Assembly: GCF_014654205.1 (NCBI RefSeq)
Contig: NZ_BNAW01000002.1
Location: forward strand, 372,001-436,000
Reading direction: 5' to 3'
Length of the DNA stretch: 64,000 nucleotides
Origin: Amycolatopsis bullii
Lineage (GTDB): Bacteria; Actinomycetota; Actinomycetes; Mycobacteriales; Pseudonocardiaceae
Positions 1 to 64,000 of this stretch are shown here, piece after piece. Made by a program: the position numbers and the translations under genes. Position 1 is the stretch's first letter, and each line of letters opens with the position of its first letter. The notes beneath the pieces were generated by a model, which was not told the origin of the DNA, did not search any database, and worked only from the letters and a program-made list of their open reading frames with translations.

Positions 1-3000
1 CGCCCAGCCCGGGGTCGGCGGCGTGCCGGCTGTTCAGCACCAGCCGCGTCGCGCCCCTGGCGGCGAGCCACTTCGCCGCCGCCAGTCCCAGCCCGCCGAG
101 GCCGCCGGTGACGATGTACGCCCCGCCGCGCACCGGCTCGCGCTCCGGTTCACCGAGCGCGGGCCGGACCAGGCGCCGCGTGTACCGGACGCCGTCGCGC
201 CAGGCGATTTCGTCGTCCGGCCCGTCCGCGCGGACCTCGTCCCGCAGCCGGTCCGTCCCGTCGACCTGGCTCACGCGCAGTTCGGGGTGCTCGAAGGCGA
301 GCACGCGCACGAGCCCGCGCAGCGCGGCCAGACCGGGATCGCCCCGCTCGCCCGGCTCGACGGCGTGCGCCCCGTCGGTCGCCAGCCACAACCTCGGCGG
401 CACGGGCAGCTCGGCCAGTTCGGCGACGACCCCGGACAGCGTCTCGACCAGCCGGGCCCCGCGCGCCGGGTCGGGTTCGGCGGCGGCGCCGAGCAGGGCC
501 AGGACCGCGGTGGATTCCGCGTCGCGCAGCAGTTTCGCGAGCTCGGCGCGATCGTCGAGCCGGGCGGTCCGGACGTCTTCGCCCGCGAACTCCCGGCCGT
601 CTTCGGACAGCACGATCCAGCGGTGCGCCGGCTTCGGCCCGCGGGGGCGCCCCCCGTTTTCCACTCTACCGGCCGCCACCGACAATTCCGGCGGCGAAGG
701 CTGCCAAGCCGCCTCGAACAGCAGGCGCGCCAGTGCCGCGTCGCGGTAGCGGCGGCAGTACACGTCGCGGAATTCGGCCAGCACGACGCCGTCGGCGCCG
801 ACCAGCTGGACGCTGCCGAGCACGCCGTCGCCGGACTCCTGGAGCACGGCATCCACCCGCACGCCGCGGCGCGGGTCGCCGGCGACCACGACCTCGCCGA
901 TGCTGAGCGGCAGGTAGAGGGCGTCCGCCTCGCCGACGGCCGCGGCCAGCGCGTGCAGGCAAGCGTCGGCGAGCGCGGGGTGCAGCACGTAGGCGGAGTG
1001 GTCGGCGTCCGGCTGCGCGATCGACGCCGACGCGCGCCCGGGCGCGGCGACCACCCGGCGCAGCCCGCGGAACGCCGGGCCGTAGAACTGCCCCAGCTCG
1101 GCCAGCGCCCGGTAGACGTCGACCGGTTCCCCGGTGGTTTCCCCGAACGGCGCCGACGGCGTGCCGCCGGTGCCGATCCGCGCGGTCGCGTGCCGGACCC
1201 ACGACCCGGTTCTCGTGTGGACACTCAGCTCGGTGCCGCGCAGCGTCGTGGTGACCTCGGTGTGTTCGCCGAGCGGCAGGACTTCCTGCAGTTCGAGGTC
1301 GTGGACGCGGCCGCCCGGCCCCGCCGCGGCGAGCGCGAGTTCCAGGAAACCGGTGGCCGGGAACACCGGGACGGCCCGGACGGTGTGGTCGGCCAGCCAC
1401 GGCAGCACCGCCGTGCCGATGTCGCCGCGCCACAGGTGGCCGCCGCCGGGGTCTTCGATGTGCACGCCGAGCAGGGGGTGCGCCCCGCCGGTGCGGACGG
1501 TGCGGCGGGGCCAGAAGCGTTCGTGCCGCCAGACCGGGCCGGGCAGCTCGACCGGCGGTGTCTGCGGCCGCGCGGCCAGCACGCCGGGGTGGCCGAGGAC
1601 GTGCAGCCGGGCGAGGCTGGTCAGGAACGCCGTCCGCTCGTCGATCCGGCGGCTCGCCGAGGGCAGCCCGAGAACGCCGGACTGGTCGATCGCGGCCAGC
1701 GCCACCGGGTGCGGCGAGATTTCGACGAAGACCGTGTGCCCGTCGGCGGCGGCCGCGGCCAGCGCCTGGCTGAACCGCACCGGACGGCGCAGGTTGGCCG
1801 CCCAGTACTCGACGTCGAAGGCGGGCGGGTCGTCGTGGACGCTGCTGTAGCACCGGATGCCGGGCGTGGCGGGGGTCAATCCCGCGACCGCGGCGCGGAA
1901 CGGCCCGAGCACCGGCTCGACGGCGGCGGAGTGCCCGGCGCCCCCGACCGGCAGCCGCCGGGCGAGCCGGCCGAGGTCTTCGGCGTGCGCGACGACGGCC
2001 TCGACGCGGTCGGCGGGCCCGCTGACGGCGCACTGGGTCGGCGACGCGTACACCGCGATGGTGACGTCGGGGAACTCCTCGAGTTCGGCCGGGGAAAGTT
2101 CGACGAGGGCCATCGCCCCGCCACCGCGTTCGTCGAGTTCGGCGAGCAGCCGCGCCCGGGCGGCCATGACCTTCAGGCCGTCGGCGACGCCGAGCGCCCC
2201 GGCCACGACGGCGGCGGCGACCTCGCCCATCGAGTGCCCGAGCACGGCGGCGGGCACGACACCGTGCGCCCGCCAGAGGGCGGCCAGGGCGAGCTGCACG
2301 CCGAACAGCGCGAGCTGCGTCGCGGCGAGGTCGGGAAGGTCGTGTTCGAGGGCTTCGCGCAGGGAGAACCCGGCTTCGGCGCGGAAGACGGGATCGAGCG
2401 CCTCGATTTCGGCCCGGAAGGCGGGTTCGGAGCGGAGCAGCAGGCGGCCCATCCCGGGCCACTGCGACCCATAGCCGGAGAAAACGAAGACGACATCGTC
2501 CCCACTCAAGTGCCCCAATGGGGCCTTGGGTGCGTTGAATGACACAGCGGCGCGAAGCGCCTCCGTTGAGGGTGGCGGCGGGGGCAAGGGAGGAGCACCC
2601 AAGGCCACATTGGGTGCGTCTGACGCACCGAAGGCCACATTGGGGCGCTCGGTACCGGCGGCCAAGGCGCGCAGGGCCTCGACCACCTCGTCCCGGCTCT
2701 CCCCGACCACCGCCCCGCGCACCGGGAGGTGCTCCCGCCGGTGCGCCAGCGTCGCCGCCACCGCGTCGAGGGGCGCCGAGCTCTCCTCCAGCCAGTCCGC
2801 CAGCTCGCCCGCCCGCGCCCGCAGCACCTCCGCCGACCGGGCCGACAGCGCGAACACCTGCGGCCCGCTCTCCCCGGCCCGGAGCGGGAACGACGCCGCC
2901 GGCCACTCTTCGACCACCACGTGCGCGTTCGTGCCGCCGAAGCCGAACGCCGACACGCCGGCCCGCGCCGTCCCGGAGTACCGCGGCCAGTCCATCCCCG

Positions 3001-4408
3001 CCGAAACCACCCGCAACGCGGTGAAGTCGATGTGCGGGTTCGCCGAACGGAAGTGCAGGCTCGGCGGCAGCCGCCGGTGCGTCATCGCCAGCACCACCTT
3101 CAGCAGCCCGGTGATCCCGGCCGCGCCTTCGAGGTGGCCCAGGTTGCTCTTCACCGACCCGAGCAGCAGCGGACGGTCCGCCGGACGCCCCGCACCGAGG
3201 ACCTCGGCCAGCGCCCCCGCCTCCAGCGGGTCACCCAGCGGCGTCCCGGTTCCATGCGCCTCCACGTAGTCCACCGAGGATGGCTCGACACCGGCCGTGG
3301 CGTACGCGTCGCGCAGCAACGCCGCCTGGGCGTCCGGGTTGGGTGCCGTCAGGCCGTTGGACCGGCCGTCGGAGTTGACCGCGCTGCCGCGGATCACCGC
3401 CAGCACCCGGTCGCCCCGCGCCGCCCGCAACGGCTTCAGCACGACCACGCCGCAGCCTTCGCCGCGGGCGATCCCGTCGGCGGCCGCGTCGAACGGCTTG
3501 CAGTGGCCGTCCGCGGCCAGCACCCCCGCCCGGTGGAACCCGGCCGTGATACCGGGGGAAAGCAGGACGTTCACCCCGGCGACCAGCGCCGTCTCGCTTT
3601 CGCCGCGGCGCAGGCTCTGCACCGCCTGGTGCACCGCCACCAGCGAAGACGAGCACGCGGTGTCCAGCGTCAGGCTGGGCCCGCGCAGGTCGAGCAGGTA
3701 CGACAGCCGGTTCGCCGCGATGCTCGCCGCCGCGCCGGTGCCGGACCAGACGTCGACACCCCCGACGTCGGTCATCGTCAGCGAGCCGTACTCGGTGGCC
3801 GAGAGCCCGACGAACACGCCGGTCCGGCTGCCGCGCAGGGTGGACGGCGGGATGCCCGCGTGCTCCAGCGCCGCCCAGGCGACTTCCAGGAGGATCCGCT
3901 GCTGCGGGTCCATCGCCTCGGCTTCCCGCGGGGTGATGCCGAAGAACGCCGCGTCGAAGGCGGCGACGTCGTCGAGGAACCCGCCGCGCGCGGGCACGCC
4001 GGCGAGGTCTTCCGCCGGGGCGAAGGTCTCCCAGCGGCCCTCGGGGACGTCGCCGATGCCGTCGCCGCCCGCGTCGAGGAAGCGCCAGAACGCTTCCGGG
4101 GACTCGATGCCGCCCGGGAGCCGGCAGCCGAGGCCGATGACCGCGATCGGCTCGCCGTCCTCCCGCAGCGGCACGTACGCCGACACTGTCTCCACAGTGG
4201 ACAGATGGTCGGCGAGAGCGGCGATCGTCGGGTACTGCCACACCAGGGTCGGGGCCAGCGGGCGGCCGACGAACTCGCCGAGGTCGGCCGCCAGGCTCGT
4301 CGCGTCCCGTGAGGACAGTCCGGTTTCGTGCAGTGGCCGGTCGACGGCCACGTCGCCGATCCGCGCGATCAGCCAGGCGCGGATCGCCGCGGCGTCCGGC
4401 GCGCTCAT
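1..4408 (-). CDS. Type I polyketide synthase (ACP-KS-AT-DH-KR), partial at left edge
   Basis: About 1470 N-terminal residues lie in the window. Order: an N-terminal acyl carrier domain (about 8-75) with GLSSRDA in place of GxDSL, as in PKSs loaded by a FAAL; ketosynthase (about 86-510) with Cys252 in TACSSSL and His in EAHGTGTPLGDP and KSNLGH; acyltransferase (about 640-930) with GHSMGE near 727; dehydratase with His1008 and a DACLH second motif; and a ketoreductase with TGGLGGLG at 1434. No ER lies between DH and KR. The AT position that usually reads YASH or HAFH reads GAGH (His826), so the extender cannot be called. The DH motif is HxxxAxxxxP instead of HxxxGxxxxP. The ATG overlaps the FAAL stop (ATGA), implying coupled translation. 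The frame stays open across the repeat at 2513-2645. Product unknown; a polyketide-extended fatty acid is inferred. Confidence 0.93.
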   Translation of the reverse strand, partial: MSAPDAAAIRAWLIARIGDVAVDRPLHETGLSSRDATSLAADLGEFVGRPLAPTLVWQYPTIAALADHLSTVETVSAYVPLREDGEPIAVIGLGCRLPGGIESPEAFWRFLDAGGDGIGDVPEGRWETFAPAEDLAGVPARGGFLDDVAAFDAAFFGITPREAEAMDPQQRILLEVAWAALEHAGIPPSTLRGSRTGVFVGLSATEYGSLTMTDVGGVDVWSGTGAAASIAANRLSYLLDLRGPSLTLDTACSSSLVAVHQAVQSLRRGESETALVAGVNVLLSPGITAGFHRAGVLAADGHCKPFDAAADGIARGEGCGVVVLKPLRAARGDRVLAVIRGSAVNSDGRSNGLTAPNPDAQAALLRDAYATAGVEPSSVDYVEAHGTGTPLGDPLEAGALAEVLGAGRPADRPLLLGSVKSNLGHLEGAAGITGLLKVVLAMTHRRLPPSLHFRSANPHIDFTALRVVSAGMDWPRYSGTARAGVSAFGFGGTNAHVVVEEWPAASFPLRAGESGPQVFALSARSAEVLRARAGELADWLEESSAPLDAVAATLAHRREHLPVRGAVVGESRDEVVEALRALAAGTERPNVAFGASDAPNVALGAPPLPPPPPSTEALRAAVSFNAPKAPLGHLSGDDVVFVFSGYGSQWPGMGRLLLRSEPAFRAEIEALDPVFRAEAGFSLREALEHDLPDLAATQLALFGVQLALAALWRAHGVVPAAVLGHSMGEVAAAVVAGALGVADGLKVMAARARLLAELDERGGGAMALVELSPAELEEFPDVTIAVYASPTQCAVSGPADRVEAVVAHAEDLGRLARRLPVGGAGHSAAVEPVLGPFRAAVAGLTPATPGIRCYSSVHDDPPAFDVEYWAANLRRPVRFSQALAAAAADGHTVFVEISPHPVALAAIDQSGVLGLPSASRRIDERTAFLTSLARLHVLGHPGVLAARPQTPPVELPGPVWRHERFWPRRTVRTGGAHPLLGVHIEDPGGGHLWRGDIGTAVLPWLADHTVRAVPVFPATGFLELALAAAGPGGRVHDLELQEVLPLGEHTEVTTTLRGTELSVHTRTGSWVRHATARIGTGGTPSAPFGETTGEPVDVYRALAELGQFYGPAFRGLRRVVAAPGRASASIAQPDADHSAYVLHPALADACLHALAAAVGEADALYLPLSIGEVVVAGDPRRGVRVDAVLQESGDGVLGSVQLVGADGVVLAEFRDVYCRRYRDAALARLLFEAAWQPSPPELSVAAGRVENGGRPRGPKPAHRWIVLSEDGREFAGEDVRTARLDDRAELAKLLRDAESTAVLALLGAAAEPDPARGARLVETLSGVVAELAELPVPPRLWLATDGAHAVEPGERGDPGLAALRGLVRVLAFEHPELRVSQVDGTDRLRDEVRADGPDDEIAWRDGVRYTRRLVRPALGEPEREPVRGGAYIVTGGLGGLGLAAAKWLAARGATRLVLNSRHAADPGLG
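2513..2645. repeat. Palindromic 20-bp repeats inside the PKS KS-AT linker
   Basis: Three related units are visible on the plus strand: cccaatggggccttgggtgc (2514-2533), gcacccaaggccacattggg (2595-2614) and gcaccgaaggccacattggg (2626-2645). The first is inverted relative to the other two. They fall in the linker between KS and AT (PKS residues about 588-632) and are read in frame. They give NVAFGASDAP- and NVALGAP-like peptide on the coding strand, next to a proline run. The KS and AT motifs on both sides share one frame, so the repeats do not break the gene. They look like an insertion of a mobile-type repeat into tolerant linker sequence; this origin is inference. Confidence 0.75.
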
Positions 4409-6153
4409 CCGAGCCGCCGCGCGGTGAGCGCACCGTCGGTGTAGGACGCTCGGCAGCGCGCCCTGCTGATCTTGCCGCTGGAGGTGCGGGGCACCTCGCC
4501 CGGCGCCAGGAAGACGACGTCGTGTAGGCGCAGCCCGTGCCCGGCCGACACCGCCGCGCGCAGCGCTGAAGCCGCCTCGGCGAGGTCGGCTTCGGTGTCC
4601 TTCGCGCGTTCCAGGACCACGACCGCGGCCTCCCCGTCATCGCCGTCGATCGCGAAGGCGGCGGCCGAGTGCGGCCGGACGGCCGGGTGCTCCTCGACGG
4701 TCTGCTCGATGTCCTGCGGGTAGTGGTTGCGGCCGTCGACGACGACCAGGTCCTTCAGCCGGCCCGTCACGAACAGCTCGCCGTCGAACTCCACGCCGAG
4801 GTCGCCGGTCGCCAGCCAGCCCTCGCCGGTGTCCGGATCGAGCGGCGGCAGGCCGAAGGTGGCGGCCGACGCCGCCGCCCGGCCCCAGTAGCCACGGCCG
4901 ACGTTCGGGCCGCTGACCCGGATTTCGCCGACCTCGCCCGGTTCCGCGGGCCGCCCGGTCACCGGGTCGGCGATGCGCACGCGCTGGCCGACCGGACGGC
5001 CGCACGAGACGAGCGTCGTGGCGGACGCGCCCGGGGTGGCCGGCTCCGCGTACCCGGCGGCGAGCCGCGCCCGGTCGAAGGTGACCTGCCGGGGCGGTTT
5101 CCCCGCGTCCGTCACCGAAACCAGCACGGTGGCCTCGGCCAGGCCGTAGGAGGACCGGTGCACCTCCGGCCGCAGCCCGCACGCGGCGAAGGCGTCGTGG
5201 AACTTCGCGATCGTCGACGGCAGCACCGGTTCGCTGCCGTTGATCAGCGAGACGACCCGGCTCAGCTCGAGGTAGGCCTTTTCGGACTCGGTGACGCGGG
5301 AAGCACAGTAGGCGTAGGCGAAGTTGGGGGCCGCGCTGATCGCCCCCGGACTGGCCGAGAGCGCACGCAACCAGCGGGCGGGCCGTTCGAGGAATGCCAG
5401 CGGGTCCATCAGGACCGACTCCAGCCCGCCGGCCATCGGCGCGCCGATGCCGAGGATCAGGCCCATGTCGTGGAACAGCGGCAGCCAGCTGACCGCCGAC
5501 GTGGTGCCGCTTTCGGCGCCGTAAGCCGCACACGCCTGGCGGGCGTTGGCGAGCACGTTGCGGTGGGTCAGCACGACCCCGGCGGGCGAGCGGGTCGACC
5601 CGGACGTGTACTGCAGGTACGCCGGGGCGTCCGGATCGGGCTCGGGCCAGTCGCGCGCCCCGGCCGCCGCCGGCACGGCGTCGACCTCGATCACCACCGG
5701 ATCGACCGGTGCATCGGCGAGGAACCGGGTGACCGCCTCGCGTTCCCCGGCCGTGGTCAGCACGGCGCGCGGACCGCAGTCGGCGAGCGCCGCGGCCAGC
5801 CGGCCCGCGTGCCCGGGCAGGCCGGGTGCGAACAACGGCACGGCGACCAGTCCCGCCCGCAGCGCGCCGAGGAACGCGACGACGTACCCCGCGGACTGCC
5901 CGGCCAGCACCGCCGCCCGCTCCCCCGGACCGGCCACTTCGGACAGCCGGGCGGCGACCGCCTCGACCCGCTCGTCGAGCTCGCGCCAGGTGAGCGTGAC
6001 CGCCCGGCCGTCGGCGCCGTCGCGGTGGTCGAGGTGGGTCACGGCGATCCGGTCGCCAAGGCGGCGCGCCCAGTGACCCAGCAGGGTCGCGAAGGACTCG
6101 CCGGCGGCGACGGGGACACCGGTGCCGGGAACCGGCCGGGAAATGGTTTCCAT
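4405..6153 (-). CDS. Fatty-acyl-AMP ligase (FAAL)
   Basis: A 582-residue member of the FadD32/FadD26-type branch of the adenylate-forming family. These enzymes activate a fatty acid as acyl-AMP and pass it directly to an ACP without CoA. Visible motifs are YTSGST (phosphate loop), SWLPLFHDMGL, SSYGLAEATV, WLATGDLGVEFDGELFVTGR and GRNHYPQDIE, and a C-terminal PRTSSGKISR lysine loop. The start METISRP (6153) is preferred over an in-frame ATG at 6234, because the extra 27 residues do not resemble FAAL and a GAGGA lies just upstream of 6153. Its stop overlaps the PKS start, and the PKS begins with an ACP. It is therefore very probably the loading enzyme for that ACP. Confidence 0.93.
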   Translation of the reverse strand: METISRPVPGTGVPVAAGESFATLLGHWARRLGDRIAVTHLDHRDGADGRAVTLTWRELDERVEAVAARLSEVAGPGERAAVLAGQSAGYVVAFLGALRAGLVAVPLFAPGLPGHAGRLAAALADCGPRAVLTTAGEREAVTRFLADAPVDPVVIEVDAVPAAAGARDWPEPDPDAPAYLQYTSGSTRSPAGVVLTHRNVLANARQACAAYGAESGTTSAVSWLPLFHDMGLILGIGAPMAGGLESVLMDPLAFLERPARWLRALSASPGAISAAPNFAYAYCASRVTESEKAYLELSRVVSLINGSEPVLPSTIAKFHDAFAACGLRPEVHRSSYGLAEATVLVSVTDAGKPPRQVTFDRARLAAGYAEPATPGASATTLVSCGRPVGQRVRIADPVTGRPAEPGEVGEIRVSGPNVGRGYWGRAAASAATFGLPPLDPDTGEGWLATGDLGVEFDGELFVTGRLKDLVVVDGRNHYPQDIEQTVEEHPAVRPHSAAAFAIDGDDGEAAVVVLERAKDTEADLAEAASALRAAVSAGHGLRLHDVVFLAPGEVPRTSSGKISRARCRASYTDGALTARRLG

Positions 6154-6245
6154 GCATCCTCGCAGAGAGCGTTTACCGGCGCAGTGAATAGCCGCGCCGG
6201 TGCGGTTGTCAACGATTCGATCTCCGATACTCATGGGGAAACGGG

Positions 6246-7631
6246 TTAGGGGACCGCACGTTTGTCACGCGGCGACGAGGTCCCGGCGGCGCGGCTCGCC
6301 GGGACGCGCACGGCCAGCAGCGCGCCGGCGAACGTCAGCCCGGCCGCGGCGAGCAGGCCCGCGGTGTACCCGCCGGCCAGCGCCGCCCCGGCGGGAACCC
6401 CCGCTTCGAGCCGCGCCGCGCGCACCGCCGTCAGCACCGCGCCGATCAGCGCGACGCCGAGTGCGCTCGACAGTTCCCGCGCCGCGGTGAGCAATCCCGA
6501 AGCCGTGCCGGAATACCGCTCCGCCACCACGTCGAGCGCGTGCGACGTCATCGGGACGGTGAAGGCCGAGCCCGCACCGATCAGGACCATGCCGGGCACG
6601 CGCGGCCACAGCGAAGGGACGTGGTTCACCGCGGCGAGGGCGAGCAGGCCCGCCCCCACCACCACCAGCCCCGCCGCCACTGTCCGAAGTGGACCATAGC
6701 GGGCGACGGCCGCGGGCACCAGCGGCGTCGCGGCCCCGACCGCGACCGCGACCAGCACCAGGGGCAGCCCCGCGCCGGCCGGGCCGAGCCCGACGAACTC
6801 CTGGTGCAGCAACGGCGTGAAGAAGAAGATCCCGGAGATTCCCAGTCCCCACAACAGCTGGAGGCCGAGCGAGCCCAGGAACACCCGGTTCCCGGTCAGG
6901 GCCGGCGGGACCAGCCGCTCGGCCGCCCGCCGTTCCCGGACGAGGAACGCGACGCCGAGCGCGGTCCCCGCGGCGAGCAGCGGGAGCCGGAGCCGGGGTT
7001 CGGCCAGCGCAGTGGTGAGCAGCACCAGGCTCGCCGTCACCAGGACCATCGCCGACGCCGGTGGCGCACGGGTCCCCGCGTCGCGGCCGGGTGGCACGGT
7101 CGACGGCAGCAGCACGAGCATCGCGGCCACGAACGGCAGGTTGACGAAGAAGATCCAGGCCCAGCCGCAGTATTCGCTCAAGACACCGCCGAGGGCGGGC
7201 CCCAGCGCCAGCGCGGCCGCCAGGCAGGCGGTCCAGACCGCCGCGCCGAGCGTGCGCCCGCGCGCGTCGAGGTTGGTCCGCAGCAGGCTCAGCAGCCCCG
7301 GCACCAGGAACGCGGCCGCGATCCCCTGCAGCACCCGGGCGGCGACCAGCAGCCACGCCGAGCCCGCCAGTCCGCCCGCCGCCGCGCCGGCGCCGAACGC
7401 GAGGAGGGCGCCCGTCAGGGCCGGGCGCCGGCCCCAGCGGTCCACCAGCGCGCCCGCCACCGGCAGGAGCCCGGCGAACGGCAGCATGTACCCGAGCGCG
7501 ACCCACTGCAGCGCGCCGACGTCCAGGCCGAGATCGCGGGCGATGGACGGCGCGCCCGCGGCGACGATCGTGTTGTCCAGCGTCGTCACGAACGCGCCGA
7601 GCGCGAGCACGGCCAGGGTCCGCCGGGTCAT
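6246..7631 (-). CDS. MFS drug/metabolite exporter, DHA2-like
   Basis: A 461-residue polytopic membrane protein. The N-terminus has TLDNTIVAAGAPSIARDL, typical of DHA2-type H+ antiporters (motif TLDxTIVNVALP), followed by VDRWGRRPALT, the loop 2-3 motif A. A dozen or more hydrophobic helices follow. The ATG overlaps the stop of the upstream MMPL gene (ATGA, 7628-7631), and FAAL begins 92 bp downstream. It is part of the lipid operon and is likely to export an intermediate, the product or a toxic by-product. Substrate unknown. Confidence 0.9.
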   Translation of the reverse strand: MTRRTLAVLALGAFVTTLDNTIVAAGAPSIARDLGLDVGALQWVALGYMLPFAGLLPVAGALVDRWGRRPALTGALLAFGAGAAAGGLAGSAWLLVAARVLQGIAAAFLVPGLLSLLRTNLDARGRTLGAAVWTACLAAALALGPALGGVLSEYCGWAWIFFVNLPFVAAMLVLLPSTVPPGRDAGTRAPPASAMVLVTASLVLLTTALAEPRLRLPLLAAGTALGVAFLVRERRAAERLVPPALTGNRVFLGSLGLQLLWGLGISGIFFFTPLLHQEFVGLGPAGAGLPLVLVAVAVGAATPLVPAAVARYGPLRTVAAGLVVVGAGLLALAAVNHVPSLWPRVPGMVLIGAGSAFTVPMTSHALDVVAERYSGTASGLLTAARELSSALGVALIGAVLTAVRAARLEAGVPAGAALAGGYTAGLLAAAGLTFAGALLAVRVPASRAAGTSSPRDKRAVP

Positions 7632-9622
7632 CGCGTGCTCCCCGCGAGCTCGCCGGCGACCGCGGCCTTGCGGCGCGGGAACCACCAGTTCGCCGCGCCC
7701 AGCCGGGCCATCACCGCGGGGACGAGCACGCACCGGACCACGACGGCGTCCAGGAGCACGGCCACGGTCAGGCCGACGCCCGCCTCGCGCACCACCCGGG
7801 CGTCGACGAAAGCGAACGACACGAACACCAGCGCCATGATCAGCGCGGCCGCGGTGATGGTCCGCCCGGTCGCCGCGACGCCGTCGACGATGGCCGCGCG
7901 GGTGTCGCCGTGGCGGCGCCAGGCCTCCTGGATGCGGGCGATGAGGAAGACCTCGTAGTCCATCGACAGCCCGAACAGCCCGGCGAACAGGAACACGGGC
8001 AGGTACGGCTCGACCGGGCCGCCGAAGGCGAACACGACCGCGCCGATGGTGGCGGCCGCGGTCAGCAGGTTCATCACCGCCGCGGTGAGCGGGATCAGCA
8101 CGCTGCGGAACACCCAGGCCAGCAGCAGGACCGAAATCCCGACGACGGTGGCGAGGAACAGCGGCAGCCGCGCGGTGATCGCCGCGGAGAAGTCCGCCCG
8201 GGCCGCGACGACCCCGCCGACGTGCGCGTCCGGGCTGCCGATGATCCTGGCCATCACCCGCGTCGACGCGAGCAGCTCGCCGGTGGCCGGATCGCCGGGG
8301 CCCGTCCGCGGGATCACCGTCAGCAGCCACCCGCCCCCGGGCAACGCGGTGGGCGGGCCGGCGTCGGCACTCGCGAGCAGCGCTTCCCGCAGCGCGCCCA
8401 CCGACTCGCCGCCGCCGGTCCCGACCACCAGCAACGGTGCGTCCGCGCCCGGTCCGAAGCCCTCTTCCAGCAGCTCGGCGGCGGTCCGGGTGACGCTGCC
8501 GGGCGGGTCGAGCGCGGCGTCCGGCACGCCGAGCCGCAGCCCGGTCATCGGGAGCGCCAGCACCGCGACGACCAGCAGGGCGGCGAGGGTGTACGGGCCG
8601 GGACGCGCGGTCACCGACCGGGCCAGCCGCGCCCACCCGGCGGCGCCGCCATCCGGGCGCAGGCTCATCCGGCGGGCGAGGAGCCGCAGCAGCGCGGGGA
8701 GCAGGGTCAGCGCGGCGAACCCGGTCAGCAGCACCGAGACCGCGGCGGCGACCGCGATCCCGTCCAGGAACGCCAGGCCGATGGTGACCATCCCGGCCAG
8801 CGAGACGCACACGGTGACCCCGGCGAGGACCACGCTGCGGCCGGAGGTCGCGGCCGCGACGGCCAGCGCCGCCCCCGGCTCGGCGCCGTCCCGGCGGCCC
8901 TGCCGGTAGCGGGTGAGCACGAACAGCGCGTAGTCGACGCCGACGCCGAGCCCGAGCAGCGCGGCGATCTCGGTGCTGATCTTCGGCATGGTCATGACGT
9001 GCGACAACAGCGTCACGGCGGCCAGGGCGGAGCCGACGGAGACCGCCGCGGTGAGGATCGGGAGGAGGACGCAGGTCACCGAGCCGAAGGCCACCAGCAG
9101 CACCGCGGCCGCGGCGAGCAGGCCGATCCCGGCGTTGCCCAGGTCGGGGGCGGCCGCCGTCATCGCGGCGAGCTCCCCGGACGCGCCCGCGGTCAGTCCC
9201 CCGGCGTCGCGGACGGTGGCGGCCAGCGCGTCGGCCGTCTCCTGCCCGAGGTCGGCGGCCGGCGCGTCGAAGCGCACGGTGAGCACCGCCGTCCGCCGGT
9301 CGGCGGACAGCAGGCCGGGCGGCGGATCGACGGCCACGACGTGCGGCACCGCCGCCAGCCGGGCGGCGAGCGCGTCGAGCCGGTCGCGGCCCGCGCCGCT
9401 GTCGACCGGGCCGTCCGGCGAGCGCACGACGACGCGTTCCGCGGCGCCGGTGGTGCGCAGCAGTTTCGCCGCCGCCGTGCTGTCCGCGGCGGGCAGGTCC
9501 ACCGTGTCGCGGAAGGCCGCGCCGGTGTGCGCCGCGGCGGAAACCAGCCCGCCCAGCGCCACCAGCCACAGCACGATCACGACGCCGGCCCGGCGGAAAC
9601 ACCAGGAAACGAGCGCCGTCAT
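7628..9622 (-). CDS. MMPL-family RND lipid transporter
   Basis: A 664-residue RND transporter of the MmpL type. It has an N-terminal TM helix, a first soluble loop, and two blocks of membrane helices. The proton-relay type motifs GVGVDYALFVLTRYR (first half) and GLSMDYEVFLIARI (second half) are intact. Actinobacterial MmpL proteins export polyketide-derived and mycolate-type lipids across the inner membrane. A GGAGGAG Shine-Dalgarno lies 7 nt before the ATG. It is the first gene of the MMPL-MFS-FAAL-PKS operon, which supports export of the PKS product. Confidence 0.93.
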   Translation of the reverse strand: MTALVSWCFRRAGVVIVLWLVALGGLVSAAAHTGAAFRDTVDLPAADSTAAAKLLRTTGAAERVVVRSPDGPVDSGAGRDRLDALAARLAAVPHVVAVDPPPGLLSADRRTAVLTVRFDAPAADLGQETADALAATVRDAGGLTAGASGELAAMTAAAPDLGNAGIGLLAAAAVLLVAFGSVTCVLLPILTAAVSVGSALAAVTLLSHVMTMPKISTEIAALLGLGVGVDYALFVLTRYRQGRRDGAEPGAALAVAAATSGRSVVLAGVTVCVSLAGMVTIGLAFLDGIAVAAAVSVLLTGFAALTLLPALLRLLARRMSLRPDGGAAGWARLARSVTARPGPYTLAALLVVAVLALPMTGLRLGVPDAALDPPGSVTRTAAELLEEGFGPGADAPLLVVGTGGGESVGALREALLASADAGPPTALPGGGWLLTVIPRTGPGDPATGELLASTRVMARIIGSPDAHVGGVVAARADFSAAITARLPLFLATVVGISVLLLAWVFRSVLIPLTAAVMNLLTAAATIGAVVFAFGGPVEPYLPVFLFAGLFGLSMDYEVFLIARIQEAWRRHGDTRAAIVDGVAATGRTITAAALIMALVFVSFAFVDARVVREAGVGLTVAVLLDAVVVRCVLVPAVMARLGAANWWFPRRKAAVAGELAGSTR

Positions 9623-9905
9623 CGGTGTTCTCCTCCCGCGTGCCGGTTGATCACGCTAACAACGGGAAGGGGCGCGAAGATACCGTCCCGGTTCACAAAT
9701 CGGATTCCGGAAACCTTTGCCGGAGTTAGTGATCCGGGATTGTCCCGCAGGTGACAAACGCCGGTGCGGCCGTTGCGCCCGGCGTGACAGAAGCCGCTCC
9801 CGGCGCAGGGAGGGCGGTTGCCAAGTCCGTTCCCGTGTGAGTACATGACGTCCGCGCCGAGCACGGCGCGACCTGTTCACCAGGCGCGGCAAAGGGGTGT
9901 GAGCC
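9623..9905. other. Divergent intergenic region between lipid operon and PucR regulator
   Basis: 283 bases between divergent genes. It must hold the promoters of the MMPL-MFS-FAAL-PKS operon and of the PucR gene. On the minus strand a TAGCGT (TANNNT) hexamer lies about 30 nt upstream of the MMPL start, but no convincing -35 box was found. No strong palindrome stands out. Confidence 0.4.
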
Positions 9906-11162
9906 ATGACCCGGACGACCACGCAGGCGACGATCCCGCACCCGCGGGGCACCGGCCGTGCGCGGCAGCTGTGGTGCTCGCTGCCGACGGAAATGGCGCG
10001 CCGGTTCCGGCCGCACGCCGACCCGCTCGCCCGGCGGATCCTCGAGGAGGTCCAGCGGGCCGTTCCCGAGTACGCCAAGCCCCTCGAAGGCGAGTTCGGC
10101 AAGATGATCGTGCTCGCGATCGAGCAGGCCGTGCTCAGCTGCATCGACAGCATCGAGGATCTGGCGTCCACACAGGACAATTGGGCCAAGTTGTTCGTGG
10201 AGGTCGGCAAGCGCGTGCACCACGACGGCGGCAGCCTCAATTCCCTGCAGGCCGCCTACCGCGCGGGTGGCCGCGCGGCGTGGCGGTACGTCGCCGAACT
10301 GGGGCAGGCCCACCGGTTCCCGGCGGCCGTGCTGTGCGTCGGCGCGGAAGCCATTTTCGCCTATGTGGAAGAGATTTCCGCGTACTCGGTCGAGGGGTAC
10401 ACCCTGGCGCAGGCGATGGCGGCCGGCACGCTCGAGCGACGGCGCCGCCGGCTCTTCGAACTGCTGCTGTCGACACCGCCGTCATCCCCGGCGACGCTGG
10501 CGACGATGGCCCAGGCAGCGCAGTGGGCGATGCCGGAGTGGGTCACGGTCGTCGCCCTCGACCCGCGGACCGACCAGCACCCGCCACCGACCCCGCAGGT
10601 GGCCGGCGACGTGCTGCTGGACCTCGACGGCCCCGAGCCGTGCCTGCTGACCCCCTACCCCGACCGCGACCTGCGCGGGCTGGAGGGCCGCCTCCCGGGC
10701 TGGCGCGCGGCGGTCGGCCCCCGCGTCCGCCCGGCCGACGCGGCGACGTCTCTCCGGTGGGCCCGCCGCACGCTCGACCTCGTCCGCCGGGGCCTGGCCG
10801 GCGACGCCCCGGTCACCCACACGGCCGACCACCTGGCCACGCACTGGCTGCTGATCGACCGCTTCCTGCTGGACGAGCTGTCGGCGACCGCGCTCGCCCC
10901 GTTCGCGGGCTTGACGGTCAAGCAGCAGACGCGGCTGGCGGAGACGCTGCTGAGCTGGCTGGAGCACAACGGGAACACGCCGGAGATCGCCCAGGCGTTG
11001 CGCATCCACCCCCAGACGGTCCGCTACCGCGTGAGCCAGCTGACCGAGCTGTTCGGCGACCGGCTGGCGAACCCGGCGAAGCGGCTGGAGATCCAGATGG
11101 CCCTGCGTGCCCACCAGCTGCTGGGCACGCGGCCGCCAGTGGACGGCCGAAGCCAAGCCTGA
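9906..11162 (+). CDS. PucR/CdaR-family transcriptional regulator
   Basis: 418 residues. The C-terminus carries the PucR-type helix-turn-helix: ETLLSWLEHNGNTPEIAQAL, then IHPQTVRYRVSQLTELFG. The N-terminal half resembles the RsbT co-antagonist-like helical domain found in actinobacterial PucR proteins. A purine-rich AAAGGGG lies 8 nt before the ATG. It is divergent from the FAAL-PKS operon across 283 bp, so it is the best candidate for its local regulator (inference). Inducer unknown. Confidence 0.88.
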   Translation: MTRTTTQATIPHPRGTGRARQLWCSLPTEMARRFRPHADPLARRILEEVQRAVPEYAKPLEGEFGKMIVLAIEQAVLSCIDSIEDLASTQDNWAKLFVEVGKRVHHDGGSLNSLQAAYRAGGRAAWRYVAELGQAHRFPAAVLCVGAEAIFAYVEEISAYSVEGYTLAQAMAAGTLERRRRRLFELLLSTPPSSPATLATMAQAAQWAMPEWVTVVALDPRTDQHPPPTPQVAGDVLLDLDGPEPCLLTPYPDRDLRGLEGRLPGWRAAVGPRVRPADAATSLRWARRTLDLVRRGLAGDAPVTHTADHLATHWLLIDRFLLDELSATALAPFAGLTVKQQTRLAETLLSWLEHNGNTPEIAQALRIHPQTVRYRVSQLTELFGDRLANPAKRLEIQMALRAHQLLGTRPPVDGRSQA

Positions 11163-11301
11163 CCGGCGACGACGAGGCCGCCCGGCAACCGGCCGCCCCA
11201 CCCCGGGCCGCTCCAGCAACCGGCGCTTCCGGCCGAGGAGCCGGGGCGACCGCCGGTCGGATGCTTCGAGCCGGTGCCGGTCGTCGGCGCACTGGGGATC
11301 C

Positions 11302-11355
11302 TTGACCGTGCGCGGCCGCGAGCCTACTGTCTTCCCAGGCTGTTAGCGCTAACAG
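11302..11355 (+). promoter_or_regulatory. galM promoter with perfect 16-bp operator
   Basis: TTGACC (11302-11307) and TACTGT (11325-11330) are separated by exactly 17 bp. The perfect palindrome CTGTTAGCGCTAACAG (11340-11355) lies just past the expected transcription start. TGTTAGCGCTAACA has the form of LacI/GalR-family operators (central CG, alternating half sites). Binding here would block initiation. The gene for the cognate LacI regulator was not identified in the window. Confidence 0.8.
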
Positions 11356-11372
11356 TCGGGGAGGACCCACCG

Positions 11373-12464
11373 ATGACCGCACCCGAGCTCACCCGTGAGT
11401 TGTTCGGCCAGGCCGACGGCACCGATGTCCACCGGTACACCCTCGGCCGGCCCGGTGGTCCGGTCGTGCGCGTGCTCGACTACGGCGGCGTCATCCAGTC
11501 CCTCGAGGCGCCGGATCGCGAGGGGCGGCTCGGCAACGTCGTCCTCGGCTTCGCGGACCTCGACGGGTACGTCGCCAACAACCGGCCCGAAGCCGACCGG
11601 GTGTTCCTGGGCGCGGTGATCGGCCGGTTCGCCAACCGGATCGCCGGCGGCACCTTCACCCTCGACGGCGTCCAGTACCGGGTGCCGCTGAACAACGGGA
11701 AGAACAGCCTGCACGGCGGCCCCGCCGGGTTCGACACGCGGGTCTGGTCCGCCACCGAGATCCGGGACGGCGACGGCGTCGCGGTGCGGCTCACGCTGGT
11801 CAGCCCGGACGGCGACCAGGGCTACCCCGGCCGGCTCACCACCGAGGTCACCTACCGCCTCGACCCGCGCGATCGGCTGCGCATCACCTACCGCGCCACC
11901 ACCGACGCGCCGACGGTCGTCAACCTCACCAACCACACCTACTGGAACCTGGCCGGCGAAGGCGCGGGCGACGTCCACGAGCACCGCCTGGAAATCGCGG
12001 CGAGCCGGTTCTGCCCGACCGGCGACGACCTGATCCCGGCCGGCGACCCGGTGCCGGTCGAGGGCACGCCGTTCGACTTCCGCCGGGGGGTGCCGATCGG
12101 CGCCCGCGTCGGCGAACCCGACCCGCAGCTGGTGATCGGCCAGGGCTACGACCACAACTGGGTGCTCGACGACGGCGCGCCGTTCGCCGCCCGGGCGTGG
12201 GACCCGGGGTCCGGGCGCCTGCTCACCATGTGGACGACCGAGCCGGGCCTGCAGTTCTACTCGGGCAACTACCTCACCGCGAACCTGACCGGTACGAGCG
12301 GCCGCCCGTACCACCGCGGCGCCGGTTTCGCGCTGGAAGCCCAGCACTTCCCGGACTCCCCCAACCGCCCGGACTTCCCCAGCACGGTGCTGCGCCCCGG
12401 CGAGGTCTACCACCAGGAGACGGTGTTCGCCCTGACCACGGCGGACGAGCCGCCGGTGGCGTGA
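11373..12464 (+). CDS. galM: Aldose 1-epimerase (galactose mutarotase)
   Basis: A 363-residue GalM-family beta-sandwich enzyme. It interconverts alpha and beta anomers of hexoses. Conserved blocks are GRFANRIAGG, NNGKNSLHGG, NLTNHTYWNLAG (catalytic His), GQGYDHNWVL, QFYSGNYLTA and FALEAQHFPDSPN (catalytic base Glu region). The ATG at 11373 follows GGGGAGGA by 7 nt. An upstream in-frame ATG at 11274 is rejected because the promoter and operator lie after it. There is no signal peptide, so it is cytoplasmic. Control by a LacI-type repressor is indicated by the palindrome at 11340. Confidence 0.95.
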   Translation: MTAPELTRELFGQADGTDVHRYTLGRPGGPVVRVLDYGGVIQSLEAPDREGRLGNVVLGFADLDGYVANNRPEADRVFLGAVIGRFANRIAGGTFTLDGVQYRVPLNNGKNSLHGGPAGFDTRVWSATEIRDGDGVAVRLTLVSPDGDQGYPGRLTTEVTYRLDPRDRLRITYRATTDAPTVVNLTNHTYWNLAGEGAGDVHEHRLEIAASRFCPTGDDLIPAGDPVPVEGTPFDFRRGVPIGARVGEPDPQLVIGQGYDHNWVLDDGAPFAARAWDPGSGRLLTMWTTEPGLQFYSGNYLTANLTGTSGRPYHRGAGFALEAQHFPDSPNRPDFPSTVLRPGEVYHQETVFALTTADEPPVA

Positions 12465-12513
12465 GCGACACTCGTGGGGCGCACGCCCGGCCCCGCCGTT
12501 AGCCTCGCCGGTC

Positions 12514-13230
12514 ATGGGAGATCTTTCCGCCGTCGCCCGGGACCTCGCGCCCACCGGCACGCTGCGCGCTGCCGTCAACCTCGGCAACCCCGTGCTCGCG
12601 CACGGCACCCCGGCCGACCCGGGCGGGGTCACGGTCGACCTCGCCCGCGAAGTGGCCGCGCGGCTGGACGTCCCGGTGGAGTTCGCCTGCTTCGACGCGG
12701 CCCGCAAGTCGTTCGAAGCGCTGACCTCGGGCGCGGCCGACCTGGGTTTCCTGGCGATCGAGCCCGCGCGCGCCGCCGAGGTCGCGTTCACGGCGCCGTA
12801 CGTCGTCATCGAAGGCGTGTACGCCGTGGCCGACGGCTCGCCGTTCGCCACCACCGCCGACGTCGACCGGCCGGGCGTCCGGATCGGGGTCAAGCAGGGG
12901 TCCGCGTACGACCTGTACCTGACCCGGACCGTCGAGCAGGCCACGATTGTGCGCGGCGAGGACGGTGTCACGGCGTTCGAGACCGAAGGGCTGGAGGTCG
13001 CCGCCGGGATCCGCCAGCCGATGACCGCCTACGTCGCCGCCCACCCCGGAACCCGCCTGCTCCCCGGACGCTTCATGGAGATCCGGCAGGCGGTCTGCAC
13101 CACCCCGGCCCGCCGTCCGGAAACGGTCACCTTCCTGCACGAGCTGGTCGAAGACCTCAAGGCCACCGGGTTCGTCGCCGACGCACTGCGCCGGGCCGGC
13201 CAGGACGCCACGGTCGCCCCGCCCGCCTGA
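12514..13230 (+). CDS. Solute-binding-like protein (PBP2 fold), no signal peptide
   Basis: 238 residues matching the extracellular solute-binding protein family 3 fold. It has GGVTVDLAREVAARLDVPVEF near the N-terminus, then ALTSGAADLGFLAIEPAR, and RIGVKQGSAYDLYL at the hinge. It begins directly with the mature-domain sequence and has no lipoprotein or Sec signal. It may therefore be a cytoplasmic binding or sensor protein rather than part of an ABC importer; no permease or ATPase is adjacent. A TAGCCT hexamer ends 8 nt before the ATG, so the mRNA may be leaderless. Confidence 0.8.
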   Translation: MGDLSAVARDLAPTGTLRAAVNLGNPVLAHGTPADPGGVTVDLAREVAARLDVPVEFACFDAARKSFEALTSGAADLGFLAIEPARAAEVAFTAPYVVIEGVYAVADGSPFATTADVDRPGVRIGVKQGSAYDLYLTRTVEQATIVRGEDGVTAFETEGLEVAAGIRQPMTAYVAAHPGTRLLPGRFMEIRQAVCTTPARRPETVTFLHELVEDLKATGFVADALRRAGQDATVAPPA

Positions 13231-13235
13231 GCGCG

Positions 13236-13745
13236 CTATCGGCCGGTCACGCCGTCGATCAGCTCGCGGCCGACATCCACGTGCCCGGCGTGCCGGGCGA
13301 AGCTCTGCACCAGGTGGCACAGGATCCACGCGAACGTCGGGTGCTCTTCCGCGCCGCCGCGGCGGGTCGTCCGGGCGGCCCGGGCGCCCAACGGTGTGCT
13401 CGCGGCGAGCCGGGCGCAGTTTTCGCGCTCCGCCAGGAAGAACGCCGTGATGTCCGCCGAAGTTTCTTCCGGAGCGACGAACCACTCCTGCTCGGCGGTG
13501 CCGGGCCAGGAGAAGTCGACGTCTTCGCCGGCGAACAGGTATCGGATCCAGAACCGTTCGGTGCAGGCGAGGTGCTTGACCATGCCCAGCGGCGTCCACC
13601 CCGACGGCAGCACACTCCGCCGCAGGTCGCGTTCCGAGAGGCCGTCGAGCTTGCGCAGGACGGCGGTGGCGTTGTGGTCGAGGTAGCCCAGCAGCAGCGC
13701 GCGCGGATCGGCCAGGGTGGGCGGGGGTTCGGGCGTCTCGACCAT
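13236..13745 (-). CDS. DinB-family protein (DUF664)
   Basis: 169 residues with the DUF664/DinB four-helix arrangement: an N-terminal YLDHNATAVLRKLDGL, then GMVKHLACTERFWI and a C-terminal HLVQSFARHAGHVD. These carry the three histidines that usually bind metal in this fold (H in VKHL and the HAGH pair). Members include mycothiol- and bacillithiol-dependent transferases, but many are uncharacterised. The ATG at 13745 is chosen over a TTG at 13751. TAGCTT (13753-13758) ends 7 nt before it, suggesting leaderless mRNA. It is convergent with the preceding gene, with a 5-bp gap. Confidence 0.85.
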   Translation of the reverse strand: MVETPEPPPTLADPRALLLGYLDHNATAVLRKLDGLSERDLRRSVLPSGWTPLGMVKHLACTERFWIRYLFAGEDVDFSWPGTAEQEWFVAPEETSADITAFFLAERENCARLAASTPLGARAARTTRRGGAEEHPTFAWILCHLVQSFARHAGHVDVGRELIDGVTGR

Positions 13746-13949
13746 GATCAAGAAGCTACTGGGCGGCAGCCCGCGACGCCGTGATCCCGCGCGCCCACGT
13801 CGGGGTGACCCGGGGTCCGCCCGGCGCGGTCACGCCACTCGCGTCGCCTTCTCATCGCTGTCGTCATCGATACGACATTGCGTCTTCTCGACGGTCGCAA
13901 CGAGTGTTACGTTCCCGAGGGGCGGGGCGGCCGAGACCGAGGAGCGACG

Positions 13950-15533
13950 ATGCAGCTTTCTCCCAGCGCTCACACCGACTCGTTCTGCCGCGACCGGCTG
14001 CCACCCGGCGACCAGTGGCCGCGGCTGGTGTTCGACCTGCCGGAGCTGCACTACCCCGACCGCCTCAACGCCGCGACCGCGTTGCTCGACGAGACCGCCG
14101 CCCGCCTCGGCGCCGACCGCCCCTGCCTGCGCTCGCCGCACGAAACGTGGACCTACGGCGACGTCCTGGCCCGCGCCAACCGGATCGCCCACGTCCTCAC
14201 CGCCGAACTCGGGGTCGTGCCCGGCAACCGCGTGCTGCTGCGCGGCACCAACACGCCGTGGCTCGCGGCGTGCTGGCTGGGCGTCCTCAAAGCCGGGGCC
14301 GTCGCCATCACGACCATGCCGATGCTGCGCCGCCACGAGCTCGACAAGATCGTCGAGAAGGCACGGCCGAGCGTCGCCCTGTGCGACGAGCGCCTGCTCG
14401 GCGAGCTGCCACCCGGCCTGCCCGTCGTGTCCTACGGCACGGAACTGGCCGAACGCTGCGCCCGCCACCCGGCCACCTTCGCCGACGTGCCGACGGCCGC
14501 CGACGACGTCGCCCTGCTCGCCTTCACCTCCGGTACGACCGGGACGCCGAAGGCGACCATGCACTTCCACCGGGACCTGCTCGCCATCGCCGACACGTTC
14601 TCCCGGCACGTCGTCCGGCCCACCCCGGACGACGTCTTCTGCGGGACCCCGCCGCTGGCCTTCACCTTCGGACTGGGCGGCCTCCTGGTGTTCCCGCTGC
14701 ACGCCGGCGCGTCGGTGCTCCTGCTGGAACGCGCGACGCCCAAGGAGCTGGCGTCGATCGTCGCCGAACAGGCGGTGACCGTGCTGTTCACCGCCCCGAC
14801 CGCCTACCGCGCGATCCTCGGCTCCGGCGACGGCCCCCTGCTGGCCGGGGTCCGGCGCGCCGTCTCCGCCGGGGAAGCACTCCCGGCCACCCTGGCCGAG
14901 CGGTACCGCGAGGTCGTCGGATCGCCGTTGATCGACGGCATCGGCAGCACGGAGATGCTGCACGTGTTCATCTCCGCGGCCGACGGCGACGCGCGCCCCG
15001 GCCGGACGGGCAAGGTGGTCCCCGGCTTCCGCGCCGCTGTGCTGGACGTCGACGGCCGGCCGGCTCCGGACGGCACGCCCGGGCTGCTCGCCGTCCAGGG
15101 CCCCACCGGCTGCCGCTACCTCGACGACCCCCGGCAGGCCGACTACGTCCGCGACGGCTGGAACATCACGGGCGACACGTACGTCCGCGAACCCGACGGC
15201 TACTTCCGCTTCGTGGCGCGCAGCGACGACATGATCGTCTCTTCCGGTTACAACATCGCGGCTCCCGAGGTCGAAGAGGTGCTCCTGACGCACCCGGACG
15301 TCGAGGAGTGCGCGGTCGTGGGCACCCCCGACCCGGATCGGGGCGCGGTCGTGACGGCCTTCGTCGTGCTCCGGCCGGGCGTCGCCCCGGGCCCGGACGT
15401 CGCACACGCCCTGCAGGAGCACGCCAAAGCCGTCGCCGCGCCGTACAAGTACCCGCGCCGGGTGCGCTTCCTCGACGCACTGCCGCGCAATGCCAGCGGC
15501 AAGCTGCAGCGGTACCTGCTGCGCGAGCGCTGA
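13950..15533 (+). CDS. AMP-dependent aryl/acyl-CoA ligase (benzoate-CoA ligase-like)
   Basis: 527 residues of the adenylate-forming family. Motifs are FTSGTTGTPKATMHFHRD (phosphate loop), PTAYRAIL, GIGSTEMLHVFIS (A5 region), WNITGDTYVREPDGYFRFVAR, and RNASGKLQRYLLR with the catalytic Lys. The pattern is closest to benzoate and 2-aminobenzoate-CoA ligases. The ATG at 13950 follows GAGGAG by 5 nt; the longer in-frame ATG at 13878 lacks a site. It stands alone between convergent and downstream unrelated genes, so its pathway is not shown by context. Confidence 0.88.
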   Translation: MQLSPSAHTDSFCRDRLPPGDQWPRLVFDLPELHYPDRLNAATALLDETAARLGADRPCLRSPHETWTYGDVLARANRIAHVLTAELGVVPGNRVLLRGTNTPWLAACWLGVLKAGAVAITTMPMLRRHELDKIVEKARPSVALCDERLLGELPPGLPVVSYGTELAERCARHPATFADVPTAADDVALLAFTSGTTGTPKATMHFHRDLLAIADTFSRHVVRPTPDDVFCGTPPLAFTFGLGGLLVFPLHAGASVLLLERATPKELASIVAEQAVTVLFTAPTAYRAILGSGDGPLLAGVRRAVSAGEALPATLAERYREVVGSPLIDGIGSTEMLHVFISAADGDARPGRTGKVVPGFRAAVLDVDGRPAPDGTPGLLAVQGPTGCRYLDDPRQADYVRDGWNITGDTYVREPDGYFRFVARSDDMIVSSGYNIAAPEVEEVLLTHPDVEECAVVGTPDPDRGAVVTAFVVLRPGVAPGPDVAHALQEHAKAVAAPYKYPRRVRFLDALPRNASGKLQRYLLRER

Positions 15534-15538
15534 CGGGG

Positions 15539-15582
15539 GTGACGGGCCCGCTGCCGAGGTGGGGTGGCGGTGGGCCCGTCAC
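15539..15582 (+). terminator. Strong hairpin after CoA ligase
   Basis: The arms gtgacgggccc (15539-15549) and gggcccgtcac (15572-15582) form a perfect 11-bp stem with a 22-nt loop, starting 5 nt after the ligase stop. There is no U-tract, as is usual for actinomycete terminators. Confidence 0.7.
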
Positions 15583-15948
15583 GTCTGAGGGGTGTCGAGG
15601 ACATGGCTCAAGCGTAGCCGAAGATTCGAACACATGTTCAGGGCCATTCAGGTAAAACCCGGCTACGAACTGTCACGCGAAACTCCGACATTCTCCGCCA
15701 CGACAACACTTCCGGGTGACAAGAGTCCTCAGTGGACGGTCCACGCCAAACCGGGGCACCCGCCGTCGCGCAGGACCCCCGGCCGCGCCACGTCGAAGCG
15801 TCCGTTTCCGGGCCGTCACCGGCAAAACTCCTCACACCGCCCTGACCTGCACCGAGGACCATCACCCCGCCGCGCCGCCGAGGCGGTGGCAGCCGCCGCG
15901 ACCCGACCCCATAAAGTCTTCGCGCAGCCATCGGAGGTGACCACCCGC
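15583..15948. other. Long leader region upstream of the J-domain gene
   Basis: This stretch precedes the GTG of the J-domain gene. The frame is open across it, but residue composition (Arg/Pro/Ser-rich) and the strong Shine-Dalgarno at 15933 argue against coding. It contains a LexA-like box at 15626-15641 and a TAAAGT hexamer at 15912-15917 that could be a -10. No RNA gene was recognised. Confidence 0.45.
15626..15641. promoter_or_regulatory. LexA/SOS-box-like site
   Basis: TCGAACACATGTTCAG matches 10 of 12 defined positions of the actinobacterial LexA box TCGAAC-N4-GTTCGA. It lies about 310 bp upstream of the J-domain/NERD gene, the only gene it could obviously serve. One imperfect site at this distance is suggestive only. 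Confidence 0.4.
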
Positions 15949-17040
15949 GTGCCCGACGTCGACTACTACGAGGTGCTCGGCCTCCGCCGCGACGCCACGG
16001 CGGCCGACGTCAAGACGGCCTACCGCCGGCTGGCCAAGACCATGCACCCGGACGGCGGCGGCACGGTCGGCACGTTCCGGCTGCTGCGCGAGGCCTACGA
16101 CGTCCTGAGCGACCCGGCCGCCCGCGCGCGCTACGACTCCGGCCGCGCGACCGTGGTGCCGGTGCCGGTCCGGCCGCGTCCCCGGCGGCGCTTCGGCGAC
16201 GAGCCCGGCTTCGTCCCCGACCTGCCCGAGCTGGACGCCGAGGACCTGAGCTGGTGGCACGTCGCCGGCGAGGACACCCGGACGCGGCACGGCCGCCGCC
16301 GCGGGCCAGGGCACACGCCGGTGGTCGTCGCGGTCGCCGGGATGGTGCTGGTGCTCCTGCCGCTGGTCACCGGCGTCGGGTTCAGCACGCCGGTGCTCAT
16401 CGTCTGGCTGCTGCTCACGGCCGGCACCGCGCTGCTGGTCCAGCGGCTGGCGCGCGGGTACCTGCGCGACGCGAAGGCGCGCGAGGCGTACGCCGAGGAG
16501 TTCGGCGGCCGCACGGTGTTCGGCGCGCCCGGCACCGAGCGCGACGAGCTGGCCGAGCGGCTCACCGCGGACCTGCTCGAGGGCTACCTGACCCGGCTGC
16601 CGGGCGCGCGCATCTTCCACGGGCTCGCCTGGCCGGGTTCGGTGTTCGCCGACGTGGACCACGCGGTCCTGTGCGGGAAGCGGCTCGTGCTCATCGAGTC
16701 GAAGCTGTGGCTGCCGGGCCATTACGAGACGGCGGAGGACGGCAGGCTGCTGCGCAACGGCCGCCCGTTCCGCGGCGGCGGCAGCCGGCTCACCGAAAGC
16801 CTGGCGGCCTACCGCGGCTTGCTGCCGGATGTGGCGCTGCGGGGCGCGATGATCGTCTACCCGAGCCGCAGCGGCGAACTGACCACGGCGGATCCCGGAG
16901 AGCTGGCGGTCGCCCCGATGACCCCGGAAGAGTTCCTGCACGAGATCGGCGAATGGCTGGCGGCGGATCCGTCCACTGTGGACCACGAGACGCTGCGGAG
17001 GCTGCGCGACCAGGTGGTCGGAGGCGGCCGGGCCGCGTGA
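15949..17040 (+). CDS. DnaJ-domain / transmembrane / NERD-domain fusion protein
   Basis: 363 residues. A J-domain occupies about residues 3-68, with the HPD motif at 33-35 in KTMHPDGGG and DYYEVLGLRRDATAADVK at the start. A basic Pro/Arg linker follows. Two hydrophobic helices lie at about 124-165. The C-terminal half (about 200-330) resembles the NERD nuclease-related domain, with DVDHAVLCGKRLVLIESKLW. J-domains recruit Hsp70, and NERD is predicted to be a nuclease-type fold. The combination suggests a membrane-anchored DNA- or quality-control factor (inference). GTG 15949 is chosen because GGAGGTGA lies 8 nt upstream. Its stop overlaps the LysE start (GTGA). Confidence 0.85.
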   Translation: MPDVDYYEVLGLRRDATAADVKTAYRRLAKTMHPDGGGTVGTFRLLREAYDVLSDPAARARYDSGRATVVPVPVRPRPRRRFGDEPGFVPDLPELDAEDLSWWHVAGEDTRTRHGRRRGPGHTPVVVAVAGMVLVLLPLVTGVGFSTPVLIVWLLLTAGTALLVQRLARGYLRDAKAREAYAEEFGGRTVFGAPGTERDELAERLTADLLEGYLTRLPGARIFHGLAWPGSVFADVDHAVLCGKRLVLIESKLWLPGHYETAEDGRLLRNGRPFRGGGSRLTESLAAYRGLLPDVALRGAMIVYPSRSGELTTADPGELAVAPMTPEEFLHEIGEWLAADPSTVDHETLRRLRDQVVGGGRAA

Positions 17041-17653
17041 GCGCGGCGGCCACGCTCGGCACCGTTCTGCTGGCCTACCTCCCGGCCGCGATCACCCCCG
17101 GCCCCAACTTCGTCCTCATCGCCCACACCGCCGCCACCGGAACCCGGCGCGCCGCGGTCGCGATCGCGCTCGGCGTGGTCGCCGCGGGCGGGCTGCTGGC
17201 CGCGGTCGCCGTCTTCGGCCTGGGCACTGTCCTGGCCCGCACGCCGTGGCTGGCGACGGCGTTGCGCGTCGCGTGCGGTGGCTATCTCGCCTGGCTGGGC
17301 ATCCGGCTGTGGCGGCCCCCGCGGCCCCGCCCGCCGGGCGATCCCGCGAAGCGACGGCGAGGCGCGGCAACGCCTTCGGCCGCGGCGTCCTCAGCAACCT
17401 CACCAACCCGAAGGCCGCCGCGTTCTTCGGGAGCGTCCTCACCGCCACCCTGCCGCCGACCGAACCCACCGCCGTCAAGGCCGCCGCCGTCGCGCTGATC
17501 GTCGCCGCCTCGGCCGGCTGGCACCTGAGCGTCGCCCTGCTGTTCTCCTCCCCCGCCACCCGGCGCTGGTACGCCCGCGCCGAACCGGCCCTCAACCGCG
17601 TCGTGGGCACGATTCTCGTCGTCCTCGGCGTCATCCTCGCCACCACGCCGTGA
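17037..17653 (+). pseudogene. LysE/RhtB-family exporter, frameshifted
   Basis: The N-terminal half is read from GTG 17037: LPAAITPGPNFVLIAHTAA, then GGYLAWLGIRLWR. The C-terminal half lies in a different frame: GRGVLSNLTNPKAAAFFGS through GTILVVLGVILA. Both halves match LysE/RhtB amino-acid exporters and would make one protein of about 205 residues with six helices. The switch falls near 17310-17345, in a C/G-rich run, and corresponds to one missing base. It may be a sequencing error or a real inactivation; programmed frameshifting is less likely. The start overlaps the stop of the J-domain gene. Confidence 0.8.
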
Positions 17654-17685
17654 AGGCCTCCCCGCGCGAGCGAGGAGGCCTTCAC
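17650..17685. terminator. Bidirectional terminator between LysE and M14 peptidase
   Basis: gtgaaggcctcc (17650-17661) pairs perfectly with ggaggccttcac (17674-17685), a 12-bp stem with a 12-nt loop. It overlaps the LysE stop codon and lies 20 bp from the end of the convergent peptidase gene. Confidence 0.75.
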
Positions 17686-17704
17686 GAACGGAACCGCACT
17701 ACTA

Positions 17705-20200
17705 CTACCGGACGCCGCCCGAGGCGCGCTGCTTCTGCGCGTGCGCGGAGCGGGTGCAGACCTCGCCGACGTCGACCGTCTGGCCGCGGTCGGCGTAGAC
17801 GTCCGCCACGCCGACGAGCTTGCCGTTCGGCGACGAGCAGGTCAGCTGGTAGGCCTCCTTCGTCCCGTAGGTCGGCGGGATCGGCGACGAGAACGAGACG
17901 TCGCCGGTCCAGTCGTCGACCGCGTTCGGGTCGGCCTGGTCGTAGTTGACCACCACGGCCTTGTAGTCACCGGCCGGCGGGTCGAACAGCACGGCGTGCT
18001 CGGACGTCGTACCGCCGTTGGCCGACGAGCTGACCAGGTTGCCCGCCGAGTCGTAGATGAACAGGTCCCAGTCGGTCGAGGTGCTCGCCCAGTTGATGTT
18101 GACGCTGAACTTCCCGTTGTCGACCTTCGGCAGGCCGTCGACGTGGAAGGTGAACGAGTCACCCGTGGGGTCGGCCGGGTAGTTCTGGTTGATCGCCGGA
18201 ACACCGGGCGGGTTGGCGACCGCGTAGCCCTGCTGCGCCGGACCCTGCGGATCGCGCCCGTACCGGCCGGCCACGTACGGCCGCGTCGACGGGTTGACCG
18301 ACCAGGCGAAGCGCCCGCCGGTGGCGGTGAACTTCGAGTTCAGGTCGTCGGTGATGTAGATCGGCGGCTTGGTGGAGCCGTCGGGCTGGATCACCGGCGA
18401 CGTCGGCGTCTGGAACGTCTTGTGCAGCTTGAGCTGGTAGCCCTTGGGCGCCGAGCCGATCAGCGTCGAGTGCTGCTGCGGGTCGGCCGCGTTGCCCAGC
18501 ATGTCCAGGAACGCCTGCCGGTTGCCGCCCTTGCCGGCGCCGGCCGCGGGGGCCAGGCCCGCGTACTCGGCCACGACGCTGTCGGCGTAGGGCCCGTGGA
18601 AGCCGTTGCCGCCCACCTCGATGGTGAAGCCCCAGCCGCCGGTCGCCCAGTACGACCAGTCCTCGGTGCTACCGGTCGTGTCGTAGAGCGCCCAGCTCGG
18701 CTCGCTGGTGTAGCCGTTGCGCGAGGCCAGCTTGTCGCCGAGGGCCTTGTACTGCGGCTCCTCCAGGGGCGGGCGGACGTCGGCCACGCCCGGCGGACGC
18801 AGCACGAGCGCCGCGACGGTGTGCATCGTCAGCAGGTTCGTCACCTGGCGCGAGGACACGATCGAGCGGACGTTGCGCACCTCGGGCTCGCTGAACGGCG
18901 CGGACCCGCGGAAGGTGTCGCCGCTCCAGGTCAGCTCGGCGCCGGCGCCGCCCCAGAAGCCGCCGTAGTTGCGGTTCGGGTCGGTGCCGCGCACGCGGCC
19001 GCCCGGGTTCGCCTTGCACACGCCGGTCGCGAACTGCGGCGGCGAGTCGTTGACGTTGCAGTTCTTGCGCTTCATCTCGTAGTCGAACCGGGTGAAGTCG
19101 CCCTTGGGCTCGGCCTCGCGGGAGATCTCGAAGCCGTCCGGGTTGATGATCGGCACGACGATGTTGCGCGTCTTGCTCACCAGCGACCGGATGGACGGAT
19201 CCTTCGCGTAGCCGTTGACCAGCTCGTACGCCCACTCCATGACGTGCTCACCGGCCGGCCACTCCCGGGCGTGGTGCACGCCCATGGTGAAGTTCACCGG
19301 CTTGCCGTCGGTCAGGTTCTTGACGTCCGTGGCGATTTCGACGCCGACGACGTCCCGGCCTTCCCAGGTCGATTCCGGCATCGTGAACGCCGAGACGAGG
19401 TTCGGGTTCTTGCGAGCCAGTTCTTTCATCTCGAAGTTGTACTCGTAGAGGTGCCGGTAGCTGGTGCGCCCGGACGGCAGCGCCGAAGCGGCGGTCGTGG
19501 CGGCGTACTGGCGGTCGGTCTTCGCGTCCTGGACCGACTTGGCCGACAGGTCCGCCTCGATGACCTTCGACTTGAAGCCGCTGTCCTTCAGCGTCTTGCG
19601 GTCGGCGTCGCCGGCGAGCACGACCTCGACCCCGGTCGCGTCACCCTTCTCCGTGACGTCGAGGCCGAGCGCGGTCAGCTTGTTCTTGTCGGCGCGCGTG
19701 GGCGTCTCGACGCGGACGAGTTCCGCGCGCTGGGCCGCCGGGGCGGTGCCGGTCGGCGTGCCCTGCGGCGTCAGCGCCAGGAAGTCGACCCCCAGCTGGA
19801 CCCGATCGGCCGAGCCGCCGTACCGGCAGCCCTGGACGACGAGCTCCTGTCCCTTCTTCACGAAGCTTTCGGCGAGTTCGTGGCTGCGCAACGCCGCCGA
19901 GGCGGCGACCACCGCGCCGGTGGCCTTGTCGAACACGGCGACGTCCCAGTCGCCCTCCGCGCCCTGCGCCGCCTTGAGCCGCGCCTGGACGAGACCGTCC
20001 ACAGTGGACGTCAATTCCCGGCGATCGGTGCCCGAAGTGCCCTTGGGCAGCACCTTCGCGAAGCACGAACGGGCCACCGGCTTGTCGGCGCGCAGGATGT
20101 TCTGCGCCGCACCCGCCGTGCCCGCGGGCAACGCGACGAACGTTCCGGCCAGTGCGACGGCCGAAGCCAGCAGCACCAGCCGTCTTGGTGAATTCCCCAC
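17705..20200 (-). CDS. Secreted M14-family zinc carboxypeptidase
   Basis: 831 residues. A Sec signal peptide (LVLLASAVALAGTFVALP, then AGTAGAA-QN) is followed by an N-terminal propeptide-like region of about 230 residues. The M14 domain has the zinc motif in GVHHAREWPAGE (HxxE), the third zinc ligand in LLTMHTVAAL, and the catalytic Glu in FTIEVGGNG. Beyond it is a C-terminal beta-rich module (FHVDGLPKVDNGKFSVNI, DWDLFIYDSAGNLV) resembling a pre-peptidase C-terminal or proprotein-type domain. The GTG at 20200 is chosen because AAGGAGGT sits 8 nt upstream and it starts the signal peptide cleanly. The ORF extends further upstream to 20329 but without a site. Confidence 0.9.
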   Translation of the reverse strand: MGNSPRRLVLLASAVALAGTFVALPAGTAGAAQNILRADKPVARSCFAKVLPKGTSGTDRRELTSTVDGLVQARLKAAQGAEGDWDVAVFDKATGAVVAASAALRSHELAESFVKKGQELVVQGCRYGGSADRVQLGVDFLALTPQGTPTGTAPAAQRAELVRVETPTRADKNKLTALGLDVTEKGDATGVEVVLAGDADRKTLKDSGFKSKVIEADLSAKSVQDAKTDRQYAATTAASALPSGRTSYRHLYEYNFEMKELARKNPNLVSAFTMPESTWEGRDVVGVEIATDVKNLTDGKPVNFTMGVHHAREWPAGEHVMEWAYELVNGYAKDPSIRSLVSKTRNIVVPIINPDGFEISREAEPKGDFTRFDYEMKRKNCNVNDSPPQFATGVCKANPGGRVRGTDPNRNYGGFWGGAGAELTWSGDTFRGSAPFSEPEVRNVRSIVSSRQVTNLLTMHTVAALVLRPPGVADVRPPLEEPQYKALGDKLASRNGYTSEPSWALYDTTGSTEDWSYWATGGWGFTIEVGGNGFHGPYADSVVAEYAGLAPAAGAGKGGNRQAFLDMLGNAADPQQHSTLIGSAPKGYQLKLHKTFQTPTSPVIQPDGSTKPPIYITDDLNSKFTATGGRFAWSVNPSTRPYVAGRYGRDPQGPAQQGYAVANPPGVPAINQNYPADPTGDSFTFHVDGLPKVDNGKFSVNINWASTSTDWDLFIYDSAGNLVSSSANGGTTSEHAVLFDPPAGDYKAVVVNYDQADPNAVDDWTGDVSFSSPIPPTYGTKEAYQLTCSSPNGKLVGVADVYADRGQTVDVGEVCTRSAHAQKQRASGGVR

Positions 20201-20363
20201 AGGAAGCGACCTCCTTGACCGAGACCGGCACGCACGGACGTACCGGAACCGAGCGACCATAGTGGAGGAAATCCGGCCGAGGACACCGCCGTAAGTCGTA
20301 CACCGTTCAACCCGCTTCACCCGTTTCACGGGAGTTCAACCACCGGTCGGCTACCGTCGGTCC

Positions 20364-21023
20364 ATGGTCACGTTCCCTGCGCGACGGGTGTCGGTCGCGG
20401 TTTCGCTGACGGGCATCGCGGCCTTGGTGCTCGGCGCCGGCCTGGTGCTGCTGCTGCAGGTCATCCCGCCCACCGACCAGATCAGCGTCACCCGCCGCAC
20501 GATCAGCGAATACGGTCTGTCCGACCACAAGTGGGTCTTCGACCTCGCGGTCGTCCTGGTCGCCCTCGGCTCGGCGGCCGGCCTGGTGGTCCTGCGCGGC
20601 CAGCGCCGGCTCCCGGTGCCCGCGGCCGTCCTGGGGACACTGTGGACGGTCGGGCTGCTGGTCATCGTGGCGTTCCCCAAGCCGGACTGGGCGACGGTCT
20701 CCCGTGCGGACTTCGGCGGCACGCTGCACCGGATCGCGAGCGTGGTGGCGTTCGTGGCCCTGCCACTGGCGGTGCTGGTCGCGGCGCGCACGGCGTTCCC
20801 GTCGTCGCCCGGGCGGCGTTGGCTGGCGGTCGTGCTGGCGATCGCGTCGCTGGGCTGGTTCGCGGTGATCCTGGGCGCGGTGGTGGTGGCCGCGGCCTCG
20901 GACGGGCGCTGGTGGACGTTGATCCCGCTCGGCCTGGTGGAACGCGGGATGGCGCTCACGGAACTGGTCGCCTTGGGCGTGCTCCTCGCACCGCTCGGAC
21001 AAAGGTCCGGACAACCGCGATAG
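20364..21023 (+). CDS. DUF998-family membrane protein
   Basis: 219 residues with six predicted membrane helices and the DUF998 signatures RRTISEYGLSDHKWVF (after TM1) and GTLHRIASVVAFV. Function of the family is not established. TACCGT (20352-20357) ends 6 nt before the ATG with no Shine-Dalgarno, so the mRNA is probably leaderless. It is divergent from the M14 peptidase gene. Confidence 0.85.
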   Translation: MVTFPARRVSVAVSLTGIAALVLGAGLVLLLQVIPPTDQISVTRRTISEYGLSDHKWVFDLAVVLVALGSAAGLVVLRGQRRLPVPAAVLGTLWTVGLLVIVAFPKPDWATVSRADFGGTLHRIASVVAFVALPLAVLVAARTAFPSSPGRRWLAVVLAIASLGWFAVILGAVVVAAASDGRWWTLIPLGLVERGMALTELVALGVLLAPLGQRSGQPR

Positions 21024-21044
21024 CCCCGGCACCGGCCGCCGATA

Positions 21045-21059
21045 ACCTACACTGTAGGT
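21045..21059. promoter_or_regulatory. TetR-type operator upstream of P450-TetR operon
   Basis: ACCTACACTGTAGGT is a perfect dyad (arms ACCTACA/TGTAGGT around one C) 21 bp before the P450 start. The TetR gene is the second gene of the same operon, so autoregulation through this site is the simplest model. Confidence 0.75.
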
Positions 21060-21080
21060 ACGCCGACCGGAGGGGATGTC

Positions 21081-22382
21081 ATGACCGGAGCCCTGGCCTG
21101 GACGAAACCCGTGGTGCGCTGGGGCCTCGGCCACGCACTCCCCCGGACCGTGCTGCGCCGCGAGGCCCGGCGCGGTGACCTGCAGGGGCGGATGGTGGTC
21201 GCCGCCGCCGACGGCCGGGACCTCACCGGCCTGTTCGAGGAGATCCGCGACGCCGGTCCGCTCGCGCGCACCCGGTTCGGCTGGATGACCACCACCCACG
21301 CCGCCGTCCGGGAGGTGCTCTCCAGCGAGGACTTCCGCGTCGGCGTCTTCGGGTCCGACGGCTCGGCGCTCGGCCGGCTGGGCCAGTGGGCGGCGGGCGA
21401 GCACCTGCACCCGGTGCGGCCGCCGTCGCTGCTGGCGGTCAACCCGCCCGAGCACACCCGCTACCGCAAGCTGGTCACCGGTGTGTTCACCGTGCGCGCG
21501 GTGGAGCAGCTGCGCGGCCGGGTGCAGGAGATCGCGGACGGCCTGCTCGACGCGCTCGACCCCGGCGCCCCGCTGGACCTCGTCGAGACCTACTGCGGCC
21601 TGCTGCCGGTGACGGTCATCAGCGAGATCCTCGGCGTGCCGCCGTCCGACCTCGGCAAGGTGCTGTCCCTGGGCGCGGCCGCGGCGCCCAGCCTCGACCT
21701 GGGGCTCGGCTGGCGCACGTTCCGCCACGTCGAGACCGCGCTGGCCGAGTTCGACGCCTGGCTCGGCGAGCACCTCGACCACCTCCGCCGCCACCCCGGC
21801 GACGACCTGTTAAGCAAGCTCGTCGCGGCCCGCGACGGCGGCGTCGGCCTCACCGAGACGGAACTGAAGTCGACCGCGGGCCTGGTGCTGGCCGCCGGCT
21901 TCGAGACGACCGTCAACCTGCTCGGCAGCGGCATCGCGCTGCTCGCGGGTGATCCCGGGCAGCTCGCCGTGCTGCGGGACCGGCCAGAGCTGTGGGGCAA
22001 CGCCGTGGAGGAGGTGCTGCGGTACGACCCGCCGGTGCTGCTGACCGGCCGGATGGCCACGCGCGCGACCGAGGTCGCCGGGGTTCCGCTGCCGCGCGGG
22101 GCGCTGGTCACGACGGTGCTGGCGGGCGCCAACCGCGACCCGGGCGTGTTCGCCGATCCGGCCGTCTTCGACGTCACCCGGGCCCGCGCGCGCGACCACG
22201 TGTCGTTCGGCGCCGGCCGCCACCACTGCCTGGGTGCGTCGCTGGCGCGGATGGAGGGCGAGATCGGGCTGCGCACGATCTTCGACCGGTTCCCCGGCCT
22301 GCGGGTGCTGCCCGGCGGCCGCCGCCGGTCGACGCGCATCCTGCGTGGCTACGAAAACCTGCCCGCGGTGCTCGCGCCGTGA
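21081..22382 (+). CDS. Cytochrome P450
   Basis: 433 residues. Visible P450 elements are the I-helix GFETTVNLLGSGI (with Glu-Thr-Thr), the K-helix EEVLRYDPP (the Arg of ExxR) and the heme loop VSFGAGRHHCLGASLAR with the cysteine ligand. The enzyme is a bacterial class I P450 needing external ferredoxin and reductase, which are not encoded nearby. Substrate unknown. The ATG at 21081 follows GGAGGGG. A TTA leucine codon at 21810-21812 (in DDLLSKL) makes expression potentially dependent on the bldA tRNA. The stop overlaps the TetR start (GTGA). Confidence 0.93.
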   Translation: MTGALAWTKPVVRWGLGHALPRTVLRREARRGDLQGRMVVAAADGRDLTGLFEEIRDAGPLARTRFGWMTTTHAAVREVLSSEDFRVGVFGSDGSALGRLGQWAAGEHLHPVRPPSLLAVNPPEHTRYRKLVTGVFTVRAVEQLRGRVQEIADGLLDALDPGAPLDLVETYCGLLPVTVISEILGVPPSDLGKVLSLGAAAAPSLDLGLGWRTFRHVETALAEFDAWLGEHLDHLRRHPGDDLLSKLVAARDGGVGLTETELKSTAGLVLAAGFETTVNLLGSGIALLAGDPGQLAVLRDRPELWGNAVEEVLRYDPPVLLTGRMATRATEVAGVPLPRGALVTTVLAGANRDPGVFADPAVFDVTRARARDHVSFGAGRHHCLGASLARMEGEIGLRTIFDRFPGLRVLPGGRRRSTRILRGYENLPAVLAP

Positions 22383-23011
22383 CGACCCGGCGCGGCCGTC
22401 CCCCTCAGGGTGTCCTGTCGCGAGAACGGATTCTGCTCGCCGGGCTCGCGCTGGTCGACGAGGAGGGCTTGGCCGCGGTCAGCATGCGGAAGCTGGCGGG
22501 ACGGCTCGGCGTCGACCCGATGAGCCTGTACAACCACGTCGACGGCAAGGACGCGCTGCTGGACGGGATCGCCGAGGTCCTGCTGGCCGCGATCCCCGCG
22601 CCGCCGGCCGACGCGGACCTGCGGGACACGATGTCGGCGCTGGCGCACGGGTTCCGGGCGGCGATGCTCGGCCACCCGCGGGCGGCGCCGCTCGTGCTCA
22701 CCCGCCGGCTCGCGTCGATGACGGCGCTGGCCCCGGTGGAGGCGGTGCTCGCCCCGCTGCTCGCGGCGGGCTACCCGCCCGATCGCGCGGTGCACGGGCT
22801 GCGGGCGGTGCTGGCGTTCCTCATCGGCACGCTGATGCGCGAGGTCGAGGCCGCGCCGACGCTCGGCGGCAGCGGCCGGCGCCTGGCGGACCTTGCGGCG
22901 TCCGGACTGCCCGCGGTCGCCGCGGCGGCGCCGTATCTGGCCGTGTGCGACCACGAAGCGGAGTTCGAATTCGGGCTGCGGATCATGCTCGACGCGCTGA
23001 GCGAGCCTTAA
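22379..23011 (+). CDS. TetR-family regulator (TetR_C_1-like)
   Basis: 210 residues. The N-terminal HTH is ILLAGLALVDEEGLAAVSMR with RLGVDPMSLYNHVDGKDALLDGI, the usual recognition helix and Tyr-x-His pattern. The ligand domain resembles the tetracycline-repressor-type C-terminus. GTG 22379 overlaps the P450 stop by 4 nt. The operator at 21045 upstream of the P450 is its likely target. Ligand unknown; perhaps the P450 substrate. Confidence 0.9.
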   Translation: MTTRRGRPPQGVLSRERILLAGLALVDEEGLAAVSMRKLAGRLGVDPMSLYNHVDGKDALLDGIAEVLLAAIPAPPADADLRDTMSALAHGFRAAMLGHPRAAPLVLTRRLASMTALAPVEAVLAPLLAAGYPPDRAVHGLRAVLAFLIGTLMREVEAAPTLGGSGRRLADLAASGLPAVAAAAPYLAVCDHEAEFEFGLRIMLDALSEP

Positions 23012-23655
23012 CGGATCCGTTCGTGCAGCGCGGCCATCCGCCGGTCGAGGTCGGCCGCGGTCCGGGCGGCCGCGGCGAGCTCGCCGGCGAAGTCGGCCGG
23101 GACGCTGTCGCGGTACTTGTAGGAGAGCTTGTGCTCCACCGCCGCCCAGAAGTCCATGGCGATGGTGCGCAGCTGGACTTCGACCTTGACCTTTTCCACC
23201 CGGTCGGACAGGAAGACCGGGATGCGGACGATGAGGTGCAGGCTGCGGTAGCCGTTCGCCTTCGGGTTGGCGATGTAGTCCTTGGTGCGCAGCAGCTCGA
23301 CGTCGTCCTGCGCGGTGAGCATCCGGGCGACCTCGTGGACGTCGGAGACGAACGGGCAGACGACCCGGATCCCGGCGATGTCGTCGAGGACGTGGGCCGC
23401 GGAGACCCAGTCGCCGCCGAGACCGCGGCGGCGCACCTTTTCCTTGATCGCCTCCGGCCGCTTCACCCGGCTGGTGATGTGCTCGATCGGGTCGTGCTGG
23501 TGGACGAAGTCGAACTCCTCGCTGAGGATCCGCAGCTTCGTCATCAGCTCTTCGATGGCGAACTTGTACATCAGCAGGAATCGCGGGAGCTGCCCGGCGA
23601 CGGCGAGCTCGTCGGCCGCCTCGCGCAGGTCCTCGGCCGCCGGGTCGGTGGTCAC
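23008..23655 (-). CDS. Small alarmone synthetase (RelA/SpoT-domain GTP pyrophosphokinase)
   Basis: 215 residues forming one synthetase domain, as in RelQ/YjbM proteins that make (p)ppGpp from ATP and GDP/GTP. Motifs are HITSRVKRPEAIKEKVRRR, DDIAGIRVVCPF, RTKDYIANPKANGYRSLHL (G-loop region) and VEVQLRTIAMDFWAAVEHKL with the catalytic E-x-Q. No hydrolase, TGS or ACT domains are present, so its length is normal for the small family. GTG 23655 is preferred over a TTG at 23694 because GAGG lies 5 nt upstream. The 3' end overlaps the TetR stop by 4 bp. Confidence 0.92.
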   Translation of the reverse strand: MTTDPAAEDLREAADELAVAGQLPRFLLMYKFAIEELMTKLRILSEEFDFVHQHDPIEHITSRVKRPEAIKEKVRRRGLGGDWVSAAHVLDDIAGIRVVCPFVSDVHEVARMLTAQDDVELLRTKDYIANPKANGYRSLHLIVRIPVFLSDRVEKVKVEVQLRTIAMDFWAAVEHKLSYKYRDSVPADFAGELAAAARTAADLDRRMAALHERIR

Positions 23656-23840
23656 TGAAGCCTCAAGCTGTCGTCGGTCGTTGTCCGGGCGCAAGGGTAC
23701 TGCGCTTCATCCGGAGAACGAACGGCGGCGGGCCGGAGTTCCCATCATCACCGGTTCGGGTGATTGGTTCGAGGGTTTGTGAGGCTGGGCTGGACCGGCT
23801 CGGCCGGCACCGGACCGAGGCGCTGGGACGGGAGCAGAAG

Positions 23841-23881
23841 CCGGACCCGGACCGCGGCGTGGGCCGCCGGCCCGGGTCCGG
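23841..23881 (-). terminator. Terminator hairpin after the NGMA-repeat gene
   Basis: ccggacccgg (23841-23850) pairs perfectly with ccgggtccgg (23872-23881), with further GC pairing possible in the loop. On the minus strand it starts 8 nt after the stop codon at 23889. Confidence 0.65.
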
Positions 23882-23888
23882 GGCCTGG

Positions 23889-25181
23889 TCAGCGTCCCGC
23901 GGTGGTCTTCCCGGCCGCGGCCACTGCGGCGGCGACGCACTGAGTCGCCGCCGCGGCGGCGGCATCGGCCTTTTCGCCGGCCTTGGTGCCTGCCTTGTTT
24001 TCGGCCTTGTTGTTCTTGGCCTTCTGCTGGTTCTCGCCCTTCTGGTTCTCGGCCTTCCGGCTTTCTTCGGCGGCCATGCCCTGCTGCTCCGCCGCAGCCG
24101 GATCCGCTGCCTGCGCAACGCAGTTCAGGATGGCCGCGCAGTCCTGCGCGGAGAGAACGATCCGGCCCGCGCCCTGCTGCTGCTCCGCCATACCGTTCTG
24201 CTTCGCCGCATCCTTCTGGCCGGCGGCTTCCTTCTTGGCGGCCTTACCGTTCCGGTCGGCGCCGTTCTCGTCGGCAGCGTCCTGCTGGGCGCCCATGCCC
24301 TTGTCCGCGGCCATGCCGTTCTCGTCGGCCGCGCCGCCCATGCCGTTGTCGGCGGCCATGCCGTTCTCCTCGGCCTTGCCGTTCGCCATGGCGTTGGCGT
24401 CGGCGGCGCCGGTGGCCTGGACCAGGCACTTCTGGACCACCTCGCAGGCCTGGACGGCAGCGGCATCCTGCGCCGCGGCCTTCTCGTCGGCGGCGTTCTG
24501 GCGCCCGGCCATGCCGTTCTCCTCGGCCGCGCCCTTCTTGGCCGCGCCCTTCTTGTCGGCCGCACCGTTTTCGGCCGCCGCAGCCTTCTTCCCCGCCATG
24601 CCGTTCTCGGCCGCCGCACCGTTCTCCGCGGCCGCGGGCTTCTTCCCCGCCATGCCGTTCTTGTCTGCTGCCATACCGTTCTCGTCGGCCGCGCCGTTCC
24701 CCGCCGCCATCCCGTTTTCGTCGGCGGCCATGCCGTTTTCGTCGGCGGCACCGTTCCCCGCCGCCATACCCTTGCCTTTCCCGACACCGGCAGCGGCAGC
24801 GGCAGCGGCTTTGTCCTTCTCCTCGGCCATGCCGTTCTGCCCCGCCGCCGCGATCGCCGCGCACTGGGCCGCCACTTCGTTCGCCGCCACCTGATCGACG
24901 CAGCCCGAGGCTTTGCGCTGCTGCTCGATCTGGTCGACCACCGCCTGGCGGTTGGCGATCCGAGCCTCCGACTGGGCGTCCGGGGCCGCGCGCTGGCTCG
25001 AAATGAACGTCAGGTTGTTCTGCAACGCCGTGTCCAGACCACCGCACTTCTCCGTGGCCGCGTTGCTCGCCGGGCTGGTCAACGCGATCGCCGCCGCCGT
25101 GGCGCCTGCTACTCCCACCAGTGCGGCGAGTCCGATCGTCGCGGGTTTGCGGTGTCGTCCTGTCGTGCGCACTTGGGGCAT
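23889..25181 (-). CDS. Secreted low-complexity NGMA-repeat protein, unknown function
   Basis: 430 residues. The signal peptide has a twin-Arg-free basic start (RTTGRHRK), the hydrophobic run IGLAALVGVAGATAAAIAL and a likely cleavage at ASNA-AT. The mature N-terminus (about 45-110) has Cys in EKCGG, SGCVDQ and AAQCAAI. Then follow long Ala/Gly/Asn/Met/Glu/Lys tracts with about ten NGMA tetrapeptides (ADENGMA-type heptads). Two spacer modules carry C-x5-C (ACEVVQKC and DCAAILNC), and a final TQCVAA is at the C-terminus. Eight cysteines in total. AGGAGG lies 7 nt before ATG 25181. No family is recognised; a cell-surface or matrix structural role is only a guess. Confidence 0.8.
   Translation of the reverse strand: MPQVRTTGRHRKPATIGLAALVGVAGATAAAIALTSPASNAATEKCGGLDTALQNNLTFISSQRAAPDAQSEARIANRQAVVDQIEQQRKASGCVDQVAANEVAAQCAAIAAAGQNGMAEEKDKAAAAAAAGVGKGKGMAAGNGAADENGMAADENGMAAGNGAADENGMAADKNGMAGKKPAAAENGAAAENGMAGKKAAAAENGAADKKGAAKKGAAEENGMAGRQNAADEKAAAQDAAAVQACEVVQKCLVQATGAADANAMANGKAEENGMAADNGMGGAADENGMAADKGMGAQQDAADENGADRNGKAAKKEAAGQKDAAKQNGMAEQQQGAGRIVLSAQDCAAILNCVAQAADPAAAEQQGMAAEESRKAENQKGENQQKAKNNKAENKAGTKAGEKADAAAAAATQCVAAAVAAAGKTTAGR
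24183..24841 (-). repeat. Intragenic heptad (21-bp) repeats encoding ADENGMA
   Basis: Within the secreted protein gene, 21-bp units encoding ADENGMA, ADKNGMA, AEENGMA and shortened AENGA or GKK variants recur. They are interrupted by one Cys-containing spacer near 24400-24460. Divergence between units suggests an old, decaying tandem expansion. Confidence 0.7.
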
Positions 25182-25320
25182 CAGCCCCTCCTCTCGGGTC
25201 GCCACCTCACCAGGGCACACGGACGAACCGGCGAAGCGGTTCACCGGAACCTGACTGTCCACTATGGAATGAATACGATGTGTTACCATGGAGTGGCACC
25301 ATGAAACCTGGGGAGGGTTC

Positions 25321-26208
25321 ATGATCGGCCGGTTCAAGAGCGCCCGCAGCGAAGAGCGTTACCTCGCCGCCTACGACGAAATCGCCGCTCGCTGGCCGGT
25401 GCCGGTGCGGGATCTCGACGTCGGCACGCGCTACGGCCCAACCCGGGTCCGGGCGAGCGGCGCGGCCGGGCCACCGATCGTGCTGCTGCCCGGCATCATG
25501 GGCACCTCACTGTCCTGGTTCCCGCACGTCGCGGAACTGGCCGCGCGGCACCGCATCTTCGCCGTCGACACGCTCGGCGAACCCGGGCGCTCACGCCAGA
25601 CGCGGCCGATGCCCACCGGCGAACACTGCGCGGAGTGGCTCGCCGACGTCCTCGACGGGCTCGGGCCCGAGAAGTTCCTGCTGGCCGGGGTGTCGCGGGG
25701 CGCGTGGCTCGCGCTCACCCTGGCCGCCCACGCGCCCGGCCGGATCGCCGGCGTGGTCGCCTTCGAGCCACCCGGCTTCGCGCCGATCGGCCGGAAGTTC
25801 CTGTGGTGGAGCGTGCGGGAGGTCGCGACCTGGTTCGACCCGCGCCCCCGCGCGGCGGTCCGGCGCACCCTGCGGCCCCTGCTGTTCGGCGGCCTCAGGT
25901 TCCGTGCGCACCACCCGCCGCAGTACCTGCTCACCGACGACCAGCTGCGCGCGGTGAGCGTCCCCGTCCGGCTGATCCTGGGCGAACGCAGCGTCATCCA
26001 CTCCGCGCGGGAGGTCGAACAGCGGGTGAAGGCACTCAACCCGCTGTTCGACGTCGAAATCGTGCCGCGCGCCACCCATGCCCTGCCGCTGCAGCAGCCG
26101 GAGCTGGTCACCGCGCGGATCCTGACCGCTAACCGAGTTCCGCCAGCTGCGGCACCGCCGGGGCCATCCCCTCGATCCACGCCGCGGGAGAACCCGTCGT
26201 CGGGGTGA
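25321..26208 (+). CDS. Alpha/beta-hydrolase
   Basis: 295 residues. The alpha/beta-hydrolase core shows IVLLPGIMGTSLSWFPHV (oxyanion region), LAGVSRGAWLAL (nucleophile Ser in GxSxG) and VEIVPRATHALPLQQPE (catalytic His). An N-terminal YDEIAARWPVPVRDLDV is typical of a sub-family of short-chain esterase-like proteins. ATG 25321 follows GGGGAGGG; an in-frame ATG at 25288 is rejected. The last ~27 residues (Pro/Arg-rich) overlap the convergent LLM oxidoreductase by 80 bp and do not resemble the family, as if the original stop was lost. Confidence 0.85.
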   Translation: MIGRFKSARSEERYLAAYDEIAARWPVPVRDLDVGTRYGPTRVRASGAAGPPIVLLPGIMGTSLSWFPHVAELAARHRIFAVDTLGEPGRSRQTRPMPTGEHCAEWLADVLDGLGPEKFLLAGVSRGAWLALTLAAHAPGRIAGVVAFEPPGFAPIGRKFLWWSVREVATWFDPRPRAAVRRTLRPLLFGGLRFRAHHPPQYLLTDDQLRAVSVPVRLILGERSVIHSAREVEQRVKALNPLFDVEIVPRATHALPLQQPELVTARILTANRVPPAAAPPGPSPRSTPRENPSSG

Positions 26209-27004
26209 CGATCGCCGTCTGCACGCCGAGTTTCGCGTACGCCGCCATCGAACGCACGAAGTCGTCGCGGGTCTCCGGGGTCGGGCGCGGGTTGTTGGCC
26301 AGGACCGTCTTGCGGATCGTGTCGTAGTCGCGGCCGAGGTCGTCGCAGTGGCGGCGCAGCACGTCCAGCTTGTGCGCGACCTCCTCCGGCGACGTGCCGA
26401 AAATGTTGCACGCGTCGCCGTACTGGGCGACCAGCCGCAGCGTCTTGCGCTCCCCGGCGCCGCCGACGAGCACCTTGGGCCGGTTGATCGGCTGCGGCGA
26501 GCACAGCGTTTCCGCCAGCTGGTAGTGCTTGCCCTCGAACGGGCCGTTGTCCGCCGGGTCCCACATCTGCCGGCAGATGCGCAGCGTCTCCTCCAGCCGC
26601 TCGAACCGCTCGGCGACCGGCGGGAACGGCACGCCCATCCCCCGGTGCTCGCGCTCGAACCACGCGGCCCCGATGCCGAGGGCGGCCCGGCCGCCCGAGA
26701 GGACGTCGAGCGTGGTGACGATCTTCGCCAGCAGCCCCGGGTGCCGGTACGTCACGCCGGTGACGAGCAGGCCGAGCTCGATCCGGGACGTGTGCGCGGC
26801 GAGGTAGCCGAGCGTCGTGTAGCCCTCCAGCATGTTCGACTCGGCGGGCAGCCCGGTGGGCTCGATCTGGAAGTAGTGGTCCATGAAGGACAGCCAGGTC
26901 GCGCCCGCTTCCTCCGCCGCGGAACCCACGCGGGCGAGCTCGCCGGCGATGGCGGACGTCCCGCCGTCGATGTCGAAGATGGGCAGGTGGAAGCCGAGTT
27001 CCAT
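26129..27004 (-). CDS. LLM-class F420-dependent oxidoreductase
   Basis: 291 residues of the luciferase-like monooxygenase fold. Visible elements are GATWLSFMDHYFQIEP, RIELGLLVTGVTYRHPGLLAK, LDVLSGGRAALGIGAAWFEREH and KVLVGGAGERKTLRLVAQYGD. The last block is typical of F420-binding actinobacterial members. It acts as a cytosolic oxidoreductase on an unknown substrate. AGGAG lies 8 nt before the ATG. The promoter just upstream has the MerR-type 19-bp spacer, so induction through a MerR-family activator is likely. Confidence 0.9.
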   Translation of the reverse strand: MELGFHLPIFDIDGGTSAIAGELARVGSAAEEAGATWLSFMDHYFQIEPTGLPAESNMLEGYTTLGYLAAHTSRIELGLLVTGVTYRHPGLLAKIVTTLDVLSGGRAALGIGAAWFEREHRGMGVPFPPVAERFERLEETLRICRQMWDPADNGPFEGKHYQLAETLCSPQPINRPKVLVGGAGERKTLRLVAQYGDACNIFGTSPEEVAHKLDVLRRHCDDLGRDYDTIRKTVLANNPRPTPETRDDFVRSMAAYAKLGVQTAIVTPTTGSPAAWIEGMAPAVPQLAELG

Positions 27005-27037
27005 GAAACAAGCTCCTGACGTGGTCGGTGTGTCCCC

Positions 27038-27068
27038 ACGCTAGGACCTGGAGTGCGCTCCAGGGCAA
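27038..27068 (-). promoter_or_regulatory. MerR-type promoter/operator for the LLM oxidoreductase
   Basis: On the minus strand TTGCCC (27063-27068) and TAGCGT (27038-27043) are 19 bp apart. The perfect dyad CCTGGAG-TGCG-CTCCAGG (27047-27064) sits between them. A 19-bp spacer spanned by a dyad is the hallmark of promoters activated by MerR-family DNA distortion. No MerR gene is in the window. Confidence 0.8.
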
Positions 27069-27071
27069 GCC

Positions 27072-28384
27072 TCAACCCACGGCGGCGGCGAAGAAGTCCG
27101 CCACCGCCCGGTCGGACACCGGGCCTTCGGTCACCGGCACCCCGGCCGCACGCAGGCCGGCCGCGAACTCCGCCGACTTCCGGCCGCCGTTGGCGAGCAG
27201 GAACGGCGGTGCGCCCGGGCCCGCGTACGTCAGCGGGCTCGCCGCGCGCAGCGTCGACGGCGAGCGGCCCAGCGCCATGAGCACCGACGCGCGGGTGAGC
27301 GGATCCAGGCCGGCGAGGTCGAAGCCGGCCGGGGCCGACAGGGCCGCCACCGCGCGGACCGTGCTGTCCTCGCCCGCGTACTGGCCGGTGTCCTGACCCC
27401 GCACGACGCCGAGCAATGACGCCAAGGTGCCGCCCGTGCCGGTGCCCGCCACCGCGATCCGCGCCGGGTCGACGGCCAGCGCGGCCGCGTTGGCCTTGAG
27501 GAACCGGACCGCGCACCGGGCGTCGTCGAGCGGGGCCGGCCACGGCGCCGCGGGCGCGAGCCGGAAGTCGATCACGGCGACCGCGAACCCCCGGGCGGTC
27601 AGCTCGTCCCGCAGCGGGCCGAACCGGGAGCCGGCGAGCAGCGCCCCCGGCCCGGTGGGCTCGCGGTTGCCCAGGACCAGCCCGCCGCCGTGCAGGAACA
27701 GCACCACCGGGACCGGCGGCCCGCCCGCCGAACGCCGGTAGACGTCCATGGCCAGCGGAATCCCGTCGGCGCGGCAGTACTCGAACGTGCCCTGGCCCGT
27801 GTCGAGCAACGTCGAAGCGGCGGGTCCGGTGCTGCTCTCGCCGGCCGCGACGGTGCCCGCCACGCCGTCGCGAGCACCGCCGCGAGCACCGGGAACAGCA
27901 CGATCCACGCCAGCACCCGCCGCGGCGCGGACGGCCACGGGTGCGCGCGGCGCCGGGACACGAGGAGGAACCCGTACAGCGCGACGACCTGCAGCCCGGC
28001 GGCCACGTAGTCGGTGAAACCGGCGATCGTGTCCGCCGGCTGCCACGCGTCGAACCGCGTCAGCAGCCCGAGCGGACGGCTGACCACCCACAGGACGAGC
28101 GCCCCGGCCGACGCGAGCGCGCCGAAGTGCGCCGTCTTGCGCGTCGGCCACCCCAGCACCGCGACGGCGGCGACGATCCCGACGGCGGCCACCGCGCCGA
28201 ACAGCATCGCGTACAGCTGCCAGACCCGCCACAGCGCGGGCAGCGCGGCCGCCGGGATCGCCGCGCCACCGAGCGCGGCGAAGACGGCCGTGACCAGCAA
28301 CGGACCCCGGCGCAGCGCCGGCGGCGCGGTCGACGGCGTCATTGACGGGCGGCGCGTGCCGGGATACCCGTCGACGACCTTCAT
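27072..28384 (-). pseudogene. Membrane-anchored alpha/beta-hydrolase-like gene, frameshifted, catalytic residues lost
   Basis: From 28384 the first frame encodes five hydrophobic helices (LLVTAVFAALGGAAIPAAAL through RVLAWIVLFPVLAAVLATAW). Near 27870-27890 the coding signal jumps to another frame (one base missing), continuing GQGTFEYCRADGIPLAMDVY, VVLFLHGGGLVLGNREP (oxyanion HGGG) and DPARIAVAGTGTGG. In active relatives that last block is GDSAGG, so the nucleophile Ser is Gly here. The usual C-terminal HGF is replaced by SDRAVADFF. It could instead be two overlapping genes, but the first frame has no stop for 270 nt into the hydrolase. ATG 28342 is an alternative start. Confidence 0.6.
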
Positions 28385-28419
28385 GCCGCCAGTGTCACCC
28401 TCGTGGCGCGAACGCGCAC

Positions 28420-29214
28420 CTACTTGCGGGCCGCCGTGTAGTTCCGGAACAGCAGGTAGGTGTCGAGGACGTCGGACGACGCGCTTTCGACCGACCGGTA
28501 GATCCCCCACTTCGGGCGGACGTAGTCGCCCTGGTCGGGGAGGTTGACGTTGCTCATGCTGCCCTGCGCGGCGACCGGCGCCCCGGACCCGGTGCCGTTG
28601 CGGATGACGCAGGCCGCCTTGCCCTTCGCGCCCGGCGTGAACGTCCACTCGATGGTGATCCACTTGTTCCGCAGCGGCGACAGGTCGGTGGCCGCGATGC
28701 TCGGCGAACCGGAGTTGGCGTACGCCCGGGCGTTGAGCAGCTCCTTGCCGCCGCTGCGGGTCAGGTCGAGCGTCACCCACGGGCCGCCGTTGGTGGACGG
28801 CGTCTTCGTCTGGAAGATGTGGGTGAACTTGCTGGTGCCGTGCAGCGAAGACGGGATGTACATCTCGTAGGAGAGGGTCCACGTCTCGCCGTTGTGCATC
28901 TTCAGCGTGGTGCCGTTCTGCACCATGCCCTTCGACTCGGTGCGCTGGCGGTCACCGCCGCCGGTGGTGTCGCGGTCGTCCTTCCAGATGCTGAAGCGGT
29001 AGTGGTCGCCTTCGACCACGACGTACTTGCGGTCGGGGTGGTGGTGGCCGCGGTCGGCCTCGATGCCCTCGAAGGCCTTCAGGCCGTCGGTGGCGGGGTC
29101 CGGGTGCCACAGCGGGGCCGCGTGGGCGGGGAGGGCGGCGCCGAGGACGATCGGCACGGCGAGAGCGGAGACGGCGAGCGAGCGCAGCGCCGTCCGGCGG
29201 GGGAATTCCGGCAT
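28420..29214 (-). CDS. Secreted polysaccharide-lyase-like protein (heparinase-I-type jelly roll)
   Basis: 264 residues. The start MPEFPRRTALRSLAVSAL followed by a hydrophobic stretch and AHAA is a twin-arginine-type signal. The mature part has TLSYEMYIPSSLHGTSKFTH, GGPWVTLDLTRSG, KWITIEWTF and RPKWGIYRSVES. These are typical of concanavalin-like heparin-lyase-I and glucuronan-lyase-type folds. No catalytic assignment is possible by eye. AAGGA lies 11 nt before the ATG. A near-consensus promoter with a dyad (29314-29342) suggests sugar-responsive control. No lyase partner genes are adjacent. Confidence 0.7.
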   Translation of the reverse strand: MPEFPRRTALRSLAVSALAVPIVLGAALPAHAAPLWHPDPATDGLKAFEGIEADRGHHHPDRKYVVVEGDHYRFSIWKDDRDTTGGGDRQRTESKGMVQNGTTLKMHNGETWTLSYEMYIPSSLHGTSKFTHIFQTKTPSTNGGPWVTLDLTRSGGKELLNARAYANSGSPSIAATDLSPLRNKWITIEWTFTPGAKGKAACVIRNGTGSGAPVAAQGSMSNVNLPDQGDYVRPKWGIYRSVESASSDVLDTYLLFRNYTAARK

Positions 29215-29313
29215 CGTCGGTGTGTCCTTCCTGACGGAGTACGGCAGGGGTGCACATCGGCCGGCGGACGGGCCCGGAGAATCCGGGCTGGTCATCCGAT
29301 GTCTTGCGCTAAA

Positions 29314-29342
29314 AAGCTAGAAGAGACAGCGCTTTCTGTCAA
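29314..29342 (-). promoter_or_regulatory. Consensus promoter with LacI-like dyad for the lyase-like gene
   Basis: On the minus strand TTGACA (29337-29342), 17 bp, TAGCTT (29314-29319). The spacer and -35 overlap the dyad GACAG-N6-CTGTC (29325-29340) with AGCGCT near its centre. LacI-family operators often have such a CG centre. Repressor not identified. Confidence 0.65.
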
Positions 29343-29404
29343 CGCCCACCCGGTTGCGGTCGCGGTCGGCCAAGAATTCATCGGACTGCTGTAGGTTCGC
29401 GAGC

Positions 29405-30130
29405 ATGGACTACTTCCGCGGCCGCGACGGCCGGGAACTCGCCTACCGCACCGTCGGTGACGGGCGGGCGCTGGTGTTGTTCCACGGATTCACCGGCTCG
29501 GGACGCGACTGGCTCGGTCCCGCGGCGGTGCTCGCGGACCACGGGCACCGGGTGATCCTCCCGGACCTGCGCGGCCACGGGGCGAGCGCCGCCCCGCACG
29601 ACGCTGCGGCGTACCCGCCCGATGTCCTGGCCGACGACGGGCTCGCCCTGCTCGGCCACCTCGGCCTCGACGACTACGACCTGGGCGGCTACTCGTTCGG
29701 CGCCCGGGTCGTGCTGCGCCTGCTGGCCCGCGGCGCCCGCCCGGGCCGTGCGGTCGTGGCCGGCCAGGGCCTCGACGCCGTCCTCAAGACGGCTTCCGGG
29801 ACCGGCGGCTACCACGCCGTCTTGACCGCGCTGATCGACGGCGAGCCCGTGGCTCCCGGATCGCCGGCGTACTGGGTCCGGCAGGGCGGCGGTGATCCGG
29901 TGGCACTGCGGCACGTCCTCGGCACCCACGTGCCGACGACGGACCTGCACCGGCTCACCACGCCCACCCTGGTCCTGGTGGGCGACGAGGACGCCGGCCA
30001 CGCCACGGCCGAAGCCCTCGCCGCGGCACTGCCGGCCGGCTGCTTCACCCGGGTGCCGGGCACCCACTACACGGCGATGAGCAGCCCGGAACTGACGGCG
30101 GCGATGGTGGAGTTCCTGGCTCAGGCGTAG
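29405..30130 (+). CDS. Alpha/beta-hydrolase (MenH/esterase-like)
   Basis: 241 residues. Conserved features are ALVLFHGFTGSGRDW (oxyanion), VILPDLRGHGAS, DLGGYSFGARVVL with the nucleophile Ser in GYSFG, LVLVGDEDAGH (acid Asp) and VPGTHYTAM (catalytic His). The triad is therefore complete. A TAGGTT hexamer (29392-29397) ends 7 nt before ATG 29405 with no Shine-Dalgarno, pointing to leaderless mRNA. Substrate unknown. It is divergent from the lyase-like gene and overlaps the next, convergent gene by 10 bp. Confidence 0.87.
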   Translation: MDYFRGRDGRELAYRTVGDGRALVLFHGFTGSGRDWLGPAAVLADHGHRVILPDLRGHGASAAPHDAAAYPPDVLADDGLALLGHLGLDDYDLGGYSFGARVVLRLLARGARPGRAVVAGQGLDAVLKTASGTGGYHAVLTALIDGEPVAPGSPAYWVRQGGGDPVALRHVLGTHVPTTDLHRLTTPTLVLVGDEDAGHATAEALAAALPAGCFTRVPGTHYTAMSSPELTAAMVEFLAQA

Positions 30131-31116
30131 CACTCGGCCAGTGCCCCGAACGCCTCCTTGGGTTCCCACGGGACGCCCGGGTAGGTCTCGCCGTCCCCTT
30201 CCTCCAGGACCTTCACCACGCCCGGGCTCGCCATGTCCAGGTCGGTCCGCGGGTCGGCCCGGTGCACCAGCCCGTAACACACGAAGGTGCAGGCGAACGC
30301 CGCGTCGACGCCTTCGGTCGTGAAGACCTCGACCAGTTCGCGCAGGTAGCGGGCCTGCTCCTGTTCGTCCCGGACGTAGTCGCCCTTCAGCCGGACCGGG
30401 AGGTCGTCTTCGTACTCGAGGATTTCGCCGGAGCGGGCACCCAGATCCGCCGCGCCGCGGTAGGGCGTCACGCCGAATTCCGTGATCGCCACCGGTTTGC
30501 CCGCCGCGACGAGGTTCCGGACGCCCTCGCGGTAGAGGTGCTCGACCTCCTTCGAGCGGTGCGCGTCCACCGAGACGATGTCGAAGGGCGCCCAGTCGAC
30601 GCGCTCCAGCGGAATCGCCGCGTACGTGACGCGGCCGCCGAACCGGGCCCGGACGATCTCCACCGCGCGGGCCAGGAACGCGTTGATCCGCTCCGGCAGC
30701 GTGGCCACGAGTTCCCGCGACGCGAGCAGGTTTTCCAGCCGCTCGGGGAGGCTGCCGCCCGGCAGGAAGCCGTGGCAGAACAGGCTCAGCTCGGCGCCCG
30801 TGACGAACACGATCCCGGCGCCCGCCGCGCGCAGGCGTTCGGCTCGCTCGGCGGCGTCGGCGAAGAGGTCCAGCACCTCCTCCGGGCCGCGGTCCCACGG
30901 GAACGGCGAGAACCACACCTCCAGCCCGAGCGCGGCCGCCTCGCGCGCGGCGAACTCGATCCGGTCCAGGTCGGTGCCGATCAGCCGCACCGCCGTGCAG
31001 TGCAGGTCGTCGCGGATGATCCTCAGTTCGCGGCGCACGAGGTCCGGGTCGAACGGGCGGTTGAAGCGCCCGCCGAGCTCGAACCCCGTGTCGTAGCCGA
31101 TGCCCTCGGCTCGCAT
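30121..31116 (-). CDS. Glycoside-hydrolase-type TIM-barrel protein, unknown specificity
   Basis: 331 residues beginning GIGYDTGFELGGRFNRPFDP. The sequence alternates beta/alpha units (TAVRLIGTDLDRIEFAAREA, LEVWFSPFPWDRGPEEVLDL, FDIVSVDAHRSKEVEHLY). It has PVAITEFGVTPYRGAAD, where TEFG sits as the nucleophile Glu does in clan GH-A hydrolases. No signal peptide. Some relatives carry uninformative names such as abortive infection protein. GGGAGGAAG precedes the ATG closely. It is divergent from a TetR gene, with a shared operator at 31137. Confidence 0.65.
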   Translation of the reverse strand: MRAEGIGYDTGFELGGRFNRPFDPDLVRRELRIIRDDLHCTAVRLIGTDLDRIEFAAREAAALGLEVWFSPFPWDRGPEEVLDLFADAAERAERLRAAGAGIVFVTGAELSLFCHGFLPGGSLPERLENLLASRELVATLPERINAFLARAVEIVRARFGGRVTYAAIPLERVDWAPFDIVSVDAHRSKEVEHLYREGVRNLVAAGKPVAITEFGVTPYRGAADLGARSGEILEYEDDLPVRLKGDYVRDEQEQARYLRELVEVFTTEGVDAAFACTFVCYGLVHRADPRTDLDMASPGVVKVLEEGDGETYPGVPWEPKEAFGALAECYA

Positions 31117-31136
31117 GCTTCCTCCCAGTCATTAAG

Positions 31137-31154
31137 GTACGGTTCGTACCGTAC
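31137..31154. promoter_or_regulatory. TetR operator in divergent promoter region
   Basis: GTACGGT-TCGT-ACCGTAC is a perfect 7-bp-arm dyad in the 52-bp gap between the TIM-barrel gene and the TetR gene. The TetR -10 (TATACT, 31157-31162) follows directly. A bound repressor would cover both divergent promoters. Confidence 0.75.
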
Positions 31155-31168
31155 TCTATACTGGGCCC

Positions 31169-31744
31169 ATGGCGAAGACGCGGCGCCGGGGCACCGAACT
31201 GGAAGAGGCGATCCTGCGCGCGGCGGCGGCCGAGCTCGCCGAAGCCGGCTATCCCGGCCTGACCATGGACGGCGTCGCGCAGCGCGCCGGCACCAACAAG
31301 AACGCGATCTACCGCCGCTGGCCGAACCGCGCCGCGCTCGGCGTCGCCGCGTACCGCCACCTCGCCGAGGACACGCTGAAGCCGCCCGACACCGGCAGCC
31401 TCCGCGAAGACGCGCTGACCCTGCTGCGGGCGATCAACTGCGGCCAGACGTCCCCGGCCGCACGGGCCCTGCGCAGTCTCCTCACCGGCGTGGGCGACGA
31501 ACCGGACCTCCGCGAGCAGCTGCACGAACTGGCCGCCGAAGGCGGTGCCGCCGCCTGGCTGACCCTCGTCGGCCGGGCGGTGGACCGCGGCGAGGCCCGG
31601 CCGGGAGCCCGGCACCCGCGCGTCGCGACGGTGGCACTCGTGCTGCTGCGCAACGAATACCTCACCCGCGGTCTGACCACAGTGGACGAAGAAGTGCTCG
31701 TCGAGATCGTCGACGAGGTCTACCTGCCGCTGGTGCGCGCATGA
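31169..31744 (+). CDS. TetR-family regulator
   Basis: 191 residues. HTH: AILRAAAAELAEAGYPGLTM with VAQRAGTNKNAIYRRWPNRAAL. The C-terminal part resembles TetR_C_16-type domains of actinobacteria. A perfect TATACT -10 ends 6 nt before the ATG, so its mRNA is probably leaderless. It likely represses itself, the downstream kinase-like gene (ATGA overlap) and the divergent TIM-barrel gene through the dyad at 31137. Confidence 0.9.
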   Translation: MAKTRRRGTELEEAILRAAAAELAEAGYPGLTMDGVAQRAGTNKNAIYRRWPNRAALGVAAYRHLAEDTLKPPDTGSLREDALTLLRAINCGQTSPAARALRSLLTGVGDEPDLREQLHELAAEGGAAAWLTLVGRAVDRGEARPGARHPRVATVALVLLRNEYLTRGLTTVDEEVLVEIVDEVYLPLVRA

Positions 31745-32718
31745 CGCCCCGGCTGGCTCGTCACGAGCGGATCGCCGCCGTCCTCGCGGAAGCCGGCGAC
31801 GACCTCCTGGCCGCGGCCCGCCCGCTCGGCACCGGGATCGGGGGCTCGTCCTGGCTGCTGCAGGCGGCCGGCGAACCGGTCTTCGTCAAACGGGTCCCGC
31901 TCACCGACGTCGAGCTGGCGAACCCGCACTCGACGGCCGACCTCTACGGGCTGCCGCCGTGGTCGCACTACGGGGTCGGTTCCGCGGGCGGCGGCGCGTG
32001 GCGCGAGCTGGAAGCGCACCTCATGACGACGGCGTGGGTCCGCGGCGGCGAGTGCGAGAACTTCCCGCTCCTGCACCACTGGCGGCTCGCGCCGGGCCTG
32101 CCTCGCCCGCGCGCCGACATCGAGGCCGACGTCGCGTTCTGGCACGGCGACCCCGGCGTGCGGCGCCGCCTGGAAGCGCTTGCGGGCGCGCGCACCGACC
32201 TCGTCCTGTTCCTCGAGTACCTGCCGCACGACCTCGCCGGCTGGCCCGGTGACGATCTGCCGCTCGAGGAAGACCTGCGGCGCATCACCGGCTTCCTGGC
32301 GGCGCAGGGTGTCCAGCACTTCGACGCGCACTTCGCCAACATCGTCACCGACGGCGAGCGGCTCTACCTCACCGACTTCGGCCTCGCCGTGGCGCCGGGT
32401 TTCGACCTTTCGGACGCCGAAGCGCAGTTCCTCGCCGAGCACGCCGACCACGACCGCGCCTACGTGCTGACCCACCTGCTCAACCGGCACGTCCGCGGCC
32501 TGCGGGCGTGGCCGGATCCCCGCGCCCGCAACGACTTCGTCCGCGCGTGCGCTGCCGGGGACGTACCGGACCAGGCGCCGCTGCTGCGCCGGTACGCCCC
32601 GCTGGCCGCCGTCGTCAACGACTTCTACTTCGCGCTCCACACCGAGAGCCGGAAGACGCCGTACCCGCGCGCCGCGATCGCCGAGCAGCTCGCCCGCGCG
32701 GGCGTCCTCGAGAACTGA
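31741..32718 (+). CDS. Phosphotransferase/protein-kinase-like protein
   Basis: 325 residues with a kinase-like catalytic core. GEPVFVKRVPLTDVEL carries a likely ATP-binding Lys; VQHFDAHFANIV has the HxD and Asn of the catalytic loop; LYLTDFGLAV has the DFG metal-binding Asp. The overall pattern fits the APH/choline-kinase-type group rather than classical Ser/Thr kinases. Target unknown. Its ATG overlaps the TetR stop, so the two are co-expressed. Confidence 0.75.
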   Translation: MTPRLARHERIAAVLAEAGDDLLAAARPLGTGIGGSSWLLQAAGEPVFVKRVPLTDVELANPHSTADLYGLPPWSHYGVGSAGGGAWRELEAHLMTTAWVRGGECENFPLLHHWRLAPGLPRPRADIEADVAFWHGDPGVRRRLEALAGARTDLVLFLEYLPHDLAGWPGDDLPLEEDLRRITGFLAAQGVQHFDAHFANIVTDGERLYLTDFGLAVAPGFDLSDAEAQFLAEHADHDRAYVLTHLLNRHVRGLRAWPDPRARNDFVRACAAGDVPDQAPLLRRYAPLAAVVNDFYFALHTESRKTPYPRAAIAEQLARAGVLEN

Positions 32719-32722
32719 GCCG

Positions 32723-32923
32723 TCACCGCGCCACCAGGTACAGGCCGCCCATGATCGCCGCGATCGCCGCACCGATCGCGGTGACGAGCACGGATCCGGT
32801 GGTCAGGTAGAGAGCCCCGGTTCCGACCATGATTCCCTTGATCATATCCAGAGCCGCGGTGATCCGGTTCTTGCCCGGCTGACGCGACCCGTTGGCCTTC
32901 GACGGATTGACGCTTTTGCTCAT
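32723..32923 (-). CDS. Small membrane protein
   Basis: 66 residues: a basic N-terminus (KSVNPSKANGSRQPGKNRIT) and a hydrophobic C-terminal half (MVGTGALYLTTGSVLVTAIG and following) that can form one or two helices. GAGAGG lies about 10 nt upstream of the ATG. No family recognised. It is convergent with the kinase-like gene, 4 bp apart. Confidence 0.65.
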   Translation of the reverse strand: MSKSVNPSKANGSRQPGKNRITAALDMIKGIMVGTGALYLTTGSVLVTAIGAAIAAIMGGLYLVAR

Positions 32924-33194
32924 CTCAACGGGTCCTCTCGTCCCTCGCGGCGGACCCCCGGACCCGGGAATCGCCGTAACGAATCCGGACGGCCGGTCGA
33001 CTTTTGGGGTACTGTGCGAACTTCACGGTAAGGACGGCAGGACACGGAACTGCCCCACCGCCTGGAGCCTTTCGTGGCCGTTCGCTGTTTCTCGCCGCCG
33101 GAGCCTGGTCGATGTTCGCCGACCGTCGCCTGGGCTCGCCCCACGTCGTCGGCCTTGGCCGCCGAAGCCGTCCGGCTTCACTTCCGGAGGAACC
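32924..33194. other. Divergent intergenic region, no recognisable element
   Basis: 271 bases between the small membrane protein and the unknown 416-aa gene. The frame of the latter is open back to 32892, but the GGAGG-preceded GTG at 33195 is the better start and the upstream peptide is low in order. No convincing promoter or palindrome was found. Confidence 0.4.
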
Positions 33195-34445
33195 GTGACC
33201 GACCCGTCAGGCGCGCGGCGCGGCCCTTCAGCCACCTCGACGACGGAGATCGAAGCAGCGCTGCGCTGGCTGGCCACGCGACGGCACGCCCGGCCGCTCG
33301 CCCTACTGCAGCATGCCGTCGATGAGCCGGGAAGTGAGTCGGCGGTCCGGCTCGAGCCGCTGGTCGCGCCCACCGCATCGCTCGGCGAGGGCACCCCGGC
33401 GGTACGGGCACTCGCCGTCTGGGGCTTGATCATCCACGCCGTGAACCGGATCGGGTCGAACGAGGAATCGCGACGCCGCAACGCGCTTCACGCGGCTTTC
33501 CGCCTGGAGCGGCGACCCGAAATCGCGGAACCGTGGAAATCGACCCTGGAAGGGCGGTTCAGCCAGCTGCTGGCGTTGCCGGGCGTCTTCGGTGACCCAC
33601 CACCGACCACCACGACACCGATGCACCGCGCCTGGCGGGACGGTGTCGCGCAGAAGCTGGCCCCGATGATCCGGGACCACCTCGTCCGGCTCGCCGGAGA
33701 TCCCGGCAGCTGGGAGCCTTACCTGGCCCTCGCCCGCTCGCGCGAAGCCGGCGTCGGTGACAACACCCCGGCGTCCGGTGTCCGGCCGGAGGATCCGGCG
33801 GCCGGCTACCGTTCACCCACCGAGGGCGCCCAGCCGGTGTTCGTGGTCTTGTTCATCACCACCGTCTTCATGCGGCACAAGACCGCGTTCCGGCGCATCA
33901 CCGAACGATTGGTGACCGCACAGGAGGACGGCGTCGACGGGTACTTGGCCCGAGCACTGACCGGATTCGGCTGGTCGGCCGATGATCCCTCCAACATCCC
34001 GGTCAGACCCCTGTGGAACTGCCGTCTGGAGGACCCAGTACGCTCTCGCACCGGGGAATCGCTGGTCACCAAACTGCGGTTCCCTCGGCCTTTGCTGCGT
34101 AACGAAAGTCATTTTTTCGTTTCCGAAGCAATCGATGATCACATCACGGAGGAACGACGCTGGGTCAATGTCGAGATAGATCACCACGGCATCGCACCGG
34201 GGCGCCTTCTCCACGGGCACATCCCCGTCTCCGGCCTGACCATCCGGATCAGGTTCGACGACGCGGAACTGCCTGACGCGTGCTGGTGGTACGCCGAACA
34301 ATCCGAACGGCAACGACTCACCCCACCCCCTCGTGACGACCCGCGTCGGCTGCAGATCATCGACGGCAACGTGGAGCACACCTTCACCGAGCGTTGCCAT
34401 CCCCGCGACAACTACGGTGTCGCTTTCTCCTGGCCGGATTTCTGA
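33195..34445 (+). CDS. Conserved-looking protein of unknown function (416 aa)
   Basis: 416 residues, not assigned to a family. The N-terminal 200 residues are helical (ALRWLATRRHARPLALLQHA, WGLIIHAVNRIGSNEESRRR). A middle segment PVFVVLFITTVFMRHKTAFR is hydrophobic then basic. The C-terminal 130 residues are probably beta-rich (RRWVNVEIDHHGIAPGRLLH, PVSGLTIRIRFDDAELPDAC). No signal peptide. GTG 33195 follows CCGGAGG by 5 nt. Base composition falls towards the 3' end (for example 34101-34150), unlike the neighbours, hinting at transfer. A 15-codon ORF and a strong hairpin follow. Confidence 0.75.
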   Translation: MTDPSGARRGPSATSTTEIEAALRWLATRRHARPLALLQHAVDEPGSESAVRLEPLVAPTASLGEGTPAVRALAVWGLIIHAVNRIGSNEESRRRNALHAAFRLERRPEIAEPWKSTLEGRFSQLLALPGVFGDPPPTTTTPMHRAWRDGVAQKLAPMIRDHLVRLAGDPGSWEPYLALARSREAGVGDNTPASGVRPEDPAAGYRSPTEGAQPVFVVLFITTVFMRHKTAFRRITERLVTAQEDGVDGYLARALTGFGWSADDPSNIPVRPLWNCRLEDPVRSRTGESLVTKLRFPRPLLRNESHFFVSEAIDDHITEERRWVNVEIDHHGIAPGRLLHGHIPVSGLTIRIRFDDAELPDACWWYAEQSERQRLTPPPRDDPRRLQIIDGNVEHTFTERCHPRDNYGVAFSWPDF

Positions 34446-34492
34446 GTCAGAACCGGGGCGCCCGGCGCGCCCAGAGAGGATCGCAATCAATC

Positions 34493-34540
34493 ATGGACGG
34501 CAAAGGCACCAGCAGCGGCGGCGGAAACACCGGAAACTAG
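34493..34540 (+). CDS. Possible 15-residue peptide MDGKGTSSGGGNTGN
   Basis: A tiny ORF 47 nt after the unknown 416-aa gene. A GAGAGGA lies 12 nt before its ATG, rather far. The Gly/Ser/Asn/Thr-rich product contains no cysteine. A strong terminator hairpin begins 21 nt after its stop, so it could be the last gene of the transcript. It may be a peptide signal or precursor, or no gene at all. Confidence 0.35.
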   Translation: MDGKGTSSGGGNTGN

Positions 34541-34561
34541 CCGCACGGTCACCGAAGTCCG

Positions 34562-34597
34562 CAAAGGCCACCCGGAGTAATTCCGGCGTGGCCTTTG
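34562..34597. terminator. Strong hairpin after the unknown-protein locus
   Basis: caaaggccac (34562-34571) pairs perfectly with gtggcctttg (34588-34597), and an inner CCGGA/TCCGG pairs again. The A-rich 5' side and T-rich 3' side make it work in both directions. Confidence 0.75.
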
Positions 34598-34737
34598 TCA
34601 ACAGCACCTTCGACGACGGAACGTAACGAAAAGGCGAGTCGTCATCCTGTCGGTTGATACCGATCGAGTTGCCGAACAGGTGCAGCCAGTCCGCCGGTGA
34701 CACCGTTGTCAGCACCGGGACACCGCCGCCCCGGCTC

Positions 34738-34798
34738 TTGACCACCGGACCACGCCGACCTAGAGTCAGCGTACCCGAGTCATGTTAACGTTAACATG
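34738..34798 (+). promoter_or_regulatory. GH43 gene promoter with perfect 18-bp operator
   Basis: TTGACC (34738-34743), 17 bp, TAGAGT (34761-34766), then the perfect palindrome CATGTTAACGTTAACATG (34781-34798) about +8 to +25. ATGTTAACGTTAACAT is the form used by LacI-family regulators of plant-sugar genes. The repressor gene is not in the immediate neighbourhood. Confidence 0.82.
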
Positions 34799-34835
34799 CG
34801 CAGGTCCCCGACGTGCCCCGAAGGAACCGACAACG

Positions 34836-37800
34836 ATGAAGTTGTTCTCCCCACGCCGTTTCGGCGTCGTGCTGGCCGTCGCGGCCGCACTCGTCCCCCT
34901 CGGCGGCGCCGGCGCCGGCGCCGCGCCCGCCGACACCGGCACCGGACTCCGCGCCGCCGCGGACACCCTGTCCGTTCCCGACATCGACGACGTCCGCGGC
35001 AACCTCACGCTGCCGGCGAGCGGCCCGGACGGGACGAAAGTCGCCTGGACGTCCTCCGCGCCGTCGGTGATCACGCCGACCGGTGAGGTCACCCGGCCGG
35101 CGACCGGCGCCGCCCCGGCGAAGGTCGTCTTGACCGCGAAGGTGAGTCTCGGCCGCGAAAGCACCACCCGGCGGTTCACCGCCACCGTGGTCCCCAAGCC
35201 GGTGCAGCAACCCCTGGCGGGCTACAGCTTCTTCTACTTCACCGGCGAAGGCACCTCCAACGGCGAGCAGATCTACTCGGCGCTCAGCAAGGGCAACGAC
35301 CCGCTGAACTGGACCGAGCTCAACAACGGCCAGCCGGTGCTCAAGTCGAGCCTCGGCGAAATGGGCGTGCGCGACCCGTTCATCCTGCGCTCCCCCGACG
35401 GCGACAAGTTCTACCTGCTGGCCACCGACCTGCGGATCTACGCCGGCCGCGGGTGGGACGCCGCCCAGCGCACCGGGAGCCGGTCGATCATGGTCTGGGA
35501 GTCGACCGACCTGGCGCACTGGTCGCGGCAGCGCAGCGTCCAGGTGTCGCCGCCGACCGCGGGCAACACGTGGGCCCCGGAAGCCTTCTGGGACGCCAAG
35601 CGCGGCACGTACGTCGTCTACTGGGCCTCGAAGCTGTACGCGGAGAACGACCCGAACCACGTCGGCGACAGCTACAACCGGATGATGTACGCGACCACGC
35701 GCGACTTCCACACCTTCAGCGCGCCGCAGGTCTGGATCGACCCGGGCTACTCGGTGATCGACTCGACGGTCATCAAGAACCAGGACACCTACTACCGGTT
35801 CACCAAGGACGAGCGGAACAACACCTCGACGACGCCGTGCAGCAAGTTCATCACCGAGGAGAAGGCCACCGACCTGCTCGACCCGCACTACGGCTTCGTC
35901 GCCGACTGCATCGGCAAGGCCACCGCGACCAGCCCCGGCCTGTCCGCGGGCGAAGGGCCGACCGGGTTCAAGTCCAACACCGAGAACAAGTGGTACCTGT
36001 TCATCGACGAGTTCGGCGGGCGCGGCTACGTCCCCTTCGAGACCACCGACCTGAACTCGGGCAAGTGGACGATGTCGGCCGGCGCGCACCTGCCCGCGTC
36101 GCCGCGGCACGGCACCGTCCTGCCGGTCACGCAGGCCGAGATGAACCGGCTGAGCGCGCCCCCGGCGCCGGTCAAGGCCGACGCGAAGGGCCTGGTCGCG
36201 CACTGGCCGCTCGACGCGAAGTCGGGCACGGTCGCGGCCGACACCACCGGGCACGGGTACGACGGCGCCCTCGCCGGTGACGTCTCGTGGGCCGGCGGCT
36301 CGCTGGCCTTCGGGGGCAGGAACGGGCACGTCCAGCTGCCGAACAACCTGCTCACCGGGGCCGCCGCGGCGACCGTGTCGGCCGACGTCCTGGTCGATCC
36401 GAACCAGCAGACGCCGTACTTCCTGTGGGGCCTCGGCAACACCGCGAAGGACGGCACCGGCAACGGCTACCTCTTCACCACCGGCGGCACCGCGAGCGGC
36501 GGGTTCCGCGGCGCCATCGCCACCGGCAACTGGACCACCGAACAGGCCGCCGGAGCGGGCGGGCTCCCGCGCGGGGTCTGGAAGAACGTGACGCTCACCG
36601 TCGGCAACGGCGTCGAGGTGCTCTACCTGGACGGCGTCGAGGTCGCCCGCAACGCGAACGCCACCATCAAGCCGTCGGACCTCGGCGGCGGTGTCACCGC
36701 GGCGAACTACCTGGGCCGGTCCGTCTACGCGAGCGACAAGACCTTCACCGGCAAGATGAAGGACGTGCGGCTGTACAACCGGGCGCTGTCCGGGTCCGAG
36801 GTCGCGTCGCTGCCGTCGAACAGCACCGCGATCCGCTCGGTGCAGCTCGACGCGCTCAAGACGCCGGCGGTGATCGACGCCGGTGCCGGGACGGTCGTGC
36901 TGCCGGTCAAGCCGGGCACCGACCTGCGCCGGCTCGCGCCGAAGTTCGAGCTGGCGCCGGGCGCGACCGGCAAGCCGGACAACGGGAAGACCGTCAACCT
37001 CAGCTCGCCGAAGCAGTTCACCGTGACCGGCGCCGGCGGCGACCGTCGCGTGTGGACGGTGGAGGCGCACGAGGTGCGCAGCCCGGTGCTGCCCGGCTAC
37101 CACGCCGACCCGAACATCGTCGCGTTCGGCGACACCTACTACCTGTACCCGACCACCGACGGCTTCGACGGCTGGAGCGGGACGAAGTTCTCGGCGTGGT
37201 CGTCGAAGAACCTCGTCGACTGGAAGGACGAGGGCGTCATCCTCGACCTCGGCAAGGACGTCGGCTGGGCCGACAAGAACGCCTGGGCGCCGACGATCGC
37301 CGAGAAGAACGGGAAGTACTACTTCTACTTCTGCGCCGAGGCGAAGATCGGCGTCGCGGTGAGCGACTCCCCGACCGGCCCGTTCGTCGACTCCGGCAAA
37401 CCGCTGATCGCGAAGAACCCCGACGGCGGCCAGGCGATCGACCCGGCGGTCTTCATCGACCACACCGGAAAGCCGTACCTGTACTGGGGCAACGGCAACG
37501 CCTACGTCGTCCCGCTGAACGACGACATGGTGTCCTACGACCCCGCGAAGATCACCCGCCTGACCGGCCTGGACGACTTCCGCGAGGGCCTCTTCATGGT
37601 GGAGCGGAAGGGCACGTACTACCTCAGCTGGTCGGTCGACGACACGCGCAGCCCCGACTACCGCGTCGCCTACGCCACGGCACCGAGCCCCACCGGACCG
37701 TTCACCAACCGCGGCGTGATCCTGAGCAAGGACGCCCACCTCGGTGTCCTCGGCACCGGGCACAGCTCGATGCTGCAGGTCCCGGGTACCGACGACTGGT

Positions 37801-37973
37801 ACCTCGCCTACCACCGCTTCGGCATCCCGGGCGGCGACGGCACCCACCGCGAGACGACGATCGACAAGCTGACCTTCCGCCGCGACGGCACGATCGCGCC
37901 GGTCGTCCCGACGCTGGAGAGCGTCCGGCCGCAGCGGATCCCGTGGCACTGCGGGGCGGTCCGGGCGAGCTGA
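34836..37973 (+). CDS. Secreted GH43-LamG-GH43 arabinan/xylan-degrading enzyme
   Basis: 1045 residues. The signal peptide is FGVVLAVAAALVPLGGAGAG then AAPA. A short bacterial-Ig-like domain follows (TKVAWTSSAPSVITPTGEVT). GH43 module 1 (about 130-430) has GVRDPFILRS, SVIDSTVI and a Glu in GEGPTGF. A LamG/concanavalin-like domain (about 450-640) has GLVAHWPLDAKSG and VEVLYLDGVEVARN. A second Ig-like part follows, then GH43 module 2 (about 755-1030) with YHADPNIVAFGDTYYLY, AIDPAVFID and REGLFMVERKGTYY. GH43 enzymes are inverting arabinofuranosidases, xylosidases or arabinanases with two Asp and one Glu. ATG 34836 follows AAGGA; the ORF's earlier ATG lies inside the operator. Confidence 0.9.
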   Translation: MKLFSPRRFGVVLAVAAALVPLGGAGAGAAPADTGTGLRAAADTLSVPDIDDVRGNLTLPASGPDGTKVAWTSSAPSVITPTGEVTRPATGAAPAKVVLTAKVSLGRESTTRRFTATVVPKPVQQPLAGYSFFYFTGEGTSNGEQIYSALSKGNDPLNWTELNNGQPVLKSSLGEMGVRDPFILRSPDGDKFYLLATDLRIYAGRGWDAAQRTGSRSIMVWESTDLAHWSRQRSVQVSPPTAGNTWAPEAFWDAKRGTYVVYWASKLYAENDPNHVGDSYNRMMYATTRDFHTFSAPQVWIDPGYSVIDSTVIKNQDTYYRFTKDERNNTSTTPCSKFITEEKATDLLDPHYGFVADCIGKATATSPGLSAGEGPTGFKSNTENKWYLFIDEFGGRGYVPFETTDLNSGKWTMSAGAHLPASPRHGTVLPVTQAEMNRLSAPPAPVKADAKGLVAHWPLDAKSGTVAADTTGHGYDGALAGDVSWAGGSLAFGGRNGHVQLPNNLLTGAAAATVSADVLVDPNQQTPYFLWGLGNTAKDGTGNGYLFTTGGTASGGFRGAIATGNWTTEQAAGAGGLPRGVWKNVTLTVGNGVEVLYLDGVEVARNANATIKPSDLGGGVTAANYLGRSVYASDKTFTGKMKDVRLYNRALSGSEVASLPSNSTAIRSVQLDALKTPAVIDAGAGTVVLPVKPGTDLRRLAPKFELAPGATGKPDNGKTVNLSSPKQFTVTGAGGDRRVWTVEAHEVRSPVLPGYHADPNIVAFGDTYYLYPTTDGFDGWSGTKFSAWSSKNLVDWKDEGVILDLGKDVGWADKNAWAPTIAEKNGKYYFYFCAEAKIGVAVSDSPTGPFVDSGKPLIAKNPDGGQAIDPAVFIDHTGKPYLYWGNGNAYVVPLNDDMVSYDPAKITRLTGLDDFREGLFMVERKGTYYLSWSVDDTRSPDYRVAYATAPSPTGPFTNRGVILSKDAHLGVLGTGHSSMLQVPGTDDWYLAYHRFGIPGGDGTHRETTIDKLTFRRDGTIAPVVPTLESVRPQRIPWHCGAVRAS

Positions 37974-37978
37974 CCTCC

Positions 37979-38008
37979 GGGTGGGCCACTCGTCCGGGTG
38001 GCCCACCC
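37979..38008 (+). terminator. Terminator of the GH43 gene
   Basis: gggtgggccac (37979-37989) and gtggcccaccc (37998-38008) form a perfect 11-bp stem with an 8-nt loop, 5 nt after the stop codon. Confidence 0.75.
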
Positions 38009-38106
38009 GATGCGGTGAGACGGAGATCACCAGCGACGGCGTTTACCCCAGCTTGCCCGGGGTAAACATCCGCCGTTCGGGTTGCTCCAGCTTCGGGAGT
38101 CGTTTG

Positions 38107-38451
38107 ATGACCAGCGTCTTGACCGACAACCTCGGGAATTCGCGTCCGGTCCCCCGGCCGCGCCCGCGTCCGGTCACGTCCGACACGCTCGCGGAGCTCG
38201 CCCGCCTGGCGGCGCTGGCCGAGCTCGCCCGGCGCTCCTCGCCGTCCCTCATGCACCACGCGATCCTCGCCGGCACCTCCCCCGCCACGGTGGCGGCGGC
38301 CGCGAAGGTCGACGTCGCCGAAGCGCACATCCGCTGGCACGAATGGGCCGACACGGCGGTCGGCCGCGACGAGTACCTGCGCGTGCACACCGCCTTCGCC
38401 GAGGCCGTCGTCGCCCGCCACGAGGCCCTGGAGGAAGAGCTGTGCCCGTGA
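38107..38451 (+). CDS. Hypothetical small helical protein
   Basis: 114 residues. After a Pro/Arg-rich stretch (RPVPRPRPRP) the sequence is helical: DTLAELARLAALAELARRSS, HHAILAGTSPATVAAAAKVD, AHIRWHEWADTAVGRDEYLR. The segment LAGTSPATVAAAAKVDVAEA resembles a helix-turn-helix, as in small DNA-binding proteins, but no family is claimed. GGGAG precedes ATG 38107. Its stop overlaps a second small gene (GTGA). Confidence 0.6.
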   Translation: MTSVLTDNLGNSRPVPRPRPRPVTSDTLAELARLAALAELARRSSPSLMHHAILAGTSPATVAAAAKVDVAEAHIRWHEWADTAVGRDEYLRVHTAFAEAVVARHEALEEELCP

Positions 38452-38558
38452 CCACCGAAGAGACGACGCTGGCCGACCTGGCCGCGCTCGGCGACGCGGC
38501 CACCGAGCTGCTGGCGGAGATCACCGAGCAGCTGGCGGCCGTGGCCTCACGGCGCTGA
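38448..38558 (+). CDS. 36-residue coupled small ORF
   Basis: GTG 38448 overlaps the stop of the preceding gene by 4 nt. The acidic helical product has LADLAALGDAATELLAEITE followed by a short QLAAVASRR tail. This looks like a small partner peptide of the upstream protein; similarity to known families is not visible. The 3' end overlaps the convergent membrane-protein gene by 12 bp. Confidence 0.5.
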   Translation: MTTEETTLADLAALGDAATELLAEITEQLAAVASRR

Positions 38559-39419
38559 GACCGGCCAGCGCCGCCACACGGCGACGTGCAGGATCACCGC
38601 GAGGCTGAGCGCGTTCATCGTCGCGTGGGTGGTCCAGGCCCCGGCCAGCCGCTCCGGCACCGCGGCCCCGCGCGCGACCAGCGGCACGAGCGTGGACAGC
38701 GCGGCCGTCAGCAGCGCCACCAGCAGGCTCACCCCGACCGCCGGCCGGACCTCGAAGAGCATCGCCACGACGAGCACCGACGCGATGGCCGAGCCCGCGA
38801 CCGGCGGCGGCACCCAGAACGTCGCCCCCGCGCAGGCGACGACCACGCCGTGCGCCGTCGCCAGGCGGACCGCGCGGCGCCGGATGCGGGCGAACGGCCG
38901 GCCGCGCATCCCGACGAAGAAGATCATCTGCCACGCGCCCAGCACGGCGAACCACGCGGCGTAGTCCTCCCCCGACACCACGCCGGTCGCGACCAGCCCC
39001 AGGTAGAGCCCCAGCCCCACGACCCAGCACGAGGCCAGCGCCGCGACACCCGGCCAGTGCCGGCCGCGACCGCGGAGGGGCCAGCCCTCGCCGACCAGGG
39101 TCAGCTGGAGCATCAGCGTGAAGATGCCCGCGGCCAGCGGCACCGTGTCCCGGCCGAGCAGGGCCAGAACCACGCCCCCGGCCGCGACGAGGGCCGTGTC
39201 GGACACGCCCGTCCAGCCACCGCGTACCAGGGTCCCGGGCCAGTCCGCCCACCAGAACGCGATCATCGCGACGATCGGCAGCGCGAAGGTGATCGGCGGC
39301 CCGAGCACCTGCAGCGTCCGCACCGGCCCGCCAACGCCGGCCGCGAGCAGGGCGGTCACCGGCAGGACGAACACCAGGCCGAGCAGACCCCGCCCGGGCT
39401 GCTCAGAGAACGTCGTCAA
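38547..39419 (-). CDS. Polytopic membrane protein, unknown function
   Basis: 290 residues with about eight hydrophobic helices (LLGLVFVLPVTALLAAG, SDTALVAAGGVVLALLG, FAVLGAWQMIFFVGM, ASVLVVAMLFEVRPAVGVSL). No catalytic or transporter signature is seen. The TTG start overlaps the 3' end of the molybdenum hydroxylase large subunit by 17 bp; GTG 39374 is an alternative start. It is the last gene of that operon and may be accidental or a membrane partner. Confidence 0.65.
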   Translation of the reverse strand: MTTFSEQPGRGLLGLVFVLPVTALLAAGVGGPVRTLQVLGPPITFALPIVAMIAFWWADWPGTLVRGGWTGVSDTALVAAGGVVLALLGRDTVPLAAGIFTLMLQLTLVGEGWPLRGRGRHWPGVAALASCWVVGLGLYLGLVATGVVSGEDYAAWFAVLGAWQMIFFVGMRGRPFARIRRRAVRLATAHGVVVACAGATFWVPPPVAGSAIASVLVVAMLFEVRPAVGVSLLVALLTAALSTLVPLVARGAAVPERLAGAWTTHATMNALSLAVILHVAVWRRWPVSAP

Positions 39420-41568
39420 GGCGGATCGGGAGCCGGTGGTGGCGCTTGCCGGTGGCGTGGTGGACCGCGTTGGCCACCGCCGCCGCGACGCCGACCATCG
39501 CGACCTCGCCGAGCCCCTTCACCCCGACCGGGTTGAAGCGCAGGTCCGGCTCGTCCACGAACCCGACGTCGATCCGGCCGACGTCCGCGTTCACCATGAC
39601 CGGGTACTCCTCCAGCGTGGCGTTGAGGAAACCGCCGGACCGCGGATCGGCGAGGCTTTCCTCCCGCAACGCCGCGCCGATGCCCCACACCACCCCGCCG
39701 CGGACCTGGCTCGCCGCGGTCACCGGGCTGGCGACCCGGCCGCAGTCGACGACGCTGACCACCCGCGGCACGCGGATCCGGCACGTCGTGGGCTCGACCC
39801 GGACTTCGACGAAGTGGGCGACCCAGCTGAACGTGCTGAACTCCGGGTAGACCGGGCCGGCGATGGCCAGCTGTCCCGACTTCGACCGCCCGACGGCTTC
39901 GGGCGGCTGCCCGGGCGCGACCGTGGCCACCTCGACCTCGGCCGGGTGCCCGAGCCGCGCGACGGCCGCGGCCACGTCGACCGCGCCGGTGCCGGCCGCG
40001 TCGAGGTGTTTGCGCAGCTCCCGCAGTCCGGAGTGGACGGCGGGCAGCGCGGTCGCGGTGCCCCACGAACCCGCGGTGAGGTGCTGGGGCGCGTACCGGG
40101 TGTCGCCGACGCGGACTTCGACGTCCCGGACGTCGATCTCCAGGTCGTTCGCGACGAGCAGCGCGATCGCCGAGCGGATGCCCTGGCCCATCTCGTGACC
40201 GTCGACGCCCACGGTGACGCGGCCGTCGGCGGTGGCCGTCAGGTGCGCGACGGCGGGGGCGATGTGCCCCGGGTAGTTGCCCGCGGCGACGCCCCAGCCG
40301 ATGAGCGAGCCGTTGTCGGCCCGCATCGAGCCGGGCCGGGGATCGCGGGCGGCCCAGCCGAAGTCTTCGGCGCCGCGGCGCAGGCATTCGGCGAGGAAGC
40401 GGGTGGAGAAGGGCCGTCCGCTCACCGGGTCGGTCATCGTGTCGTTGGCCAGCCGCAGCGCGACCGGGTCCCGGCCGGTGGCGTAGGCGAGTTCGTCGAC
40501 CGCCGACTCGAACGCGAACATCGCCGAGCTCTCGAACGGCGCCCGCATGTAGCCCGGCGTCTGCACGTCGGTCTGCACCAGGCGCCGGCGGCCGCGGAAG
40601 GCCGGGAAGCCGTACAGCCGGGATGTGACTTCGGTGTGCATCGCCGGGAACAGGTCGTGGCGGGAGGTCTGCTGGTCGACCTCGTGCACCGCGCCGAGGA
40701 TCTTCCCGGTCTCGTCCGCGCCGAGGCGCACGCGGTGGCGGGTGGCCGGGCGGAAGCTGCCGTTGTGGAAGGTCTGGGTGCGCGTGAGCACGAGCTTGAC
40801 CGGACGGCCGAGCCGCTTCGCCACCAGGGCGAGCGGTGCCAAGTGCGGCTGCAGCGAGTTCTTCTGGCCGAAGCCGCCGCCGACGTACGGCGAGCGGACC
40901 TCGACGCACGCCGGGTCGAGGCCGAGCTGCCGGGCCAGCCCGTGGCGGACCGCGGCGGCGTTCTGGGTGCCCTCGTGGACCACCAGCGTGTCGCCGCGCC
41001 AGGCGACGACGGCGCCGTTGAGCTCCATCGGGACCGCGTGCTGGGCCGCGTGCTCGTAGCTGCGCTCGATCCGGACCGGGCTCGCGTCGATCGCCGCGTC
41101 CGCGTCGCCGATCTTGACGTCGGCGAGGAACGGCAGCGGGATCGCTTCTTCCTGCACCAGGGTGGTCGCGCCCTCGGCGTCGAGGTGGACCGCGACCGGT
41201 TCGGGTTCGTACCCGGCGGTGACCAGCTCGGCGGCCTCGGTCGCGGCGACCGGCGTCTCCGCGACGACCAGGGCGATCGGCTGGCCGCGGTAGGCGATGC
41301 GGTCGTCGAGCAGCGGCTGGAGGCTCTGGAAGGAGAACCCGCCGCCCATGATGAAGCCCGGACCGCGCAGCTCCGTCTCGTCGAACCGGGTCACCACCAG
41401 CAGCACCCCGGGCACCGCCTCCGCCGCGGCGGTGTCCACCTGCGCCACGCGGCCGCGGCCGATCCGCGCCGGGACGAGGGCCGCGTGGGCCAGGCCGTCC
41501 GGGACGCGGTCGGTGCCGTAGGCGGCCCGGCCGGTGACCTTCTCGACGGCGTCGGCACGAGGCGTCAT
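39403..41568 (-). CDS. Xanthine dehydrogenase-family molybdopterin-binding (large) subunit
   Basis: 721 residues of the molybdenum hydroxylase family. Motifs are VTGRAAYGTDRVPDGLAHAA (N-terminal), RSPYVGGGFGQKNSLQPHLA (molybdopterin loop), GYMRAPFESSAMFAFESAVD, VTVGVDGHEMGQGIRSAIAL and VGVKGLGEVAMVGVAAAVAN with the catalytic Glu in GLGE. The set of motifs and subunit sizes resembles PaoC/YagR-type aldehyde oxidoreductases. Its ATG overlaps the FAD-subunit stop (ATGA). Together with the two upstream genes it forms a complete FeS/FAD/Mo enzyme in order S-M-L. Substrate, possibly an aromatic aldehyde or N-heterocycle, is not known. Confidence 0.93.
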   Translation of the reverse strand: MTPRADAVEKVTGRAAYGTDRVPDGLAHAALVPARIGRGRVAQVDTAAAEAVPGVLLVVTRFDETELRGPGFIMGGGFSFQSLQPLLDDRIAYRGQPIALVVAETPVAATEAAELVTAGYEPEPVAVHLDAEGATTLVQEEAIPLPFLADVKIGDADAAIDASPVRIERSYEHAAQHAVPMELNGAVVAWRGDTLVVHEGTQNAAAVRHGLARQLGLDPACVEVRSPYVGGGFGQKNSLQPHLAPLALVAKRLGRPVKLVLTRTQTFHNGSFRPATRHRVRLGADETGKILGAVHEVDQQTSRHDLFPAMHTEVTSRLYGFPAFRGRRRLVQTDVQTPGYMRAPFESSAMFAFESAVDELAYATGRDPVALRLANDTMTDPVSGRPFSTRFLAECLRRGAEDFGWAARDPRPGSMRADNGSLIGWGVAAGNYPGHIAPAVAHLTATADGRVTVGVDGHEMGQGIRSAIALLVANDLEIDVRDVEVRVGDTRYAPQHLTAGSWGTATALPAVHSGLRELRKHLDAAGTGAVDVAAAVARLGHPAEVEVATVAPGQPPEAVGRSKSGQLAIAGPVYPEFSTFSWVAHFVEVRVEPTTCRIRVPRVVSVVDCGRVASPVTAASQVRGGVVWGIGAALREESLADPRSGGFLNATLEEYPVMVNADVGRIDVGFVDEPDLRFNPVGVKGLGEVAMVGVAAAVANAVHHATGKRHHRLPIRLDDVL

Positions 41569-42560
41569 CGGGTGGCTCTCTCCCCGGCCACCCGCACGGC
41601 GTCGGCGACCGTGCGGATGCCCAATTCGACTCGGAATCCGTTGTGGGTGCCGGGACGGGCGCCGGCGAAGGCGATCTCCCCGGCGCGGCGGGCGTTCCCG
41701 GCGGTGAGCGGGGCCCCGCGCAGCACGCGTTCGGCTTCCGCGGCCCGCCACGGGCGCGTCGCGACGCCGCCGAGCGCGATCCGGCAGTCGCCGACGACGC
41801 CGTCCTCGACGGTCAGCGCGACCGCGGCCGAGGCGAGGGCGAAGGCGTAGGACTCGCGGTCGCGGATCTTCAGGTACGTCGAGCCGCGGCCGGCCGGGGT
41901 CACCGGGACGCGGATGCGCAGGATCAGCTCCCCCGCGTCCAGGACGTGTTCCCGCGCCGGGTCTTCCGGCTCGACGTGCAGTTCCCCGAGGGGGATGGTG
42001 CGCTCGCCGTCCGGGCCGGCGACGTCGACGACCGCGTCGAAGGCGAGCAGCGCGATCGCCCAGTCGCCGGGATAGGTCGCGATGCAGGAGTCGCGGGTGC
42101 CGAGCAGCGCGTGGGTGCGGTCGTGGCCTTCGCGGGCGGCGCAGCCACTGCCGGGCTCGCGCTTGTTGCAGGGGAACTCCGGTCCGCCGCGGAAGTACCC
42201 GCACCGCGTGCGCTGCAACAGGTTCCCGCCCACGGTGGCCATGTTCCGCAGCTGCTGCGACGCGGCGCGCCACAGCGATTCGGCCAGCGCGGGGTAGCCG
42301 TCGCGGACGGCCGGGTGCCCGGCGACGTCGGCCATCCGGGCGCCGGCACCGAAGACGAGTTCGCGGTCCCCGGCCTCGATCGCGGCCAGCTCCGGCAGCC
42401 GGTGCACGTCCACGACGGCGGGCGGGGTCTCGATGCCGAGCTTCATCAGGTCGTAGAGCGTGGTGCCGCCGGCGAGCACCTTGGTGCCGGGCCCGGCGTC
42501 GCGCAAGGCGTCGATGGCGGAACCGACGCTGTCGGGCGCGAAGTAGGCGAAGGGACGCAT
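41565..42560 (-). CDS. Xanthine dehydrogenase-family FAD-binding subunit, PaoB/YagS-like
   Basis: 331 residues. FAD-binding motifs are KVLAGGTTLYDLMKLG and LRNMATVGGNLLQRTRCGYF. The sequence RCGYFRGGPEFPCNKREPGS, followed by GCAAREGHDR, holds four cysteines. This is the insertion that carries an extra 4Fe-4S cluster in PaoB/YagS and 4-hydroxybenzoyl-CoA-reductase-type subunits. The ATG shares one base with the stop of the 2Fe-2S subunit (TGATG). It passes electrons between the FeS clusters, FAD and the acceptor. Confidence 0.92.
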   Translation of the reverse strand: MRPFAYFAPDSVGSAIDALRDAGPGTKVLAGGTTLYDLMKLGIETPPAVVDVHRLPELAAIEAGDRELVFGAGARMADVAGHPAVRDGYPALAESLWRAASQQLRNMATVGGNLLQRTRCGYFRGGPEFPCNKREPGSGCAAREGHDRTHALLGTRDSCIATYPGDWAIALLAFDAVVDVAGPDGERTIPLGELHVEPEDPAREHVLDAGELILRIRVPVTPAGRGSTYLKIRDRESYAFALASAAVALTVEDGVVGDCRIALGGVATRPWRAAEAERVLRGAPLTAGNARRAGEIAFAGARPGTHNGFRVELGIRTVADAVRVAGERATR

Positions 42561-43036
42561 CAGGCCTCCCCCGCGGCTTGCCGGACCGCGGCCACGATGC
42601 CGGCGTAGGCCCCGCAGCGGCACAGGTTGCCGCTGAGGTACTCGCGGATCTCGTCGTCGTCGCGCGTGTGGCCTTCGGCGATGCAGGCCAGGCCGGACAT
42701 GATCTGGCCGGGCGTGCAGTACCCGCACTGGAGGGCGTCGTGGTCGACGAACGCCTGCTGCAGCGGGTGCAGCCCGCCGTCCGGGCCCGCGACCCCTTCG
42801 ATGGTGGTCACGTCCCGGCCGTCGGCCTGCACGGCGGGGGTCAGGCAGGACACCACGCGCCGCCCGGCGAGGTGCACCGTGCAGGCCCCGCAGTGGCCCT
42901 GGTCGCAGCCCTTCTTGGTGCCGGTCAGGCCGAGCCGCTCGCGCAGCACGTCGAGCAGTGACTCCCGCGGGTCGACCCGCAACCGGACGGCCTCGCCGTT
43001 GACCGTCGCTTCGACGTTGATTTCCGAAGTGGACAC
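42560..43036 (-). CDS. Xanthine dehydrogenase-family (2Fe-2S) subunit
   Basis: 158 residues with both clusters: a plant-type ferredoxin loop GTKKGCDQGHCGACTVHLAG plus a later Cys (VSCLTP), and a C-terminal alpha-helical cluster CGYCTPGQIMSGLA and GNLCRCGAYAGIV. It starts the three-gene operon at ATG 43036. Unlike PaoA it has no twin-arginine signal, so this enzyme should be cytoplasmic. Confidence 0.94.
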   Translation of the reverse strand: MSTSEINVEATVNGEAVRLRVDPRESLLDVLRERLGLTGTKKGCDQGHCGACTVHLAGRRVVSCLTPAVQADGRDVTTIEGVAGPDGGLHPLQQAFVDHDALQCGYCTPGQIMSGLACIAEGHTRDDDEIREYLSGNLCRCGAYAGIVAAVRQAAGEA

Positions 43037-43110
43037 CCGGCGACGCTAACCGGCGCGCACCCGGCAGCGCTTTCCCGTGATTGCTGCCGGGGCGGCCGTT
43101 TATTGCGCCG

Positions 43111-43989
43111 TCAGGGGCGCTGCCCCACCTGGTCGACGTAGGTCTTCACCGTCACCGCGCTGTCGGTGGTGCCCAGGAACTCGAACGTGGTGGCGTCGAA
43201 GACCATCACCATCGGCTTCGCCTTCGGGCTCGAGCCGGGGGGCACCGGGAACGAGATCCCGACCCCCGGGCGACCGGCGCCGTCGGTGACGTGGTCCACG
43301 GCTGTCAGTCCCGGCACCCGCGCCGCCGCCTCGAACAGCGCCGCGTAGGACGCCGGCTGGAGGACCTGCTCGTAGGCGAGGTTGTAGACGTCCTTGCCGA
43401 TGTAGGTGGCATTGCCGTCGCGATCGGCCTCGTACTTGTAGAGGTAGGCCAGCATCGCGTCGGCGGTCGTCGGCAGGTCCGTCCGGTAGACCGGCGAGGG
43501 GCGGCAGTCCTCGAGCGTCCCTTCCGCGCGCGGGTCGTTCGTGCCGTACATCGGTGCCTTGCCGTCGCGGCAGCCGCCCACCTTGGTGGTGCCGATCAGG
43601 CCGTCGCGGGTGCCGTCGATCGAGCGCCAGACCTCGCGGACGTGGTGGTCGGGGCTCTCCGTCTTCACGTACAGGAACTGGTCGGGCCGCGGCGGCTTGG
43701 CCGGTTCCTTCAGTGCGTTGTGCGCCGCTTCGGTCAGCACCTTGACCGGGTCGGCGTGCGCCACGCCCGCCCCGACGCCGACCTGGTCGGCGGGGGCCAG
43801 CGCGACGACGGCGGTGATCGCCGCGGCCAAGCCCATCGAGGCGCCGGCGAGCCAGAACCAGCGCCCCGGCCGGTGCCGCCGCTCCCCGCGCGCGGCGGCC
43901 AGCAGCCGTTCGCGGGCCGGGGCGAGGTGCTCCGCCGTCGCGAGGCCGACGGTCTCCGCGCGGTCGCGGATCAGGTCCAGTTCATCCAT
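43111..43989 (-). CDS. CU044_5270-family membrane protein (sigma-factor partner)
   Basis: 292 residues. A cytoplasmic N-terminus (DELDLIRDRAETVGLATAEH) precedes one TM helix (WFWLAGASMGLAAAITAVVA). The extracytoplasmic domain has QFLYVKTESPDHHVREVWRS and FDATTFEFLGTTDSAVTVKT. This architecture is the CU044_5270 family, usually found after ECF sigma genes in actinomycetes and thought to act as an anti-sigma or sensor. It overlaps the sigma gene by 8 bp. Confidence 0.85.
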   Translation of the reverse strand: MDELDLIRDRAETVGLATAEHLAPARERLLAAARGERRHRPGRWFWLAGASMGLAAAITAVVALAPADQVGVGAGVAHADPVKVLTEAAHNALKEPAKPPRPDQFLYVKTESPDHHVREVWRSIDGTRDGLIGTTKVGGCRDGKAPMYGTNDPRAEGTLEDCRPSPVYRTDLPTTADAMLAYLYKYEADRDGNATYIGKDVYNLAYEQVLQPASYAALFEAAARVPGLTAVDHVTDGAGRPGVGISFPVPPGSSPKAKPMVMVFDATTFEFLGTTDSAVTVKTYVDQVGQRP

Positions 43990-44572
43990 GACGGGAGGTC
44001 TCCTTCACGAGGTCGAAGGCGCCGAGCTCGGCGCGGACGCGGCCGCGGGCCCGGTTGAGCCGTGATTTGACGGTGCCGACGGGGATGCCGAGTGCTTCGG
44101 CGACTTCCTGGTAGGCCAGGCCCTCCGCGGCGGTAAGCAGCAGGACGTCTCGTTCGCGGGGCCGCAGGGCGGCCAGTGCCCGGTCGAGCCGCACGCCGAG
44201 GGCCTGCGCGCTGACCCGGTCGGCGACCCGGTCGGCGTGCCCTTCGTCGGCGGGCGGCGGCCCGACGGCCAGCCGGAGCTTCAGCTCGCGCACCTCCATC
44301 CGCCGCTGCCGGGAGATGAGGTTCGTGGCGATGCCGTAGAGCCACGGCCGGGCGTCGGACCGGGCCGGGTCGAACTTCGCGCGCTTGTCGAAGGCGATCA
44401 GGAACGTGTCCGCCAGGACGTCGTCGGCGGCGGTCGGGCCGAGGCGCCGGGCCAGGTAGCGGTGGATGTGCCGCGAGTGGCGGTCGAAGATGACCGCGAA
44501 CAGGCTCGGCTCGTGCCGCGACCGCGCGATCACGCTCGCGTCGTCGTCGGAATCGGTGTCTTCCGGGGTCAT
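43982..44572 (-). CDS. ECF-type RNA polymerase sigma factor
   Basis: 196 residues. Sigma-2 region: FAVIFDRHSRHIHRYLARRL, ADDVLADTFLIAFDKRAKFD and ARPWLYGIATNLISRQRRME. Sigma-4 HTH: RPRERDVLLLTAAEGLAYQE and EALGIPVGTVKSRLNRARGR. AAGGCGGG precedes the ATG. It is paired with the overlapping CU044_5270 gene, which probably controls its activity. No obvious target promoter was seen in the window. Confidence 0.93.
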   Translation of the reverse strand: MTPEDTDSDDDASVIARSRHEPSLFAVIFDRHSRHIHRYLARRLGPTAADDVLADTFLIAFDKRAKFDPARSDARPWLYGIATNLISRQRRMEVRELKLRLAVGPPPADEGHADRVADRVSAQALGVRLDRALAALRPRERDVLLLTAAEGLAYQEVAEALGIPVGTVKSRLNRARGRVRAELGAFDLVKETSRHG

Positions 44573-44659
44573 CGCCCGCCTTTCGGTCCAGCCGGTGTCA
44601 TCGGCTGTTCTCAGGCGGGGCGGGCCGGGTTCCGGAATCGGCGGCGGAAGTGACTCAGG

Positions 44660-44839
44660 TCACGAATCGTCGTCTTCCGGCGGGCGCTTGCCGTCGCGCT
44701 TGGCCGACCATTTGCGCAGCAGCTCGTCCCAGTTCTCCCGGTACCGCGTGAACCACGCGTACGCCAGGAACCCGGCCAGCCCGGCGAGCAGGACGAGGTA
44801 GACCACCAGGGCCGCGGGACTCGACGCGATCGCACCCAT
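44660..44839 (-). CDS. Small single-pass membrane protein
   Basis: 59 residues: an N-terminal helix [20 protein letters not shown] and a charged C-terminus ([20 protein letters not shown]). It starts 5 bp after the MarR stop, so it is co-transcribed with MarR. Unknown role. Confidence 0.6.
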
Positions 44840-44844
44840 GGCGG

Positions 44845-45327
44845 TCAGGAGCAGCCGGCGGCGGTGTCGCCGGTCGCGAGCATGCGGCGGTTCGCTTCGC
44901 CGAGGCCGTCGGCCAGCGCCCGCAGCTGCTCGGGGCTGAGGACGTCGATCAGCAGCTCGCGCACCAGGCCGACGTGCCCGGGCGCGGCCCGCTCCAGCAG
45001 GGCCATGCCTTCGTCGGTGAGCACGGCGTAGACGGCACGGGGATCGCTCTGGCACGTGCGGCGGCGCACCAGGCCGGCCTGCTCCAGCTGGCCGATCTGG
45101 TAGGTCAGCCCGCTCTTGGAGTTCGAGACGGCGCAGGCGAGCTCGGCCATCCGCAGTTCGCGGTCCGGGGCGCCGCTGAGCCGGGCGAGGATCACGTACT
45201 GGAGGTGGGAAATCCCGGAGTCCTGCTTGAGCTGCTGGTCCAGCCGCCGGTTGAGCAGCTCGTACGTGCCGAGGAACGCGTTCCACGCGCGCTTCTCCTC
45301 GGCGTTCAGCCACCGCGGACGACCCAT
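44845..45327 (-). CDS. MarR-family regulator
   Basis: 160 residues. The winged-helix block is [40 protein letters not shown] and [20 protein letters not shown], typical MarR. ATG 45327 is preceded by TACCGT (45334-45339) exactly 6 nt away without a Shine-Dalgarno, suggesting leaderless mRNA. It is divergent from ribA, with two TTCAAATTTGAA-type sites between, so it likely controls both itself and ribA. Confidence 0.9.
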
Positions 45328-45345
45328 GTCACAACGGTACCTGTT

Positions 45346-45396
45346 GTTCAAATTGGAACTCAAGGGGTACGGTGCGATCAAGGTTCAAATTTGAAC
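45346..45396. promoter_or_regulatory. Twin MarR operators between marR and ribA
   Basis: The perfect palindrome GTTCAAATTTGAAC (45383-45396) and the near-copy GTTCAAATTGGAAC (45346-45359) have centres 37 bp apart. One lies near each divergent gene. MarR dimers bind such short AT-rich dyads. Confidence 0.78.
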
Positions 45397-45405
45397 GGAG
45401 TCGCC

Positions 45406-46020
45406 ATGATCCCCGTCGCCACCGTCCGCACCCGGGTGCGGGTCCCGCTGCGCTTCACCGACGGCTACACCGCCTCGGCCGAAGTCGTCACCTTCGACGG
45501 GCTGACCGACGGCCTCGAGCACCTCGCCCTGGTGTTCGGCGACCCGGTCCGGCCGCTGGTGCGCCTGCACTCGGAGTGCCTGACCGGCGACGTGTTCGGC
45601 TCCGCCCGCTGCGACTGCGGACCGCAGCTGCGCGAAGCCGTGGAACGGATCGACGGCGCCGGCGGCGTCCTGCTCTACCTGCGCCAGGAGGGCCGGGGCA
45701 TCGGCCTGTACGCCAAGCTGGACGCCTACGCCCTGCAGGACGCCGGGCTCGACACCTACCAGGCGAACACCGCGCTGGGCCTGCCCGAAGACGCCCGCGA
45801 CTACACCGCCGCGGCGCAGATGCTCGCCGCGCTGGGCATCGCCGAGGTGGACCTGCTCACCAACAACCCCGACAAGGTCCGGCAGCTGCGCGAGCGGGGG
45901 GTCACGGTCGCCGGGACGGTGCCCACCGGCGTGCACGCGACCCCGGACAACCTGCGGTACCTCGACGCCAAGGTCCGGCACACCCACCACACCCTGGCCC
46001 TGCCCGAACTGGCCGGCTGA
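45406..46020 (+). CDS. ribA: GTP cyclohydrolase II
   Basis: 204 residues, RibA only (no RibB domain). The zinc ligands are in [16 protein letters not shown] (C-x10-C-x-C), followed by [20 protein letters not shown] and [18 protein letters not shown]. The enzyme converts GTP to 2,5-diamino-6-ribosylamino-4(3H)-pyrimidinone phosphate, the first step to riboflavin and related flavin or deazaflavin compounds. ATG 45406 follows GGAG. No other rib genes are near. With its private MarR control it may be a second, condition-specific copy. Confidence 0.93.
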
Positions 46021-46047
46021 GCACGGTTCCGCGGTTAGGATCGGACC

Positions 46048-46920
46048 GTGTCGGAGGAGGCCTCGGCGATCGTTCCGGGAACCCGCGTGCGGCTCAGCCG
46101 CCGCTGGTCCTCACTGGCCGTGCGGCTGCTCGACAACGTCGTGGCGGCGGAGTGCGACGTGCCGCCGGTCGACGAGCAGGTCCTGGTGCTGGTCACCGCG
46201 GGGAGCAAGACGATCGAGTCGCGCCACGGCGCCCGCTGGCGGCGCGCGGACTACGGGCCCGGTTCGATCGGCCTGACCGCGCCCGGCCACGCGGCCCGGC
46301 TCCGCTGGCACGGCGACGGCCGCACGCTGACGACGCACGTGCACCTGCCGGCCGCGCTGGTCGACCGCACGGCGCTCGAGCTCTGGGGCCGGGACGCCAA
46401 CCGGCTCGGCCGTCCGGACGCCCTCGCCGTCGAGGACCCGGTGCTGGCGTCCGTGGCGGGAGCGCTGGGCGCGGCGGCCCTCGGCGGCGCGGACGAGCTG
46501 TACGCGGAGTCGGCGGGCACGTTCCTGGCCGTCCACCTGCTGACCCACCACGCCGCGGCGCCCCCGCCGCGCGAGCCGGGCCGGGACGAGCTGCGCACCC
46601 GCCGCGCGGTGCGGTTCATCCGCGAGAACCACCACCTCCCGCTGACCCTGGCCGACCTGGCGGCCGCGGCGGACCTGAGCCCGTTCCACTTCCTGCGCGT
46701 GTTCAAGACGGCGACCGGGCAGACGCCGTACCGCTTCCTGACCCGGATCCGGGTCGAGCGGGCGTGCCGCCACCTGGAGCGCGGCGACCTGTCGGTGACG
46801 GAAATCGGGCTGGCGTGCGGGTTCGCGACGCCGTCCCGGTTCGCTTCGGCGTTCCGCGCCCAGATCGGCCTGTCGCCGTCGGCCTACCGGGCCGCGGTGC
46901 GGGGCGACCGCGGCAAGTGA
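46048..46920 (+). CDS. AraC-family regulator
   Basis: 290 residues. The C-terminus has two HTH units: LPLTLADLAAAADLSPFHFL with RVFKTATGQTPYRFLTRIRV, and LSVTEIGLACGFATPSRFAS with AFRAQIGLSPSAYR. The N-terminal half is a ligand or dimerisation domain of cupin type. GTG 46048 is preceded by TAGGAT (46036-46041) with 6 nt between and no ribosome site, a clear leaderless signature. Target unknown; the next gene is a TetR regulator. Confidence 0.9.
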   Translation: MSEEASAIVPGTRVRLSRRWSSLAVRLLDNVVAAECDVPPVDEQVLVLVTAGSKTIESRHGARWRRADYGPGSIGLTAPGHAARLRWHGDGRTLTTHVHLPAALVDRTALELWGRDANRLGRPDALAVEDPVLASVAGALGAAALGGADELYAESAGTFLAVHLLTHHAAAPPPREPGRDELRTRRAVRFIRENHHLPLTLADLAAAADLSPFHFLRVFKTATGQTPYRFLTRIRVERACRHLERGDLSVTEIGLACGFATPSRFASAFRAQIGLSPSAYRAAVRGDRGK

Positions 46921-46942
46921 GCCGGTGCATTACATTCCTCCC

Positions 46943-47593
46943 ATGGCGTCAGCACGGGAACCGGAGACGACCGCGGAAACCGCGCCGAAGCCCGGCGGGC
47001 GTCCCCGTGACGCGGCGCTCGACGAAGCGATCATCCTGGCGACCCGCGAACGGCTGGTCCGCGACGGCTACTCGCTCATGACCATCGGCGACATCGCGGC
47101 GGACGCGCACGTCAGCCGTCCGACGCTGTACCGGCGGTGGCGCACCAAGTTCGAGCTCGTCGTGGACGCGCTCGACTACGGCTTCCGCAAGCAGCGGGAC
47201 TCCTACACCGTCGACCTGACCGGGCTGGCACCGCGGGAAGCGTTCACCGAAGCCGTCCGGCGGCTCGATCCCGCGTACTTCAACCCGGACGCCATGGTGC
47301 TCATGGGCAACTTCGCCGGCGAGGCGATCCGGACCCCCGAACTGCTCGGGATCCTCCGGGAGCACGCCGTCGAACCGCGGGTCGCCTTGGTCGAGGACGT
47401 GCTGTCCCGGCTGCAGGAGAGCGGCGCGGTCTCCGCCGACATCGACAAGCACACCATCGCGACGCTGTGCTTCGGCAGCTACTTCGCCGCCTTCTACCGC
47501 GGCGAAAGCCGGGCCGGAATCCCCGAAGCGGTCGTCTCGGTGCTGTGGCCGGCGATCGCGGCGGCGAAACCGGCCCGCAGCCGACGCGGCTGA
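46943..47593 (+). CDS. TetR-family regulator
   Basis: 216 residues. HTH: AIILATRERLVRDGYSLMTI, GDIAADAHVSRPTLYRRWRT, KFELVVDAL. The C-terminal domain resembles TetR_C_11-type (LREHAVEPRVALVEDVLSRL). ATG 46943 is chosen over 46925 because TACATT (46931-46936) ends 6 nt before it. Leaderless mRNA is likely. No dyad was found in the short upstream gap. Confidence 0.88.
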   Translation: MASAREPETTAETAPKPGGRPRDAALDEAIILATRERLVRDGYSLMTIGDIAADAHVSRPTLYRRWRTKFELVVDALDYGFRKQRDSYTVDLTGLAPREAFTEAVRRLDPAYFNPDAMVLMGNFAGEAIRTPELLGILREHAVEPRVALVEDVLSRLQESGAVSADIDKHTIATLCFGSYFAAFYRGESRAGIPEAVVSVLWPAIAAAKPARSRRG

Positions 47594-47660
47594 CCGGCGC
47601 GAACGCGAAAGCCGCCCGCTTCTCGCAACCATTCCGGGCTCCCGCTCGTGCATCAGAGGT

Positions 47661-48530
47661 GTGAGGACCACTTCGGATCGACGACGGCAGTTCCGGGCAC
47701 GAGCGGTGGCGGTCGCGGTGCTGACCGGAGCCGGCCTGGCGTTCGCCCACGCGGTGACCGGCACGACGGCCGGGGGCCCGATCCTGGCCGCGGCGGCCGG
47801 CGGGCACGGTCTGCCCGACTCCGCGGCCCCGGCCCGGGAACCGGTGACGACGTCCGCCCGGCCGGCCCCCAACCCGATCCTGCCGTTCACCGCGAAGCTG
47901 ACGTCCGGCGACATCCCGGTCCCGGGCGGCGGGGTGCGCAGCGGCGCGTGCAGCGGAGCGCTGGTCGCGCCGCAGTGGATCGTCACCGCCGGGCACTGCT
48001 TCCACGACATCGCGGACGCTCGGATCGGCGGGCGGCCGCCGTACACGATGACCGTCACCGTCGGGCGGCTGAAGGACACCGACCCCGGCGGGCGCACGAG
48101 CGAGGTCGTCGACGTGCGGCAGTCGCCGGTGAACGACCTGGCGGTGGCCAAGCTCGGCAGCCCGGTCGACGACATCGCGCCGGTGACACTGGCCACGACC
48201 CGGCCGTCGATCGGCCAGCAGCTCCAGTTCGCCGGCTGGGGTTCGCTCTCGGCGACCGTGCTCGGCCCGTCCGACCACCTCAAGCGCGGCCGCTTCACCG
48301 TGTCGGGCATCGGCCAGGCGACCCTGGAGGCCCAGCCGGTCGGCAAGCGCACGGTCGAGAACGGCCCCTGCCCCGAGGACTCGGGCGGCCCGTTCTTCAC
48401 CTCCGACGACGACACCACCGCGACGCTGGTGGCGATCGTCAACACCGGGCCGCCGTGCCCGCAGCCCGGCGCCGAAACGATCGCCCGGGTGGACGTCGTG
48501 GCGGACTGGATCCGGGAGCAGACCGGGTGA
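47661..48530 (+). CDS. Secreted trypsin-like (S1) serine protease
   Basis: 289 residues. The N-terminal signal is RARAVAVAVLTGAGLAFAHA. The catalytic triad is visible: His in WIVTAGHCFHDI, Asp in VNDLAVAKLG and Ser in CPEDSGGPFFTS. GGVRSGACSGALVAPQ is the usual N-terminal beta-strand region. The GTG at 47661 has only a very close AGAGG, so the exact start is uncertain. Secreted protease, substrate unknown. Confidence 0.9.
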   Translation: MRTTSDRRRQFRARAVAVAVLTGAGLAFAHAVTGTTAGGPILAAAAGGHGLPDSAAPAREPVTTSARPAPNPILPFTAKLTSGDIPVPGGGVRSGACSGALVAPQWIVTAGHCFHDIADARIGGRPPYTMTVTVGRLKDTDPGGRTSEVVDVRQSPVNDLAVAKLGSPVDDIAPVTLATTRPSIGQQLQFAGWGSLSATVLGPSDHLKRGRFTVSGIGQATLEAQPVGKRTVENGPCPEDSGGPFFTSDDDTTATLVAIVNTGPPCPQPGAETIARVDVVADWIREQTG

Positions 48531-48713
48531 TCACCGCCGCTTCAGCGCGGCCAGTTCCTCGGTGATCAGCAGGTCCGGGTCGAACTTCGTGCCGGCGAAG
48601 TGGCCGGCCGGCTCGAGGGAGAGCACGCCGTGCCGGCGGGTCCAGAAGGACAGCGCGCGGTGCAGGACCGCGGGCGGTGCCGGGTGGCCGCCCGCCCAGT
48701 CGCGCGCTGCGCC
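48531..48713 (-). pseudogene. 3' remnant of a TetR-family gene
   Basis: The minus strand reads DWAGGHPAPPAVLHRALSFW, TRRHGVLSLEPAGHFAGTKF, DPDLLITEELAALKRR and stop. This is the typical C-terminal helices of TetR_C ligand domains (W-x-LHG-x-x-SLE-x-x-GHF). No HTH or start lies upstream in any frame, so only the last ~55 codons remain. Between it and the ZIP gene, the plus strand could encode a hydrophobic tail (LGPLATVVFCAAGVAVALSR), perhaps another fragment. Confidence 0.55.
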
Positions 48714-48822
48714 GCCGCGCTGACGACGTGGCCGGCCGGGCCGAGCAGCGCGCCGAGCCCGTCGAAGTACCTGGGTCCCCTGGCCACCGTGGTGTTCTGC
48801 GCGGCGGGCGTCGCGGTCGCGC

Positions 48823-49575
48823 TCAGCCGGCGTGCCCGATGACGAACGCGGTCAGGAAGCCGAGGGTGGCGAGCAGGCCGGTGTAGAGCTCGGTGCGTTC
48901 GAACGCCTCGGGGATCATGGTGTCGGCGATCATGGCGAGGATCGCCCCCGCGGCCACCGCCGTGATGGCGGCGACGGTCGCGGGGGACGCCGACCGCAGC
49001 AGGAGGTTGCCGAGGAGGGCCGCGATCCCGCTGGCGACCGCGATGCCGCTCCAGACGCCGAAGATGTACCCGGCACTGCGTCCGGCGGTTTTCATGCCGG
49101 CGGCGCTGGAGAGGCCTTCGGGGACGTTCGAGATGAACACGGCCGCGAGCACGGTGACGCCGATGCCGCCGCCCCCGAGCAGGGACACGCCGAGCACCAC
49201 GGATTCCGGGATCCCGTCGAGCAGGGCACCGACGGCGATGGCCGCCCCGCTGCCCGCGGTGTCCTGTTCGGACGGTTGCTGCGCACCGGAACGCTTGCGG
49301 TGCCGGGCACCCCGGCGGGCCAGCAGGACGTTGATCAGGACGTAGACGGCGGCGCCGCCGAGGAAGCCGGCCGCGGTCGGCCAGAGTCCGCCGGACCGCT
49401 GGGCTTCGTCGACGAGGTCGAAGGCCAGCGCGGAGATGAGCACCCCGGCGCCGAAGGCCATGATCCCGGCGACGACCCGCCGGGAGACCCGCACCCACCA
49501 GGCCACGGCGGCGCCGAGCACGAGCGCCACCCCACCGACGAGGCCCCACAGCCCCGCCTCCACCCATTGCGGCAC
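48823..49575 (-). CDS. ZIP-family metal transporter
   Basis: 250 residues, eight hydrophobic segments. The metal-binding helices are visible: IAVGALLDGIPESVVLGVSL (TM4) and VFISNVPEGLSSAAGMK (TM5), with the usual GIPE/NVPEG signature. A variable loop with basic and His residues (RRGARHRKRSGAQQPSEQ) lies between TM3 and TM4. It imports divalent metal, probably Zn. GTG 49575 follows AAGGTG. No Zur-like operator was recognised. Confidence 0.92.
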   Translation of the reverse strand: MPQWVEAGLWGLVGGVALVLGAAVAWWVRVSRRVVAGIMAFGAGVLISALAFDLVDEAQRSGGLWPTAAGFLGGAAVYVLINVLLARRGARHRKRSGAQQPSEQDTAGSGAAIAVGALLDGIPESVVLGVSLLGGGGIGVTVLAAVFISNVPEGLSSAAGMKTAGRSAGYIFGVWSGIAVASGIAALLGNLLLRSASPATVAAITAVAAGAILAMIADTMIPEAFERTELYTGLLATLGFLTAFVIGHAG

Positions 49576-49749
49576 GAGAGCACCTTCCGTCCGGGATCAT
49601 CCGCGAAGGGACTACCCACCAGGACGGCCGTCGACACGGACATCGTCCGACGTGCAGCCGGTCATCCTCGGGTGTGGTGCGCGTCACGGAATGCGCGGCG
49701 ATCTTCGGCGCTACACACAGGAGAACCCGTTCGTCCACAAGGGAGGGCC
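49576..49749. other. Divergent intergenic region, nothing specific found
   Basis: 174 bases between the ZIP gene and the 40-aa peptide gene. No dyad or consensus promoter was recognised; a TACACA hexamer lies about 25 nt before the peptide start. Confidence 0.35.
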
Positions 49750-49872
49750 ATGTCCGCCACCACCACCCCGGAAGAGTCCGTCGCCGTGCCCGAGCTGGAG
49801 GACTTCGACTTCCCGCTCACCGACGGCGCCGCCTGCCGGATCGACGACCCGGACTGCGAAGCCTGCCAGTGA
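49750..49872 (+). CDS. 40-residue acidic peptide with Cys-containing C-terminus
   Basis: The N-terminal part is MSATTTPEESVAVPELEDFD and the C-terminal part FPLTDGAACRIDDPDCEACQ, with three Cys in the last 12 residues. A strong GGGAGGG sits 2 nt before the ATG, and a 13-bp terminator follows 5 nt after the stop, so it looks like a real single-gene transcript. The ELEDFDFPL stretch resembles leader segments of ribosomal peptides. No modifying enzyme is adjacent, however, and a metal-binding peptide near the ZIP gene is an alternative. Confidence 0.6.
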   Translation: MSATTTPEESVAVPELEDFDFPLTDGAACRIDDPDCEACQ

Positions 49873-49877
49873 AACCC

Positions 49878-49908
49878 CGGCTCCGGCCACTTCGCGTGGC
49901 CGGAGCCG
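49878..49908. terminator. 13-bp-stem terminator after the small peptide gene
   Basis: cggctccggccac (49878-49890) pairs perfectly with gtggccggagccg (49896-49908) around a ttcgc loop. It separates the peptide gene from the convergent small membrane-protein gene. Confidence 0.8.
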
Positions 49909-49912
49909 TCCG

Positions 49913-50089
49913 CTAAACGTGCATGGCCAGCCACAATGCCATCCAGGCGAGGCACGCCAGTGCACCGCCGACCCCGAAGGCGAGCAGTACGCGGCGCAGC
50001 GCCGCGACGACGCCGGCCCGGCCCGTCATTTCGGTGATTCCCGCTTCAGCCATGGCCACCAGGTGCCCGCGTCCGGGACCGCCAAACAT
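49913..50089 (-). CDS. Small membrane protein coupled to PhyH gene
   Basis: 58 residues ending in one TM helix (RRVLLAFGVGGALACLAWMA then LWLAMHV). Its ATG shares a base with the stop of the dioxygenase gene (TGATG), so it is translated with it. An internal ATG (MAEAG) could also be used. Unknown role. Confidence 0.55.
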   Translation of the reverse strand: MFGGPGRGHLVAMAEAGITEMTGRAGVVAALRRVLLAFGVGGALACLAWMALWLAMHV

Positions 50090-50931
50090 CAGGCCCCCAT
50101 CACCAGCCCCTCGATCGTGTGCTTCTGGGTGATCGGCCGCAGGACGTCGACGACCGGGCAGTCCAGGTGCGCCCGCACCGATTCCGGCAGCGAGGCCCAG
50201 AACTCCTTCGTCACCGCGGTGTCGTGACGCTCGTCGTTGCCCGCTCCCGGGGCGTCGAGCCCCAGCACGAGCACCGGGCGCGCCTTCGCCGACCGGTTCG
50301 CGGTGCCGCGGTGGACCGTCAGGGCCGAGCGGATCGAGATGTCGCCCATCCGCGGGTACTTGCGGGTCGCCAGTTCCCGGTAGCGCGGGTAGGCCGCGCG
50401 CGGCGGGAACATGCCGTGCTCGAACGCACCGCCGTCGTCCCAGTGCGTGCCGGGCGCGATCTCGAACGGCCCCATGTCCGGCTCGGTGTCGACGGCGGTC
50501 ACGTTCACCGCCAGCGACGTCAGCCGCCGTTCGCGCGCGGTTTCGGCGGGCATCGGGAAGTCGCGGTGCCACGGCTGGTCGGCCGCGCCGGCGAGCGGGA
50601 CGTCGAAGCCGACCTCGACGATCCGGTACTCCGGCCCCAGCACCGCTTCGGCGACGGCGGTGATCCACGGGTGGGTGACGAGGTCGGTGAACCCGCGCAG
50701 CTGCTCCGGGTGGATCTCGACGTAGAAGCGGTTCGGGCCGCGGCCGACGGCGCCGTCCGGCCGGGCGCGGGCCTCGGCGAACGCCGTGTCGATGTCCTCG
50801 CCGAGCCGGCGCACCCAGTCACGGGTGAACGCCTGGGGCAGGCCGATGATGCCGTCGGCGTGCAGGCGTTCGGTCAGCGCCGCGAGTTCGGCCGCGGGCA
50901 GCGGGGTGGGCAGCTGGGCGGGCACGGTCAT
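50089..50931 (-). CDS. Phytanoyl-CoA dioxygenase (PhyH)-family Fe(II)/2-oxoglutarate enzyme
   Basis: 280 residues. The iron ligands are visible: HxD in DQPWHRDFPMPAE and the distal His in RSALTVHRGTANRSAKARPV, the latter also holding the Arg for 2-oxoglutarate. FEIAPGTHWDD is the usual strand between them. AGGAGG lies 5 nt before the ATG. PhyH enzymes hydroxylate lipids, amino acids or natural products; the substrate is not evident. Divergent from a LacI gene with a 26-bp palindrome between. Confidence 0.88.
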   Translation of the reverse strand: MTVPAQLPTPLPAAELAALTERLHADGIIGLPQAFTRDWVRRLGEDIDTAFAEARARPDGAVGRGPNRFYVEIHPEQLRGFTDLVTHPWITAVAEAVLGPEYRIVEVGFDVPLAGAADQPWHRDFPMPAETARERRLTSLAVNVTAVDTEPDMGPFEIAPGTHWDDGGAFEHGMFPPRAAYPRYRELATRKYPRMGDISIRSALTVHRGTANRSAKARPVLVLGLDAPGAGNDERHDTAVTKEFWASLPESVRAHLDCPVVDVLRPITQKHTIEGLVMGA

Positions 50932-50970
50932 CCTGGCCTCCTGGGGAGCGCGACGGCGTGGCAGCTCAGT

Positions 50971-50996
50971 TTGCAACGTGGCATGCCACGTTGCAA
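50971..50996. promoter_or_regulatory. Perfect 26-bp palindrome, LacI operator
   Basis: All 13 bases of each half match: half-site TTGCAACGTGGCA, centre at 50983/50984. It lies 40 bp before the PhyH start and just upstream of the LacI -10 (TACGCT, 51001-51006). The LacI protein encoded next to it is the obvious ligand, giving autoregulation and PhyH control. Confidence 0.88.
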
Positions 50997-51012
50997 GAGG
51001 TACGCTGCGCGG

Positions 51013-52008
51013 GTGAACCCGAAACTGCGTGACGTGGCCGAGCACGCCGGCGTCTCGGTGCGCACGGTGTCCAACGTGGTCAACGGGTTCCGGTACGTGG
51101 CCCCGGCGACCCGGGAACGCGTGCAGGCGAGCATCGACGCGCTCGGCTACCGCCCCAACCTGGCCGCCCGCACCCTGCGGCGCGGCCGGACCGGGCTGGT
51201 GGCACTGGTGATCCCGGAGATCGACTCGCCGTACTTCGCCGAGCTCGCCGCGCGGACGGTCCGGATCGCCGGTGCCCGGGGCCTGACCGTGCTCATCGAC
51301 CAGACCGACGGCGACGCCGAGCGCGAGAAGGAGCTGCTGCACGGCCGGCGCAGCCAGCTGGTCGACGGTGTCCTGTTCAGCCCGTGGGCGGTGGCCCCGG
51401 CGGAGCTGGCCGCGCGCACCGACCCCGTCCCGCTGGTGCTGCTCGGCGAGCACGACGGCACCGCCGGGGTCGACCACGTCGCCATCGACAACGTCGCCGC
51501 CGCCCGCGACGCCACCCGGCACCTGCTGGCCGCGGGCCGCCGCCGGGTCGCCGCGCTGGGCATCCAGCCGCGCTCGCTGAACGCGACCGCGCGCCAGCGT
51601 CTCGCCGGCTACCGGCAGGCGCTGGCCGAGGCGGACCTGCCGGCCGAGCCGGCGCTGGAGGTGCCGGTGCGGCGCCTGCACCGGGCCGACGGTCACCAGG
51701 CGATGCTGCGCCTGCTCGACCTGCCCCGGCCGCCCGACGCCGTCTTCTGCTTCACCGACGAACTGGCCCTGGGCGCGCTGCGGGCGGCCGCCGACCGCGG
51801 TGTCCGGGTGCCGGAATCCGTGGCCTTGGCGGGCTTCGACGACATCGAAGACGGCCGCTACAGCGTGCCGGCCCTCACGACCGTGTCACCGGACAAGGAC
51901 CGGATCGCCGAACTCGCCCTCGACCGGCTGGCGCGGCAGGCGGCCGACCCGGAACCGCCCCGGTCGATCGTCGCGCCGCACCGCCTGGAAGTGCGCGAGA
52001 CGAGCTGA
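51013..52008 (+). CDS. LacI-family regulator
   Basis: 331 residues. N-terminal HTH with hinge: LRDVAEHAGVSVRTVSNVVN, GFRYVAPATRERVQASIDAL, GYRPNLAARTLRRG. The periplasmic-binding-like domain has LVALVIPEIDSPYFAELAAR and ESVALAGFDDIEDGRYSVPA. GTG 51013 is preceded by TACGCT with 6 nt between and no ribosome site (leaderless). It should bind the palindrome at 50971 and respond to an unknown small molecule linked to the PhyH reaction. Confidence 0.93.
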   Translation: MNPKLRDVAEHAGVSVRTVSNVVNGFRYVAPATRERVQASIDALGYRPNLAARTLRRGRTGLVALVIPEIDSPYFAELAARTVRIAGARGLTVLIDQTDGDAEREKELLHGRRSQLVDGVLFSPWAVAPAELAARTDPVPLVLLGEHDGTAGVDHVAIDNVAAARDATRHLLAAGRRRVAALGIQPRSLNATARQRLAGYRQALAEADLPAEPALEVPVRRLHRADGHQAMLRLLDLPRPPDAVFCFTDELALGALRAAADRGVRVPESVALAGFDDIEDGRYSVPALTTVSPDKDRIAELALDRLARQAADPEPPRSIVAPHRLEVRETS

Positions 52009-52063
52009 GCGTGTGGGGCGGCCTTCGCCGGGTAACCGCGCGGAAACGACCCCGGAGGACGCG

Positions 52064-52516
52064 ATGGCACGGGACATCTACTCGGCGGAAGCGACGTCGA
52101 GCCGCGGCAGCGTCCGGGTGGACGGCCGCGGCGACCTCGCCTACCCGGTCAGCGAGCCCAGCGGCAACGGCACCGCCGACGCGCTCAACCCCGAGCGGCT
52201 CTACGCCGCCGCGCTGGCGACCTGCCTGCACCAGTCGCTGACGATCGCGGCGACTTCGCTCGACGTCGAGCCGGCCGAAAGCGTGGTCACGGCCGAAGCC
52301 ACGCTGGCCCACCGCGACGACGGCAGCTACGAACTCCGCGCGGCCGTCGGCATCTACCTGCCCGGCGCGGCGACCGACGACCTCTACGACGCGGTCACCC
52401 GCGAGGCGCTGCGGCTGTGTCCCCTGGTCGGCGCCGAGGTCCCGGTGACCTTCGACCACGACCGGGGGCTGGCCCTGCAGCACCACCGCGGCCCGGCCGA
52501 TCCCGGTCAGAACTGA
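52064..52516 (+). CDS. OsmC/Ohr-family peroxiredoxin
   Basis: 150 residues. The two reactive cysteines are present: ALATCLHQSLTIAATSLDV and EALRLCPLVGAEVPV. LNPERLYAAALA is the family signature before the first Cys. These enzymes reduce organic hydroperoxides with dithiol donors. CGGAGGACGCG precedes ATG 52064. No OhrR-type MarR gene lies next to it. The 3' end overlaps the convergent diguanylate cyclase by 10 bp. Confidence 0.9.
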   Translation: MARDIYSAEATSSRGSVRVDGRGDLAYPVSEPSGNGTADALNPERLYAAALATCLHQSLTIAATSLDVEPAESVVTAEATLAHRDDGSYELRAAVGIYLPGAATDDLYDAVTREALRLCPLVGAEVPVTFDHDRGLALQHHRGPADPGQN

Positions 52517-53763
52517 GGCGCGGCGACCGCCACCCGGTCCCGCCCGGCCTTCTTGCCCGCGTAGAGCGCGTCGTCCGCCGCGCGGATCAGCCCCTCGAGA
52601 CCTCCCCCGGGCTCCGCCGGGTGCAGCGCCGCGCCGATCGTCGCCGAGAGCGTCACCGGCTCCCCCGTCTTCGCGGTGATGCGCAACGCCCGGATCCGGC
52701 GCCGGATCCGCTCGGCGATCGCGCGGACCTCGGCTTCGTCGACGTCGGGCAGCAGGACGGCGAACTCCTCCCCGCCGTACCGGCCGACCGTGTCGCCGCG
52801 CCGGACGGCTCGGGTGAGCGCCGTGGCCACCTCGGCGAGGACGTCGTCGCCGACCGGGTGGCCGTGGGTGTCGTTGATGCGCTTGAACCAGTCGAGGTCG
52901 ATCATCAGCACCCCGATCCGGCCGCGGGCGCGCTCGAGCGCGCGCTCGGCCTGCTCGTGCCAGGCGGCCGCGTTGAGCAGCCCGGTGCGCTGGTCGGTGC
53001 GGGCGGCCAGCTTCAGCTGGTCGAGCTGGACGCACTGGTGCAGCGCGAACGTCGGGACGATCATCAGCAACGCGGCCGGCGGCCACCACAGCAGCGCGAG
53101 CGCGACGAACACGCCGAGCGCCAGCTGGCCCACCTCCAGCAGGTTGTCCGAAGCGCTGCCCAGCGGCCGGCGGGGATCCTCGGCGGGGACCGTCCAGGCG
53201 ATGACCGTGCCGACGAGCGCGGTGTTGACCACCCACTGCACCGCGGCCGCGGCGACCACGGCGGCCAGGTCCGCCCAGCCGGGCCGGGCGCCGTCGGCGA
53301 GGTGCTCCTGGACGCCGCTCGAATGCAGCACCCCGGCCGCGGCGGCCGCGGCCAGCGCGAGCGTGGCGGCGGTGAACACGGCGCGGTGCGGCGGCCGGAC
53401 CGCGTCGAACCGGTTGACCAGCACCCAGCGGTGGGCGTAGAGCACCGCCACCAGCGCCAGCTCGAGCACCAGGGGCAGCACGATCACCCCGGCGAAGATC
53501 CAGACGCTGCAGAGGTCGAGGTACGGCGTGCCGGCCCGGGCGCGGCGACGGCGCTGGACCAGGTGCGAGGCGTGCAGGTGCGGCAGCGCCGCCGCGGCGA
53601 GCCAGCCCGCGGCCGTCCACTGCTCCGGCGCCGGGGCCGTCCGGGCCGCGAGCGCCACCAGACCGAAGACCGCCAGGACCACACCGAGAACGAGCACCCG
53701 CACCCGCCCGGGCAAGGCCCACAGCGGCCATCCCGACGGTGCCCAGCCGGCATTCTCCCCCAT
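52507..53763 (-). CDS. Membrane diguanylate cyclase (GGDEF)
   Basis: 418 residues. About six to seven N-terminal helices (VLVLGVVLAVFGLVALAART, FAGVIVLPLVLELALVAVLY and others) form a membrane sensor. The C-terminal GGDEF domain starts at ARTDQRTGLLNAAAWHEQAE. It has LMIDLDWFKRINDTHGHPVG and the active site RYGGEEFAVLLP. The inhibitory I-site RRGD lies five residues before GGEEF. It should make c-di-GMP. No EAL domain is present. Confidence 0.93.
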   Translation of the reverse strand: MGENAGWAPSGWPLWALPGRVRVLVLGVVLAVFGLVALAARTAPAPEQWTAAGWLAAAALPHLHASHLVQRRRRARAGTPYLDLCSVWIFAGVIVLPLVLELALVAVLYAHRWVLVNRFDAVRPPHRAVFTAATLALAAAAAAGVLHSSGVQEHLADGARPGWADLAAVVAAAAVQWVVNTALVGTVIAWTVPAEDPRRPLGSASDNLLEVGQLALGVFVALALLWWPPAALLMIVPTFALHQCVQLDQLKLAARTDQRTGLLNAAAWHEQAERALERARGRIGVLMIDLDWFKRINDTHGHPVGDDVLAEVATALTRAVRRGDTVGRYGGEEFAVLLPDVDEAEVRAIAERIRRRIRALRITAKTGEPVTLSATIGAALHPAEPGGGLEGLIRAADDALYAGKKAGRDRVAVAAPQF

Positions 53764-53856
53764 CGCAGCGCCTCCCCCTTGCGCCGGTGATTTCCCCGTA
53801 GCCCACGGTAGTCGCGCCGCGGCGGGATGTCAGCCGCCGCCGGGTGATTTCCGGGC

Positions 53857-54804
53857 TCAGACCGGCGGGGTGCCGTGCGTGTGGAACGACTCGATCGTCT
53901 TCAGCCCCCACGCCTGCCCCTTCGCGCGCTCGGCCTCCGTCCAGGTGACCGGCTCCCAGTCCGGCGCGAAGATCAGCCGTCCGGTGGGGTTGCACAGCTC
54001 GATCCGGTTGCCGCCGGGTTCGTAGACGTACAGGAAGAACGTCTGCTGGATCGCGTGCTTGTGCGGCCCGGTCTCGATGTGGACCCCGTTGTCCAGCGCG
54101 ATGTCCGCGGCCCGCAGGATGTCCTCGCGTGTGTCGGTCGCGAACGCGATGTGGTGCAGGCGCCCGTGCGAACCCGTCCGGTCGTTCGTGTAGACGAGGT
54201 CGTAGGACTTCTGCGCGAAGTGCGTCCACTGCCCGGAAATCACGCCGCTGTCGAGCCGGATCTGCTCGGTCACCCGGCCGCCCAGGACGTCGCACACGAA
54301 CCGGCCGTTGGGCTCCGCCTCGCGGGCCAGGTAGTTGACGTGGTCGAGGCGGCGGACGCCGACGCCGCGGCCCGGGTACGCCTGCGCCTGGTTCTTCAGG
54401 GCCGGGCGCAGGGACTCCGGCGGCCGGTAGCGCTCGGTTTCCCAGTAAAGCTCGAGTTCGTGCCCGTCCGGGTCGCGGAACAGGTACGTCGGGCCGATGC
54501 CGGTGTCGCCGTCGACCCAGCCGACGCCGAGCCCGCGCTCCTCCAGCGCGGCCACGCGCCGCTGCAGCGCCTCCTCGCTGGAGGCGCGCAACGCCGTCCG
54601 CCCGACGCCGGAGGTCTTCGCCGCGGTCAGCTTCAGGCTGTGGTGCTCGTAGTCGTCCCAGGTGCGCAGGTACACCGAGTCGCCGTCGGTGCCGTTCTCG
54701 GTCAGGCCGAGCACCCGGACGAAGAAATCCAGGCTCCGCTCCGGCTCGGGGGTGAACAGCTCGACGTGACCGAGGTGCGCGACCTCGTGGCGGGGCGAAG
54801 ACAA
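53857..54804 (-). CDS. VOC-family extradiol (catechol 2,3-dioxygenase-type) dioxygenase
   Basis: 315 residues with two vicinal-oxygen-chelate domains. The iron ligands in the C-terminal domain appear as RRLDHVNYLAREAE (His), LHHIAFATDTRED (His) and GGNRIELCNPTGR (Glu), matching type I extradiol dioxygenases. It lies 10 bp after galD in the ligK-galD operon under the GntR operator. This places it as the candidate ring-cleavage step feeding 4-oxalomesaconate. The known enzymes for that step (LigAB, GalA, DesZ) are type II, so the assignment is inference. Confidence 0.88.
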   Translation of the reverse strand: MSSPRHEVAHLGHVELFTPEPERSLDFFVRVLGLTENGTDGDSVYLRTWDDYEHHSLKLTAAKTSGVGRTALRASSEEALQRRVAALEERGLGVGWVDGDTGIGPTYLFRDPDGHELELYWETERYRPPESLRPALKNQAQAYPGRGVGVRRLDHVNYLAREAEPNGRFVCDVLGGRVTEQIRLDSGVISGQWTHFAQKSYDLVYTNDRTGSHGRLHHIAFATDTREDILRAADIALDNGVHIETGPHKHAIQQTFFLYVYEPGGNRIELCNPTGRLIFAPDWEPVTWTEAERAKGQAWGLKTIESFHTHGTPPV

Positions 54805-54814
54805 AGCCGGCTCC

Positions 54815-55834
54815 TCAGGAACGGGGGAAAACGGTGCCGTCGAACAGCTTCCGGGCGGTGCGGATGACCGTCGACCGGCGGACGCGGGACCCCTCGAACT
54901 CGATCGCGACGGCGAGCTTGCCGCTCGGGTGCTCGACCTCGATCGGCTCGCCCGCCGTCGGCTTGCGCAAGAGCTCGGCCCCGACGGCGCCGTCGAGCAG
55001 CAACGCCGTCACGACGCTCACCGCGCCGAGCACCCCGATCGACGGGTGCGGCTTGACCGGGATGAAGGTGCGGGTGGCGATCGCGCCGCCGTGGCGGGGC
55101 GCGGAAACCAGCGTGGTCTTCGGGACGGACGAGCCGCGGACGTCGCCGAGGCCCATCAGCTTCCCGGCCTCGATGCGCAGCGCGTCGATCCGCTCGGCCA
55201 GGCCCGGCTCGCCGCCGAGGTCTTCGGCGCGCGCGACGACGACCGGCATCCCGTTGTCCACACAGGACACTTCGAGGCCGCCGACGTCGTCGCGGACGTG
55301 GCCGGTGGGCAGCAGGCTGCCGCACACCGACCCTTCCGTGCCGGTGAAGTCCAGCTCGACCGGGGCGGCGGTGCCGGGGACGCCGGAGATGGCCGTGCCG
55401 CCGCGGTAGTCGACTTCGCCGCCGGGCGTGGCGAACGTCGCGACGGCGATCGAACCGGTGTTGAGCAGCCGCACGCGGACGGTGGTGCGCTCCGGGCCGG
55501 CGGGCACGAGCCCCCGTTCGACGGCGAACTGCCCGACGCCGGAGAGCAGGTTGCCGCAGGTCTGGCGGTCGGAGACGGTGGGCTCCTCCACACCGAGCTG
55601 CAGGAAGAGGTAGTCGACGTCGTGTCCGGCGTCGGCGGCCTTCGAGACGACGGCGACCTTGCTGGTGACCGGCTGGGCACCGCCGAGGCCGTCGATCTGG
55701 CGCGGGTCGGGGGTGCCCATGATCCGCAGCAGCAGGTCGTCGCGGGCGGCCGGGTCCGCCGGGAGGTCTTCGGCGAGGAAGTAGGCGCCCTTCGAGGTGC
55801 CCCCGCGCATGAGCATGCAGCGCACGCCGGTCAT
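54815..55834 (-). CDS. galD: 4-oxalomesaconate tautomerase (PrpF-like)
   Basis: 339 residues of the PrpF/DAP-epimerase-like fold. Typical blocks are GVRCMLMRGGTSKGAYFLAE, QIDGLGGAQPVTSKVAVVSK, SDRQTCGNLLSGVGQFAVE with the catalytic Cys, and SCVDNGMPVVVARAEDLG. In gallate and protocatechuate 4,5-cleavage pathways it converts enol and keto tautomers of 4-oxalomesaconate. Its ATG overlaps the ligK stop (ATGA), fixing its place in the operon. Confidence 0.9.
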   Translation of the reverse strand: MTGVRCMLMRGGTSKGAYFLAEDLPADPAARDDLLLRIMGTPDPRQIDGLGGAQPVTSKVAVVSKAADAGHDVDYLFLQLGVEEPTVSDRQTCGNLLSGVGQFAVERGLVPAGPERTTVRVRLLNTGSIAVATFATPGGEVDYRGGTAISGVPGTAAPVELDFTGTEGSVCGSLLPTGHVRDDVGGLEVSCVDNGMPVVVARAEDLGGEPGLAERIDALRIEAGKLMGLGDVRGSSVPKTTLVSAPRHGGAIATRTFIPVKPHPSIGVLGAVSVVTALLLDGAVGAELLRKPTAGEPIEVEHPSGKLAVAIEFEGSRVRRSTVIRTARKLFDGTVFPRS

Positions 55835-56535
55835 GCCTGCTCCTTCTCGTACTCCTCGGCGGTCAGGTACCGGACGCCCAGGGCCTCGAGCTTTTCGCGC
55901 AGGCCGTAGCGGTCCAGGCCGAGCTGGCCGGTCGCGAACGCCTCCCGGGCGGCGGCTTCCTTCTCCAGCCGCGCCCGAGCCTTCTCGAGTCCACTCGGGA
56001 CGTCTTCGCGGCGGACGCAGAGGACGCCGTCGTCGTCGGCGAGGATGCCGTCGCCCGGGCGGACGAGCTGCCCGCCGACGACGACCGGGACGTTCACCGC
56101 GCCCGCGGTCGCTTTCACGGTGCCCTGCGCGCTGATCGCCGCGGACCAGACGGGGAAGCCGAGCGCCCGCAGGTCGGCGACGTCACGGACACCGGTGGTG
56201 GTGACCAGCCCCCGCACGCCGCGGTGGCGCAGCGCGGTGGCGAAGAGCTCGCCGAACAGGCCGTCCCGGCACGGCGAAGTGGTGGTGACGACGAGGACGT
56301 CGCCTTCCCGGCACTGCTCGACGGCGGCGTGGATCATCAGGTTGTCCCCGGGCCAGCACAGCGCGGTGACGGCGGTGCCGCCGACGCGGACGCCGTCCTG
56401 GATCGGCCGGAGACCGGCCGAGAGGAGACCGGAGCGGCCGAGAGCCTCGTGCACGGTGGCGACGCCGTAGTCCGCCAGCCGCGCCACCTGGTCGAGGTCG
56501 GCACGGGGCGGATCGGTGACGATGACGGGCTTCAT
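55831..56535 (-). CDS. ligK: 4-carboxy-4-hydroxy-2-oxoadipate aldolase
   Basis: 234 residues of the RraA-like class II aldolase family. Conserved stretches are DYGVATVHEALGRSGLLSAG, AVTALCWPGDNLMIHAAVEQ, GLFGELFATALRHRGVRGLV with the catalytic RG(V/L) and TTTGVRDVADLRALGFPVWS (metal/oxaloacetate site). It cleaves 4-carboxy-4-hydroxy-2-oxoadipate to pyruvate and oxaloacetate, the last step of the pathway. It is first in the ligK-galD-VOC operon. TACGGT ends 6 nt before the ATG, so the message is probably leaderless. Confidence 0.92.
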   Translation of the reverse strand: MKPVIVTDPPRADLDQVARLADYGVATVHEALGRSGLLSAGLRPIQDGVRVGGTAVTALCWPGDNLMIHAAVEQCREGDVLVVTTTSPCRDGLFGELFATALRHRGVRGLVTTTGVRDVADLRALGFPVWSAAISAQGTVKATAGAVNVPVVVGGQLVRPGDGILADDDGVLCVRREDVPSGLEKARARLEKEAAAREAFATGQLGLDRYGLREKLEALGVRYLTAEEYEKEQA

Positions 56536-56541
56536 ACCGCC

Positions 56542-56575
56542 ACCGTAGAGACCCGTTGACGAAATTGTCAACAAT
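56542..56575 (-). promoter_or_regulatory. ligK promoter with GntR operator
   Basis: On the minus strand TTGACA (56566-56571), 18 bp, TACGGT (56542-56547). The plus-strand sequence ATTGTCAACAAT (56564-56575) overlaps the -35, and a wider dyad GTTGAC-N6-GTCAAC spans 56555-56572. The same 12-mer recurs at 57365 (inverted, one mismatch) and 62685. Confidence 0.82.
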
Positions 56576-56595
56576 TTTGGCGGGCAAGCTGAGTC

Positions 56596-56658
56596 GGCCT
56601 GCGTACCTGGACGGTCGGCTTGCGTACCTGGAGGGTCGGCTCGCGTACCTGGAGGGTC
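56596..56658. repeat. 21-bp tandem repeat, three copies
   Basis: Copies at 56596-56616, 56617-56637 and 56638-56658 share the core gcgtacctgga(g/c)ggtc with one to three differences. They fill the space between the ligK promoter and the 3' end of the GntR gene. They are open in several frames (7-residue periodicity) but no start or ribosome site makes them a gene. Confidence 0.8.
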
Positions 56659-56676
56659 GGGTGATCGGCCGGGGAC

Positions 56677-57351
56677 TCAGGGGTGCAGCGGGGACACCTC
56701 GGCGTCGGCGGCTTTCAGGGCCTCGATCACGCTGGCCAGGTGGGTTCGCGCGGCCTCGGCGGCCTGCTCCGGGCGGTGCGCGCAGATGGCGTCGATGATC
56801 GCGAGGTGCTCCGGGAGCGAGACCTGCGGGCGGCCCGGGCGCATGGCCAGCCGGAACTGGTGGCGGACGCTCTGCCCGCGCAGCCGTTCCAGCACCCGCT
56901 CCGCCGTCCGCTGGCCGCTGATCTCGCGGATCCGCCGGTGCAGCCGCTGGTTGAGCCCCGAGTACCCGACGACGTCGCCCCCGGTCACGGCCGCCTGCAT
57001 CCGCTCGCCCAGTTCGCGCAGCTCCCCCACCTCGGCGGCGGAAATGCGTTCGGCCGCCTTCGCCGCGCACAGCGACTCGAGCATCATCCGGACCTCGGAG
57101 ATCTCGACGGCCTCCTCGAGCGACACCGCGCGGACCCGCGCTCCCCGGTTCTGCACGCGCTCGACGAGTCCCTCGTTGGTCAGCTCGATCAGCGCCGCCC
57201 GCACGGTGGCGCGGCTGGCTCCGAACTGCGCCGACAGATCCGCCTCCACCAGGCGCTGGTTGGGCGCGAACTCGCCGCGGACGATGGCGTCGCGGATGGC
57301 CGCCACCGCGGACCGCTCCCCCGGCTGCCGGTCCGCCGCACTCTCCGTCAT
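56677..57351 (-). CDS. GntR-family (FadR/FCD) regulator of the aromatic cluster
   Basis: 224 residues. N-terminal winged helix: IRDAIVRGEFAPNQRLVEAD, LSAQFGASRATVRAALIELT, NEGLVERVQNRGARVRAVSL. The C-terminal FCD domain has three metal/ligand-type His-containing helices (LNQRLHRRIREISGQR, SLPEHLAIIDAI, AARTHLASVIEAL). GAGG precedes ATG 57351. It is flanked by its probable operator copies and likely represses the ligK, dehydrogenase and ligJ promoters until a pathway acid binds. Confidence 0.9.
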   Translation of the reverse strand: MTESAADRQPGERSAVAAIRDAIVRGEFAPNQRLVEADLSAQFGASRATVRAALIELTNEGLVERVQNRGARVRAVSLEEAVEISEVRMMLESLCAAKAAERISAAEVGELRELGERMQAAVTGGDVVGYSGLNQRLHRRIREISGQRTAERVLERLRGQSVRHQFRLAMRPGRPQVSLPEHLAIIDAICAHRPEQAAEAARTHLASVIEALKAADAEVSPLHP

Positions 57352-57364
57352 AGCCTCGGCTCCG

Positions 57365-57398
57365 TTTGTTGACAATTTTGTCGAGCATATCGTGTACT
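57365..57398 (+). promoter_or_regulatory. Promoter with GntR operator between gntR and the dehydrogenase gene
   Basis: TTGACA (57369-57374), 18 bp, TGTACT (57393-57398) drive the plus-strand gene. TTTGTTGACAAT (57365-57376) is the inverse of the ligK operator with one mismatch and covers the -35. Its position also allows control of the divergent gntR gene. Confidence 0.8.
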
Positions 57399-57427
57399 CG
57401 ATCGTAGCTGGCGAGGAGGATTCTGCT

Positions 57428-58216
57428 ATGACCGGAACCATCGCGGTACTCGGACTGGGCGAAGCGGGCAGCGCACTGGCCCGAGACCTGGTGACCGCCG
57501 GCGCCGTCGTGCGCGGCTACGACCCGGCGATCTCCGCCGTGGACGGAGTCGTCCCCACCGGCTCCGAAGCCGACGCCGCCCGAGGCGCCGACCTCGTCCT
57601 GAGCGTCAACAGCGCGTCAGCCGCCCACCAAGCCCTGGCGGCCGGCCTGACCGCCCTGCGGGACGGCGCCGTCTGGGCCGACCTGAACACCGCCTCCCCC
57701 GGCACCAAACGCGAGCTCGCCACCTTGGCCGCCGGGCACCGCATCCCCTTCGCCGACGTGGCGATCATGGCGCCCGTCCCCGGCCGGGGGCTGCGGGTGC
57801 CGATGCTCGCGACCGGACCGGCCGCCGACGCGGTCGCCGCGACGCTGAACCCGCTCGGCGCGGCCGTCGAGACCATGCCCGGGGAGGCCGGGCTCGCCGC
57901 CGAACGCAAGCTGCTGCGGAGCGTCTTCTTCAAGGGGATGTCCGCCGCCGTGGTCGAAGCGCTGCAAGCCGCCCGCGCGGCCGGGTGCGAGGACTGGCTG
58001 CGGAAGATCATCGTCGGCGAGCTCACCGCCGCCGACGCGGCCACGGTGAACCGGCTGGTGGACGGCTCGTACCGGCACGCCGTCCGCCGCACCGCCGAGA
58101 TGGCGGCCGCCGCCGAGATGCTCGGCGAGCTCGGCGTCCAGCCCCACGTCGCCGCAGCGGCCCGCGACCAGCTCCGCCACCTGGCGACGCCCGGCGCCGG
58201 CGAGCGCCGCGGGTAG
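57428..58216 (+). CDS. 6-phosphogluconate-dehydrogenase-like NAD(P) enzyme (DUF1932)
   Basis: 262 residues. The Rossmann start is TIAVLGLGEAGSALARDLV, followed by GADLVLSVNSASAAHQAL and ADVAIMAPVPGRG (substrate loop). The C-terminal helical half has ERKLLRSVFFKGMSAAVVEA, with Lys in the catalytic position of beta-hydroxyacid dehydrogenases, and corresponds to DUF1932. SD GAGGAGGA lies 8 nt upstream. It is controlled by the GntR site at 57365. It might fill the dehydrogenase step that gives 2-pyrone-4,6-dicarboxylate (role of LigC), but nothing in the sequence proves that. Confidence 0.82.
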   Translation: MTGTIAVLGLGEAGSALARDLVTAGAVVRGYDPAISAVDGVVPTGSEADAARGADLVLSVNSASAAHQALAAGLTALRDGAVWADLNTASPGTKRELATLAAGHRIPFADVAIMAPVPGRGLRVPMLATGPAADAVAATLNPLGAAVETMPGEAGLAAERKLLRSVFFKGMSAAVVEALQAARAAGCEDWLRKIIVGELTAADAATVNRLVDGSYRHAVRRTAEMAAAAEMLGELGVQPHVAAAARDQLRHLATPGAGERRG

Positions 58217-58252
58217 GCTCGGAAGCCCCGAGACTGCGCAGGTGAACCCCTC

Positions 58253-59332
58253 TTGACAGACGCGGCCCTCGAACGGGCGAAGCTGCTCGCGCCGTCGCGC
58301 ATCTACGTCGAGCCCGCCGCCGCCGAGCTTCCCCGCGGCCGCCAGGTGCTCGACCGCTTCCCCGGCGCGACCGTCGTCGAGGTCGACAGCCACTGGCGCA
58401 TCCCCGAGCTCCACGGCGACGAGACCAACGTCCGCCGCTGGGTGCGCATCAAGCGCGAAGCACTGGTCGTGGGGATCAAGAAGTCGCTGACCGCGCGGCC
58501 CAACGGCCGGTCGGCCGACTTCATCGCCCCGTCGACGTCCAACGGCTGCGCGATGGCGTGCGCCTACTGCTACGTCCCGCGCCGCAAGGGCTACTCCAAC
58601 CCGATCACCGTCTTCGCCAACATCGAGCAGATCACCGGGTACCTGACCCGCCACATCGCCCGGCAGGGCCCCAAGCCGGAGCCGAACCAGTGCGACCCCG
58701 CCGCGTGGGTGTACGACCTCGGCGAGAACTCCGACTGCTCGGTCGACGCCCTGGTCAGCGACAACGTCGCCGACCTGATCGGCCTGTTCGCCGGGCAAGC
58801 AGGCGCGAAGGCGTCCTTCGCCACGAAGTACGTCCACCGCGGGCTGCTGGAGCTGAACCCGCGCGGCCGCACGCGCGTCCGGTTCTCACTGATGCCCGAG
58901 CGGCCCGCCAAGCTGCTGGACCTGCGGACCAGCCCGATCGCCGACCGCCTGCGCGCGCTGGACGACTTCGTCGCCGCGGGGTACGAGGTGCACGTCAACC
59001 TCAGCCCGGTCGTGGTCTACGACGGCTGGCTCGAGGACTGGACGCGGCTGCTGCGGGACCTCGGCGACGCCACGAACGACGTCACCAAGGCCCAGCTGGC
59101 CGCGGAGGTGATCATGCTGACCCACCACCGCGGCCTGCACGAGGTCAACCTCGGCTGGCACCCGAAGGCCGAGCAGGTCCTGTGGCGGCCCGACCTGCAG
59201 GAGACCAAGCGCAGCGAGGGCGGTGGCGTGAACGTCCGCTACCGCGCGGGCCACAAGCGGGCCCTGCTGGACGAGCTCCTGGACCTCATCGCCGTCCACG
59301 CGCCCTACCTGCGCGTCCGGTACGCGTTCTAG
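58253..59332 (+). CDS. Radical SAM protein, spore photoproduct lyase-like (Rv2578c-type)
   Basis: 359 residues. STSNGCAMACAYCYVPRRKG holds the CxxxCxxC cluster motif. ASFATKYVHRGLLELNPRGR and AEVIMLTHHRGLHEVNLGWH match the spore-photoproduct-lyase-like group found in non-sporulating actinobacteria. The TTG start at 58253 is supported by GGTGA 7-8 nt upstream. It lies inside the aromatic cluster but has no GntR site and is convergent with the MFS gene, sharing a CTAG stop overlap, so it is probably unrelated to it. Confidence 0.85.
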   Translation: MTDAALERAKLLAPSRIYVEPAAAELPRGRQVLDRFPGATVVEVDSHWRIPELHGDETNVRRWVRIKREALVVGIKKSLTARPNGRSADFIAPSTSNGCAMACAYCYVPRRKGYSNPITVFANIEQITGYLTRHIARQGPKPEPNQCDPAAWVYDLGENSDCSVDALVSDNVADLIGLFAGQAGAKASFATKYVHRGLLELNPRGRTRVRFSLMPERPAKLLDLRTSPIADRLRALDDFVAAGYEVHVNLSPVVVYDGWLEDWTRLLRDLGDATNDVTKAQLAAEVIMLTHHRGLHEVNLGWHPKAEQVLWRPDLQETKRSEGGGVNVRYRAGHKRALLDELLDLIAVHAPYLRVRYAF

Positions 59333-60681
59333 ACCCCGGCCGGGGCTGCGGCGGCGCGCGCGAGCCGTGCTTGCCGGGTCCGCGGCCCGAAGACCGCCAG
59401 CACCACCGCGCCGACCAACCACGTCCCGGCGATGAAGAAGAACACGCTCCGGTACCCGCTGCCGTTGTACAGCCCGGCCACGATCAGCGGGCCCGCCGCG
59501 TTCGACAGCCGGCCCAGGCCGTAGGACACGCCGGTGCCCAGCGAGCGGCCGCGCGTGTCGAACAGCTCCGGCGAATACGCGTACCCGAGTGCCGTGTAGC
59601 CGCGCTCGAACATGTTGACCAGGAAGCCGAACACCACGATCAGGACCGGGTTGAACGTCAGCCCGTACAACAGGCCGCACAGGGCGATCACGGTGCCGAA
59701 GGCGACCAGGCACCACTTGCGCTCGAAGCGGTCGGTGACCAGGGCGGCCAGGTACGAGCCCAGCGGCGCGCCGACCGTCGTGAGCGCCACGTAGAACACC
59801 GACTTCTCGACGCTGAAGCCCTCCTTGGCCAGCAGGGTCGGCGCCCAGCTCGAATAGCCGAAGAACCCGATCGTCTGCGTCACCCACAGGACGGTCAGCA
59901 GCAGCGTCGGCAGCAGGTACTTCTTGCGCAGCAGCAACCGCAGCGGCGCCTTCGCCACCGGGGCCTCCCCCGCCGGCGGCGCCGGCTCCGGCAGCGGGCC
60001 CTTCTCGGCCGCGACCCGGGCTTCGATCTCGCGCAGCACGGCGTCGGCCTTGGCGTGCTCGCCGCGGCTTTCGTACCAGCGGGGCGACTCCTTCAGCCGC
60101 CGCGTGAACAGCACGAGCAGGACGCCGAGCGCGCCCCACAGGTAGACCAGCCGCCACGCCCAGTCCCCGAGCGGGACCACGACGCTGGCGATCAGGTTCG
60201 TCACCGGCGTGCCGCAGATGCCGATCACGATTGCGTAGGCCTGGTACTTGCCGCGGTTCGCCGCCGGGTACAGCTCGTTGACGTAGATCACCGCGACCAC
60301 GGTCATCGCCGAGAGGCCCGCCGAGGTCAGGACGCGGAACACGCCGAGGGACACGATGTCCCAGGAGAACACCGCCGCGAACGAGAAGACGCCGAACCAC
60401 ACGGTCGTCAGCACGAGCGCGTTCCTGCGGCCCCAGCGGTCGGCGATGGTGCTCGCGATGATCGAGCCGAAGAACATGCCGACGAACGACAGCGACGTCA
60501 CGTACGCGACCTGGTCGACCGTGACGCCCCAGAGCTTGATCAGCTTGGGCGCGGTGGTGGCGAAGCTGTTGATGTCGGCGAACTCGAAGAAGTAGGCGAA
60601 CGAGACGGCGAACAGGGTGAACTTGTGGAACCGGGAGATCGGCAGGCGGTTCAGCCGGTTGAGCGCGTTGGCGTGCTGCAT
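59329..60681 (-). CDS. MFS transporter, aromatic acid:H+ symporter-like
   Basis: 450 residues, twelve predicted helices. The N-terminus has FAVSFAYFFEFADINSFATT; the Asp lies where aromatic-acid symporters of the AAHS type have a DGxD-like residue. ADRWGRRNALVLTTVWFGVF is motif A, and TDRFERKWCLVAFGTVIALC its second copy. The large central loop (RGEHAKADAVLREIEARVAA) is typical of sugar- and acid-transporting members. It follows ligI by 34 bp, so it is probably the uptake system for the aromatic or pyrone acid. Confidence 0.88.
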   Translation of the reverse strand: MQHANALNRLNRLPISRFHKFTLFAVSFAYFFEFADINSFATTAPKLIKLWGVTVDQVAYVTSLSFVGMFFGSIIASTIADRWGRRNALVLTTVWFGVFSFAAVFSWDIVSLGVFRVLTSAGLSAMTVVAVIYVNELYPAANRGKYQAYAIVIGICGTPVTNLIASVVVPLGDWAWRLVYLWGALGVLLVLFTRRLKESPRWYESRGEHAKADAVLREIEARVAAEKGPLPEPAPPAGEAPVAKAPLRLLLRKKYLLPTLLLTVLWVTQTIGFFGYSSWAPTLLAKEGFSVEKSVFYVALTTVGAPLGSYLAALVTDRFERKWCLVAFGTVIALCGLLYGLTFNPVLIVVFGFLVNMFERGYTALGYAYSPELFDTRGRSLGTGVSYGLGRLSNAAGPLIVAGLYNGSGYRSVFFFIAGTWLVGAVVLAVFGPRTRQARLARAAAAPAGV

Positions 60682-60715
60682 GGCATGCCCTTCAGTGTTT
60701 CCGGAATTCGGGGTT

Positions 60716-61609
60716 TCAGGCGGTTTCGCCGGGCCAGTAGAGGCGCATCGGGTTGTCGGCGAGCAGCTTCCGCTGCGCTTCGGGGGTGTCCGCGATGTGC
60801 CGGACGTGGTCGACGAGCAGGCCGTCGTCGGGCATGTGGCTCTTCAGGTTCGGGTGCGGCCAGTCGGTCCCCCACAGCACCCGGTCCGGGAACTCCTCGA
60901 CGACGCGGCGGGCGAACGGCACCACGTCGGCGTAGGACGGCGGCCCGGTCACGGTGAGCCGCTCGGGGCAGCTCACCTTCACCCAGACGTCGTGGGTCCC
61001 GGCGAAGTCCAGCAACCGCCTGAATTCGGGGCCGTCCGCGGGTTTCGTCACGTCGGGCCGTCCCATGTGGTCGATCACCAGCGGCACGGGCAGCGTGCCG
61101 AAGAAGGTTTCCAGCTCGGGGAGGTCGGCGGCCTCGAAGTACAGGACGACGTGCCAGCCGAGCGGGGCGATCTTCTTCGCGATCGCGCTCAGGTCCTCGC
61201 GGGGCGAGGCGTCGACCAGCCGCTTGACGAAGTTGAACCGCACGCCGCGGACGCCGGCCGCGTGCAGCTCCCGCAGTTCGGCCGCACCGACGTCGGGCCG
61301 GACGGTGGCGACCCCGCGCGCCCGGCCGCCGGACGCGCGGACGGCGTCGACCATCGCGGAGTTGTCCGCGCCGTGGCAGGTGGCCTGCACGATCACGTTC
61401 CGGGCGACGCCGAGGTGGTCGCGCAGGGCGAACAGCTGGTCCTTGCTCGCGTCGCAGGGCGTGTACTTGCGCTCGGGCGCGAAGGGGAACTCCGCCTGCG
61501 GGCCGAAGACGTGACAGTGGGCGTCCACCGTGCCGGGCGGCAGCCGGAAGTCCGGTGTGGACGGTTCGGCGCACCAGTCCAGCCAGCCGGGCGTCTTGGG
61601 GGCGGTCAC
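60716..61609 (-). CDS. ligI: 2-pyrone-4,6-dicarboxylate hydrolase
   Basis: 297 residues of the amidohydrolase superfamily. Matches to LigI are TVDAHCHVFGPQAEFPFAPE (metal HxH), ARNVIVQATCHGADNSAMVD, VRGVRFNFVKRLVDASPRED, VPLVIDHMGRPDVTKPADGP and RVLWGTDWPHPNLKSHMPDD with the catalytic Asp. It hydrolyses 2-pyrone-4,6-dicarboxylate to 4-oxalomesaconate. GTG 61609 overlaps the ligJ stop (GTGA), so ligJ-ligI are coupled. Confidence 0.95.
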   Translation of the reverse strand: MTAPKTPGWLDWCAEPSTPDFRLPPGTVDAHCHVFGPQAEFPFAPERKYTPCDASKDQLFALRDHLGVARNVIVQATCHGADNSAMVDAVRASGGRARGVATVRPDVGAAELRELHAAGVRGVRFNFVKRLVDASPREDLSAIAKKIAPLGWHVVLYFEAADLPELETFFGTLPVPLVIDHMGRPDVTKPADGPEFRRLLDFAGTHDVWVKVSCPERLTVTGPPSYADVVPFARRVVEEFPDRVLWGTDWPHPNLKSHMPDDGLLVDHVRHIADTPEAQRKLLADNPMRLYWPGETA

Positions 61610-62631
61610 CGGCCCTGGCCCTTCAGGAGCGCGTCCAGGCGCGGGTAGACGGCGCGGGCGTTGTGCTCGCGGATGGCCGCCCAGTCCTCTTCGGACAGGT
61701 TCGCGGCCTCGGCGTAGCGGCGGGTGTCGTCGAAGTGGTGCCCGGTGCGCGGGTCGACGCTGCGGACCGCGCCGATCATCTCCGAGGCGAAGAGGATGTT
61801 GCGCGCCGGGATGACGTCGAAGAGCAGGTCCGAGCCCGGCTGGTGGTAGACGCAGGTGTCGAAGAAGACGTTGGTCAGCACGTGCTCCTCCAGCTCGGGC
61901 TTGCCCAGCGCCATCGCCAGGCCGCGGAAGCGGCCCCAGTGGTAGGGCACCGCGCCGCCGCCGTGCGGGATGATCAGCCGCAGCGCCGGGAAGTCGGTGA
62001 ACAGGTCGCCCTGCACGAGCTGCATGAACGCGGTCGTGTCGGCGTTCAGGTAGTGCGCGCCGGTGGTGTGGAAGGCGGGGTTGACGCTGGTGCTGACGTG
62101 CACCATCGCCGGGATGTCGTATTCCACCATCTTCTCGTAGATCGGGTACCACGACCGGTCGGTGAGCGGCGGGGCCGTCCAGTGGCCGCCGCTGGGGTCC
62201 GGGTTGAGGTTGAGCGCGACGGCGCCGTACTCCTCGACGCAGCGGGTCAGCTCCGGGAGGCAGGTGGCGGGGTCGACGCCCGGGGACTGGGGCAGCATCG
62301 CCGCGGGCGCGAACCGCTCCGGGTACAGCGTGCTGACGCGGTGGCAGAGCTCGTTGCAGATCGCCGCCCACGCTGCCGACGTCTCGAAGCCGCCGACGTG
62401 GTGGGCCATGAAGGAGGCGCGGGGCGAGAAGATCGTCAGGTCGATGCCGCGGTCGTCCATCAACCGGAGCTGGTTGCCCTCGATGCTCTCGCGGATCTCG
62501 TCGTCGCTGATCCGCAGGTCGGCCGCGGTGGGCGCGGGGGTGGCGCCGTCCAGCGCGGCGATCTGCCGGTCGCGCCACGCCGCGAGGGCGGGCGGGGCGG
62601 TGGTGTAGTGGCCGTGGCAGTCGATGATCAA
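61606..62631 (-). CDS. ligJ: 4-oxalomesaconate hydratase
   Basis: 341 residues of the amidohydrolase superfamily, clearly LigJ: MIIDCHGHYTTAPPALAAW, LTIFSPRASFMAHHVGGFET, AICNELCHRVSTLYPERFAP, VALNLNPDPSGGHWTAPPLT, LRLIIPHGGGAVPYHWGRFR and ARNILFASEMIGAVRSVDPR. It adds water to 4-oxalomesaconate to give 4-carboxy-4-hydroxy-2-oxoadipate, the LigK substrate. It starts the ligJ-ligI-MFS operon under the GntR site at 62685. An ORF extending to 62695 in another frame is a shadow. Confidence 0.96.
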   Translation of the reverse strand: MIIDCHGHYTTAPPALAAWRDRQIAALDGATPAPTAADLRISDDEIRESIEGNQLRLMDDRGIDLTIFSPRASFMAHHVGGFETSAAWAAICNELCHRVSTLYPERFAPAAMLPQSPGVDPATCLPELTRCVEEYGAVALNLNPDPSGGHWTAPPLTDRSWYPIYEKMVEYDIPAMVHVSTSVNPAFHTTGAHYLNADTTAFMQLVQGDLFTDFPALRLIIPHGGGAVPYHWGRFRGLAMALGKPELEEHVLTNVFFDTCVYHQPGSDLLFDVIPARNILFASEMIGAVRSVDPRTGHHFDDTRRYAEAANLSEEDWAAIREHNARAVYPRLDALLKGQGR

Positions 62632-62666
62632 GGTGGGTCCTCGTCGCTTCGGGTCTCGATACCGGC

Positions 62667-62696
62667 ACAGTAATCGTCGATGAGATTGTTAACAAT
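62667..62696 (-). promoter_or_regulatory. ligJ promoter with GntR operator
   Basis: On the minus strand TTGTTA (62690-62695), 17 bp, TACTGT (62667-62672). The perfect palindrome ATTGTTAACAAT (62685-62696) covers the -35, the same arrangement as at ligK and at the dehydrogenase gene. Confidence 0.82.
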
Positions 62697-62720
62697 ATCT
62701 ACGACGAAGTTTGTGCGCAG

Positions 62721-62800
62721 AGGCTTCTCGTGTGCTCAGGGAGGCTTCATGCGTGATTGAAGGGGCATCATGCGTGATCGGCGGGGCATCACGGGGATGC
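62721..62800. repeat. 21-bp tandem repeat, about four degenerate copies
   Basis: Units at 62721-62741, 62742-62762, 62763-62783 and a partial 62784-62800 share ggc(t/a)tcatgcgtgat. They lie between the ligJ promoter and the leaderless start of the ATPase regulator. Read on the minus strand they give a 7-residue DAPSITH-type period, but there is no gene there. Confidence 0.75.
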
Positions 62801-62817
62801 GGACCTAGACTCTGCGC

Positions 62818-64000
62818 ATGGCTGTCCGTTCCCGCCGGAGCGCCGGAAACCTGCCGGCCGAGCTGACCAGCTTCGTCGGGCGGCGCCACGAGCTGGGCGA
62901 GGCGAAACGCCTGCTGTCCGCAGCGAGGCTGGTCACGCTGACCGGGGCGGGCGGCGTCGGCAAGACGCGGCTGGCGCTGCGGGTCGCCGCCGACGTGCGC
63001 CGGGCGTTCCCGGACGGCGTGTGGCTGGTCGAGCTGGCCGACGTGGGTGATCCGCACCTGGTGCCGAACACCGTGGCGACGGCGTTCGGCCTGCGCGGGA
63101 CCAGCGACCAGGCCGCCGGCTTGGCCGAGTACCTCGAGGACAAGCAGCTGCTGCTGGTGCTGGACAACTGCGAGCACGTCGCCGACGAGTGCGCGACGCT
63201 GGTCGCGAAACTGCTCGCGGTCTCCGGCGGCCTCCGGGTCCTGGCCACCAGCCGGCACACGTTGCACGTGGAGGGCGAGCACCTGCTGCACGTCGAGCCC
63301 CTGCCCGTCCCCCGGGCCGGGGACACCGGCGGCCCGGTCGAGGCGGTGACGCTGTTCGCCGACCGCGCGGCCGCCGTCTCCCCCGGCTTCGAGCTCACCC
63401 CGGACAACCGGGCGACGGTGAGCCGGATCTGCCGCCGGCTGGAGGGCATCCCGCTGGCCATCGAGCTGGCCGCCGTCCGCGTGCGCGTGCTGTCGGTCGA
63501 CCAGGTCCTCGAGCGGCTCGACGACCGGCTCGGCCTGCTCACCTCCCGGCCCGCCGCCGTCCGGCCCCGCCGCCGGACCCTGGAAGCGGCGATCGACTGG
63601 AGCTTCGAGCTGTGCACCCCCGCGGAACAGCGGCTGTGGGCCCAGGCGTCGGTGTTCCCCGGCGGGTTCGACCTCGACGCCGCCGAGCACGTCTGCTCCC
63701 CCGCGGACGACGACAGCGCGCTGGACGTCGTGACGGGCCTGGTGGACAAGTCGGTCCTCAGCCGGCAGAACGGCACCTTCGGGCGGCACGCCTGGTACCG
63801 CATGCTGGAGACCGTCCGCGAATACGGCGGCGCCCGGCTGGCCGCGGACGGCGGCGAGGCCGGCGTCCGGGCCCGGCAGGCCGGGTACTACGCCGACCTC
63901 GCGCGGCGCTACCGGGCCGAGGGGTTCGGGCCGCGGCAGTCGGAGTGGCTCGCCCGGCTGCGCCGCGAGCACGCCAACCTCCGGGCCGTGCTGGACCACT
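62818..64000 (+). CDS. NB-ARC/AAA-type ATPase regulator (LuxR/AfsR-like), partial at right edge
   Basis: 394 residues in the window. After NLPAELTSFVGRRHELGEAK comes Walker A TLTGAGGVGKTRLALRVAAD, Walker B KQLLLVLDNCEHVADECATL, and GGLRVLATSRHTLHVEGEHL (sensor). GIPLAIELAAVRVRVL is the GLPL-like motif. The following winged-helix-like part has RRRTLEAAIDWSFELCTPAE. Such signal-transduction ATPases usually end in a LuxR HTH, which would lie beyond the edge. TAGACT (62806-62811) ends 6 nt before the ATG, so it is probably leaderless. Confidence 0.88.
   Translation, partial: MAVRSRRSAGNLPAELTSFVGRRHELGEAKRLLSAARLVTLTGAGGVGKTRLALRVAADVRRAFPDGVWLVELADVGDPHLVPNTVATAFGLRGTSDQAAGLAEYLEDKQLLLVLDNCEHVADECATLVAKLLAVSGGLRVLATSRHTLHVEGEHLLHVEPLPVPRAGDTGGPVEAVTLFADRAAAVSPGFELTPDNRATVSRICRRLEGIPLAIELAAVRVRVLSVDQVLERLDDRLGLLTSRPAAVRPRRRTLEAAIDWSFELCTPAEQRLWAQASVFPGGFDLDAAEHVCSPADDDSALDVVTGLVDKSVLSRQNGTFGRHAWYRMLETVREYGGARLAADGGEAGVRARQAGYYADLARRYRAEGFGPRQSEWLARLRREHANLRAVLDH

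What the first reader, a model, noticed from the sequence alone, without database searches (positions are those of the whole stretch)
1..9622. FAAL-loaded PKS with MmpL and MFS exporters: a candidate uncharacterised polyketide-lipid pathway
Four coupled genes encode an MmpL transporter, an MFS exporter, a fatty-acyl-AMP ligase and an ACP-first PKS. In mycobacteria FAAL-PKS-MmpL sets make and export virulence and envelope lipids. Here the same logic appears in an Amycolatopsis-like background with an extra MFS pump and a PucR regulator. The N-terminal ACP has GLSSRDA in place of the usual DSL, as expected for FAAL loading. The product is not predictable.
Basis: partly seen in the sequence, partly recalled or inferred. 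Interest (0 to 1): 0.75.

Follow-up and report, generated by a model that had tools for sequence, protein, structure and literature searches.

The report
Mycolic-acid-like gene cluster in Amycolatopsis
A bacterium of a genus described as lacking the waxy mycolic acids of tuberculosis bacteria carries a gene cluster laid out like their mycolic-acid assembly genes, with two extra built-in enzyme steps, and related clusters in other actinobacteria suggest where mycolic acid synthesis may have come from.

Summary
In detail: MmpL, MFS, FAAL and an ACP-first PKS are tightly coupled at window 1-9622. Reading left of the window changes the meaning. The PKS is complete (2,108 aa: ACP-KS-AT-DH-KR-ACP-degenerate ACP-TE) and is followed by a carboxyltransferase (AccD), a secreted mycolyltransferase homologue, a secreted lipase and, divergently, a cutinase. 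This is the FAAL-PKS-AccD order of fadD32-pks13-accD4, the mycolic acid condensation locus, in a genus (Amycolatopsis) described as lacking mycolic acids. A KS-AT tree puts true Pks13 inside this radiation (100/98; AU p 0.005), though one larger quick tree left the base unresolved. The AccD falls with AccD4 (SH-aLRT 94) and carries the small residues that let MccB take longer acyl-CoAs. Best reading: a mycolate-type Claisen condensation with built-in ketoreduction and probably dehydration, released by the TE, with acyl transfer outside by the mycolyltransferase homologue. Unlike Pks13 loci it has DH-KR, fails the Pks13, MmpL3 and Culp6 model cut-offs, and its FAAL does not track FadD32. Related loci occur in Saccharopolyspora, Actinokineospora, Streptomyces, Frankia and Solirubrobacteraceae. 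The product is untested. Eight literature searches showed no paper describing this. The virulence-lipid/MmpL framing is the weaker part: MmpL is near 6 of 38 related loci.

The parts
7628..9622 (-). MmpL-family transporter, 664 aa; lineage-specific exporter
   Evidence: PF03176 2.4e-73; best NCBIfam model MmpL3, 182 bits against a cut-off of 1400; a match near 6 of 38 family loci
6246..7631 (-). MFS exporter, 461 aa, start overlaps the MmpL stop
   Evidence: PF07690 2.5e-44 (protein P0009); overlap ATGA; a match near 30 of 38 family loci
4405..6234 (-). Fatty acyl-AMP ligase (FAAL), up to 609 aa
   Evidence: PF00501 3.6e-66; solved FadD32 421-423 bits, two chains labelled acyl-CoA synthase 434; stop overlaps the PKS start
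1..4408 (-). 5' two thirds of the Pks13-like PKS (ACP-KS-AT-DH-start of KR); the gene continues 1,919 bases left of the window to C2:370082 (rest of KR-ACP-degenerate ACP-TE). Further left on the same strand, outside the window: AccD C2:368505-370085, mycolyltransferase homologue C2:367524-368495, secretory lipase C2:366284-367504; on the other strand cutinase C2:365554-366213
9906..11162 (+). Divergent PucR-family regulator, probable control gene
   Evidence: PF13556 1.9e-19; a match to it near 16 of 38 family loci

Best explanation
The locus makes a mycolate-type, alpha-alkyl-branched acyl lipid by one Claisen condensation, using a Pks13-like synthase with reduction built in. FAAL activates a fatty acid as acyl-AMP and loads it on the N-terminal ACP (inferred from families). 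The AccD subunit, with a housekeeping biotin carboxylase, makes a 2-carboxy-acyl-CoA (alkylmalonyl-CoA), which the AT loads on the second ACP (inferred from residues). The KS condenses the two to an alpha-alkyl beta-keto chain, which the KR reduces to the mycolic motif (alpha-alkyl, beta-hydroxy) and the DH probably converts to a 2-alkyl-2-enoyl chain. The TE releases it onto an alcohol acceptor (a sugar or polyol by analogy with Pks13). MFS and/or MmpL move the ester out, and the secreted mycolyltransferase homologue passes the acyl group to a final acceptor. Shown by sequence: gene order, domain order, catalytic residues, clade placement of KS-AT and AccD. Inferred: every chemical step, chain lengths, acceptor and site of action.
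For: Gene order FAAL-PKS-AccD-mycolyltransferase read directly. Careful KS-AT tree of 40 rows: window type, own-genome second locus, Streptomyces, Frankia, Solirubrobacteraceae and five true Pks13 in one clade of 31 rows, 100/98; 36 rows (a TE seen in 34) together 99/92, apart from the two mycobacterial ACP-first PKSs and two outgroup rows. Another careful sample of 38 rows gives 98/99 for the 30-row clade with Pks13. The AU test rejects the non-Pks13 rows as one group with Pks13 outside, p 0.005. AccD tree: locus AccDs with AccD4, 41 rows, SH-aLRT 94, apart from a PccB/AccD5-type clade. Chain-length residues of PMC5187497 (MccB Gly161; PccB Asp421 to Ala): locus AccDs 33 G, 4 A, 2 S of 39, and Ala in 39 of 39; AccD4 7 G, 1 A, 1 S of 9, and Ala in 9 of 9; PccB/AccD5-type Phe in 10 of 10, then 7 D and 3 C. 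AT motif letter before A-x-H is Gly in 33 of 38 DH-KR rows of the family, 6 of 6 f2/f13 rows and 9 of 9 Pks13 rows, Val in 7 of 7 other mycobacterial rows. KS C-H-H, KR Y, DH H and D, ACP S, TE S-D-H kept in the window PKS. P0006 matches PS1 169 bits, Cmt1 79, Ag85B 77, next other esterase 59, with S-E-H and GTHSWPYW kept. At E <= 1e-8 the own genome has two such proteins, both beside Pks13-like PKSs. dN/dS 0.01-0.58 over 14 segments and 3 relatives, DH 0.20-0.29.
Against: The genus is described as lacking mycolic acids (PMC8532670, one passage). The PKS scores 1248 bits with the Pks13 model against a cut-off of 2100. A larger quick KS-AT tree (61 rows) left the fork between these PKSs, the mycobacterial ACP-first PKSs and a Nonomuraea/Actinomadura group unresolved, and gave only 84-87 for forks near Pks13; the first quick tree gave 85 for the joint clade. 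The FAAL tree does not join FadD32 to the window FAAL; FadD32 sits with other mycobacterial FAALs, so the locus need not have descended as one unit. By raw score the AccD is nearer PccB (746-748 bits) than AccD4 (531), and the AccD tree carries a long-branch warning. By raw score the AT is nearest PpsA/PpsC and the whole PKS nearest mycocerosic acid synthase. The DH motif has Ala in place of Gly (HTVRAVPVFP), and both f2 rows lost the DH histidine. The five C7-type and two basal family PKSs have Val, not Gly, in the AT motif. AccD is missing near 6 of 38 family loci and the mycolyltransferase near 2 of 38.
Confidence: 0.6

Rival explanations
1. A methyl-branched or iterative lipid pathway like the mycobacterial PDIM, sulfolipid or acyltrehalose systems: the PKS extends a FAAL-loaded starter with methylmalonyl-CoA, MmpL exports it, and AccD is just a propionyl-CoA carboxylase.
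For: FAAL, ACP-first PKS and MmpL are present; best whole-chain PDB match of the PKS by score is mycocerosic acid synthase, 907 bits against 848-881 for Pks13; the AT best matches PpsA/PpsC, 230-234 bits, over Pks13, 170-188.
Against: The careful KS-AT trees exclude the mycobacterial ACP-first PKSs sampled; no ER domain among the Pfam matches; AccD carries the longer-chain residues, not the PccB ones; 0 of 7 other mycobacterial PKS regions (L103-L109, 7.8-19 kb each) hold an AccD or mycolyltransferase match.
Confidence: 0.15
2. A secreted biosurfactant or natural product rather than an envelope lipid: same condensation, but the ester is released to help use plant cutin or other hydrophobic food, co-regulated with the lipase and cutinase.
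For: Secretory lipase and cutinase flank the operon; cutinase and a PucR-type protein recur beside Pks13-like loci in Streptomyces, A. vancoresmycina and Kibdelosporangium (cutinase matches in 12 of 59 loci of genera taken as mycolate-free); MFS is commoner than MmpL (30 against 6 of 38).
Against: The secreted mycolyltransferase homologue (36 of 38 loci) fits acyl transfer to a fixed acceptor better than simple secretion; M. tuberculosis also has a cutinase-family gene in its mycolate cluster (PMC2625445, passages).
Confidence: 0.2
3. A relic: an ancestor made mycolates and the locus is now silent or decaying.
For: The genus has wall arabinose and galactose but is described as lacking mycolates (PMC8532670; PMC6194230 for Pseudonocardiales).
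Against: Catalytic residues kept, dN/dS well under 1, locus kept across the family and beyond, Pks13 nested inside rather than ancestral in the careful tree.
Confidence: 0.05

Closest known systems
Mycolic acid condensation locus, Rv3799c-Rv3804c of M. tuberculosis (AccD4, Pks13, FadD32, Rv3802, Ag85D, Ag85A)
   Same: FAAL, N-ACP PKS with TE, AccD of the AccD4 type, mycolyltransferase family protein and a cutinase family protein in one place; FAAL-PKS-AccD order; shared KS-AT clade in the careful trees; shared AT motif and AccD residues
   Different: DH and KR inside the PKS; mycolyltransferase homologue downstream of AccD; extra MFS and MmpL; cutinase not Culp6 by model (20 of 570 bits); genus described as lacking mycolates; FAAL not FadD32 by tree
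MccB (SamR0483) acyl-CoA carboxylase of stambomycin synthesis
   Same: Closest solved AccD by score (5inf/5ini, 833 bits; that these entries are MccB is recalled and fits PMC5187497); same Gly and Ala at the two chain-length positions
   Different: MccB feeds a modular PKS; here the partner is a single Pks13-like synthase
Mycobacterial FAAL-PKS-MmpL lipid loci (PDIM, SL-1, acyltrehaloses; recalled)
   Same: FAAL loading of an N-terminal ACP; MmpL nearby in this lineage
   Different: Different KS-AT clade in the careful trees, no ER, TE present, AccD and mycolyltransferase homologue present

Membership tests
Mycolic acid condensation locus (fadD32-pks13-accD4) | FAAL directly followed by N-ACP PKS and AccD | tested here: met
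   true Pks13 loci L122-L130 show the same order
Mycolic acid condensation locus (fadD32-pks13-accD4) | PKS domain order ACP-KS-AT-ACP-TE without reductive domains | tested here: not met
   DH and KR between AT and ACP; the own-genome second locus on C7 has neither
Mycolic acid condensation locus (fadD32-pks13-accD4) | Pks13 equivalog model NF040607 over its cut-off | tested here: not met
   1248 bits against 2100; 39 of 249 order genomes pass, all 39 listed as family f8, none as f1
Mycolic acid condensation locus (fadD32-pks13-accD4) | Common descent of KS-AT with Pks13 | tested here: met
   100/98 and 98/99 in two careful trees; base unresolved in a larger quick tree; the window type is not the nearest sister of Pks13
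Mycolic acid condensation locus (fadD32-pks13-accD4) | AccD4-type carboxyltransferase | tested here: met
   tree SH-aLRT 94, with a long-branch warning; residues; activity not tested
Mycolic acid condensation locus (fadD32-pks13-accD4) | FAAL orthologous to FadD32 | tested here: not met
   FadD32 groups with other mycobacterial FAALs (quick tree)
Mycolic acid condensation locus (fadD32-pks13-accD4) | Rv3802c/Culp6-type cutinase | tested here: not met
   20 bits against 570
[quoted passage not shown]
   genus described as lacking them (PMC8532670)
Ag85/PS1 mycolyltransferases | Secreted PF00756 protein, S-E-H triad, closest to mycolyltransferases | tested here: met
   that PS1 and Cmt1 are mycolyltransferases is recalled; signal peptide judged by eye
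Ag85/PS1 mycolyltransferases | LDGLR segment of Ag85/PS1 (role in trehalose binding recalled) | tested here: inconclusive
   LHGCC instead; but Cmt1 itself has LNGGD at this place in the alignment
MmpL3 trehalose monomycolate exporter | NCBIfam MmpL3 model over its cut-off | tested here: not met
   182 bits against 1400
Mycobacterial virulence-lipid FAAL-PKS-MmpL systems | KS-AT in the clade of mycobacterial ACP-first PKSs | tested here: not met
   unresolved; four such rows, two

The most novel reading that the evidence does not exclude
Actinobacteria of genera regarded as mycolate-free, from Amycolatopsis and Streptomyces to Frankia and Solirubrobacteraceae, carry a mycolate-type lipid system (FAAL, Pks13-like synthase, often with an AccD4-like carboxylase and a secreted mycolyltransferase homologue). 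Some, like this one, reduce the product inside the synthase. True mycolic acid synthesis arose inside this radiation, with Pks13 having lost the reductive domains. Amycolatopsis would make a small, overlooked amount of mycolate or anhydro-mycolate ester.
Probability: 0.4. Interest if true: 0.9.

Novelty: new variant of a known kind. Interest (0 to 1): 0.7.

Why it matters
Mycolic acids build the mycomembrane, and Pks13 is a drug target. A related, reducing version of the set in soil bacteria would give a laboratory system for the chemistry, a possible origin for the mycolate pathway that can be tested by lipid analysis, and a class of acyl lipids that chemotaxonomic tests may have missed.

Tried and rejected
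Rejected: virulence-lipid model (careful trees, AccD residues); relic (dN/dS, kept residues). The FAAL tree was meant to show FadD32 orthology and did not. The 61-row quick tree left the base of the KS-AT tree open; I then built the 40-row careful tree. I first took LHG for LDG as a sign of another acceptor than trehalose; Cmt1 also departs from LDGLR, so I dropped that inference. An exact product, chain lengths and the acceptor could not be derived. No structure was predicted and no fold search run. The role of LDGLR in trehalose binding is recalled; a search for it found nothing useful. Which genera have mycolates, used for the split, is recalled.

Literature: eight searches bore on whether this is in print; one search was for the carboxylase paper and for acceptor residues. 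Listings and starts of abstracts were seen; passages were read in PMC6194230, PMC5187497, PMC13324839, PMC9210659, PMC8532670, PMC2625445. In what I saw, none described Pks13-like loci outside mycolate bacteria. PMC2625445 calls its cluster conserved in all actinomycetes in a figure legend, but names mycobacteria, corynebacteria, nocardia and rhodococci in the text. Most subscription papers are not held.

Rows dropped: L033 left out because 10,812 of its bases are withheld (N). Close Amycolatopsis copies were thinned from the trees. In one search one row of the 11-row PccB/AccD5-type clade, the fragment L162 (Leu and Ala at the two positions), was counted under 'other'; so was L154, an extra AccD4-type paralogue (Ser and Ala); eight of the ten 'other' rows have Phe. 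Ten rows that repeat a locus already counted were left out of that count. The 38 family loci are ones I picked from the top and middle of the FAAL list, own second locus included, not a random sample. The AU group was chosen after the first trees had been seen.
Full report
What was checked. The window is C2:372001-436000 of a 9.38 Mb genome. ORFs, codon-position G+C and Pfam confirm MmpL (7628-9622), MFS (6246-7631), FAAL (4405-6234) and the start of a PKS (from 4408), all minus strand, with MmpL/MFS and FAAL/PKS overlapping as ATGA, and a divergent PucR-type gene. The genus is Amycolatopsis: genome G107, given as same genus, has a contig of 731,075 bases, the length of A. azurea NZ_MUXN01000002.1, and family members match Saccharopolyspora and Actinokineospora contigs in the same way. 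A review says the genus lacks mycolic acids but has wall arabinose and galactose (PMC8532670, one passage); another paper says that Pseudonocardiales and Actinopolysporales lack mycolic acids (PMC6194230, passage).

The left flank. The PKS continues to C2:370082 and is complete: 2,108 aa, N-terminal ACP, KS, AT, DH, KR, ACP, an ACP-like stretch without the attachment serine, and a TE. Overlapping its stop by four bases is an AccD-type carboxyltransferase (526 aa), then a PF00756 protein with an evident signal peptide (323 aa), then a secretory lipase (PF03583), all on the same strand; a cutinase (PF01083), a TetR-type and a second PucR-type regulator follow. The PF00756 protein matches solved mycolyltransferases best: PS1 169 bits, Cmt1 79, Ag85B 77 (that PS1 and Cmt1 are mycolyltransferases is recalled); the best other esterase has 59. 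It keeps serine, glutamate and histidine and the GTHSW-YW motif. In M. tuberculosis the mycolic acid cluster encodes AccD4, Pks13, FadD32, Rv3802 (a cutinase family protein), Ag85D and Ag85A (PMC2625445, passages). The set here is the same set of families, with FAAL-PKS-AccD in the same order.

Is it general? A FAAL search found matches at E <= 1e-100 in 128 of 297 family genomes. I fetched 40 regions. Leaving out L033 (withheld bases) and L072 (a third FAAL of the own genome, no PKS match in its region), 38 remain: KS in 36, TE 37, DH 37, KR 37, mycolyltransferase homologue 36, AccD 32, MFS 30, PucR 16, lipase 14, MmpL 6, cutinase 2. These were picked from good FAAL matches and are not random. 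As a control, 7 of 7 other mycobacterial PKS regions (L103-L109) show neither AccD nor mycolyltransferase. Among the best 80 named loci of a capped list, 59 are from genera I take as mycolate-free: 39 have KS and TE, of which 33 also have the mycolyltransferase homologue, 22 AccD, 18 both, and 18 lack DH and KR; of 21 loci from mycolate genera 11 have KS and TE, all 11 with mycolyltransferase and AccD matches and none with DH or KR. The 39 include Streptomyces (16), Amycolatopsis (6), Actinokineospora (4), Saccharopolyspora, Solirubrobacteraceae and Actinacidiphila (2 each) and Frankia (1).

Own second locus. On C7 (L066) lies another FAAL with a 1,443-aa PKS without DH or KR (KS, AT, TE and two ACP stretches by Pfam, N-terminal ACP also by tblastn), the Pks13 layout, and a divergent mycolyltransferase homologue, with glycosyltransferase-family ORFs near. 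The search of the own genome found two mycolyltransferase homologues at E <= 1e-8, one in each locus.

Descent. The careful KS-AT tree of 40 rows joins 36 rows (a TE seen in 34; L067 and L216 show none) with 99/92 and, inside them, 31 rows that include five true Pks13 with 100/98; two mycobacterial ACP-first PKSs and two outgroup rows stay outside. Holding the non-Pks13 rows together is rejected (p-AU 0.005; the group was named after earlier trees). Another careful sample, with four mycobacterial ACP-first PKSs outside, gave 98/99 for the clade with Pks13. Against this, the 61-row quick tree left the base open among these PKSs, the mycobacterial ones and a Nonomuraea/Actinomadura group, though 48 rows with Pks13 stayed together (SH-aLRT 95), and the first quick tree gave 85. 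The exact sister of Pks13 is not settled. The AccD tree joins locus AccDs with AccD4 apart from a PccB/AccD5-type clade (SH-aLRT 94, with a long-branch warning). The FAAL tree does not join FadD32 with these FAALs. So PKS and AccD probably share descent with the mycolate locus; the FAAL may not.

Chemistry. Carboxyltransferases known for acyl-CoAs of four carbons or fewer have Phe where MccB has Gly161, and PccB Asp421 is Ala in MccB (PMC5187497, passages). The first position is Gly, Ala or Ser in 39 of 39 locus AccDs and 9 of 9 AccD4, and Phe in 10 of 10 counted PccB/AccD5-type rows (one fragment set aside); the second is Ala in 39 of 39 and 9 of 9, and Asp or Cys in 10 of 10 (positions matched by alignment). 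The AT motif has Gly before A-x-H in 33 of 38 DH-KR rows of the family, 6 of 6 f2/f13 rows and 9 of 9 Pks13 rows, but Val in 5 of 5 C7-type and 7 of 7 other mycobacterial rows. Against this, the AT alone scores best with PpsA and PpsC and the whole PKS with mycocerosic acid synthase. KR and TE residues are kept; the DH keeps its histidine and aspartate but has Ala for Gly, and the two f2 rows lost the histidine. Segment dN/dS against three relatives is 0.01-0.58, for DH 0.20-0.29. In Pks13 the TE releases onto polyols, preferably trehalose (PMC9210659, passage). The mycolyltransferase homologue has LHGCC where Ag85 and PS1 have LDGLR, but Cmt1 departs there too, so I leave the acceptor open.

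Verdict. It works like the mycolic acid condensation locus with reduction built in; it is not filed as a member because the domain order, the Pks13, MmpL3 and Culp6 model cut-offs and the FadD32 orthology test are not met.

Noticed in passing
L066 (own genome C7:167800-187700), about 8301-16380: Second FAAL plus PKS with the Pks13 layout and no DH or KR, with a divergent mycolyltransferase homologue and glycosyltransferase-family ORFs nearby.
   Followed up: partly
L200, L204, L205, L208-L213, L229: Ten loci (nine Streptomyces, one titled Actinobacteria bacterium OV320) with AccD, FAAL, a PKS without DH or KR matches, mycolyltransferase homologue, PucR-type regulator and cutinase in a row.
   Followed up: partly
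L001:3254-8310: Luciferase-like, nitronate monooxygenase-like, two CoA-transferase subunits and an enoyl-CoA hydratase on the minus strand, reminiscent of steroid ring degradation genes (recalled resemblance).
   Followed up: no
L072 (own genome C2:253785-255404): A third FAAL in the genome with no PKS match in the 20 kb around it.
   Followed up: no
L220, L233, L240, L249 (Nonomuraea, Actinomadura): FAAL next to MmpL and a mycolyltransferase homologue, without a TE match nearby: a related but different arrangement.
   Followed up: no
L110, L111 (family f2): Same FAAL-PKS-AccD locus but the DH region has lost its catalytic histidine motif.
   Followed up: no
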